Positions 1-41,498 of a DNA stretch of 41,498 nucleotides are shown one piece after another (position 1 is the first letter of the stretch; the number at the start of each line of letters is the position of its first letter). Both the position numbers and the translations under genes were made by a program. The notes beneath the pieces are model-generated. The model did no database searches, had not been told where the DNA came from, and was given only the letters and a program-made list of their open reading frames with translations. This DNA comes from a virus: IMG/VR virus record IMGVR_UViG_3300017917_003629, positions 1 to 41,498 of that record; one strand, 5' to 3'.

Positions 1-1479
1 TCTATTACGCTCACCCCTCGAAAGATTATCAAAATCAAGCTCACGACCCAATTCTGTAATCTCAACTTGTAAATCATTTTTAAATACAACCTGATGAGGT
101 AATCCAATCTTGTCTAAGTAATGTGTTAACCTTGAATTCAAATAACTTAAGTTTTGATCAATAATCTTTTTACGAACATAGCTATCCTTGCTTGTTAATA
201 AATCAAGCAAGAACTTTTGATGTTCCATAGTTTTTGTAATTTGGTTAATTTTATCAAAACTAATTTCTTGTAATGCTTGACTCTCCATTTCATTGATTTG
301 TTCCTGATATGGATCAGTTTCATTACTTTTATCTTCAATTTGTTTTATAATGGTATCAATTTGACTACTATGTTTAATAGCTTCAGCCTCAGTGCTATAA
401 TGTGTAATAGGTTTGTCAATTACCGTGATTGGAAATTTTAACAATTCATCTAATTGAAACTTGTAATCATCTAATAAATTTTTACTTTCTATCAATGATG
501 ATTGTTTGCTTTCTAAAAAACTAGTATGTTGTTTATCATGTAATTCATGACCACAAGCATAACATTTATGGTCTTTCAATGTAGCAACTTCAGTTTCTAG
601 TTTTTTGTAACTTTTATCTTCTTTAGCAATATCTTTACGTAAATTGTCAACCTTACTATCGTATGTTGACTTTAGTGTGACTTGTTGATTATAAGTTGCT
701 AAGTCTACATGAGCCTGTAATTCTTTTTCAATATCAATCTGACTTAATCTAGTATATTGAATAGCAAGATTTTCTAAATCTTCGTTATGTTTTGTAGTCC
801 AAAGTTTTTGTCTACGTTTGGTACTTTCAATTTGTTCTTTAACACGTTTGTTAGCTTCTTCAACCGCTTTAATACGAAATTCTTCTTGTTGAATATCGTC
901 TTTGCTTTGTCTGATTAAATCTTTTACTACTTCAGCTTTTTCAGAAAGAAGTGTAATACCAAGCAATTGTTCAATAATCGCACGTTGGTCATTTGCTTTG
1001 AGTGCTAGAAAAGGCTCGCTGTAAGTATTAAGTGCGACAATATGCCTAAACATATCAGGTGACATAGAAACAGTACGTTCAATGAAGGACTGCGTTTCTT
1101 TATTCTCGCCCTGTGCATCATCCTGCGACTTCTGTAACGTGTTGTTAACATAAAATTTCAATAAGTTAGGCTTACGTCCACGCTCAATCTTATAATCTGT
1201 ACCGTTCACATTAAATTCTAATGTTACTAGCATACCTTTGCCATTGGTACGATTTACAAGATTGTCCTTACGAATATTATTTATTGGTACACCAAAAAGA
1301 GCATAACTAAGCGCCTGCACCATTGTAGTTTTACCTACCCCATTTCTAGCACCATCTCCACCCAAATCTAAATTTTCGCCTAGTACTAGTGTTAATGTAT
1401 CTGTATTAATCGTTACAGCTTGGCTAACTTGCCCAACACTAAGGAAGTTACGCATGGTTAAATTTTTAAGAGTTATCAT
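1..1479 (-). CDS. 46: Recombination endonuclease subunit gp46 (SMC/Rad50-like ATPase), 3' end cut by window edge
   Basis: ATPase subunit of the T4-type gp46/gp47 complex (Rad50/Mre11, SbcC/SbcD relatives), which resects DNA ends for recombination-dependent replication. The 493 visible residues read leftward from ATG 1479 and stay open to base 1. The sequence shows a Walker A loop GARNGVGKTT at residues 43-52, a long charged coiled coil on either side of a zinc hook CYAC (C306, C309), and an ABC signature LSRGE at 486-490 just before the edge. T4 gp46 is 560 residues, so roughly 65-70 residues with Walker B should lie to the left. The start overlaps the last 14 bases of the HNH gene; an AGGAA about 15 bases upstream is a poor ribosome site, so expression may be coupled to the upstream gene. 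Identification is firm because nucleotide-binding, hook and signature elements occur in the right order beside gp47. Confidence 0.93.
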   Translation of the reverse strand, partial: MITLKNLTMRNFLSVGQVSQAVTINTDTLTLVLGENLDLGGDGARNGVGKTTMVQALSYALFGVPINNIRKDNLVNRTNGKGMLVTLEFNVNGTDYKIERGRKPNLLKFYVNNTLQKSQDDAQGENKETQSFIERTVSMSPDMFRHIVALNTYSEPFLALKANDQRAIIEQLLGITLLSEKAEVVKDLIRQSKDDIQQEEFRIKAVEEANKRVKEQIESTKRRQKLWTTKHNEDLENLAIQYTRLSQIDIEKELQAHVDLATYNQQVTLKSTYDSKVDNLRKDIAKEDKSYKKLETEVATLKDHKCYACGHELHDKQHTSFLESKQSSLIESKNLLDDYKFQLDELLKFPITVIDKPITHYSTEAEAIKHSSQIDTIIKQIEDKSNETDPYQEQINEMESQALQEISFDKINQITKTMEHQKFLLDLLTSKDSYVRKKIIDQNLSYLNSRLTHYLDKIGLPHQVVFKNDLQVEITELGRELDFDNLSRGERNR

Positions 1480-2347
1480 CGTATTTTCTTATCAGTTCCT
1501 TTAATTCGTCTAATGTTATAGAACATTTTTCTCCTTTGGATGTATTTTTATTGTATGGTAACATTTCTAAATTACAAATATGTCCTATAACTTCAACTGG
1601 TACTTTATTTTTAAATCCTTCAAACACACTATATTTGTGATCTAAGTGATATTCTTTAGGCCCTCGTTTGTCAAAGTTTTCAAGTAATTGTAAATTATAT
1701 CGTCCTGATTCTAATTCTACTTTATTCCTGTATTCTTGAAATTCGTCACGACTTTCTACTGGGGTCGCTAATCCACACTTTACAAATGCGTCTGACATTC
1801 TTTTTCCTAACTCTCGTTTTTCCTTTATTGTTCTTTTACTTACCGTTTTTTTAAGAGTAGAAACCATTTTATTTTTTATATTATCTTTTTCTATATTTGT
1901 TTTTTTATTCCAATAATTTTTCTTCTTGTTTATATTTTCTTTTTCTTCTTTTGTTTTTGTATTAAGGGTATGTTGCCATTTTTTCTGCCGTTCAGCCCAA
2001 ATTTCTAATCCGCGCTCTTTACCATATTGAACAATGCATTTTTCTTTCGTAAATGTAGCTTGATGTTCTGATAGTTTATTTTTTGCCTCATCTTCTGTGT
2101 AGCCTTTTGTCAACCAAAATTCTTTACAACGAGGGGTAAGTTTTCTTTTTTCTTCAACAGACAAGTTTGCTCTGGCTTCTCCTCCCTTTGATTGCCTTTT
2201 CTTAACTAAAAGTTTTGCTTCTTCTAATGTATGACCTTTATTAATATAATAATTAACATTGTTTGGTCTTCTAATAGATATTTGATACACTGCTTCTTCC
2301 TCTGAGTATCCCTTGCTTATCCAATATTGTTTTGAAAAAACAGACAT
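1466..2347 (-). CDS. HNH homing-type endonuclease between gp47 and gp46
   Basis: 293 residues. The C-terminal part carries an HNH-like metal-finger core: LDH at 235-237, then N259 in HICNLEML, then N266/N268 in NKNTSKGEKC. The N-terminal two thirds is very lysine-rich and holds repeated short helices of the pattern YWISKGYSEEEA / FWLTKGYTEDEA (near residues 8-20 and 77-90), followed by a QYGKERGLEIWAER segment; such helices accompany phage HNH enzymes and may bind DNA (inference). Free-standing HNH genes in T4-like phages commonly spread by homing into conserved replication genes, and this one splits the gp47-gp46 pair and overlaps the gp46 start by 14 bases. It has the best Shine-Dalgarno of the leftward genes (AGGAGA, 5 bases before ATG) and its own late promoter within a hairpin (see separate entries). 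Cleavage target unknown. Confidence 0.82.
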   Translation of the reverse strand: MSVFSKQYWISKGYSEEEAVYQISIRRPNNVNYYINKGHTLEEAKLLVKKRQSKGGEARANLSVEEKRKLTPRCKEFWLTKGYTEDEAKNKLSEHQATFTKEKCIVQYGKERGLEIWAERQKKWQHTLNTKTKEEKENINKKKNYWNKKTNIEKDNIKNKMVSTLKKTVSKRTIKEKRELGKRMSDAFVKCGLATPVESRDEFQEYRNKVELESGRYNLQLLENFDKRGPKEYHLDHKYSVFEGFKNKVPVEVIGHICNLEMLPYNKNTSKGEKCSITLDELKELIRKYDDNS

Positions 2348-2352
2348 AATAA

Positions 2353-2390
2353 TCTCCTATGACATAACTATTTATCAATGGCACAGGAAA
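2353..2390 (-). promoter_or_regulatory. Hairpin hiding the HNH gene ribosome site, with late promoter in its loop
   Basis: Read on the minus strand, TTTCCTGTG (2390-2382) can pair with CATAGGAGA (2361-2353): nine consecutive pairs including two G-U wobbles, with a 20-base loop. The 3' arm contains the AGGAGA Shine-Dalgarno of the HNH gene (2358-2353). The loop holds GATAAATA (2376-2369), a T4-type late promoter. A start about 6 bases downstream would fall near 2363, at the beginning of the 3' arm, so the late RNA would lack the 5' arm. T4 gene e and I-TevI are known to use this design. The pairing is seen in the sequence; the regulation is inferred. Confidence 0.6.
2369..2376 (-). promoter_or_regulatory. 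Late promoter element GATAAATA before the HNH gene
   Basis: Minus-strand match to the T4 late -10 element TATAAATA at 7 of 8 positions, ending 21 bases before the HNH start codon. It is the only late-type element noticed on the leftward strand in an intergenic position, and lies between two genes (47 and 46) whose T4 counterparts are early or middle genes. It should therefore time HNH expression late and independently of its neighbours. Confidence 0.5.
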
Positions 2391-2399
2391 AACGACAAA

Positions 2400-3413
2400 T
2401 TACAGGTTATTATAAATTTCTAACAGAATCTTTTTATCAAAGCCTTTGCTTTCAATATTATTGATTTGGTCAACAATGATTTGATCAACGCTTTCAAATT
2501 TAAGACCATCAAAATTACCTTGATCGGTATTTTCTAGTTTCATTGGGATTAGTGTCATTTCACGTAGTTTGTATTCAGGAATAAAAGTTTCACGCAAGAA
2601 GTTTGCCTCCTCATAGCTTATATCAATATCTAGGTGTACCCTAACATGGCTATCAATTAATAGCAAGCCTTGTGGGTTATCAAGTATATCACTAAGTTTA
2701 TGTACACGATATACTGGTTGTCGTGGCCAACTATGAAATATAGGTTCTTTACCCCATTCTAATATCATCATTCCACGAGCATCGTCACCGGCATCAGCGT
2801 AATTATGTGGGAAAGCATTTCCTATATACCAAATATTTTTACGTGCTTGGCGTTTATGAAAATGACCACTAAAAGCATATTCAAAACCTTGTAAATGATT
2901 TTCATTTATTTCTCCATGATCAGGCATCTCTACCATGGCATTCATGTAAAAATGTGGTAATTCTAAATGACCAAACAAGTATTTTGATGACATTTTCATA
3001 ACTTTTTTATAATCATCCTGTACCAACCAAGGTAGTATGACTACATCATCTTGTTTGAAAAAATCATTAATAATTTTTACATTAGGTAAATGTTTTGCCC
3101 ATTCAACGCTATGTATATCACGCCGGTCACGATAATACAGGTCGTGATTGCCTGGAATAAAATAAACCATGTCAAAGTTTTGACTAAGCTTTTCTAATCC
3201 ACGCAATCCAAACTGTAATGTTTGTATGTTAATACTAGCACGGTGATGGTTATAGTCGCCCAAAAAGAAACAGGTCTCGCAGTTTTCTTTTTTAGCTTTT
3301 TGAATAAACCAGTCTACAAAATTATCACAATCTTGATTATGTTGTAGACTGTTACTCTTTAAACCATAATGTATATCGGTATAAAATGCTGCTTTTTTAA
3401 ATAAATTTGCCAT
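2400..3413 (-). CDS. 47: Recombination endonuclease subunit gp47 (Mre11/SbcD-like nuclease)
   Basis: Metallophosphoesterase nuclease, catalytic partner of gp46 in resection of DNA ends. The 337 residues match the T4 gp47 length (339). All Mre11-type metal motifs are present: DIH at 13-15, GDYNHH at 52-57, GNHD at 88-91, GH at 148-149 and GHFH at 183-186. The end lies 52 bases upstream of the HNH gene. The start ATG 3413 has no Shine-Dalgarno, but a sigma70-like promoter (TTGATT, 17-base spacer, TATAAT) ends only 5 bases before it, so the mRNA may be leaderless. An in-frame start further in would cut into the first metal motif region, so 3413 is preferred. Confidence 0.94.
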   Translation of the reverse strand: MANLFKKAAFYTDIHYGLKSNSLQHNQDCDNFVDWFIQKAKKENCETCFFLGDYNHHRASINIQTLQFGLRGLEKLSQNFDMVYFIPGNHDLYYRDRRDIHSVEWAKHLPNVKIINDFFKQDDVVILPWLVQDDYKKVMKMSSKYLFGHLELPHFYMNAMVEMPDHGEINENHLQGFEYAFSGHFHKRQARKNIWYIGNAFPHNYADAGDDARGMMILEWGKEPIFHSWPRQPVYRVHKLSDILDNPQGLLLIDSHVRVHLDIDISYEEANFLRETFIPEYKLREMTLIPMKLENTDQGNFDGLKFESVDQIIVDQINNIESKGFDKKILLEIYNNL

Positions 3414-3418
3414 TCAAT

Positions 3419-3447
3419 ATTATAAATCTTTTGTTTGACTAAATCAA
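3419..3447 (-). promoter_or_regulatory. Sigma70-like promoter for gp47
   Basis: On the minus strand TTGATT (3447-3442) and TATAAT (3424-3419) are separated by exactly 17 bases in the 47-base gap between gp55 and gp47. The -35 overlaps a perfect dyad TTTGA-5-TCAAA (3448-3434), which could be an operator. The predicted start falls at about 3412, essentially on the ATG, implying a leaderless message. It would allow gp47, and by read-through HNH and gp46, to be made before gp55 is active. Confidence 0.55.
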
Positions 3448-3460
3448 AGATATTGGTTAA

Positions 3461-4357
3461 TTAATCTTCTAACCAAGCTTTTTCACCTATACCTTGATTC
3501 ATTCTAGAATAGCTTGGGTTTAATCCATTCATTTCTAATATATCATCACGAATGTTTTGATTACGCTTTTCTGTATTTAAAACACGGCAAAAGCTATTTG
3601 TTATAGCAGCAGTATAGTATGCGAATGGATTTTGTGATTTAGCTTCATTAAATCTTAAACCTACATAAGTCAATTGTAGTATTGCTGAGTTACGCATTTC
3701 ATCATTATAAGTATAACCACGCCAATTGTATTTCATAGCATATTTTTCACATAGCATAATATACATTCTAGCAAGTTTGTCAGTAATATTGCCGTGATCT
3801 TTACTAAAATGTCCACGCTTAATACCACCTACCCAATGACTTTTACCAACACAATAAAAGTTACCTTCTTCATCAATTTTATAATGTTGAAAAGGAGGAA
3901 AGTTTACTTTTACATGTACCATATCATCAACTTCACCTGCTGTAGTTGGATCTTCTAAATCAATAAAAATTTCTTCATCAATATCATCAAACTCCATGAT
4001 ATCAACCGCTGTTTTTTTCTTTAATGTTTTCTTTTGTGCTTTTGGACTTAATGGGATATGATCCCAAGTCATTACACGGAAAACTAAATCAGTAATAGGT
4101 ATTTGTTTGATATCAACTTTTTCTCCTGTCTCTGCGAAAATTCTAGTTACTCTAGTTTCTTTTGCTTGTTTTATTGTATCACGCTTGTTTGCATATTTAA
4201 AACAATTTTCTAGACTATCTTGAGGGAGGTCAACGATAAAATCGTATCTATGATATTCTGGTTTAGAATAATAACAAAAAGTGTTTTTGCTTTCGTGTAT
4301 TTCTTTTAGTATGTCCTTATTATTAAGGTAATTGACAGGTTTTTTTGTGGTACTCAT
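3461..4357 (-). CDS. 55: Late-transcription sigma factor gp55
   Basis: Phage sigma factor that redirects host RNA polymerase to late promoters, normally with sliding clamp gp45 and co-activator gp33. The C-terminal half carries the sigma region-2-like segment typical of gp55: NWRGYTYNDEMRNSAI, then FNEAKSQNPFAYYTAAI (NPFAYYT at residues 243-249 of the 298-residue form) and a basic NTEKRNQNIRDDI helix. The N-terminal NYLNNKDILKEIHESKNT also fits phage gp55 proteins. An acidic insert (about 125-160, rich in D and E) makes it longer than T4 gp55 (185 residues). The start is placed at ATG 4357 (MSTTKKPV), not at the ATG 54 bases upstream (4411), because AAAGGA lies 4 bases before 4357 and the upstream extension would run through a promoter. 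It sits opposite the late genes it is expected to control. Confidence 0.84.
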   Translation of the reverse strand: MSTTKKPVNYLNNKDILKEIHESKNTFCYYSKPEYHRYDFIVDLPQDSLENCFKYANKRDTIKQAKETRVTRIFAETGEKVDIKQIPITDLVFRVMTWDHIPLSPKAQKKTLKKKTAVDIMEFDDIDEEIFIDLEDPTTAGEVDDMVHVKVNFPPFQHYKIDEEGNFYCVGKSHWVGGIKRGHFSKDHGNITDKLARMYIMLCEKYAMKYNWRGYTYNDEMRNSAILQLTYVGLRFNEAKSQNPFAYYTAAITNSFCRVLNTEKRNQNIRDDILEMNGLNPSYSRMNQGIGEKAWLED

Positions 4358-4378
4358 AGAATCCTTTATTTTAGAAAT

Positions 4379-4408
4379 ATTATAACACATATGTTGCGGA
4401 GGGCACAA
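4379..4408 (-). promoter_or_regulatory. Extended -10 sigma70-like promoter for gp55
   Basis: On the minus strand TTGTGC (4408-4403), an 18-base spacer, and TATAAT (4384-4379) preceded by TGT, which makes an extended -10. The expected start is near 4372, giving a leader of about 15 bases that contains AAAGGA (4367-4362) before ATG 4357. This supports both early expression of gp55 and the chosen start codon. Confidence 0.6.
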
Positions 4409-4451
4409 CAATTAGGGTAAAATGTGGGTAAAAAAGTGCTTTTTTATTTAT

Positions 4452-4459
4452 CATAAATA
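4452..4459 (+). promoter_or_regulatory. Late promoter element CATAAATA at the head of the rightward block
   Basis: Seven of eight match to T4 TATAAATA, ending 18 bases before ATG 4478. A start near 4465 leaves a leader of about 13 bases whose first bases form the TAGGAT ribosome site (4465-4470). It is back-to-back with the sigma70-like promoter of gp55. A near-perfect palindrome A6-GTGC-T6 (4430-4445) lies between the two promoters. Confidence 0.6.
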
Positions 4460-4477
4460 TGTAATAGGATCATTGAT

Positions 4478-5965
4478 ATGGCAAATCAACAAACAGCACA
4501 AGATTGGGTAACAGTTAGAGATGAAGCTAAAAAAGATATTGATAGTACAACTACACTATTAAGACAAGCCACTACCAATTTAAGAAATGCCAATGAAAGA
4601 TTTAATACCCTTTCATTTAATGAAAATCAACTAAAAGATGATCCTAACAGAGTAAGTGATTATGAGGCTGCTAGAAATGCAAGGATTAATTATTACAGAG
4701 ACTTTTTAAAACCTGCACAAAATGCTGAACAAGCATTGCGTGATGATTTAAACGCAGCGCAGAGAGATTATAACTATGCATCAGAGCAAGTAGTTATCGC
4801 CAATTCAGGACCACCTAACACTAATTTAAATACTCCACCTGCCAATGCTGGTCCAGGTAATCCAAATGCTTTAACTAATCCAAATACCGAACCAATCCAA
4901 AATGATTCTGCAATTCTTGAGGCAAACCAAGAACCACAAGCATTAACACAAGATGAAATTTTAGCATTGGCTGAAGGTGTGCAACCTGTAGAACAACAAA
5001 ATATCGCAATTAATACACAAGGATTAGTTGTGAGAGCAGAAGATGGCAGTGTAGCAAGCGGTGTCTTGATAAACCCTGAAACAGGCGAAACTTATTATAC
5101 TCAAGCACCATATGCTACAAGTAATACTCAGGGAATACAGGGTCAAACCAATGATGCTGAATCACAAGCTTCACAACAAAATAGTGTAAATTTTCCTACA
5201 AAACAAGATTGGCGAGTAAGATTAATTTTAGCTGAAAATGCAGATTATTTGTACAAAGCACAACCTGCTGGAATATTAGAACCGTTAATTAAAACAAAAG
5301 GTATTGTATTTCCCTATACTCCTGTCATAAATGTTACTTACACTGCAACTTATGATCAACAAGCATTAACGCATAATAATTACAAAGTCACACAATACCA
5401 AGGAAGTAGTGTAGAAAATGTTCAGATAACTTGTGATTTTACTGCACAAGATACTTACGAAGCAAATTATGTTCTAGCAGTTATACATTTTTTAAGATCA
5501 GCAATGAAAATGTTTTATGGACAAGATGAAAAACCAAAATTAGGTTCACCGCCACCATTATTATTTTTAAAAGGATATGGAGCATTTCAATTTGATATGC
5601 ATCCATTGGTCATAAGTAATTTTACATATAATTTGCCTAATGATATTGATTACATAAGAGCAAGTTCAACAACCACATTAGCAGGAGTTAATAAAGATAC
5701 AAATGCAACAACAAATGCAACAAATGGCACAACCAGAGAATTGCCAAAGGGTGTGGCACCAGGTGGGGCAAGTCAGCCTACTGTTTTTAGCAGCCCAAGT
5801 GCTAGTGCAATAGAACCCACATACGTGCCAACAAAATTACAAATACAAATCACTTGTATACCTGTTGTCAGTAGGAAAGACATTAGTGACAGATTTAGTT
5901 TTAAAGATTATGCTACTGGTAAACTGTTGCAAGGAAGTAAACTTAATAACGCAGGAATTTGGTAA
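4478..5965 (+). CDS. Baseplate / tail-tube-cap-like structural protein (gp48-like)
   Basis: 495 residues, first gene of the rightward late block. Residues about 5-110 are a charged helical (probably coiled-coil) region; about 110-240 is an N/Q/P/T-rich linker. A conserved domain follows from W245 to about 405 with GIVFPYTPVINVTYTATY, NYVLAVIHFLRSAMKMFYGQD, and PPPLLFLKGYGAFQF. This pattern occurs in marine T4-like phages in proteins usually called baseplate or tail-tube cap (gp48/gp54 type); that assignment is from memory of the family and is not certain. The stop overlaps the gp53 start by one base (TAATG), and gp53, hub and spike genes follow, which supports a baseplate role. T4 gp48 is 364 residues, so this version is longer mainly through the linker. 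Confidence 0.6.
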   Translation: MANQQTAQDWVTVRDEAKKDIDSTTTLLRQATTNLRNANERFNTLSFNENQLKDDPNRVSDYEAARNARINYYRDFLKPAQNAEQALRDDLNAAQRDYNYASEQVVIANSGPPNTNLNTPPANAGPGNPNALTNPNTEPIQNDSAILEANQEPQALTQDEILALAEGVQPVEQQNIAINTQGLVVRAEDGSVASGVLINPETGETYYTQAPYATSNTQGIQGQTNDAESQASQQNSVNFPTKQDWRVRLILAENADYLYKAQPAGILEPLIKTKGIVFPYTPVINVTYTATYDQQALTHNNYKVTQYQGSSVENVQITCDFTAQDTYEANYVLAVIHFLRSAMKMFYGQDEKPKLGSPPPLLFLKGYGAFQFDMHPLVISNFTYNLPNDIDYIRASSTTTLAGVNKDTNATTNATNGTTRELPKGVAPGGASQPTVFSSPSASAIEPTYVPTKLQIQITCIPVVSRKDISDRFSFKDYATGKLLQGSKLNNAGIW

Positions 5966-6279
5966 TGGCTATTAACACAATTTATCCAGCAACAAGTCCA
6001 TACTATAACACAAGTATTACCAATGCTAAATATTTGGATTTCTTAAATTACAGACCTATACCCTTTAATCCAAGCGATGTTTACATTGTTTTAACTGAGA
6101 CTTATCAATATAGACCTGATTTGCTTGCTTTTGACTTATACGGTGACCCAAAATTATGGTGGGTGTTTGCACAGAGAAATCCAAACCGTTTGGGCTTTGA
6201 TCCATATTTTGATTTTGTTGCAGGATTAGGAATATATGTCCCGAAATTAGAAACACTTAAACAAGCATTAGGAATCTAA
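5965..6279 (+). CDS. 53: Baseplate wedge protein gp53
   Basis: 104 residues. The core YRPDLLAFDLYGDPKLWWVF followed by AQRNPNRLGFDPYFDFVAGL and IYVP is the characteristic gp53 / LysM-like wedge signature (aromatic WW, NPN turn, DP). gp53 joins the wedges and central hub while the baseplate assembles. The start is ATG 5965, overlapping the previous stop as TAATG, with AGGA at 5953-5956. A TTG codon six bases upstream is in frame but needless. The next gene starts at 6280 with no gap, so these three genes are translationally linked. Confidence 0.87.
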   Translation: MAINTIYPATSPYYNTSITNAKYLDFLNYRPIPFNPSDVYIVLTETYQYRPDLLAFDLYGDPKLWWVFAQRNPNRLGFDPYFDFVAGLGIYVPKLETLKQALGI

Positions 6280-8565
6280 ATGGCAGAATTAGTTGGCACA
6301 GCAGACGGAGATTCGAGTACTGGCGATGCTTCCGTTGCGGAAAGAGTGGCTCAACAAAAAAGTCAAAATAATGCAGAAGTAACTTTAAAACCTGGCCGTA
6401 GATTATATAACCCATTAAGTAAATTTGCAAGTTATACATACAATATCAGTTTGTATATGGTGACCCCTGAAGCATATGATGCTTTTGTGCAGTCGGGTAG
6501 AAGAAATATTAATGCATTTGCTCAAGCAAGTGCTAATGCAACTGAAGAATTTGCAGCAGGTGTTTATTTAATAGTACAAAGTGGTGGTATTAATAATACT
6601 ACATCACGGAGAGCTCCTGGGTTTGAACTAGATTATTATATTGATAATTTAAAAATGTCAACATTGGCAAGTTTTTCTGAAACACAAAGTAATGTAATTC
6701 TTACAAGTTTGTCTTTTCAGATTATTGAACCTTATGGTTTTAGTTTTACAAATAATTTAAAAAAAGCACAAGATAGTTTGCAAGAATATGTTAATGCAAC
6801 AGGTAGAGCACAAAAGGGTTTGCAAAATCCTAGCAGACAATTTTATGTATTAGGAATTAAATTTATTGGATATGATCAAAACGGAAATATTGTTGATACT
6901 AGTACAGGAGCATTTAAAGATGATCCTGCTGCATCAAATGGTCTATTTGAAAATTTCTTTGATATTGTTTTAACAAACATAAAATTTGAAATAACTGGCA
7001 AGGCTACTGTTTATAATATAGAGGCAAGAAGTTTACCAAGCAATGAAGCGTTTGGTATTAAGCGCGGATTAATTGATTTAGGTGCAAATTTTGAAGCATA
7101 TACTGTTTACGAAGCAATTGAAAAATTAAAACAAAAAATAAATGCAGATCAACAAAATTTATTAAACACTAATCCACCGTCTATTAAGTATCCTGATGTT
7201 TACGAATTTCAATATTTAGGTGACATGCAAACTAAATTTGAAAGTTCTATTGTTGTAAGTGAAGCAGATTTGCAAAAATATACTTGGGCAGGATCAGGAT
7301 CTAATAAAACTGATGAAGTAACAGAAAGTAAATCTAGCACACCACCAAACAATAGAAAAAGACAATTTACTTTTCAGGGAACTACCCCAATTATACAGGC
7401 TGTAAACCAAATTGTTAGTCAAAGCAGTTTCTTGGAAAATGCCTTAAGAGTTGTATATACAACAAATGTACAAGCAAATACAGAAAAGAAAACAGAAAAT
7501 CAAATTGATCCAAAAAGTAAAACACCGGTTAGTTGGTATAATATTAGTGCAGTAATTAGTGATGCAAAATGGGACGATTTGCGTAGTGATTTTGCATATA
7601 AAATTACTTATATTATTAGCCCATACGAAACACCTGTAATACAAAATTCTATAAGCAATCCTGGTATCAAATATTATGGACCACATAAAAGATACAAATA
7701 TTGGTATACTGGAAAAAATCAAGAAATAATTGCTTATAAACAAAGTTTAAATACGCAATATTTTAATGTAGTTTTAAATACAGCATTAACAGATGGTTTA
7801 GGCACAGGAGGACCAAATGACATTGCACAAAAAAGTAATGCCCGTGTTAATCAACCACATCTAGGAAAATTAAATATTGGCATGGAAGCACAAAATGCTT
7901 ATTTAAATAATTTATATGATCCCGGTAGTTGGGCTGAAGCAAAAATTACAATACTAGGTGATCCTGATTATCTAATGAGTGATAGTGAATTACCTTCAAG
8001 TGCACAGGCAGTGTATAATAAATTTTACGGTAGTGATGGATTTACAATTAAAGCTAACGGTGGACAAGTTTTTATTGAAATTGATTTCATCGAAGCAGTT
8101 GATTTAAACACACAGAACGGAATAATGAAATTAAATGATAGAATATTGTTTTGGAGATATCCAGAAGATATTAGTAAAATTGTTGAAGGGGTAAGTTATA
8201 GAGTCACACAAGTTGATAGTACTTTTCAAAATGGTAAATTTTCTCAAATCTTAACTTGTAAAATAAACACTTTTGATGATGTTAAAGAAACTGAAGGTCT
8301 TGGTCGTGAAGATAATAGTTTTGACACAGCGGAAAGTAGAAGATTAAGTAACCGTCAACAACCAGGCACACCAACTGCACCTGGTACAAATAGTTCAGGT
8401 GCAGCAACAACAGGTTCTACTGGTATGAAAGGCGATCCTGCTACCGTTGCTGCTACGAGTGTTGGTACGAATTCAGGTTCAGGTATAGTAGTTGGTAATC
8501 CTACAAGTACAGGAAGTGGTTCGGATGATGATAATCCAAGACAAGGTTCAGGTGCTGGACCTTAA
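6280..8565 (+). CDS. Large baseplate structural protein, hub candidate (gp27-like position)
   Basis: 761 residues lying between gp53 and the gp5-like spike. I do not recognise it by sequence with certainty. Visible parts: an N-terminal domain beginning near residue 28 (KPGRRLYNPLSKFASYTYNI), a central segment near 410-470 (WYNISAVISDAKWDDLRSDF, then YKITYIISPYE), a YYGPHKRYKYWYTGKN stretch where the chain seems to switch domains, and a C-terminal domain (about 590-675, FIEIDFIEAVDL, ILFWRYPEDISKIVEG) of the kind seen in hub or cell-puncturing adaptors. The tail (about 685-761) is S/G/T/P-rich and probably flexible. The position next to gp5 suggests the hub that mounts the spike on the tube, as T4 gp27 does; this is inference from context. 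AGGA precedes the ATG, which follows the gp53 stop directly. Confidence 0.6.
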   Translation: MAELVGTADGDSSTGDASVAERVAQQKSQNNAEVTLKPGRRLYNPLSKFASYTYNISLYMVTPEAYDAFVQSGRRNINAFAQASANATEEFAAGVYLIVQSGGINNTTSRRAPGFELDYYIDNLKMSTLASFSETQSNVILTSLSFQIIEPYGFSFTNNLKKAQDSLQEYVNATGRAQKGLQNPSRQFYVLGIKFIGYDQNGNIVDTSTGAFKDDPAASNGLFENFFDIVLTNIKFEITGKATVYNIEARSLPSNEAFGIKRGLIDLGANFEAYTVYEAIEKLKQKINADQQNLLNTNPPSIKYPDVYEFQYLGDMQTKFESSIVVSEADLQKYTWAGSGSNKTDEVTESKSSTPPNNRKRQFTFQGTTPIIQAVNQIVSQSSFLENALRVVYTTNVQANTEKKTENQIDPKSKTPVSWYNISAVISDAKWDDLRSDFAYKITYIISPYETPVIQNSISNPGIKYYGPHKRYKYWYTGKNQEIIAYKQSLNTQYFNVVLNTALTDGLGTGGPNDIAQKSNARVNQPHLGKLNIGMEAQNAYLNNLYDPGSWAEAKITILGDPDYLMSDSELPSSAQAVYNKFYGSDGFTIKANGGQVFIEIDFIEAVDLNTQNGIMKLNDRILFWRYPEDISKIVEGVSYRVTQVDSTFQNGKFSQILTCKINTFDDVKETEGLGREDNSFDTAESRRLSNRQQPGTPTAPGTNSSGAATTGSTGMKGDPATVAATSVGTNSGSGIVVGNPTSTGSGSDDDNPRQGSGAGP

Positions 8566-8576
8566 TAGGAAATAAA

Positions 8577-11500
8577 ATGGCAGAAAATGATTTTAAACCA
8601 CATGGAGTTTTACCTGCTGCAAGACCTGATTCAGGCGGCAAGGCACCTATTCGGTCAGTTCCATTACTTGCTGTTGTAAAAGATAATATTGATCCAAATA
8701 GATCAGGTAGAATATGGGTCTATCTTAGTGACAACTCAGGAAAAAACCCCGATGATAGAGGAAATTGGGTACAAGTTAATTATTTAAGTAGTTTTTATGG
8801 ACAAACTTTACCTAGTGCTAATAATGATAACTTTGGTACTTATAAAAATAATCCTAATAGTTATGGTTTTTGGCATAGCCCTCCTGACATAGGAACAGTT
8901 GTAGTTGTTCTTTTTATTGATGGCGATCAAGGCAAAGGTTTTTATTTAGGAAGTATTCCTGATCCTAGTGCATTACAAATGATTCCTGCAATAGGTGCCA
9001 CTGATAACATTGTAGCAAACAGTGGTGAAGCAGAAAGTTATGGTGGTGCCACTAGACTGCCAGTAGCAAATATTAATAAAAACAATTCAGGTATTGATAA
9101 TAGTATTGATTTTGTGACAGCTCCTAAACCAATTCATAGTTATGCAGCAGCAGTTTATACACAACAAGGTTTAATTCGTGATCCAGTTCGTGGGCCAATT
9201 AGTAGCAGTGCACAGCGTGAAACCCCTAGTCGTGTAGGTTGGGGAGTAAGTACGCCAGGTAGACCAATTTATGAAGGTGGTTATACTGATGAATCAATCG
9301 TAAATGCGTTAGATTCTGGTCAAGCTCCTACATTAAAAATCGTAGGCCGTCGTACTGGTCATAGCTTTGTAATGGATGACGGTGATTTAATTGGACGGGA
9401 TCAGTTAATTAGAATCCGTAGCACAAAAGGTCATCAAATATTGATGAGCGATGATGCACAAACATTATTCATTATTCATAGCAATGGACAAAGTTATATT
9501 GAGTTGGGTAAAGAAGGTACTGTTGATATTTTTAGCACAAACAGTTTTAATGTTAGAACACAAGGTGATTTAAATTTACATGCAGACAATAACATCAACA
9601 TACATGCGGGTAAAAAACTAAACATACAAAGTGAAAATTTTCACATGAACACCGATCAGGAATTTTTACAAAGGGTAGGTGGAAATTATAACTTACATGT
9701 TTTAGGCAAAATACTTTCTAAAACAGATGGAAGTATGAGTTATGAAAGTGCAGGAGATAGTAGTTTTTTAAGCAAAAGTAATACCTATATCAATGGTGCA
9801 AAAATCAATCTTAATACTGGTAAAGCTAGTAGTGTGCCTGCTGAAGTAAAGCCTGTTCCTATTGTTGCACAAACTGATACATTATATGATGAAAAGAAAG
9901 GGTATGCTGCTTCACCCGGTGGTTTGTTAACTATTGTTAGTAGAGCTCCTGCACATGCCCCATGGGCTAATGCAAATCAAGGCGTAGATGTTAAAATTAG
10001 TCCTAACGCAGCAGATAATACCCCTCAACCGGCAAGTCAGCCTGTCGCTCAGGCTAATCAAGCTGCACAAAGTGCAACAGTCACCCCAACTTCTGTTGCA
10101 ACAAGTTCAACAGTTCCAAGTGTGCCTGCTGTTAGTGAAGCTATTGACAAATCTACCACCAGTGTTGCAGTAAGTCAAATGGCAGTAGACGCAGCAACAG
10201 GACCTGCAAAAGATGTGGTCGCTAAAGGAGTGGGTGTTGTCACCGTAGAAGGTCAAAAAACTTTAGCAGCTGGTGCATTCGCTATGAACCCACAGCAAAT
10301 GGAACAAAGTGGTATAATCAAACCAGGAAGTGCAGCTTTAGTACAATCTTTAATCGCAAGTGGTAGAACTCCACAACAATCTTTACCTAGTTCATTGTTT
10401 ACAGGTGTATCTGGTATACAAAATCTTACACAAATGGCAACAAATGTGACTGGGCAAGCATTTGGTGTAGTCCGTAATCTACAACAATCCCAAAGAGCAT
10501 TACAGCAAATTGGTGTATTATCAGGTAAAGAAAGCAGTGTTCAATCATTGGGTAGTGTGATGGCAACTGCTACAAAGGGTATAGCTAAAGTTACATCAAC
10601 ATTGCGTACTGTACAGGGTGTAACAAATATAGCAAATCTTGCGGTGGCTGGTGCCAATGGCAATGTATTAGGTGCCATTGCAGCAGGTACATTTGCAGCA
10701 AGTTTAGCACAAAGCAAGGTAAAAGGTTTAGCAGGTATTAATCAAGCATTGGGTGCAGCAGGTCGTGTGCAAACATTGGGAGGTTTAAATGCTGCTGCTA
10801 AAGGTATTGCAGCAGCGGCATTCGACAAAATATTAGGTGGGTTTAAACCATTAAAACCAGGTATAGCACAAAATCTTTTCAATATTACAAGACAAAACTT
10901 AGTTGCTTCAGTTGGACAAGCAGGCGTCAATACATTATTGGGTGCACCAGCAGTTAGTGGTAATTTGTCTGATATTGCTAGTTCAATTGCATCAAACACC
11001 TTGCGGGGAGCCACAGCAAGTTTAGCAAGTGGTATGGGTAATTTACCAGGTGGGTTACGAGTTGCTGCTGCGGTAGTTAATAACAGTTTAAGATATAACA
11101 CATTACCTGGTGTTAATAATCTAAGTGGGGGTGCAGCAAATACTGGCACTGCATTATTAAACGCACTAAGTCCAAGTAGTTTACTCAGTGCAAGTGCTAG
11201 AACATTTGCTCCAGCGATCACTCCAATAATAGGAGCAGCAACTGGAATTACTAATTTAGCAAATAGTTTCTTACCTAAAGATGCACAACTCAAATCACCA
11301 GGAGCATTATTAGGATTAGCAAATACAGGATTACCTCAAAGCGCAGTAGCACAATTAACAGGTGCACTAAGTGCATTAAACTTCGGTGGTGGAAATCCTA
11401 TACGTATGCCTGTTGTTGCTACAGGAACATTTAATAGATCAGGTCTTAGTACACAAATTACTAGTGTATTAGGTGATCCTAAGATACCTCCTCCAACTTT

Positions 11501-11771
11501 TAGTGATTACCCTCTTGAGAGAGATCAAGCAATACAGGCACTTGACTTACAAAACCAAAAACTTCTTGACGAACTTGCTCAACGAAAAGCCGTAAACGAT
11601 AGATTTAATAAACAATTGGAAGTTGCTAAAGCAGCAAAAGCAGCTTATATAGAGGCTCAAAATTCACTCCCAGAAGGTGATCCTACCCTAGCACAACTAA
11701 AACAAAAGTTTGAGGATGAAGTTAGAAAATTATTAGAAATTCAAAAAGAATTCTCGGCTTTATTAAACTAA
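8577..11771 (+). CDS. 5: gp5-like central spike protein without a lysozyme domain, with long C-terminal extension
   Basis: 1064 residues. Residues about 27-135 are the gp5/VgrG-type OB fold (LLAVVKDNIDPNRSGRIWVY, GFWHSPPDIGTVVVVLFIDG, GFYLGSIPDP). Residues about 255-420 are the repetitive beta-helix of the membrane-piercing needle (GHQILMSDDAQTLFIIHSNG, DLNLHADNNINIHAGKKLNI). T4 gp5 has a lysozyme domain between the two; here only about 120 residues lie there and no lysozyme motif is visible. Past the needle comes an unusual extension of about 640 residues: A/G/Q/S/T-rich sequence, a segment at about 568-611 (NPQQMEQSGIIKPGSAALVQ), more A/G-rich repeats, and a charged helix or coiled coil at about 978-1064. 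AGGA lies 7 bases before the ATG. OB fold and helix are clear; the extension's role is unknown. Confidence 0.82.
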   Translation: MAENDFKPHGVLPAARPDSGGKAPIRSVPLLAVVKDNIDPNRSGRIWVYLSDNSGKNPDDRGNWVQVNYLSSFYGQTLPSANNDNFGTYKNNPNSYGFWHSPPDIGTVVVVLFIDGDQGKGFYLGSIPDPSALQMIPAIGATDNIVANSGEAESYGGATRLPVANINKNNSGIDNSIDFVTAPKPIHSYAAAVYTQQGLIRDPVRGPISSSAQRETPSRVGWGVSTPGRPIYEGGYTDESIVNALDSGQAPTLKIVGRRTGHSFVMDDGDLIGRDQLIRIRSTKGHQILMSDDAQTLFIIHSNGQSYIELGKEGTVDIFSTNSFNVRTQGDLNLHADNNINIHAGKKLNIQSENFHMNTDQEFLQRVGGNYNLHVLGKILSKTDGSMSYESAGDSSFLSKSNTYINGAKINLNTGKASSVPAEVKPVPIVAQTDTLYDEKKGYAASPGGLLTIVSRAPAHAPWANANQGVDVKISPNAADNTPQPASQPVAQANQAAQSATVTPTSVATSSTVPSVPAVSEAIDKSTTSVAVSQMAVDAATGPAKDVVAKGVGVVTVEGQKTLAAGAFAMNPQQMEQSGIIKPGSAALVQSLIASGRTPQQSLPSSLFTGVSGIQNLTQMATNVTGQAFGVVRNLQQSQRALQQIGVLSGKESSVQSLGSVMATATKGIAKVTSTLRTVQGVTNIANLAVAGANGNVLGAIAAGTFAASLAQSKVKGLAGINQALGAAGRVQTLGGLNAAAKGIAAAAFDKILGGFKPLKPGIAQNLFNITRQNLVASVGQAGVNTLLGAPAVSGNLSDIASSIASNTLRGATASLASGMGNLPGGLRVAAAVVNNSLRYNTLPGVNNLSGGAANTGTALLNALSPSSLLSASARTFAPAITPIIGAATGITNLANSFLPKDAQLKSPGALLGLANTGLPQSAVAQLTGALSALNFGGGNPIRMPVVATGTFNRSGLSTQITSVLGDPKIPPPTFSDYPLERDQAIQALDLQNQKLLDELAQRKAVNDRFNKQLEVAKAAKAAYIEAQNSLPEGDPTLAQLKQKFEDEVRKLLEIQKEFSALLN

Positions 11772-11774
11772 ATA
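11767..11774 (+). promoter_or_regulatory. Late promoter element ACTAAATA before gp25
   Basis: Overlaps the stop codon of the gp5-like gene and ends 18 bases before the gp25 ATG, the same spacing as the element at 4452. It has C in place of A in xATAAATA; the same CTAAATA form recurs at 38321. AGGA (11783-11786) would lie just inside the short late leader. Confidence 0.4.
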
Positions 11775-11792
11775 ATTATACTAGGATATATT

Positions 11793-12248
11793 ATGCCATA
11801 CTATGTAGGATTCAGTACAATTAATGCTAACAAACCAAAGTCTACTAACCAAGTGCAAGGTAATGCAGGTGGTGCTGGTAGTATTACAAAGGGTGTGGTA
11901 TTCGGTAAAAAGTTCAGAACAACTGATGCACAACTTGTCATACAAGATTTGCTTAATGCCTTAAGTATCCGTAAAGGACAGAAAGTTGGTCAACCTAATT
12001 ATGGCACAACAATATGGGACTATGTTTTTGACCCAAACACAGCAGACGATCAATTTGCTATAGAAAATGAAATCCGTAGAGTAATTAGTTTAGATCCAAG
12101 GATTCAGGTAAACACAGTAAAAGCATATCCAAAAGAAAATGGTATTTTAATTGAAGTTGAAATAGCAGTAAGTCCTTTTAATGAAGCATCATTGTTAGGA
12201 CTATTCTTTAATAACACAACAAATAACGTTTCACTTCAACAGTCATAA
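11793..12248 (+). CDS. 25: Baseplate wedge protein gp25
   Basis: 151 residues of the gp25/TssE family, which nucleates sheath polymerisation on the baseplate. Family features are present: a helix DAQLVIQDLLNALSIRKGQK, a loop QPNYGTTIWDYVFDP, then ENEIRRVISLDPRIQVNTV followed by beta strands ILIEVEIAVSP. The family's core E-P-R motif appears here as D-P-R. A glycine/asparagine-rich N-terminal stretch (about residues 10-32) is extra compared with the compact family core. It sits directly before gp6, as gp25 often does in marine T4-like phages, and has its own putative late promoter. Confidence 0.9.
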   Translation: MPYYVGFSTINANKPKSTNQVQGNAGGAGSITKGVVFGKKFRTTDAQLVIQDLLNALSIRKGQKVGQPNYGTTIWDYVFDPNTADDQFAIENEIRRVISLDPRIQVNTVKAYPKENGILIEVEIAVSPFNEASLLGLFFNNTTNNVSLQQS

Positions 12249-12259
12249 AAACACTACTA

Positions 12260-12282
12260 TTTTGGTATGATAAATACTAAAA
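12260..12282 (+). promoter_or_regulatory. Hairpin overlapping the gp6 late promoter
   Basis: TTTTGGTAT (12260-12268) can pair with ATACTAAAA (12274-12282) over nine pairs (one G-U) around a five-base GATAA loop. The late element GATAAATA (12269-12276) spans loop and 3' arm. The stem ends right at the AGAG ribosome site (12283-12286) rather than covering it. A late start near 12282 would remove the hairpin. The stem is AT-rich, so its effect may be weak. Confidence 0.4.
12269..12276 (+). promoter_or_regulatory. Late promoter element GATAAATA before gp6
   Basis: Seven of eight match to TATAAATA in the 44-base gap between gp25 and gp6, ending 16 bases before ATG 12293. It is likely to drive gp6 and the giant gene 15663-35285, which follows with a one-base gap and lacks a Shine-Dalgarno of its own. 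Confidence 0.55.
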
Positions 12283-12292
12283 AGAGAAAGAT

Positions 12293-15200
12293 ATGGCTAA
12301 AAGTTCACGACAATCAGCACTTTTTGGGGTAAATGACTGGCAAGCTATTTACCAAACCTTCCGTGAGGCAGATTTTCGTAGTTATGATTACGAAACGCTA
12401 CGCAAAAGTTTCATAGATTATTTAAGAATTTATTACCCTGAAACTTTTAATGATTACATAGAAAGCAGTGAGTTTATTGCATTGCTTGATGTCATGGCAT
12501 TTATGGGACAAGGACTTGCATTCCGTAATGACTTAAATGCCCGTGAGAATTTTTTAGATACAGCAGAACGCCGTGATAGTGTAATAAAATTAGCCAATCT
12601 TGTTAGTTACACACCGAAAAGAAATCTAGCAGGTCAAGGTTACCTTAAGGTTACAAGTGTAAGAACTACAGAAAATGTAATTGATTTAAATGGTATTAAT
12701 TTATCAAACAGTACCATAATATGGAACGATAGTGCTAATCCAAATTGGCAAGAACAATTTAATGCAGTAATTAATGCAACATTAGTTAATCCTCAAAGGA
12801 TAGGTAGACCAGGCAATGTAGCTGATTTATTAGGTGTGAACACAGCGGAATATGCAATTAGTATTCCTATTTCAAATTTACCAGTTGTGCCTTTTAGTTC
12901 AACTGTTGATGGTATATCTATGCCATTTGAACTGGTCAGTGTAACAAGTTTAAATGAAGATTATATTTACGAAATTCCTCCTGCACCTAGCGGAAAGTTT
13001 AATATTTTATATAGAAATGACCAACTAGGATATGGTAGCCCAGATACAGGTTTTTTCTTTTATTTTAAACAAGGAACCCTACAAGCAGTTGATTTTAATT
13101 TTGAACAACAGATAAGCAACCAAGTTGCAAATATTGATATACAAGGTATTAATAATACTGATACTTGGTTATATCAATTAAACACAAATAATAATTCAAG
13201 ACTTTTATGGAAACAGGTAGAAAATGTTTATGCAAATGCTTATCTACAAACTGAAAATAGTATAAGAAATATTTTTAGTGTTGACAGTAGATTTAATGAT
13301 CAAGTAAGTTATGTATTTGGTGATGGTGTTTTTAGTGAAATACCAGTAGGACAATTTAGAGCATATGTAAGAAACGGTAATGCATTGACATATACGATTG
13401 ATCCTAGTGAAATGCAAGGAATCAGTGTTACATTTACTTACATAAGTAGATCAGGTAGAAATGAAAATATTACTTTTGTACTTGAATTACCTATAGCGGT
13501 AAGTACAGCACAAGCTAGAGAATCACTTGCTGAAATTAAGCAGCGTGCTCCAACTAGATATTATACACAAAACCGTATGGTGAACGGAGAAGATTATAAT
13601 AATTTTCCATTTACTTTATACAATAGTATTATTAAAAGTAAAGCAATTAACCGTAGTAGTATCGGTGTAAGTAAAAACTTAGATTTATTAGATCCAACTG
13701 GAAAATATTCAAGTATTAATATGTTTGGTACTGATGGAGGGTTATACCAAGACGATGCTAATGGTTATTTTGTAAGATCATTTATTGATACAAGTGCAAT
13801 AAGAGCATTTGTTGTTGAGCTAGCATCAACACTTGGTCAAAATAATCCTGTGCAATATTATATACAAAATTATACAAGATATAACATTAATACAGCATCT
13901 TTAGATGGAACAGTTTATTGGAACACAAGTACAGTTGACGCTAATAGCAATACAGGTTATTTTTATACTTTAAGTGGTACTACAAAAGTACCTGCTATGA
14001 TTAATACCTATGCAAGTTATAATTTAAAATATGTTACAACAGGTTCAATAGTAAGATTTACTGCACCTGCTGGTTATTATTTTAATAGTGAATTTAGATT
14101 AATAAGTGGCATTCCTCCTGCAAATGCAATTACATCATTTTACACAACCATTATTAATGTATTAGGTGATGGGACAAATAATGGAGACGGTAATTTTGTT
14201 AATGGGACAGGACCTGTTACTATAAATGGATATGTACCTACAGGTGCAATAATAAATCAAGTTATTCCTGTGTTTGATAACACATTTAGTGCAACATTGA
14301 TAAATGAAATTGTGCTAAAAATGGAACTAGCACAGGATTTCACACTAATTTTTAACAATGCTTTACTGGTTACACAAGAGCGTTGGTCAGTTGATGACAT
14401 TGATGCAACAAATTGGTTTGTTAAATTTGTTTCAAATGGGAATAATATTTATACAGTAACATATCGTTCATTAGCTTATATGTTTGGTAGTGTTAGTCAA
14501 ACAAGATTTGTTTATAGTGAAAATGAACTAGTATATGATCCATTTTCGGGTAAAGTATTACAAGATAATGTTGACATTTTAAGCATTAATACTCAGCCAA
14601 ATTCAACAACTAGTTTAGGAACAAATTATAAAGTTAACATCGTTGGTCAACAAGTTGAAAGCGATGGATATGTAAATAATTTTGAAGTTGAAGTAGCTAG
14701 CACAGATGATAATAATCAACAAATAATCGTGAACCCTGATTTCTTCACAGATATTACTGGTTATGTGACTGGTGCAAGTAATATCGGAATTTATGCATTT
14801 TTTGAAACAGTTCAGGATCCTGTTAATCTAACTAGATTACAGCTAATTCCATCAACAGATGTTCAATATCAATATGCAACTAAAGCGCAAGTTGAAGTTG
14901 TCAAGTATGATTATCCTCTTGGACAACTATTTTATGCATATACTGACAATAAATTTTATAAAACTGTACAAGATACCACTGTTGTTACGCCATATTATAC
15001 TTTAGTTGAGCAAACTAATTATAGCGTAAAACCAGGTCGTCAAGGATTAAGTTATCAGTATAGACACAATAGCAATAACACAACAAGAATTGATCCTAGC
15101 ACAACTAATATCATCGATTTGTATGTTGTGACACAAGCTTACTATACAGCATATACAAATTATATTCAAGATAGTACAAACACTGTGCCCGAACCTGATA

Positions 15201-15661
15201 TGCCAACTATTAACGATTTACAAAGCGCATATGGTCAGCTTAACGATTATAAAATGTTAAGTGATAGTGTTGTATTGAATAGTGTTGTTTTTAAACCTTT
15301 ATTTGGAATAAAAGCTGCACCAAGCTTGCGTGCCACAATTAAAGTAATTAAAGATAGCACCACAAATGCAAGTGACAGTGAAATACGCAGTGCTGTATTG
15401 ACTGCAATGAACAATTATTTTAGTATTAATAATTGGAATTTCGGTGATACATTTTATTTTAGTGAGTTAAGCGCATATCTTCATAATGAATGCGGGGATC
15501 TCATTAGTTCGGCTGTATTAGTTCCAAATGATCCTACAATGAATTTTGGAGATTTGTATGAAATAAAATGTCAACCATATGAAATTTTTGTAAACGCTGC
15601 AACTGCAAACGATGTACAAGTAATACCAGCATTAACGCCTAACCAACTTCAGATAAGATAA
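12293..15661 (+). CDS. 6: Baseplate wedge protein gp6
   Basis: 1122 residues. The N-terminal region is typical of gp6 (baseplate J-like family): YETLRKSFIDYLRIYYPETF, DYIESSEFIALLDVMAFMGQ, NDLNARENFLDTAERRDSVI, LANLVSYTPKRNLAGQGYL. A second conserved block near 405-460 reads RAPTRYYTQNRMVNGEDYNN and the C-terminus (about 1010-1122) reads SDSEIRSAVLTAMNNYF, NWNFGDTFYFSELSAYLHNE. gp6 dimers form the iris-like ring that ties the wedges together and opens on contraction. T4 gp6 is 660 residues; the excess lies mostly in the middle and before the C-terminal block, in beta-rich, N/T/Y-rich sequence. The weak AGAG site lies 6 bases before the ATG. The stop is one base from the giant gene, suggesting coupled translation. 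Confidence 0.92.
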   Translation: MAKSSRQSALFGVNDWQAIYQTFREADFRSYDYETLRKSFIDYLRIYYPETFNDYIESSEFIALLDVMAFMGQGLAFRNDLNARENFLDTAERRDSVIKLANLVSYTPKRNLAGQGYLKVTSVRTTENVIDLNGINLSNSTIIWNDSANPNWQEQFNAVINATLVNPQRIGRPGNVADLLGVNTAEYAISIPISNLPVVPFSSTVDGISMPFELVSVTSLNEDYIYEIPPAPSGKFNILYRNDQLGYGSPDTGFFFYFKQGTLQAVDFNFEQQISNQVANIDIQGINNTDTWLYQLNTNNNSRLLWKQVENVYANAYLQTENSIRNIFSVDSRFNDQVSYVFGDGVFSEIPVGQFRAYVRNGNALTYTIDPSEMQGISVTFTYISRSGRNENITFVLELPIAVSTAQARESLAEIKQRAPTRYYTQNRMVNGEDYNNFPFTLYNSIIKSKAINRSSIGVSKNLDLLDPTGKYSSINMFGTDGGLYQDDANGYFVRSFIDTSAIRAFVVELASTLGQNNPVQYYIQNYTRYNINTASLDGTVYWNTSTVDANSNTGYFYTLSGTTKVPAMINTYASYNLKYVTTGSIVRFTAPAGYYFNSEFRLISGIPPANAITSFYTTIINVLGDGTNNGDGNFVNGTGPVTINGYVPTGAIINQVIPVFDNTFSATLINEIVLKMELAQDFTLIFNNALLVTQERWSVDDIDATNWFVKFVSNGNNIYTVTYRSLAYMFGSVSQTRFVYSENELVYDPFSGKVLQDNVDILSINTQPNSTTSLGTNYKVNIVGQQVESDGYVNNFEVEVASTDDNNQQIIVNPDFFTDITGYVTGASNIGIYAFFETVQDPVNLTRLQLIPSTDVQYQYATKAQVEVVKYDYPLGQLFYAYTDNKFYKTVQDTTVVTPYYTLVEQTNYSVKPGRQGLSYQYRHNSNNTTRIDPSTTNIIDLYVVTQAYYTAYTNYIQDSTNTVPEPDMPTINDLQSAYGQLNDYKMLSDSVVLNSVVFKPLFGIKAAPSLRATIKVIKDSTTNASDSEIRSAVLTAMNNYFSINNWNFGDTFYFSELSAYLHNECGDLISSAVLVPNDPTMNFGDLYEIKCQPYEIFVNAATANDVQVIPALTPNQLQIR

Positions 15662-15662
15662 C

Positions 15663-18600
15663 ATGAGAATAAGAACACTAAATTTTTTACCTGAGATTTT
15701 TCAGACCCCAACAAACGCACAATTTCTAAATGCAACACTTGATCAACTAGTCAATGGTCCTGCAATAGAAAAAATCCAAGGATATATTGGTAGTAAAATT
15801 GGTTATGGAATTAATTCTAATGATTATTATGTTACAGAACCAACAAAAACAAGAGTAGATTATCAACTTGACCCAGGTGTGGTTTTTACAAAAAATGATG
15901 AATCTGTAGCAAAGGATTTTTTAAGTTATCCAGGCATATTAGATGCATTAAAATTACAAGGTGGAATTACTAATAACAATAATAATTTGTTTAGTGCTCC
16001 CTTCTATAGTTGGGATAGTTTTTGTAACTTAGATACACTTATTAATTTTAATGAATATTATTGGTTGCCTGAAGGTCCACCTGCAGTTATTGTTAATAGT
16101 GGTATTTTATATCCTGAAAACAATTATGTCGTTACTGATGATTTACAAGGTTATTCAATACAAATAGAAGGGGACAATCCTATTGATGATAGTAACCCTC
16201 CTTTAACTCTATTAAGAGGTGGCACCTATACTTTTCAGGTAAATCAACAAAATGGTTTTTGGATACAAGGTGAACCTGGAATAAGTGGCGCTAGTTTATT
16301 ACAACCTAATCTTAATGTAAGAGATATTCTAGGTGTTACAAACAATGGAGAAAATGTAGGTACGGTTACTTTTAATGTACCATTAAAAACAGCACAAGAT
16401 CAATATAACTTTGCTACATCATTAAATGTTGATTTAGTTTGTACTACACCATATGCTAATGTAAATGGTCAAACATTAAGTAGCATTGGTGGTAGTATTG
16501 ATGGAGTTACATCATTAAATGGTTTAAACATTTTATTTTATAATACAGGGTCGGGTACTGGCAGCAGTAATCTTTATACTATTACAACAAGTGGAAGTCT
16601 AAGCAATCCTACTATTAATTTAAGCGCAGGCGTAGCTATTCCAACTAATGTAAAACTAAATGTGCAATATGGCACCACTTACTTGGGCCGTAGTTTTTAC
16701 CGTAGTACATCTGGAGTAATAACAATTATTCCTTACCTCAGTGCAGAACTTGATACTCTATACTATCAAGACCAACAACAACCAAGTAAAGTTGGGGTTA
16801 TTAAATTAGTAGATAGTACTTCAACTTATAGAATTGATGTTGATACAGAAATATTAGGTAGAGCTAATTATACAAGTCCTAATGGAGTTGTTTTCACAAA
16901 TGGATTAAAAGTAATTTTTGATGGAAATATTTATCCATCAAGTTATGGTTCAGGGCAATATTATGTGCAAGGAGTTGGAACAGCTATTGAATTAGTTAAT
17001 ACAAATGAACTTGTAAATTTTGAAGCTTATACATCATTGGTTGCTAATCCATACGACATATTGCCATTTGATATAGGAAATTTTGATTATAATTTAAATG
17101 TTCCTTTAGAACAAGATTATATTACTATAGCAAGAAATAGCATTGATAATAATCCATGGAGCCGTAGTAATCGTTGGTTTCATATTGATGTAATTCGTAA
17201 TACTGCAACTTACAACAATGATCCTACGATTTTAACAACCTATGCAAGTTATGAGAACAAAGCTAAAAGACCTATTATTGAATTTTATCCCAATTTAAGA
17301 TTATTTGATACAGGAGTAGCCAGTAAAGGATTGGTAGATTTTGTAGATTCAAGAACAGGTGATGCATTAAGTTATGTTGCTGGACAATATAATTATTATC
17401 CTGATACAAATGTTTATACAGATTATACAGCAACTATCAATGGTGTAGTAGCAGGAACATCTACAACAATTACAGTTGCGAAAACCGATGTAACAGGTAC
17501 ATTTGCAGTTGGGCAATACATAAGTGACATTTATCAAACACCTACTATTAGTGTAATCCCAAATAATGCATATATTACTAGTATAACTGGCACAAGCACA
17601 TTAACCATTACAATTGCTTGGACAGGAAATAAAACATTTGCAACAACAAATGATGCACAACTTGTTGCTACCGTTGATCCTTTAAGCAATTATGAATTGT
17701 TTGACGGTGCTAAAATTGTTTTTGTTAATGATTCAAATTTAGAAACAAAAACAAAAATTTATGTAGTTAATTTTGAAACAGTTGATACTTCAATACCTCC
17801 TGTTATTACACTAACAGAAGCATTAGATGGACAAATTTTAGAGGATAATCAATTTCTAACCACAAGAGGTGCATTATATATTGGCAGAACATTTTATTTT
17901 AATGGTACGGATTATGATGTGGCACAGCAAAAAACTAGTGTAAATCAAGCACCATTGTTTGACGTATTTGATCAAAATGGAATAAGTTTTGGTAATAGTG
18001 AGTACTATAAAGGAACAAGTTTTGTAGGTAGCAAGCTTTTTAATTATGGAATTGATGTAGGGGTTGATGACCCAATATTGGGTTTTCCGTTAAGATATAG
18101 TTCAGTTGACAATGTAGGTGACATTAGTTTTGATGTTTCATTGAACACGGATACATTCGATTATGTTATTAACACAGATCCTATTACATTAAAAGTTAAT
18201 ACAGGTTATGTATTCAACTACACAACAAGAACAACTTATACTAGACAATTAGGTTGGCAAACAGCAGCAGGTGACAGTGTCCAATATCAAGTGTTCACAT
18301 TTGATTTTGATATTACTAATCCTACTATTACCTTTACCTGCGATGTACCTTTAAACAACTATACAGGTATTGAATTAAAAACTAAAGTAAATGGTGAAAA
18401 TGCAGCAGAATATGCTATTCAAGTTAATGATTTTTACTTAACTTGTTTAGGCCGTTACGCAGAACAGGGAGGTTTAGACTATTGGGTAACACTTTTAGTT
18501 AATAATATATTAACTGTAAATGAAGTAGAAACATTAATTTGTAGTAGTCCAGAAGCATTGAGTCCAAGTTGGAAAAACACACCTTTCCCAAGTGTTAAGG

Positions 18601-21600
18601 TATTTGTTAACAATGAATTTCAATTACCAACAAATTATACTGTTACAACCGATACAACATCAACAACGATTACACTTGTAGTTGATAGCCCTGTAAGTAC
18701 TAAAGTACAAGTTTTATTATTGAGTAATACAGTTAGTAGTAACGCATATTATACTATTCCAATTAATTTAAGTAATAACCCATTTAATACTGATATTTCT
18801 ACAGTTAACATTGGGGATATTCGTTCACAATATCAAAGTATATTTTATAATGCTCCTAATATTACAGGGCAAATGTTTGGATCAAATAATTTCCGTGATT
18901 TAGGAAATCTTGTACCTTATGGTACAAATATTATACAAAATAGTAGCTCATTAGTTGCACCTGCAAGTTTTTTACGATTACAAAATCATAATTTCTTTGA
19001 TGCACTTTTGTATAATAGCAGACAATACATTAATTTTAAAGCATTGTTAGTTGACACAGTTGCACAAATAACAATGAACCAAACATACACTCCTAGCACT
19101 GTATTAGATAATGCATTGGATGTAATAAACGGTAGCAAAACAGATACGCAATCATTTTATTGGAGTGATATGATTCCAAGTAAGGCTGCATATGTTACCA
19201 ATTCATATACTTTTAAGAATGCTTTTGACACAAGTATTTTCCCATTAACAAAAACTTATGATTATACCGTTGCAAATTATGACGGGATATTAATTTATGT
19301 TTATAGAACAATTACTGGTGTACTTGTAGAAAAACAATTAATTAAAGATATTGATTATACCGTTAGTACAAATACTCCTAGTGTAACTATTACATATAAT
19401 TTACTACAAAATGATATTGTTACGATTAAAGAATACAATCAGACATACGGATCATTTGTACCTAATACACCAACTAAGTTGGGATTGTATCCAAGTTTTG
19501 AACCAAGAATTATTTTAGACTCAAGTTATTCGACACCTACATATTTTATTGTTGGACATGATGGTTCATATAATAAACTGTATGGTACATATAATACAGT
19601 GTTGGGATCATTAGTAGATTTTCGTGACCAAGCTCTACTTGAATTTGAAAAGCGTGTTTATAATAACCTTAAATTAAGTACTGAGGTATTAATTCGTGAC
19701 TATGAAGTTTTGCCTGGGTTTTTTAGAGATACCATACTTAGTCAAGATGATTTCTTAGAAATTTATAGTGAAGCATTTTTAAATTGGGTAGGAACAAATA
19801 GATTAGACTACAAATCACAACTATATAATGCAAACAATGAATTTACATATAACTATTGGCAAAGTGGCAACAAATTAGATCAGGAACCTATTTTTCAAGG
19901 ATTTTGGAGAGGTGTTTATCAATATTTTTATGATACAAGCACACCAAACACTACACCATGGGAAATGGTTGGCTTAGTAGAAAAACCAACTTGGTGGGAG
20001 GCACGGTATGGTGCTGCACCATACACTAGTGATAATTATATTTTATGGAATGATTTGTCACAAGGCATTGTTTATAATGATGGAAGCCCATATGTAGTTC
20101 AGCAGGCAATCAGACCAAATTTATTAGACATATTACCTGTTGACAGTGCAGGCAATTTAGTAAGTCCATTAACTAGTGTTGTAGGAAATTATACTGACAC
20201 ACTTTTCCGTCGTGATTGGAAAGTAGGTGATATTGCTCCTGTAGAATATAGTTATAGAAAAAGTTCAACATGGCCTTTTGACTTAATTCGTATATTTGCA
20301 TTAACTAAACCAGCAGAATTTTTTAACTTAGGTATTGATTTAGACAATTACAAATATAGCAGTGAATTTAATCAATATCTTGTAAATGAAAGAAGCCATT
20401 TAGTTTTAAGTAATGTACAAATTTATGGAAATGGCACAGCTAAGACAAGTTACATAAATTGGATCGTTGACTATGAAAAACAAGTAGGCATTAATGCAAC
20501 TACAAACATAACTAATTTATTTAAAAATCTTGATGTTCGCTTAGTTTATAGAATGGCAGGTTTTAGTGATAAGACTTTCTTACAATTTTTTGTTGAAAAA
20601 GGCACTCCAAATAGTGTAAATGCATCATTATTGATTCCTGATGAAAGTTATTCACTTTTATTGTATGAAAATCAACCATTTAATAGAATTGTTTATAGTT
20701 CAATTATTGTACAGGTATTAAGCAATGGTTATGCAGTATATGGTAATTCACAAAATATTGCTTACTTTACTACATTAACTCCAATTAATAATGGTAATAA
20801 TGATAATATTACAGTAGAAGGAACAACTGTTACTGTTGCAAATAACTACAGCGATAATAAAACTATTGTTCCATATGGTACTATTTTTAAAAATATACAA
20901 AGTGTTGCACAGTTTATTGCAAGTTATGGCGCTTATTTACAATCACAAGGTTTATTATTTGATGAAATTGAAAATGGAATAGAAATAAATTTCAGACAAC
21001 TTACAGGTGAGTTTATATATTGGGCATTAACTGGTTGGGAGATAGGTAATATTGTTACTTTAAACCCTGCTGCAAATAAATTGTATTTTAATAAAGATAG
21101 TAACATTGTACAACCACTTACAATACAAAATAATAATTTTATATTAAATCAAAACTTATATCCAATACAATTGAACGATTTAAGTATTGAAAGATATCAA
21201 ACTGAATTTATTGCTAAACCATTAAATGGCGGGGATGCAATTAGTTACGCACAATTTAGTGTAAGTAATTTTGAACATGGTATTGTTTTTGATAATGTTA
21301 CATTATTCGATGACACAATTTATAATTTAGTAACAGGATTAAGACAAGACAGAATATTATTAAAAGGTGTTAAAACCGCAGAATGGAACGGTACTGTTAC
21401 TGCTAGTGGATTTATACTTAATCAAGATAATATAGTTGAGTGGGATAAGACTAAATCTTATACCAAAGGTGAAATTGTAAAGTATAAAAACAAATATTGG
21501 ATTGCTCTTAAAAAGCTAGAACCAAGCAATCGTTTTGAAGAATTAGGTTGGAAACAAACAGATTATAATGAAATACAAAAAGGATTGTTACCAAACAGCA

Positions 21601-24600
21601 GCACAAGAAGTTATGAATCTGCACTATATTATAATGTAAATCAGGCCAATTTAGAACAAGATAGTAATCTACTAGCATATAGTTTAATTGGCTATAGACC
21701 AAGAGATTACTTAGCTACTGTTGATCTAACTGATACTGCTCAAGTACAAGTTTATAAAAACTTTATACGCAATAAAGGAACTAGAATTGCAGTAGATACA
21801 TTCAGAGGCGCACAATTACCTCAAGGTGGAATCAAGTATGGTGTTTACGAAAATTGGGCTATTAAAGTAGCAGATTTTGGTGGCACACTAAATGATAACT
21901 TTTTTGAAGTAAGATTAAGTCAAAGCCAACTTACTGGTAACCCTAGTATTTTAAGTTTAACGAATGGAGTACCTACAATTGGTGCACAACAATATGTTCC
22001 AATTTACAAGTTGTATAATTATAATACTCCTGTTACAGATGTTAATGTATTGCCTACAATAGAAAGTTATACTCCTAGTGAAGTTTACCCAACTGCTGGA
22101 TTTGTAAACTTTAATGATGTTAGAATGTCTGCTTATTTTTATAATAACTTACCAAATGCAGTTAATAGTGAAGGGGTAGTTGTACCTATTACAGACTTTT
22201 ATGTTGGTGATTATGTTTGGATCGCTAATTTTAAGAGCAGTTGGCAAGTTTATAGCTGGCAACCATTTGGTCGTGTTATTTCAATGCGTGGTAATTTAAA
22301 TGGCACAACAACTGTAAGATTCAGTGACTTGCATAATTTGTCTAGACTTGATCCTATAAGTATATTAAATTTTGATAATGCTGCAAATGGTTATTACTTT
22401 GTAACAACTGTTGTAAATCCATATGAAGTTATCATTAATCTTACATTAGAAGTTAATAATAATGTATTAACAGGCCAAGGTATTGCACTTAAGTTTATCT
22501 CACAAAAAGTACAGAACCCTTCTGATATTATAAACTTAAACTTATTACAAAGTGAATTTATTAAAAATAAAGTTTGGGTAGAAACTGATACAGATGGTGG
22601 TTGGGCTGTTTATAGAAAATCTTTAAATTACTCACAAACAAATAGCTTATCTGAAAATAATACAGTAAATTACGGAAATAGTGTTGCTACAAATAGTGCA
22701 TTTGGTTATTTGGTAGGAGATTCAACTGACAATAGTGTTTACCGATATTTTACTAATTCTTATACAAATGACTTGGAATTAGTACAATTATTAACAGGGT
22801 CAACTGGTTTTGGTAAGAGTATAGCTTATCACAATAATTTTGTTGCAATAAGCGAAACCAGCAGTGCAAGTCCAAAAGTATATATCTATGTTACAAACAC
22901 AAATAGTGCAATCAATACTAATTTAATTGAAGTACAACAACTTAAAAATCCAGGCAGTTCAAGCAATTTTGGATCAAGTATAGACTTTAGCCGTGATGGT
23001 AACTACTTGTACGTTAGTGAAATATATAATAGTTCCATAACAAATGATAGAGTATATGTTTATGTAAAAGAAAACATACCTTTAGGTGCTGGATATTTTG
23101 TTCCTGGACAAGTTTATACTATTACTAGTGTAGGAACTACAGATTTTACAACTATCGGTGCTACAGAAAACTTAGTAGGAATTACATTTGTGGCAACAGG
23201 TATTGGCACAGGAACAGGCACTGCCAATCAGATTACTTATAGATTGAGTCCATACAATAGTGGTTATATTGCTGCACCAACGGCACAAATTGATTTTGGC
23301 TATAGTTTAGCGACCGATTATAATGGTGACACATTAATTGTAGGTGCACCAGGTTATGATTACGATATTAATACAAATAATACTGGTCGCAGCTATGTTT
23401 ATAATAGAACTATCCAACAATTTGAAGTTCAATATAATTCAGTATTGTTTGGTTATCAAACATTTAACTTAGGTTGGACTCCTAATCAAGTGACTACAAC
23501 AGTTGTAAGTACTAATTCAACCACAGATAAGATACTTTGTAATTATGTAGCGGGAATTATTGTGAATGCTACAGCGATAGAACCAGGAGTTGATTACAAA
23601 ATCTTAAGTGTTGGAAGTACATCATTTACTTCAATAGGTGCTAGCGCAAATACTGTTGGAACAACATTTACTGCAACAGGAGTGGGCACAGGAACAGGTA
23701 AAGTTTATAGACCGTTAACACCAGTTATATTTACAGGAAACCTACTTGATAGTTTAGTACAAGAATACAAAGTTTACTTTGTTGATACTTTGGAAGAAGT
23801 TACACCAGGTGTCTCCTTCACAATTAAAATAAAAGAAGATAGAAATAGTTCTACTATATTACCTATTGACACTGAAACTTTTGCAACTCCTCCAAATGTA
23901 TATTTTCAAACAAATGATTTACAGGTCAGCAAAAATGGTACTGTAGTGCAAAACAATAACTATGGTGTGGTTGGTAACATGTTTGTATACACCTCGCCAT
24001 TATTAGCTGGAGATTTAATTTCGGTAGGGGACAGTAAACTAAATCTTGTTCAAACATTAGAATCTTCAAACACACCTACGATTGGGGTAAGTTATGGATA
24101 TAGTGTTGATGTTACTAGATTTGGTAGTGAATTATTAATTGGCGCTCCATACGATTTAAACAATCAAACACAAGAAGGTGCTGTATATCGTTACACAAAT
24201 GGTGGTGGTAAATATGGACTTATAGTTGGTACAACTACAGTTAATGTCACCGCAGATCGCAAAATTTATCTTAATGGTTTTCAAGTTATAATTCCTTCAG
24301 GATCGAGTGCTAGTGATGTTGCAGGTATTATCAACAGTTACAATTTACCAAACATACAGGCTAGCTCAAGTAGCGGGATACTTATTATTGGTGTAATTGA
24401 TAGTAACCGTACTGTACCAAATGAGAAACTATTATTATCAGTTTACGATAATGCTACTACAACATTAAATGAACTTGGACTAGCAATTTACACAGAAACT
24501 CAAACAATATTATGTCCTCATCCATATGGTGCTACTCAGTTTGGTAGTGCTATTAAATTTAATGAATCAGATAGTGTTATTATTGGCGCACCAGTAGGAA

Positions 24601-27600
24601 CAAGATATTCATTTACTAGTTTTGATTTTACAGATGATGAAAGTTTTATCAACGATACAGTTTTTGATAATAATGCTACACAATTTGTTGATGAAAATGT
24701 TAATGCAGGTGCAGTTTACATGTTTGACTATTTACCTGCATATAATGAAAGTTTAAGTAATGTAGGAAACTTTGTTTACGCACAAAGCATTAATGATAAT
24801 ACACAGACATATGGCCCAAGTCCAAGATATGGTGCCAGCTTAGATTTTAACACAAACAATATAATTATTGGAAGTCCATACTATAGTGTTGGATCAGTAG
24901 ATGGTAAAATTAATATTTTTGAAAATAGTACAGGTCTAAAAGATTGGTCAATATACCGTAGTTCAAGTCAGGTAGTGGATATTAATCGCATACAAAATAT
25001 ACAAATCTATGACATTACTACAAACAATACATTAAGTAACTTAGATTATATTGATCCATTGCAAGGTAAGATTTTAGGTGCAGCAAGACAAAATTTAGAT
25101 TATATTAGTAATGTTGATCCAGCAAAATATAATAGTCCTGATAGTTCTATAACAGGTATGATTTGGGGACCTGAGAATGTTGGTCAACTATGGTTTAACA
25201 CTAATAATGTAAGATTTGTTAATTACCATCAAAACGATGTAAAATATAATAGTAAATACTGGGGTACAGTATTTCCTGGAAGTGATGTAGCAGTATATAG
25301 TTGGGTAGCTAGTCCCAATTCTCCTGATCAATATATTGGTCCAGGAACTGTATTTGATGTAACACAATTTGTTCAAGAGCCTGTTCTCAACGCTGCAAAT
25401 CAACTAAGTATAACTTATTACTTTTGGGTCCGTGATACTAATATTATTTTCAAACAAGCTAACAAAACATTAGCAGATTCAGTCGTTGCTAGTTATATAC
25501 AAAATCCAATTCAATCTGGAATAAGCTATTTTGAACCCTTGTTACCAAATACATTTGGGTTATACAATATTCAGCAATATTTAAATGGCACAGATAGTGT
25601 ACTACATGTTGGTTATACTACTGGCAGAAGTAGTGATGTGCCACATAGTGAATTCACATTGGTTAGAAGTAATTTTGCAGATGACTTTTTACCAGGTGTA
25701 CCTACAACTATCCCCGATAGTAATGTACCAATTTATAATCAAGAACCAACTGGGTTATATGCTAGACTATTAGCTAGTTTAAGTGGAACTGATACAGATG
25801 GTCAAGTTGTGCCTGATTTCTATTTACCCCCTGCTGTACAATCTGGTATACAAGTTAGACCAAGACAAAGCTTTTTCTTTGATAGATTGTTAGCGTTAAA
25901 AAATTATATTCAATATGCTAATACAGTTATGAAACAATTTCCTATTATGGAAATCAAACCTGATTTAAGTTTGTTATATAGGTCATTTAGTTTAGGAACA
26001 AGACTAGACACCACAATATCAGGACCTAATGCTGATTATTATGCAACATTAGTAAACAATTATTATGTCGAATGTATTGGTAGATATGCTGAACAATCAG
26101 GTCTTGATTATTGGGTAAATGTTTTAGTAGAGAATCTAGCCACACCACAAGAAGTTAGAGGATTAATTTGTAGTAGTCCTGAAGCTTTACAAGGTCGTAA
26201 AACTCCATTTGATGTAACAAATTATTGGACAACTATTAATTGGTGGGCACCTGGTTACGATAATAACACAAAAGCTGCACAACAAGTTAATTTTTATGCA
26301 GACTTATCAACATTAAATGTTCCTAGAGGTACTATTGTATTAGTTGGTCAAAATATTGGTAGCCAAGAATATTATATCTACGAACCTGATTTAGCTGTTG
26401 GAACAGAACTTACTACAACAGTAACAGGAGCAAATGCTACTCAATATGCGACATTGGTAAATGAAATTTATATAGGATGTTTGGGCCGTTACGCTGAACA
26501 GGCAGGACTTGATTATTGGGTAACTGTATTAGTAAATGGTCTTACCACACTTAATGAGGTAGAAGCTTATATTTGTAGTAGTCCTGAAGCATTAGACAAT
26601 ACATCTAATCCAAATTGGCGTAGAATTGGATTACAAAATGGTACTATTGAATTTAGTAATTATTTGTATGATTATCCTGCTGGTAAAATAGGGTATGGTG
26701 ATAATTTCTTTGATACTTACGATTTTGATCAATACCCAAGCTTAGAAACATATTATATTATCCGAGCACTTTGTGAACAAATTTACACTGAAGATTTATT
26801 AATTTTTAGAAATAAATCATTAATTTTGTTATTTGATTTTGTACAAAGTGAAACAATTCAATCACAAAACTATTTACCATGGTTGAATAAGACTAGCTTG
26901 GTTGATGTTAGTCATACAATCCGTGAACTATTACCATATGAAAATTATAAGACTGATAATCAAGCTTTCTTAGAAAGTTATATTACTGAAGTAAAACCAT
27001 ATCATGTTGTTATAAAAGATTTCTTATTGAAATATACTGGTAGTGAAGTTTATGAAGGTAATTTATCTGACTTTGATTTACCAAGTCAATATAGTATTAG
27101 TCAGGAACAATTTATTACTCCAATGTTGGTTTATACTGATCCAACAGAAAATAATCAATATTTACCAACATCTATAGTATGGGATACTATTCCATACAAA
27201 CAATGGTTCCAAAATAAAGGAGTAAGTTTACAAGCTATACAGCAATATCCAGCTACAGAACTAGACAGTTATATAGACCTTAGCAGCAACTATTTGTATG
27301 CAAAAAATGTTTATGGTTTTCCAATTAATGGTACAATACAAATTGGCAATGAATTAATTGGATATAATGCGATTGATCCATCTTCAAATAAAATCAGTCA
27401 ATTAGTTCGTGGACTTAATGGCACAGAAATTTCAACACACTTACCAGGTGACACAATCTTATTAAATATACCACCTGTTGTAGTACTTTATGGTGGTAGA
27501 GGATATGTAGAACCACCTAAGATTACAGTAACTTATGATACAACTACATATCCTGCTCCAAGACAATATATAGAACTTGAACCTGTCATGAATAATGATG

Positions 27601-30600
27601 AACTATTTTCTATTAATGTTATTAACGCAGGTCAAGGGTATATGGTAGCTCCTATTATAAATGTTGAGCCAAGTTATATTGCTAGTTTTTCATACACAGA
27701 TGTTAATGTAAACTTTAATGTTGTAAGAATATTTGCTCCCGAATTACAGACTGGTGATTTAATTCAGTATAAAGTTGGTACAGGTAACGGTATTGTTGGT
27801 TTAGAAAATAATCAATGGTATTATGTTGCTATACTTGCAACACAGCCTAGCGCAATCATAGCACTATATGCAACACTACAAGATGCAACGCTTGACACAC
27901 ACCGTATTGTATTTTATAGTGCAGGAGATAGTACTAATCAAACATTTAATCTTGGTGCTAGAGTTGTCCCAACATTAACCTCAAGCCCAACTAGAGAATT
28001 AAACACAACTTTACGATTTGATAGAACAAGTTATAGACCTCAAGTTACAGATTGGGAAGCAGGTGCGTTTTATGCAGGGGAAATTGCAAGTTCAACTGGA
28101 TTGGTTTCATACAGTAGTAGCAGCATAAAATTACAAAGTACATTACCACCAATCAATAATATATTAGCAAGTGCTACGGGTGAAGTATTAGTAATAAGTG
28201 ATGTAACTAATGATAGAATAATTACTTTCAGTGAGTTTCCAAGAAGGGTGGTAGGTACCACTAGTGGTAGTAACACTATTGTATTATTACCATATGATGA
28301 TGGTGGTGGATATAGTACTGCTTCTGGTTCAACATTTGGTATGACAATTGGTATGCCAATTATTTTCCAAGGACCATTACAAGGGGGCATTCAACCAAAT
28401 GTAACATATTATGTTGCAAGTATTGTAAGCAACACAACATTTACAATTAGTCAAAATCAATTTGGCCCAACATATGCATTAACAACTTCAACTATTCCTG
28501 TAGTTCCTGGTGCAAAGGCATATGCTGGTAAAATTACTGATACTGCAATATTAGATGTATATTATCCAAGAATACAACAAGTTACTACAGTTAATAATAA
28601 CCGTGTTTATAGTTTCCCAACTCCAGTTGGCACAGGTGGCACTAACTCATTATATTCTGGGGTATCATTATTGTTTACTGGTACTGAGTTTGGTAATATT
28701 ATTGCTAATGAAAATTATTATGTCAGTGCTGTACTGGATGATGAGTCATTTACAATAAGCCATCATGAAACTACAACAAGAACAACATTAAGTCAAACCA
28801 CTGTTACAGGTAATATTGTTACTGTTAATAGCACAACAGATTTTGTCTTTGGCGATTTAGTAGTGTTTACTGATTTTGTTGTTACAGCAGGCAATTTTGT
28901 GATAGGTGACACGTACACAATTGCAACATTAGGTAATACTGATTATACATTATTAGGCAGCGATGTAAATACTGTCGGTACTGAATTCATTGCTACAGCT
29001 ACAGGAACAGTAATAGCAGGATCATTTGTTCCAGGTTTATTATACACAATAGTTTCAGTAGGTTCTACTAACTTTACAGCTATAGGAGCTGTTAGTAACA
29101 CAGTTGGTGTGAAATTTATTGCTACAGGTGTTGGTTCAGGTACAGGAACTGCAAGTCAAGGAAATGGTACTGCAAATACAACAACATTCGGTGGACTGAC
29201 AAGTGGCACTTTCTATTATGTTAATCAAGTACTAAGCTCTACAACTCTTACAGTTGCAGCATCATTGGGCGGTAGCAATGTTACATTAAGTAATCAAATT
29301 GGTACAGGATATTTGTACAATCAGAATAATATTGACACACTAGTAAATGGTACAGGTAACATGACCATGATGGTTGCATTACCAATAAGTCCAGGCATAG
29401 TAAATGGTCAAGAATTCACAATTTACGAAACCACAAAACAATATCCAAACTTAACACCAACTAATACTGAATTATGGGGCAGAACAATTTTAGCTACTAT
29501 AGGTAGTCCAGATTCATCAGCTAATAAAATTGCATTAGCTAAACCAAGTGCAAGTGTTGATGCAACAGACTACATTTACTATAACATGCCTATTAGATTA
29601 ACATCATCGGCTATAGGTGGTTTGGTAACTGGTACTACATATTATGTTGTAGATTATAGCGGTAGAGTAGATCCACAGACGAGTTTAGTCACACCAAGTT
29701 TAACAGTTGATGTTACCGCAACAATTTCCCCAAGCACATTGTCATGTTTAACCGCAGAGAATTTATATGTTGGTATGCCAATTGTCTTTAGCGGCGAAGG
29801 TATGGGAGGGGTATTAATTGGCACAGAATATTTTGTCAAAACAATTAATTACACAGCAGGAAATAATAGCTTTACAATAAGTGAAACATTAGGTGGAGCT
29901 ACATTTACTGTGACAAACGATGTAACTGGTATTATGCGCGGTGTTGGTGATCAGTATATTAAATTATCAAGCACTGTATCAGGAACGCCTGTAGCATTAA
30001 CTCAAACTGTAGGAGAAGAAACTATTGCACAGGTGAGTGCAACTTTAACAAGTCCTACTATTAGTATTAGCTCAATATTAGGTGGTTACAAAGCTATTAT
30101 AACTGATAATGGTGCAGGATATACTGAAAGCAATTTATTAACAATAAGCGGTGCATCATTAGGTGGAGTAACTCCAGATAACGATTGCACACTTTATGTA
30201 TCGGCAGTTGATAGTTTTGGAGGAATTACAAATGTTATAGTAGCAGGAACTCCCAATACTATAAGTGATGCATATTATGTCAAAGTGATTGGTGCAAATC
30301 AATTAGCATTGTTTAGCGATCCGTTGTTACAATTACCAGTTAATGGTCAAACAATTGAAGTTGCAGGATCATTCACAATTGGAAAATTATACACAATTAC
30401 TTTCGTTGGTTCAACTAATTGGAACAGTATAGGTTATGTGGGTACTCCAACAGTTGGCGGACAATTTGTTGCATCTGGTATAGGAAGTGGAACTGGAACA
30501 GCATCTACAAGTGCTATTTCATATCAAGGAATTACAACCGAACCAATATCTTACATCAGTGATACTGGTGTTCTGCCACTACAAACAAATCAAATTAGAT

Positions 30601-33600
30601 TAGCTACTCCAACTACTGACCGTTATGTTGTTAATGATCAGGTATTTTTCTCAGGGACAGTTGGTGGTAGTATAGAAGCATATAAACCGTACTATATAGA
30701 AAGTATTACTACAGATTACTTATTAACAATTAGTGATGTACCTGGAGGTAGTGCAATTACTCTGACCTCTTACAATGCAAATAGTAATATGTACATAAGT
30801 AAAATTGGATCTATCGCATTTAAGCAAGCACCTATTTTATACAATCAAAGTTTAGTTCGCTATAATAATAAAGTATGGGAATGTTTAATTAGTAATAATG
30901 ATGAAGAATTTATTATAGGTAAATGGGAAATTATAGATAGTGATAGCAGAAAACTAAATGCATTAGACAGAGTTGTTGGTTATTATAGCCCAACTGTTAA
31001 TATGCCTGGAATTAATTTGCCCCAATTAATGACAGGTTTAGAATATCCAAACACTACATATTATGGTAATCAATTTAATCCAGCCGAACAGTTTACAGTA
31101 GATACAGAATTACAAGGGCAACCCTTCTACTTGTATGGTTACAATAATACCAGTGTTATTAATGACGGGTCTAATATAATTATTACTACAAATTCTGCTA
31201 ATAATTCATCATTAATATTGAGTCCTGATGCTTCAAATTATACATTAGATAATATTACAATTGTTCCAGTTGGATTTACCGATATTGTTTATTCAGGTAC
31301 AAAATATATTATTACAACAAACGATAATAATGCACCAATGCTTGAAAGCACAGATGGAGTAACTTGGACAGTTAATGATAATATTTCTTCATTGACTACA
31401 GAACCAATTAATTCAATCATGTATTATAATGGAAAGTTTGTTGCAGCAGGAGAAGATGTTTACACAAGTACAGATGGCACAAATTGGTCAATTACTGCTA
31501 ACTTTACTAGCACACAACCAGTTGTTATGAATGAGACAAAGCGTATAACATTGGGTGCTACAAATTATTACACAGTTGTAGGATCATCATATATCGTGTC
31601 TGGTTCATTATATGTTCCTTTCCCAATATTCTTATATAGCACAAACGCAACAACATGGACAGGCAGTTTGCCCGATTCAAGATACATGAATTACAGTGTA
31701 GCATGTGATGGTACAAATATTGTCACAGTTGGGGAAAATGGTATAATCTCCCGTAGCACTGATCTAATTAATTGGTATGGAGTTAATGAAACTTTTGCAT
31801 TTAGTATAAATGTGCCTGGTAATTATTTAAATGTAACTAGTACAGCAGGAATGCAAGTCGGAGATAGTGTAAGATTTAGTGAAGCATTTGATGTGATTAA
31901 TACTACAACAACTTACACAATTAGTAATATTTTAAGTTCTACCCAAGTTCAACTAACAAGTGTAACATTCTTAACAAGTCCAACTGTATCTTCATATATG
32001 TATTTGTATCCACAGACTAGTAACTTGAATAGCGTATACTTTGCAAATGGAAAATTTGTTGCAGTTGGCGATTTATATTTGGGTGAAGGCTTAATCAAAA
32101 CAAGTACAAACTCAACAAATTGGACAATTGTAAGTAGCAATGTTCCTCATAACTTAAACAGTGTAACATATGATGCAACTAATAGTGTATGGATAATCGT
32201 AGGGGACAATAATGTTATACTTACTAGCAGTGACAATGGTGTTACATGGGATAAAAATGCTACTTTTAATATTCCTGAGCCAATTTATACAATACAAGGT
32301 GATACATTCTTAAGTGGTTATGGTCCCGAAGAAATGGTGCCTGGAATCGTTGAAGATAATTTAACATTAATTGTTAATACAAGACCAGGTACAAATTGGC
32401 CTGCAACAATTTACCAACATGTTGGTTATAATGTAGTGAGCACAACAATTACTCCAAGCCCAAGTAATCAAACAGTTTATAGTTTTGCAGGTTTATTAAC
32501 AGTCCCTGCACAATTATCATGTTTTGTTATTGATGGTACGAGCGGATTATCAACTTCAATTTATGTAACAAATGACTATACAGTAAACTGGGTAGCACAA
32601 ACCATTACATTGGGATCATCATTGCCAGTAGGAAATAGTTTAAGAATTGATGTATATGAAGTAGGAAACGGCGATCAATTAATTAAAAGTAATACTTTTG
32701 AGGATCCAATAAGAACAGACAGCAATACTGGATTTAATGAAATATATTTAAATTGTAATTATAGCGCAACTATCACAAATGGTAGTGGTTTGATACAAGA
32801 CTTACCATATACTTCAACTGTTAATTGCACTAAAACTGAATCAGCTTACAACACAATTACTGTATATGATACGACAATATTTACTTTAAATATTCCAGTT
32901 AAATTTCAAGGACCAGTATTTGGTGGTATTGTAGCTGGAACAACTTATTATGTTAAATTTATTAATAGTGCAACAAATAGTATTGTAGTTAGTGCTAGTA
33001 TATCAGGTGGTGTTGCGGGTCCAGCTTTCACACTAACAAATGCAACAGGTAGTATGACTGCTATTGTTAGTTCAGGAGCAGGTGTTCCGTGGACAGATCC
33101 ATTCGTCGCACACAATGGTGTAAAATTAGTAGTTGGCCGCACTAATTTAGCACTGTCAACTTCCGCAGCTACAAACGCAGTAACAACTAATAGTACAGGT
33201 GGCATGAGTGCAGGGGACACTATTATTTTTGATGATAACATGTTTGGTGTATTAACTCCACAAACATCATATACAATTTTAAATATAGTTGATGCAACAA
33301 GATTTAGGATTGAAAATCCAGCAAGTCCAGGTAATCCACTAACATTAACAAATGCAACTGGCCGTAGTGTATTTGTAACTAATGATTATGCTATTGGAAT
33401 ACAACCAAATAGTACTCAAGCTAAGGTAGTTTTTGCAAGTCAATATGATGATACTAATGATTATTTGGTATATAGTTTCTTTGGCGAAACAGAACCAGAG
33501 CAATATGGTTTCACAATACCAGAAACTGAAGTGTTTACAGCTACAGCTGGTCAAACAGTGTTTAACTTGGCAAATTACTCAGCATATGATAATGAAACAG

Positions 33601-35285
33601 ATGCAATTGTAGAAGTAAATGGTTTGCGTGTAAGTTCAGGATACACTGTTGATTTTGGAACATCAACACTAACATTTAGTTCAGGATTAACAGTTGGAGA
33701 TATCGTTGCAATTACAACATTTAATCAAACATTTAGACAATATCTAAACACTCAGTTTAATATACAGGGTTTGGTCACAGATATAGTAAATGTAACTACT
33801 GGACCTAATTTTGGAGCACAGATTACAGTTGCTACAACTTTAGGATTAACTAACGGAGATGCTATAAGAATTGGTGGAGTGACAGGTACTACACAAATTA
33901 ACAATAAAACATTATATGTTTCAGTTATTAATCCAACAAATTATGAATTGTATACAGACCCAGCATTATTGGCACAAGATGCAGTTTCATCATTCTCTCC
34001 ATTCAGTGGAGGAGGTTATGCTTGGGCTGATAGAACATTTACATTAGCAACAACAACTACTACTAAAACTTTTGCAACTGTGAATAGAATCGGAGTTAAT
34101 AGTATTGACAAATTAGTACCTAATACTCCAGTATACTTTACAAGTTCAACCACTGTTAATGGTGATTCACTTGTAGGCGGATTAGTTGATAATGATTTGT
34201 ATTGGATATTACAAGTAGGTCCAAGTATAGCAGCAGGATCATTTATCATTGGTGAATCTTATATTATTGAAGATTTAGGTACTACAACGAATTGGAATAG
34301 TATAGGTTATGTTGGTGTGCCAGTTACTGGCGGAACATTTACAGCAACAGGCATTGGTTCAGGAGATGGTACTGCATTTGCTAAATCTATTACAGTAAGT
34401 GAAACTTATGAAGGTTCAGAATTTGTTGTTACTAATGCAACTGGAGTAGTTAATGTTAGCCAATTCGCACAAGAAGATGTTGATAGATTATGGGTCACAG
34501 TAAATGGTTACCGTGTACCAAGTAGCAAGTTACAAGTTTATAACAATAACTTTTTGGGTATACAGGATACACTAAGTGCAAGCACTGATTATGTAACTGT
34601 ATTGAGTATGATGCCTTCAGCTACACCAAATCAAGAAACTTATTTCAACAATGTTGACCAATTGTCTGTTGCTAGTGTTTATAGAACAACAGTAAACACA
34701 AACACATGGTTAACAGAAGAATTACTGAATACTAGTGATGTTATAACAGTTGATGATGCAAGCAAACTAATACAAAATATTACATCAGAACAAACTGTCC
34801 CCGCTTTAGCAAATGGTGTTTACACACTTATATTGAATCAGTTATCTAGCACAATATTGAATTATTCTGTTTACAATGAAACATTGTCAATAGCTATTCC
34901 AAATAATATTATTACCAAAACTTTTGATGGTAATCAACCAATATTAGAAATTGCTGATAATCCAACATATATCAATGCAGGTGATATAGTAACAGTAACA
35001 ATTGTTGTTGGTGGACTAGTTTATCTTAATGGTGAACAAATTAGTTTTGCTGACTATGATTTGGGAACAAATGAGTTGTCACAGCTTACTAGAGGGGTTA
35101 ATCACACGCCTATTATTACTAATATACCTAAATATAGCACTATATATGGCATATTTAATAGTAATTTACTACCTAGTGTATATTATGATGTAACTTGGAA
35201 TAGTCAAAATACATATGATACTGATTTGACTAACCCGTTACAGATTAGTACAACTTATAGTGCTGAGTTCTTAAAAGAGGGTTAA
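15663..35285 (+). CDS. Giant modular virion protein (6540 residues), probable baseplate/fibre component
   Basis: One uninterrupted frame immediately after gp6, the place of T4 gp7 and of the large VrlC-like proteins of marine T4-like phages; assignment to that family is inference. Visible parts: N-terminal MRIRTLNFLPEIFQ core; a possible cupredoxin-like fold at about 183-260; W/Y-rich core at about 1340-1700 (PWEMVGLVEKPTWWEARYGA); FG-GAP propeller at about 2340-3090; a conserved segment ending in EVKPYH (3776-3781); beta-module array at about 4195-6263; Asp-box propeller at about 5160-5540; conserved C-terminus DVTWNSQNTY. Three DUF4214-like modules and six YTIxSVG modules interrupt these parts. 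There is no signal peptide, no membrane segment and no clear Shine-Dalgarno. Likely role: peripheral baseplate or host-contact fibre, with many glycan or protein-binding modules. No frameshift or stop is seen, and sequence style is uniform with its neighbours. Confidence 0.75.
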   Translation: MRIRTLNFLPEIFQTPTNAQFLNATLDQLVNGPAIEKIQGYIGSKIGYGINSNDYYVTEPTKTRVDYQLDPGVVFTKNDESVAKDFLSYPGILDALKLQGGITNNNNNLFSAPFYSWDSFCNLDTLINFNEYYWLPEGPPAVIVNSGILYPENNYVVTDDLQGYSIQIEGDNPIDDSNPPLTLLRGGTYTFQVNQQNGFWIQGEPGISGASLLQPNLNVRDILGVTNNGENVGTVTFNVPLKTAQDQYNFATSLNVDLVCTTPYANVNGQTLSSIGGSIDGVTSLNGLNILFYNTGSGTGSSNLYTITTSGSLSNPTINLSAGVAIPTNVKLNVQYGTTYLGRSFYRSTSGVITIIPYLSAELDTLYYQDQQQPSKVGVIKLVDSTSTYRIDVDTEILGRANYTSPNGVVFTNGLKVIFDGNIYPSSYGSGQYYVQGVGTAIELVNTNELVNFEAYTSLVANPYDILPFDIGNFDYNLNVPLEQDYITIARNSIDNNPWSRSNRWFHIDVIRNTATYNNDPTILTTYASYENKAKRPIIEFYPNLRLFDTGVASKGLVDFVDSRTGDALSYVAGQYNYYPDTNVYTDYTATINGVVAGTSTTITVAKTDVTGTFAVGQYISDIYQTPTISVIPNNAYITSITGTSTLTITIAWTGNKTFATTNDAQLVATVDPLSNYELFDGAKIVFVNDSNLETKTKIYVVNFETVDTSIPPVITLTEALDGQILEDNQFLTTRGALYIGRTFYFNGTDYDVAQQKTSVNQAPLFDVFDQNGISFGNSEYYKGTSFVGSKLFNYGIDVGVDDPILGFPLRYSSVDNVGDISFDVSLNTDTFDYVINTDPITLKVNTGYVFNYTTRTTYTRQLGWQTAAGDSVQYQVFTFDFDITNPTITFTCDVPLNNYTGIELKTKVNGENAAEYAIQVNDFYLTCLGRYAEQGGLDYWVTLLVNNILTVNEVETLICSSPEALSPSWKNTPFPSVKVFVNNEFQLPTNYTVTTDTTSTTITLVVDSPVSTKVQVLLLSNTVSSNAYYTIPINLSNNPFNTDISTVNIGDIRSQYQSIFYNAPNITGQMFGSNNFRDLGNLVPYGTNIIQNSSSLVAPASFLRLQNHNFFDALLYNSRQYINFKALLVDTVAQITMNQTYTPSTVLDNALDVINGSKTDTQSFYWSDMIPSKAAYVTNSYTFKNAFDTSIFPLTKTYDYTVANYDGILIYVYRTITGVLVEKQLIKDIDYTVSTNTPSVTITYNLLQNDIVTIKEYNQTYGSFVPNTPTKLGLYPSFEPRIILDSSYSTPTYFIVGHDGSYNKLYGTYNTVLGSLVDFRDQALLEFEKRVYNNLKLSTEVLIRDYEVLPGFFRDTILSQDDFLEIYSEAFLNWVGTNRLDYKSQLYNANNEFTYNYWQSGNKLDQEPIFQGFWRGVYQYFYDTSTPNTTPWEMVGLVEKPTWWEARYGAAPYTSDNYILWNDLSQGIVYNDGSPYVVQQAIRPNLLDILPVDSAGNLVSPLTSVVGNYTDTLFRRDWKVGDIAPVEYSYRKSSTWPFDLIRIFALTKPAEFFNLGIDLDNYKYSSEFNQYLVNERSHLVLSNVQIYGNGTAKTSYINWIVDYEKQVGINATTNITNLFKNLDVRLVYRMAGFSDKTFLQFFVEKGTPNSVNASLLIPDESYSLLLYENQPFNRIVYSSIIVQVLSNGYAVYGNSQNIAYFTTLTPINNGNNDNITVEGTTVTVANNYSDNKTIVPYGTIFKNIQSVAQFIASYGAYLQSQGLLFDEIENGIEINFRQLTGEFIYWALTGWEIGNIVTLNPAANKLYFNKDSNIVQPLTIQNNNFILNQNLYPIQLNDLSIERYQTEFIAKPLNGGDAISYAQFSVSNFEHGIVFDNVTLFDDTIYNLVTGLRQDRILLKGVKTAEWNGTVTASGFILNQDNIVEWDKTKSYTKGEIVKYKNKYWIALKKLEPSNRFEELGWKQTDYNEIQKGLLPNSSTRSYESALYYNVNQANLEQDSNLLAYSLIGYRPRDYLATVDLTDTAQVQVYKNFIRNKGTRIAVDTFRGAQLPQGGIKYGVYENWAIKVADFGGTLNDNFFEVRLSQSQLTGNPSILSLTNGVPTIGAQQYVPIYKLYNYNTPVTDVNVLPTIESYTPSEVYPTAGFVNFNDVRMSAYFYNNLPNAVNSEGVVVPITDFYVGDYVWIANFKSSWQVYSWQPFGRVISMRGNLNGTTTVRFSDLHNLSRLDPISILNFDNAANGYYFVTTVVNPYEVIINLTLEVNNNVLTGQGIALKFISQKVQNPSDIINLNLLQSEFIKNKVWVETDTDGGWAVYRKSLNYSQTNSLSENNTVNYGNSVATNSAFGYLVGDSTDNSVYRYFTNSYTNDLELVQLLTGSTGFGKSIAYHNNFVAISETSSASPKVYIYVTNTNSAINTNLIEVQQLKNPGSSSNFGSSIDFSRDGNYLYVSEIYNSSITNDRVYVYVKENIPLGAGYFVPGQVYTITSVGTTDFTTIGATENLVGITFVATGIGTGTGTANQITYRLSPYNSGYIAAPTAQIDFGYSLATDYNGDTLIVGAPGYDYDINTNNTGRSYVYNRTIQQFEVQYNSVLFGYQTFNLGWTPNQVTTTVVSTNSTTDKILCNYVAGIIVNATAIEPGVDYKILSVGSTSFTSIGASANTVGTTFTATGVGTGTGKVYRPLTPVIFTGNLLDSLVQEYKVYFVDTLEEVTPGVSFTIKIKEDRNSSTILPIDTETFATPPNVYFQTNDLQVSKNGTVVQNNNYGVVGNMFVYTSPLLAGDLISVGDSKLNLVQTLESSNTPTIGVSYGYSVDVTRFGSELLIGAPYDLNNQTQEGAVYRYTNGGGKYGLIVGTTTVNVTADRKIYLNGFQVIIPSGSSASDVAGIINSYNLPNIQASSSSGILIIGVIDSNRTVPNEKLLLSVYDNATTTLNELGLAIYTETQTILCPHPYGATQFGSAIKFNESDSVIIGAPVGTRYSFTSFDFTDDESFINDTVFDNNATQFVDENVNAGAVYMFDYLPAYNESLSNVGNFVYAQSINDNTQTYGPSPRYGASLDFNTNNIIIGSPYYSVGSVDGKINIFENSTGLKDWSIYRSSSQVVDINRIQNIQIYDITTNNTLSNLDYIDPLQGKILGAARQNLDYISNVDPAKYNSPDSSITGMIWGPENVGQLWFNTNNVRFVNYHQNDVKYNSKYWGTVFPGSDVAVYSWVASPNSPDQYIGPGTVFDVTQFVQEPVLNAANQLSITYYFWVRDTNIIFKQANKTLADSVVASYIQNPIQSGISYFEPLLPNTFGLYNIQQYLNGTDSVLHVGYTTGRSSDVPHSEFTLVRSNFADDFLPGVPTTIPDSNVPIYNQEPTGLYARLLASLSGTDTDGQVVPDFYLPPAVQSGIQVRPRQSFFFDRLLALKNYIQYANTVMKQFPIMEIKPDLSLLYRSFSLGTRLDTTISGPNADYYATLVNNYYVECIGRYAEQSGLDYWVNVLVENLATPQEVRGLICSSPEALQGRKTPFDVTNYWTTINWWAPGYDNNTKAAQQVNFYADLSTLNVPRGTIVLVGQNIGSQEYYIYEPDLAVGTELTTTVTGANATQYATLVNEIYIGCLGRYAEQAGLDYWVTVLVNGLTTLNEVEAYICSSPEALDNTSNPNWRRIGLQNGTIEFSNYLYDYPAGKIGYGDNFFDTYDFDQYPSLETYYIIRALCEQIYTEDLLIFRNKSLILLFDFVQSETIQSQNYLPWLNKTSLVDVSHTIRELLPYENYKTDNQAFLESYITEVKPYHVVIKDFLLKYTGSEVYEGNLSDFDLPSQYSISQEQFITPMLVYTDPTENNQYLPTSIVWDTIPYKQWFQNKGVSLQAIQQYPATELDSYIDLSSNYLYAKNVYGFPINGTIQIGNELIGYNAIDPSSNKISQLVRGLNGTEISTHLPGDTILLNIPPVVVLYGGRGYVEPPKITVTYDTTTYPAPRQYIELEPVMNNDELFSINVINAGQGYMVAPIINVEPSYIASFSYTDVNVNFNVVRIFAPELQTGDLIQYKVGTGNGIVGLENNQWYYVAILATQPSAIIALYATLQDATLDTHRIVFYSAGDSTNQTFNLGARVVPTLTSSPTRELNTTLRFDRTSYRPQVTDWEAGAFYAGEIASSTGLVSYSSSSIKLQSTLPPINNILASATGEVLVISDVTNDRIITFSEFPRRVVGTTSGSNTIVLLPYDDGGGYSTASGSTFGMTIGMPIIFQGPLQGGIQPNVTYYVASIVSNTTFTISQNQFGPTYALTTSTIPVVPGAKAYAGKITDTAILDVYYPRIQQVTTVNNNRVYSFPTPVGTGGTNSLYSGVSLLFTGTEFGNIIANENYYVSAVLDDESFTISHHETTTRTTLSQTTVTGNIVTVNSTTDFVFGDLVVFTDFVVTAGNFVIGDTYTIATLGNTDYTLLGSDVNTVGTEFIATATGTVIAGSFVPGLLYTIVSVGSTNFTAIGAVSNTVGVKFIATGVGSGTGTASQGNGTANTTTFGGLTSGTFYYVNQVLSSTTLTVAASLGGSNVTLSNQIGTGYLYNQNNIDTLVNGTGNMTMMVALPISPGIVNGQEFTIYETTKQYPNLTPTNTELWGRTILATIGSPDSSANKIALAKPSASVDATDYIYYNMPIRLTSSAIGGLVTGTTYYVVDYSGRVDPQTSLVTPSLTVDVTATISPSTLSCLTAENLYVGMPIVFSGEGMGGVLIGTEYFVKTINYTAGNNSFTISETLGGATFTVTNDVTGIMRGVGDQYIKLSSTVSGTPVALTQTVGEETIAQVSATLTSPTISISSILGGYKAIITDNGAGYTESNLLTISGASLGGVTPDNDCTLYVSAVDSFGGITNVIVAGTPNTISDAYYVKVIGANQLALFSDPLLQLPVNGQTIEVAGSFTIGKLYTITFVGSTNWNSIGYVGTPTVGGQFVASGIGSGTGTASTSAISYQGITTEPISYISDTGVLPLQTNQIRLATPTTDRYVVNDQVFFSGTVGGSIEAYKPYYIESITTDYLLTISDVPGGSAITLTSYNANSNMYISKIGSIAFKQAPILYNQSLVRYNNKVWECLISNNDEEFIIGKWEIIDSDSRKLNALDRVVGYYSPTVNMPGINLPQLMTGLEYPNTTYYGNQFNPAEQFTVDTELQGQPFYLYGYNNTSVINDGSNIIITTNSANNSSLILSPDASNYTLDNITIVPVGFTDIVYSGTKYIITTNDNNAPMLESTDGVTWTVNDNISSLTTEPINSIMYYNGKFVAAGEDVYTSTDGTNWSITANFTSTQPVVMNETKRITLGATNYYTVVGSSYIVSGSLYVPFPIFLYSTNATTWTGSLPDSRYMNYSVACDGTNIVTVGENGIISRSTDLINWYGVNETFAFSINVPGNYLNVTSTAGMQVGDSVRFSEAFDVINTTTTYTISNILSSTQVQLTSVTFLTSPTVSSYMYLYPQTSNLNSVYFANGKFVAVGDLYLGEGLIKTSTNSTNWTIVSSNVPHNLNSVTYDATNSVWIIVGDNNVILTSSDNGVTWDKNATFNIPEPIYTIQGDTFLSGYGPEEMVPGIVEDNLTLIVNTRPGTNWPATIYQHVGYNVVSTTITPSPSNQTVYSFAGLLTVPAQLSCFVIDGTSGLSTSIYVTNDYTVNWVAQTITLGSSLPVGNSLRIDVYEVGNGDQLIKSNTFEDPIRTDSNTGFNEIYLNCNYSATITNGSGLIQDLPYTSTVNCTKTESAYNTITVYDTTIFTLNIPVKFQGPVFGGIVAGTTYYVKFINSATNSIVVSASISGGVAGPAFTLTNATGSMTAIVSSGAGVPWTDPFVAHNGVKLVVGRTNLALSTSAATNAVTTNSTGGMSAGDTIIFDDNMFGVLTPQTSYTILNIVDATRFRIENPASPGNPLTLTNATGRSVFVTNDYAIGIQPNSTQAKVVFASQYDDTNDYLVYSFFGETEPEQYGFTIPETEVFTATAGQTVFNLANYSAYDNETDAIVEVNGLRVSSGYTVDFGTSTLTFSSGLTVGDIVAITTFNQTFRQYLNTQFNIQGLVTDIVNVTTGPNFGAQITVATTLGLTNGDAIRIGGVTGTTQINNKTLYVSVINPTNYELYTDPALLAQDAVSSFSPFSGGGYAWADRTFTLATTTTTKTFATVNRIGVNSIDKLVPNTPVYFTSSTTVNGDSLVGGLVDNDLYWILQVGPSIAAGSFIIGESYIIEDLGTTTNWNSIGYVGVPVTGGTFTATGIGSGDGTAFAKSITVSETYEGSEFVVTNATGVVNVSQFAQEDVDRLWVTVNGYRVPSSKLQVYNNNFLGIQDTLSASTDYVTVLSMMPSATPNQETYFNNVDQLSVASVYRTTVNTNTWLTEELLNTSDVITVDDASKLIQNITSEQTVPALANGVYTLILNQLSSTILNYSVYNETLSIAIPNNIITKTFDGNQPILEIADNPTYINAGDIVTVTIVVGGLVYLNGEQISFADYDLGTNELSQLTRGVNHTPIITNIPKYSTIYGIFNSNLLPSVYYDVTWNSQNTYDTDLTNPLQISTTYSAEFLKEG
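16208..16440 (+). other. Possible cupredoxin-like beta domain in the giant protein
   Basis: Residues about 183-260 begin LLRGGTYTFQVNQQNGFWIQ and continue to ILGVTNNGENVGTVTFNVP. This strand pattern, with a GGTYTF start, an FWI strand, a GVxNNG turn and a TVTFNVP strand, resembles cupredoxin-like domains of marine bacterial and phage proteins. The usual copper ligands (His, Cys, Met) are not visible, so a binding or scaffold role is more likely than metal binding. Moderate to low certainty. Confidence 0.35.
18362..18562 (+). repeat. DUF4214-like module, copy 1 in the giant protein
   Basis: Residues about 900-967. It starts TGIELKTKVNGENAAEYAIQ, goes through CLGRYAEQGGLDYWV and ends LICSSPEAL. 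The LGR...GLDYW...SSPE skeleton is that of DUF4214, a domain of secreted and surface proteins. The same beginning and end occur in copies 2 and 3, so this is a defined module. Confidence 0.65.
23086..23228 (+). repeat. YTIxSVG module, copy 1
   Basis: Residues about 2475-2522: FVPGQVYTITSVGTTDFTTI, then GATENLVGITFVATG and IGTGTGTA. It sits between FG-GAP blades. The consensus over six copies is G-x-x-Y-T-I-x-x-V-G-x-T-x-F/W-x-x-I-G...G-x-x-F-x-A-T/S-G-x-G-x-G-x-G-T-A. Confidence 0.7.
23569..23705 (+). repeat. YTIxSVG module, copy 2
   Basis: Residues about 2636-2681: EPGVDYKILSVGSTSFTSIG, then ASANTVGTTFTATG and VGTGTGK. It is the second copy within the FG-GAP propeller, interrupting a different blade. 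At DNA level it is clearly diverged from copy 1. Confidence 0.68.
25993..26190 (+). repeat. DUF4214-like module, copy 2 in the giant protein
   Basis: Residues about 3444-3510: LGTRLDTTISGPNADYYATL, then CIGRYAEQSGLDYWV and LICSSPEAL. Borders match copies 1 and 3. It is followed by conserved core sequence (NYWTTINWWAPGY), so it looks inserted into the core. Confidence 0.65.
26398..26602 (+). repeat. DUF4214-like module, copy 3 in the giant protein
   Basis: Residues about 3579-3646: VGTELTTTVTGANATQYATL, then CLGRYAEQAGLDYWV and YICSSPEAL. It lies only about 70 residues after copy 2. The core resumes with WRRIGLQNGTIEF. Confidence 0.65.
28885..29028 (+). repeat. YTIxSVG module, copy 3
   Basis: Residues about 4408-4455: FVIGDTYTIATLGNTDYTLL, then GSDVNTVGTEFIATATG. 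It is the most diverged copy at its glycine-rich end, and runs directly into copy 4. Together they interrupt a TTYYV module. Confidence 0.62.
29017..29157 (+). repeat. YTIxSVG module, copy 4
   Basis: Residues about 4452-4498: FVPGLLYTIVSVGSTNFTAI, then GAVSNTVGVKFIATG and VGSGTGTA. In tandem with copy 3; the interrupted TTYYV module resumes after it as TTFGGLTSGTFYYV. Confidence 0.7.
30361..30509 (+). repeat. YTIxSVG module, copy 5
   Basis: Residues about 4900-4949: FTIGKLYTITFVGSTNWNSI, then GYVGTPTVGGQFVASG and IGSGTGTA. It shares the NWNSIGYVG variant with copy 6, so these two form a subfamily. Confidence 0.7.
31140..32280 (+). other. Asp-box (BNR / Ycf48-like) beta-propeller region of the giant protein
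   Basis: Residues about 5160-5540 hold repeated hairpins with Asp-box-like motifs: STDGVTW, STDGTNW, STNATTW, STDLINW, STNSTNW and SSDNGVTW; the last fits S-x-D-x-G-x-T-W exactly. Each is followed by a hydrophobic strand and often a GKFVAVG/TNIVTVG strand. This is the pattern of sialidase-type and Ycf48-type propellers. Catalytic residues of sialidases are not apparent, so binding is more likely than hydrolysis. A TTYYV-like segment (STAGMQVGDSVRFSEAF) interrupts it. Confidence 0.65.
34228..34380 (+). repeat. YTIxSVG module, copy 6
   Basis: Residues about 6189-6239: FIIGESYIIEDLGTTTNWNS, then IGYVGVPVTGGTFTATG and IGSGDGTA. It is set inside the last TTYYV module, which reads LVGGLVDNDLYWILQVG before it and SITVSETYEGSEFVVTNATG after it. 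Confidence 0.68.
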
Positions 35286-35293
35286 ATCGTAGA

Positions 35294-35301
35294 GATAAAT
35301 A
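35294..35301 (+). promoter_or_regulatory. Late promoter element GATAAATA after the giant gene
   Basis: Seven of eight match to TATAAATA in the 20-base gap after the giant gene. It ends only 4 bases before ATG 35306, whereas the other late elements lie 16-21 bases from their start codons. A transcript begun here would start at or just inside the 52-residue gene, making it leaderless or serving mainly the next gene at 35464. Confidence 0.45.
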
Positions 35302-35305
35302 TAAT

Positions 35306-35464
35306 ATGGACAATAAAATCAAACCAAATAAATTGACGGAATTTGTTCCCAAAGTTGAAGGCAAAAAGCCTGACGAAAACATTGGGTATTATTTTTCAAG
35401 TCATTTAAAGATATTTGATCCAGAGACTAAGAAAATTTTTGTGCAGAAAAGGGCGGATACTTAA
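35306..35464 (+). CDS. Small 52-residue protein, paralogue of the next gene's N-terminus
   Basis: An uninterrupted 52-codon frame filling the space between the giant gene and the gene at 35464, overlapping the latter's start by one base (TAATG). Its C-terminal part, SSHLKIFDPETKKIFVQKRA, resembles the start of the next protein, EGFLKIYDPNNGEVFIDKKN, with the same L-K-I-x-D-P core and spacing. A weak AGAG lies 11 bases before the ATG. The close fit between neighbours and the shared motif make it likely to be a real gene: either a separate small virion protein or the remnant of a duplicated longer gene. Function unknown. Confidence 0.6.
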   Translation: MDNKIKPNKLTEFVPKVEGKKPDENIGYYFSSHLKIFDPETKKIFVQKRADT

Positions 35465-36084
35465 TGTCAATCATAAATTTATCATATAAAGTTGAGGGGT
35501 TTTTAAAGATTTATGACCCTAACAACGGCGAAGTGTTTATAGACAAGAAGAATGCTATAAACTATGAAAACATGAGTGAAGCCATTGCTGACACACTAAG
35601 TAGTCGTGGATATGGTGAAATTTACCAAATGGCATTTGGTAATGGTGGTGCCAGTGTAAGTGATACAGGCGTTATTACTTATTTGCCACCAAACACTACA
35701 GGGCAAAATGCAGCATTATATAATCAAACATATCAAAAAGTGGTTGATGATACGAGTGTGTTCAATTTAGATCCTGCTAGAAATAAAATGACTGTTTATC
35801 ATACAGCAGGAAGAATTTATAGTGATATTTTAGTACAGTGTTTGTTAGATTACGGTGAGCCACCTGGACAAGACGCATTTGATAATAGCACACAGACAGA
35901 TAGTAGTTTTGTATTTGATGAATTAGGTTTACAAGCATATTATGGTACTGATGATAATGGTTCGGTAATTACGAGGTTACTAACTCATGTTATTTTTCAC
36001 CCTGTACAAAAAGCATTGAATAGACAAATACAAATAGATTATACAATAAGAATACAATCACTGACAAATTTGGTGACGATTTAA
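35464..36084 (+). CDS. Conserved virion structural protein, unknown role
   Basis: 206 residues. It begins with a short beta motif FLKIYDPNNGEVFIDKKNAI followed by NYENMSEAIADTL, and contains YGEIYQMAFGNGGASVSDTG and near the end LLTHVIFHPVQKALNRQIQI. Proteins with this N-terminal 'KIYDP...NAIxYENMS' motif and the 'THVIFHPVQK' strand are common next to fibre genes in marine T4-like phages and are annotated as structural. The position, between the giant baseplate-linked protein and fibre proteins, suggests an attachment or collar element. No signal or membrane segment. The start is fixed by the TAATG overlap; AAGGGCGG just upstream can serve as ribosome site. Confidence 0.65.
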   Translation: MSIINLSYKVEGFLKIYDPNNGEVFIDKKNAINYENMSEAIADTLSSRGYGEIYQMAFGNGGASVSDTGVITYLPPNTTGQNAALYNQTYQKVVDDTSVFNLDPARNKMTVYHTAGRIYSDILVQCLLDYGEPPGQDAFDNSTQTDSSFVFDELGLQAYYGTDDNGSVITRLLTHVIFHPVQKALNRQIQIDYTIRIQSLTNLVTI

Positions 36085-36092
36085 AATAAATA
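36085..36092 (+). promoter_or_regulatory. Late promoter element AATAAATA before the fibre gene
   Basis: Match to xATAAATA directly after the stop of the previous gene, ending 19 bases before ATG 36112. CGGAG (36097-36101) follows within the expected short leader. A weak ATTTA-AAA-TAAAT dyad overlaps it but does not reach the ribosome site. Confidence 0.5.
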
Positions 36093-36111
36093 TGTACGGA
36101 GCAACTAGAAA

Positions 36112-37332
36112 ATGGCATACACAATAGTTAAAAGCGATGGTGAGATACTAACAACAATCGCTGATGGTACCATCAATACAACGAGTACCTCTTTAGCATT
36201 GCCAGGTAGGAATTACGCAGGGTATGGTCAGTCACAAGATACAAATTTTGTGCATATGATTGAAAACTTTGCAGATTCAACCCCACCTGAAAATCCTCTA
36301 AGAGGTCAATTATGGTACAATACCAGCACTGCTACACTTAATGTATGTCCAACTGATTACGAGTCAAACACAGCTAATTGGGTCGCATTGGCTACAAGCT
36401 CAAGTACGGGGACAACAACATTTGGTAATATTACTGTCTCAGGAAATATTACTACAAGTAATATAAGCGTTGGGAACACAATTTCAGCAACTACTGGAAC
36501 TTTTGTAAACATTACTGTGACAAATACAGCAACAATTGCAACAGGAAATATTACAACACTTAACAGTGCAACAACGAATACCGCAATAATTACAACGGGA
36601 GCAAACACTACAACAGGTGCGCTAACAGGTACTTGGACTGCAAACGGTGGTAGTAGTGGAAATACTTTTATTATCACTAATGGAAACTTGTTTATTGGCA
36701 ATTCTGGTGGTGCAAATTTATATGGTATAAGAACAGACAAATATATGTATGCTAATGGGGATCCTATTAGTTTAGGGGGCGGCAGTTATAGTAATGCTAA
36801 TGTTGCAAGTTATTTACCAGTATACAATGGTGCAATATTAGCTACAACAGTGACACTTGCTAATATTACTACAGGAGCAGCAGGAACAGCTGGAAATATT
36901 ACTGGTAATTGGACATTAACAAGTGGTAGTAGATTACAAGCAACATATGCTGACTTAGCAGAAAGATTTGAATCTGATGATTATTATGATCCAGGTACAG
37001 TTGTAGAATTAGGTGGCGATAAAGAAATAACAGCAGTTAAGTATGAACTTAGTGAAGATATTTTTGGCGTAATTAGTAATACTGCTGCTTATTTAATGAA
37101 TGCAGCGGCAGGTGATGATGACTCACATCCACCAGTTGCAGTAAGTGGTAGAGTACAAGTTAAAGTAACTGGAAGTGTTAAAAAGGGAGAAAGATTAGTA
37201 AGTGCAGGAAATGGTATTGCAAGAGCAGCCAAACGAGGTGAAGCGACTGCATTTAATACGATCGGTAGAGCCTTAGCAAGTAAAAACACAGAGGGTGTAG
37301 GGACTATTGAGGCAATTGTTAGCATAAAGTAA
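36112..37332 (+). CDS. Tail fibre protein with C-terminal peptidase-G2-like domain
   Basis: 406 residues. The N-terminal domain (about 1-95: MAYTIVKSDGEILTTIADGT, SLALPGRNYAGYGQSQDTNF, NPLRGQLWYNTST) is widespread in fibres of marine T4-like phages. The middle (about 100-260) is T/N/I/A-rich, with repeats of the type GNITTxN, as in a triple-stranded fibre shaft. The C-terminal domain (about 285-406: YADLAERFESDDYYDPGTVV, VKVTGSVKKGERLVSAGNGI) resembles chaperone or self-cleaving domains of phage appendages (peptidase G2 type); self-cleavage is not shown. It probably contacts host receptors. GGAG lies 10 bases before the ATG, preceded by a late promoter. The next gene starts 9 bases after its stop. 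Confidence 0.78.
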   Translation: MAYTIVKSDGEILTTIADGTINTTSTSLALPGRNYAGYGQSQDTNFVHMIENFADSTPPENPLRGQLWYNTSTATLNVCPTDYESNTANWVALATSSSTGTTTFGNITVSGNITTSNISVGNTISATTGTFVNITVTNTATIATGNITTLNSATTNTAIITTGANTTTGALTGTWTANGGSSGNTFIITNGNLFIGNSGGANLYGIRTDKYMYANGDPISLGGGSYSNANVASYLPVYNGAILATTVTLANITTGAAGTAGNITGNWTLTSGSRLQATYADLAERFESDDYYDPGTVVELGGDKEITAVKYELSEDIFGVISNTAAYLMNAAAGDDDSHPPVAVSGRVQVKVTGSVKKGERLVSAGNGIARAAKRGEATAFNTIGRALASKNTEGVGTIEAIVSIK

Positions 37333-37341
37333 GGGACACTA

Positions 37342-38298
37342 ATGACCTATGCACAGTATGGCTTAGTAGAAGCTACAGATTTTAACAACTTAGTCGGAAC
37401 AAATCCTGATACAACCACAAACCGATTAAATACCGTTTGGGCTACAGGTGGTTCAAGTGCTGGCTATGGTCAAACATCAATAACACAAGTAAGTGTAGGA
37501 GATATTGTTACAGCAGCTAAATGGGCAAATTTGATTAATAATACTGCACTTGCTGCATTACATCAAGGATCAACAATTACAAGTGTTACTGCTCCAGTGG
37601 CAGGGGACACAATTACATATCGTTCTGCTATTCCAACAAATCTTACAACGATTTATACAAATAGATTAAATGCAACTGGGCAAGGCACAACCAATAGCAA
37701 TACACAAACATACGGATCTACTTGGACAAACACATTAACTTGTGAACATACCATTACTTTTAGTTCAGGCGATCAAGCAAGATATTTTTTCAATGCAGGT
37801 GGACAAATAGCAATTACTTGTAGTCATCCAATGAGTACAGGTTTTAATGGTACAATAAGTGGTCTTGCAAGTGCTATAGGCACAGTTGTTTTAAGCGCAC
37901 CCATCACAGGAACTATTATAGTAGCAAGTACAAATTATAATGGTGTGACAAAGATTGGTGGTGGTGGCAATACTCCAACTATTTCAACAAACAATGGATA
38001 CTATGCATTTAATACAAGTAATGCTCAATTGTTTTCTCAAACTGCAAGCAGTAGTTACTATTATACATATGGCACAAATGGTAGAATTAGAGTAATAGGT
38101 AAATCAAATGGTACACAAGGTAGTAATGGCGATGCAGGGACAATTGTAACACTCTATACTGTATGGGATCAAATTCCAGGCGGAATAACTATAAGTGCAG
38201 GTTCTGCTGTAACTTGTGTTGTTAGACCCCCTTCTACTTCAAATATTAGTAATACTTGGGGTGCTGTAGGCTTGTCTGGTACTATTTCAGCAACTTAA
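37342..38298 (+). CDS. Fibre-like virion structural protein
   Basis: 318 residues. The N-terminal part (MTYAQYGLVEATDFNNLVGT, SVGDIVTAAKWANLINNTAL, ALHQGS) and the central TITFSSGDQARYFFNAGGQI followed by a long beta-rich, G/T/S/N-rich region are typical of small fibre or decoration proteins that accompany the preceding fibre gene in marine phages. The C-terminus (TLYTVWDQIPGGITISAGSA, VTCVVRPPST) looks like a compact beta domain. AAGGGA overlaps the previous stop, 5 bases before the ATG, so the two genes are probably co-expressed. Specific role not known. Confidence 0.65.
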   Translation: MTYAQYGLVEATDFNNLVGTNPDTTTNRLNTVWATGGSSAGYGQTSITQVSVGDIVTAAKWANLINNTALAALHQGSTITSVTAPVAGDTITYRSAIPTNLTTIYTNRLNATGQGTTNSNTQTYGSTWTNTLTCEHTITFSSGDQARYFFNAGGQIAITCSHPMSTGFNGTISGLASAIGTVVLSAPITGTIIVASTNYNGVTKIGGGGNTPTISTNNGYYAFNTSNAQLFSQTASSSYYYTYGTNGRIRVIGKSNGTQGSNGDAGTIVTLYTVWDQIPGGITISAGSAVTCVVRPPSTSNISNTWGAVGLSGTISAT

Positions 38299-38319
38299 TT
38301 TTCCCACAAATGTACGATT

Positions 38320-38327
38320 TCTAAATA
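38320..38327 (+). promoter_or_regulatory. Late promoter element TCTAAATA before the 38344 gene block
   Basis: CTAAATA-type late element, the same variant as before gp25, ending 16 bases before ATG 38344. It would drive the run of five overlapping genes 38344-41497. It overlaps the 5' arm of a hairpin that holds the ribosome site (see next entry). Confidence 0.45.
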
Positions 38328-38339
38328 CTCTACGGAGTA
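38326..38339 (+). promoter_or_regulatory. UACG-tetraloop hairpin holding the ribosome site of the 38344 gene
   Basis: TACTC (38326-38330) pairs perfectly with GAGTA (38335-38339) around a TACG loop; C(UACG)G is an exceptionally stable RNA tetraloop type. The 3' arm and loop edge contain CGGAG (38333-38337), the Shine-Dalgarno of the gene at 38344. The late start expected near 38333 would lie in the loop, so late RNA lacks the 5' arm and leaves the site open, while RNA read through from the fibre genes would form the hairpin. Confidence 0.55.
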
Positions 38340-38343
38340 ATTT

Positions 38344-38649
38344 ATGGATACTATAGGTTTGGTTGAGGAGGTTAAAGCCCGATTTGCCCACAACATTGCA
38401 AAAGATTATTTAAAAAACAAATACGCAAATAAACTTATCATAGCAGAACAACAAGGTCTTTGGAAAATTGATATTAATTTAATTAGTTTTTTGCACGCTA
38501 TCACTACTGATAATGTAGTTTTACTTGATCAATATAATAATCCTGTACTTGTGGATACTAAAAAGTTACTTGATGTGTGTCTCAGTACTTACCATGAAGT
38601 TATGAATGAATGGTATAAAGAATATAAGTCTTTAGAAAACAAAAGATGA
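38344..38649 (+). CDS. Small conserved phage protein of unknown function
   Basis: 101 residues, mostly helical and charged, ending in a helix YHEVMNEWYKEYKSLENKR. A conserved-looking stretch is KARFAHNIAKDYLKNKYANK followed by LIIAEQQGLWKIDINLISF. Small proteins of this pattern recur near fibre and structural genes in T4-like marine phages, always as unknowns. No enzyme motif, signal or membrane segment. Its stop overlaps the next start by four bases (ATGA). The ribosome site is inside a UACG hairpin with an overlapping late promoter, so its timing is probably strictly late. Confidence 0.7.
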   Translation: MDTIGLVEEVKARFAHNIAKDYLKNKYANKLIIAEQQGLWKIDINLISFLHAITTDNVVLLDQYNNPVLVDTKKLLDVCLSTYHEVMNEWYKEYKSLENKR

Positions 38650-39446
38650 AAACTGGAGTATTACTATTTGCTCATAATACTGAAAATTATGATTACTACA
38701 GTATGGCAAAGTTTTGTGCAAGTCGAATAAATTACTTTTTAGATTTACCTGTTACAATAATTACAGACTTACACACTTTTAATTACGATAATAATCATAG
38801 TTTTGAAAAAGTTATTTTAGTAGAACCAAATACAGAAAATCAAAACAGAGACAAAGTATGGATTAATAAAGGTAGATTCCGTGCCTATGAACTTAGTCCA
38901 TATGATACAACCATTTTATTAGATGTTGATTATGTAGTCAACTCTAAAACATTGTTAAAAACAAAAGATTTTGTTGTGGACATTTGTGCACATAACACAG
39001 TACAATATGTTAATTACTATGATTACAAACAGGAATTTTTATCTAATTATAGTCATCAAACATTTTGGGCTACTGTAGTTACTTTTAAGAAAACTATAAA
39101 AAGTAAATTTGTTTTTGATTGTATGCAAATGATAGAAAACAATTATAGCCATTATGGGTATATACATAACTTTATTCCTGCTCAATTTAGAAATGATTAT
39201 GCATTAACACTTGCACTTGATATTGTAAACGGACATATATTTGATGAATCAGATGTTATCCCGTGGAATTTAATTCATTTGGGAAAAATCAATAATTTTG
39301 TTAGAAATAACAATTCTAAATTTTGCACAGATTATACTGCAATTTTTGATAAAACAATTAATGGTAGAACAAAGCTAGAGTATATAAAAATCAATGATAT
39401 GGATTTTCATTTATTAGATAAAAATAGACTATTGGAACTTATGTAA
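38646..39446 (+). CDS. Glycosyltransferase-like protein (GT-A type, DVD motif)
   Basis: 266 residues. The N-terminus MKTGVLLFAHNTENYDYYSM and then LPVTIITD give a nucleotide-binding-like first strand and helix, and ELSPYDTTILLDVDYVVNSK carries a DxD motif (D93-V94-D95), the metal/sugar-nucleotide site of GT-A transferases (closest in style to GT8-like enzymes). NDYALTLAL and IPWNLIHLG fit the acceptor half. It would transfer a sugar to an unknown acceptor: fibre or capsid protein, DNA, or a host glycan. It is paralogous to the following gene, with the same overall order of segments, and linked to its neighbours by ATGA and TAATG overlaps. Fold assignment is inference from motifs. Confidence 0.6.
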   Translation: MKTGVLLFAHNTENYDYYSMAKFCASRINYFLDLPVTIITDLHTFNYDNNHSFEKVILVEPNTENQNRDKVWINKGRFRAYELSPYDTTILLDVDYVVNSKTLLKTKDFVVDICAHNTVQYVNYYDYKQEFLSNYSHQTFWATVVTFKKTIKSKFVFDCMQMIENNYSHYGYIHNFIPAQFRNDYALTLALDIVNGHIFDESDVIPWNLIHLGKINNFVRNNNSKFCTDYTAIFDKTINGRTKLEYIKINDMDFHLLDKNRLLELM

Positions 39447-40225
39447 TGGAATATGGATACCTAATTTACGCACAAAATACGAAAGATGTTAATTATATTA
39501 ATTGTGCAAAATTATGTGCAAAAAGTTTAAAAAAAGCTATGCCATATTGTAATATTACACTATTAACTGATGAAGTAACAACATGTGAATATTTTGACCA
39601 TGTTATAAAATTACCATATGGGGACTTAGCACCCTACAGTAGTTGGAAATTAATCAATGATTGGCAAGTATATGAAGCAAGTCCATATACTCATACAATA
39701 AAAATTGAAGCTGATTTTTATATACCGTATTCTATTGATTATTATTGGGAGGTTTTGAATAAAAAAGATGTTGTGATTTGTACAAATATAAGAAATTTTC
39801 AACAACAGTTAAGCGAGGTAAAATATTATAGAAAGTTTATCACAGACAATAAATTACCTGATACCTATAATGCTATGACTTATTTTAAAAAATCCAGTAT
39901 AGCAGAAAACTTTTATAAGACTGTAAGAAATATTTTTGAAAACTGGGGTCAGTATAAAAAAATACTTAAGTGCAATAAGAATGAACCAGCGACTACCGAT
40001 TGGGTATATAGTATAGCGTCACACATAATTGGTTATGAATATACTACAATGGATTTTTTTAATGCTTTTAGTTTCGTTCATATGAAGAAACAGATTAATA
40101 ATATTTTTGCTGAAAATTGGACTGAAAATCTTATATATGAAGTAAATGATAATTTTAAGATAAATTCTTATGCTCAAAAATACCCAATTCATTATGTTGT
40201 TAAAGATTTTTGTGATAAAATATGA
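39446..40225 (+). CDS. Second glycosyltransferase-like protein, paralogue of the preceding gene
   Basis: 259 residues. It aligns with the preceding protein at the N-terminus (YGYLIYAQNTKDVNYINCAK against TGVLLFAHNTENYDYYSMAK), the TLLTD strand, and the core (YEASPYTHTIKIEADFYIPY against YELSPYDTTILLDVDYVVNS). The DxD site reads E88-A89-D90: the first aspartate is replaced by glutamate, which may keep or alter metal binding. The rest has diverged (NEPATTDWVYSIASHIIGYE). A tandem duplication followed by specialisation explains the pair. It starts within the previous stop (TAATG) and ends with an ATGA overlap onto the next gene. Confidence 0.58.
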   Translation: MEYGYLIYAQNTKDVNYINCAKLCAKSLKKAMPYCNITLLTDEVTTCEYFDHVIKLPYGDLAPYSSWKLINDWQVYEASPYTHTIKIEADFYIPYSIDYYWEVLNKKDVVICTNIRNFQQQLSEVKYYRKFITDNKLPDTYNAMTYFKKSSIAENFYKTVRNIFENWGQYKKILKCNKNEPATTDWVYSIASHIIGYEYTTMDFFNAFSFVHMKKQINNIFAENWTENLIYEVNDNFKINSYAQKYPIHYVVKDFCDKI

Positions 40226-40557
40226 CAACAGAAATTATAATATTTGAAGCGCCAAAAATAGTAAAGGCTGAGTTAAGACTTTACTATGATGAGTTTGGTC
40301 ATGTTTTATATTATACTACAGAAAAGTTAGATGGTAATTTTATAATTGTTGATTCACAAACTTTTGCTGAATGTAGATATGATATTAGGGTAGTTGATGG
40401 AACCATAGTACGTGACAAGAATTTTATAATGGTAGAAAAATTAGTTCCAAGTTTAGAAGGAACTAGTACATATAGCAAAGATATTAGTATTATAGTTGAT
40501 GAAAATTATCCTGATATAAAGTTTTGGAGTTTAAAAGTTTATGAGTACCGAACCTGA
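40222..40557 (+). CDS. Small conserved hypothetical protein
   Basis: 111 residues, beta-rich, with no recognised catalytic motif. It contains KAELRLYYDEFGHVLYYTTE, LDGNFIIVDSQTFAECRYDI and RVVDGTIVRD, a pattern I associate with small conserved proteins of marine T4-like phages of unknown function. It overlaps the gene before by four bases and the gene after by 17 bases, so it belongs to the glycosyltransferase-like cluster and may work with it, but nothing in the sequence shows how. Confidence 0.6.
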   Translation: MTTEIIIFEAPKIVKAELRLYYDEFGHVLYYTTEKLDGNFIIVDSQTFAECRYDIRVVDGTIVRDKNFIMVEKLVPSLEGTSTYSKDISIIVDENYPDIKFWSLKVYEYRT

Positions 40558-41497
40558 TATTGTAGATATTGCTGATTTAGATTGCATTTATCTCAGCTAT
40601 GATGAACCACAAAAAGAAGAATTTTGGTTAAAAATAAAAAACATGGTTCCTTGGGCTAAAAGAGTTGACGGGGTAAAGGGTAGTGATGCAGCACATAAAG
40701 CAGCAGGTGAAGCCAGCGATACCGAACGCTTTATATTGATTGATGGCGATAACATGCCTAATCCTGAATTCTTTAATGGGCAGTTTGATTTCCGTGGAAA
40801 AGATCCTGTTTATAAAATAGCACAGTATCGTTGGAAAGCAATTAATCATATTAATGGATTGCGCTATGGGAATGGTGGTATGAGTAGTTGGACTAAAACT
40901 TATGTTGCTAATATGAAAACGCATGAACATAGCGATGGAAACCGTACAACTACAGTAGATTTTTGTTTAGATAGCGGGGATAATATATACTGGGCTATGC
41001 ATGATTGTTATAGTATAACATACCCAAATTACACTCCGTTTCAAGCATGGCGTGCTGGATTTCGTGAAGGCGTAAAAATGGTACTACATGGTGGTCGTGT
41101 ACCAAACATTGATGAGTTTAAAACAAGTGTGGCAAGTAGAAATCTTAACAATCTTACTATATGGCAAAATATTGGGACAGATGTGGATAACGGAATATGG
41201 GCGATATATGGAGCGAGATTAGGCACATATCTAACTATGTTAACTGATTGGGATCCAAATAATGTACAGTGGTTTGATAATTATCCTAAATTATGGGATG
41301 AATATTGTGAAGGAAAGGATCCTACACAACTTTCTGAACAAATGGGTATCGAACTTAGTGATAAGTTGGGATTACCTATATGTTGTTTAGATGTTGAACA
41401 AAGCAAATTCTTTAAACGCCATTATGGAGCTGATAAGTATAACAAAGGATTACTAGTTAAAGAAATGGATGTAATCCGACAAATAGAAGGATGGTAA
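40541..41497 (+). CDS. Conserved phage protein with DGD motif, probable glycosyltransferase
   Basis: 318 residues, complete (TAA at 41495-41497). The N-terminal part has a GT-A-like order: DCIYLSYDEPQKEEFW, WAKRVDGVKGSDAAHKAAGE, then TERFILIDGDNMPNPEFF with a DxD site (D68-G69-D70). A conserved middle follows with INHINGLRYGNGGMSSWTK and TPFQAWRAGFREGVKMVLHG. The family is widespread in marine phages; the enzymatic call is inferred from the DxD context and the two glycosyltransferase-like neighbours. GGAG lies about 10 bases before ATG 40541, within the end of the previous gene. Confidence 0.6.
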   Translation: MSTEPDIVDIADLDCIYLSYDEPQKEEFWLKIKNMVPWAKRVDGVKGSDAAHKAAGEASDTERFILIDGDNMPNPEFFNGQFDFRGKDPVYKIAQYRWKAINHINGLRYGNGGMSSWTKTYVANMKTHEHSDGNRTTTVDFCLDSGDNIYWAMHDCYSITYPNYTPFQAWRAGFREGVKMVLHGGRVPNIDEFKTSVASRNLNNLTIWQNIGTDVDNGIWAIYGARLGTYLTMLTDWDPNNVQWFDNYPKLWDEYCEGKDPTQLSEQMGIELSDKLGLPICCLDVEQSKFFKRHYGADKYNKGLLVKEMDVIRQIEGW

Positions 41498-41498
41498 A

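Follow-up and report, generated by a model that had tools for sequence, protein, structure and literature searches.

Whether a homing-type nuclease gene lodged in a phage operon can be kept silent on read-through RNA, and be translated only from RNA started late in infection, is the question raised by a locus on the minus strand of the window, i.e. the whole analysed stretch of a virus record of 41,498 bases. The genes follow one another on this strand in the order gp55 (late sigma factor), gp47, HNH gene and gp46. The features are given below with the evidence for each.

4357-3461, minus: gp55, late sigma factor (phrog_12791, E 5.9e-73; ATG at 4357, the longest ORF opens with TTG at 4411)
3447-3419, minus: sigma70-type (early) promoter, TTGATT-17-TATAAT, directly before gp47 (sequence; position fixed in relatives)
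3413-2400, minus: gp47 (SbcD-like), upstream of the HNH gene (Pfam Metallophos; 80 relatives)
2390-2382, minus: 5' arm of the hairpin, TTTCCTGTG (sequence and fold)
2376-2369, minus: late promoter octamer GATAAATA, in the loop (sequence; in most relatives also 17-34 nt upstream of gp48-like genes)
2363, minus: predicted late transcription start (T4 rule, octamer at -13 to -6)
2361-2353, minus: 3' arm of the hairpin, CATAGGAGA, with AGGAGA at 2358-2353 (sequence, fold, opening cost)
2347-1466, minus: free-standing HNH-type nuclease gene, 293 aa (ORF; phrog_5104, E 1.5e-16; HNH motif)
1479-1, minus: gp46 (SbcC-like), running off the window (phrog_77, E 2.2e-74; ORF coordinates)

The nuclease gene and its insertion site

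The presence of a free-standing HNH gene between gp47 and gp46, as originally predicted, is supported by the open reading frame, the motif, the phrog_5104 match and the gene order. The protein displays the L-D-H...N-L...N motif common to phage homing endonucleases, which is invariant in the alignments, and this motif together with the phrog_5104 match indicates an HNH catalytic domain; the product would be expected to act as a nuclease and to promote homing. The C-terminal part is modelled with a pLDDT of about 90, and the nearest PDB folds, mostly Cas9 HNH domains, are not significant. The HNH models of Pfam and NCBIfam gave no match to the protein, and a PDB sequence search with the HNH alignment gave none either. 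A phrog_5104 search of the contigs of relatives returned only the L083, L084/L085 and L088/L089 records.

Analysis of 80 gp47 relatives revealed that gp47 and gp46 overlap as ATGA in most of them and that about a third carry inserts. The junction is empty even in L002, whose gp47 is 92% identical to that of the window, and both occupied and empty sites exist among close relatives of the window. Cargo other than nucleases is probably translationally coupled to gp47, because it mostly begins at the ATGA overlap with gp47, with no promoter-hairpin leader. In-frame nuclease inserts at the junction, unlike this cargo, possess a short leader with a late promoter.

Across L001-L080 the junction is a cargo hotspot with sulfotransferase-like, oxygenase-like and radical-SAM-like genes (named by eye) and small ORFs, and in L006 it holds an antisense GIY-YIG gene, also named by eye. 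In L001 (3081-4799) and L003 (5011-6729), gp46 itself is interrupted after the Walker motif GTGK by an apparent split intein (N part CVGINTIVRVRN..., C part ...YYTNEILSHN). The two halves enclose a free-standing nuclease gene, and the N-terminal portion of this nuclease shares about 37% identity with the window HNH protein. Another nuclease related to the N-terminal part of the window protein (L097:2021-4331; LR756500, an uncultured 462-kb phage) adjoins an intein-like sequence after a PhoH-like gene (names by eye).

The likely timing of the operon was read from its promoters. Among 67 distinct relatives, 47 have their best sigma70-like -10 box ending exactly 6 nt upstream of the gp47 ATG, and the match before gp47 scores at least 9/12 in 72% of the relatives as compared to 18% of shuffles. 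The fixed position of this promoter suggests that gp47 is probably transcribed early, with read-through into the HNH gene. ATAAATA is found upstream of gp55, on the coding strand, in the window and in 46 of 77 loci, and the operon may therefore be transcribed late too. The spacing of 6 nt between the -10 box and the ATG (window 3447-3414, minus strand) suggests a leaderless or nearly leaderless gp47 mRNA. Among cultured phages, the gp55-gp47-gp46 order recurs in Klebsiella phage Muenster, in Pseudomonas phage PA5oct and, interrupted by a small gene after gp47, in Agrobacterium phage Atu_ph07. Elsewhere in the window, a single open reading frame of 6540 aa spans 15663-35285.

Leader hairpin and late promoter

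The gp47 stop codon (2402-2400) is separated from the HNH ATG (2347) by 52 nt, which hold TTTCCTGTG, GATAAATA and CATAGGAGATT (from 2361). A nine-position stem burying AGGAGA had been predicted here, and direct reading of the minus strand bears this out: TTTCCTGTG (2390-2382) and CATAGGAGA (2361-2353) form nine contiguous pairs, seven Watson-Crick and two G-U, in the order T-A, T-G, T-A, C-G, C-G, T-A, G-T, T-A and G-C. The Shine-Dalgarno site AGGAGA (2358-2353) is buried in the 3' arm, the stem covers the whole ribosome site, and folding of the 91-nt leader gives the nine pairs in the centroid as well as in the MFE structure. The octamer GATAAATA (2376-2369) lies, as had been proposed, inside the 20-nt loop (2381-2362), 21 nt 5' of the ATG. 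It is the usual late-promoter octamer of the clade and precedes the divergent gp48-like gene in relatives. Late promoter octamers of T4 sit at -13 to -6, and a late start near 2363 is expected to remove the 5' arm, which ends at 2382, from the late RNA.

The cost of opening the ribosome site was calculated as 8.3 kcal/mol for the read-through RNA and 2.7 for the late RNA. T4 leaders treated in the same way gave 14.2 for the long RNA and 3.5 or 0.8 for the late RNA (gene e), 9.4 and 5.0 (segB), and 11.9 and 0.3 (I-TevII). The cost is greater for the long than for the late RNA in all these controls, which supports the proposed identity of the arrangement with the T4 switch; the window value falls at the weak end, near segB.

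We regard it as fairly probable that the HNH homing-type nuclease is silenced on early RNA by the hairpin and translated from late RNA started inside its loop. Early RNA from the promoter before gp47 would read through the HNH gene; in this RNA, if it folds in the cell as computed, the ribosome site would be paired with the upstream arm and little used in translation. Once infection is late, gp55-bearing RNA polymerase would initiate at GATAAATA inside the loop, at a start point placed by the T4 rule, and the resulting RNA, devoid of the 5' arm, would leave the ribosome site free for synthesis of the nuclease.

The stem by itself is only modestly beyond chance, as evident from shuffled 5' parts reaching 8.3 kcal/mol in 20 of 500 trials and random same-strand fragments used as the 5' part in 8 of 400, i.e. 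2-4% of randomised leaders. Taken as a whole, the 91-nt leader has ordinary stability (z -1.27, matched by 23 of 200 shuffles), and an Rfam search of the window returned no family. The promoter carries more weight than the stem, since ATAAATA is depleted in the window (9 observed against 35 expected) and is placed before late genes, three further copies standing 16-19 nt before the ATG of late structural genes. These figures lend some credit to the possibility, which we hold to be less likely, that only the late promoter matters, the stem being a chance by-product of an A/T-rich leader with a purine-rich ribosome site and the read-through RNA being partly translated. A more distant lineage (L084-L087) points the same way, as TATAAATA precedes the HNH gene found there at the gp47/gp46 junction and a strong ribosome-site stem is absent. 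Loss of the stem with gene and promoter retained had been named as evidence against the original prediction; this distant lineage fits that in part. The leaders of the other nuclease genes of the clade, described below, argue for a stem with a function.

Leaders of other nuclease genes in the clade

No close relatives of the exact HNH gene were found in the viral and genome contigs searched. The comparison of compensatory changes proposed with the original prediction gives a positive answer for a sibling nuclease only. A GIY-YIG homing endonuclease gene lies between gp55 and gp47 in 10 relatives, with a leader hairpin over the ribosome site and GATAAATA or TATAAATA inside it. Across nine distinct leaders, 4 of its 16 pairs have both partners changed; when the partner is shifted by 1-3 columns, at most one such double change is left, and the covariation score was reached by none of 500 shuffles.

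A different HNH gene occupies the gp47/gp46 junction in L056 and L083. It has no tblastn link to the window gene, and both match the phrog_5104 family in the C-terminal part. Its leader, (G/A)ATAAATACTACTATAGGAGTAGTAACACAATATG, is identical at 25 of 25 positions from promoter to ATG, as compared to 29 of 76 fourfold-degenerate sites in the gene. A 7-bp stem (TACTACT/AGTAGTA) forms, with the ribosome site shared between loop and 3' arm; its 5' arm stops at the expected late start, so that late RNA would lose this arm. Covariation in the one leader and conservation in the other, in nucleases of the same clade, support a functional stem in the window and count against the promoter as the only working element.

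Further independent cases vary in layout. In L136, CTAAATA lies in the 5' arm of the hairpin and the ribosome site in the loop; in L186, the start codon falls within the 3' arm; and in L109 and L122, the promoter is in the loop with the ribosome site beside the stem. A strong stem that lacks the promoter, as in L124 and L167, counts against the proposed switch. L122, L123, L124 and L167 carry relatives of one HNH gene with a common 14-bp stem before the start; the loops of L124 and L167 have no TAAATA, and these two loops look like mutual inversions.

It had been left undecided whether the window gene acquired its switch or evolved it independently. Repeated origin is favoured, because leaders of the same design, though unrelated, are found on other inserted nucleases in this clade, and these sibling elements make the question answerable by comparison.

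Nuclease genes were further compared with other late genes in the loci at hand, taking all genes with ATAAATA 12-36 nt before the ATG (18 hand-made nuclease groups and 57 others). The opening cost of the long minus the late RNA has a median of 2.4 kcal/mol in the nuclease groups as compared to 0.96 in the others (P 2e-4), and a helix of 9 bp or more is found in 11 of 18 and 13 of 57, respectively (P 0.004), several of the long nuclease helices adjoining the ribosome site rather than covering it. A first comparison that took the HNH motif alone as the mark of a nuclease gave no significance (P 0.21 and 0.05), because GIY-YIG and other strong-stem nucleases were counted as controls. The labels were then reassigned from motifs, and PHROGs later backed most of those tested. 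As this assignment followed a non-significant run, stronger leader stems in late-promoter nuclease genes than in other late genes are suggestive; the excess speaks against the stem as a chance by-product.

Translation of gp46 and relation to known switches

In the window, the gp46 ATG lies 14 nt inside the 3' end of the HNH gene, with a weak ribosome site (-1.5). In relatives gp46 has practically no Shine-Dalgarno site (median duplex energy +0.6 kcal/mol; -4 or better in 3 of 77), and where the junction has no insert it starts at the ATGA overlap with gp47. Early gp46 synthesis therefore appears to need some upstream translation. Silence of the HNH gene on early RNA would deprive gp46 of its coupling and may cost the phage early gp46. 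A conflict is thereby exposed, in that early gp46 depends on upstream translation and yet the preceding gene would be silenced.

Only 10 nt separate the gp47 stop codon from the hairpin 5' arm, and ribosomes terminating there could disturb the stem and partly open it, which would count against silencing. Taken further, such ribosomes would open the stem so that HNH protein and then gp46 are made early, the stem mainly limiting initiation by free ribosomes. The near-absence of a gp46 ribosome site in relatives, and its start within the HNH end at a weak site in the window, fit this account; a terminating ribosome, however, would reach no further into the 5' arm than its first few bases, and a dedicated late promoter is present, which makes the account improbable. 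Hairpins between phage genes are common, and one with a promoter between late genes in L177/L178 leaves the ribosome site free, but a terminator or RNA-processing hairpin at the gp47 end is highly improbable here, as the stem covers the whole ribosome site, no T run follows it and no terminator-like site was called.

Silencing by the hairpin, the reading we favour, was also proposed to protect the phage. Such protection cannot be taken as given: removal of the I-TevI hairpin did not reduce T4 viability (PMC2988022), and gp46 may suffer. A wider proposal, which we consider rather unlikely, is that promoter-in-hairpin silencing arose repeatedly on unrelated nucleases of the gp55-gp47-gp46 region and that the window insertion re-times gp46, early coupling being lost and a late HNH-gp46 RNA gained. 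If true, this re-timing would help to retain the selfish gene at the junction.

The mechanism itself is already established in T4 and its relatives. I-TevI, I-TevII and I-TevIII of T4 share the promoter-in-hairpin timing switch (computed here for I-TevII) and are intron-encoded, unlike the window HNH gene, which has no intron; in I-TevI the timing switch protects splicing. An I-TevI-like operator, i.e. a leader resembling the homing site, was considered and rejected: the leader has no consistent similarity to empty sites, and only L010, one of five, scored high on one strand (4/300).

A reading of the window gene as a new extension of the e/I-TevI switch to a free-standing gene is not supported, since reviews already describe free-standing segB and Aeh1 mobE with such a switch (PMC2988022, PMC3014915). 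Like the window gene, T4 segB (GIY-YIG) stands in an operon with a late promoter and a hairpin absent from late RNA (PMC2988022, PMC3014915), and differs in its tRNA-region insertion site, leader sequence and nuclease family. Aeh1 mobE, a free-standing HNH gene, likewise has an operon setting, a late promoter and a ribosome-site hairpin reported to be absent from late RNA (PMC2988022, PMC3014915); it is inserted at nrdA with a different leader, and the likeness is drawn from its published description. In the T4 lysozyme gene e, the 5' part of the hairpin contains the late promoter and the ribosome site is freed in late RNA (PMC3014915); e is the phage's own late gene rather than a mobile element. 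What the present locus adds is the extension of this classic timing switch to uncultured T4-core phages of jumbo type, in a gp55-gp47-gp46 operon where unrelated nucleases have the same arrangement. HNH genes at the gp18/gp19 junction of T4-like phages (e.g. Serratia phage 4S, Klebsiella phage phi1_146043) share a C-terminal phrog_5104-like HNH domain with the window gene; unlike it, they lie between late genes, where early silencing is not needed.
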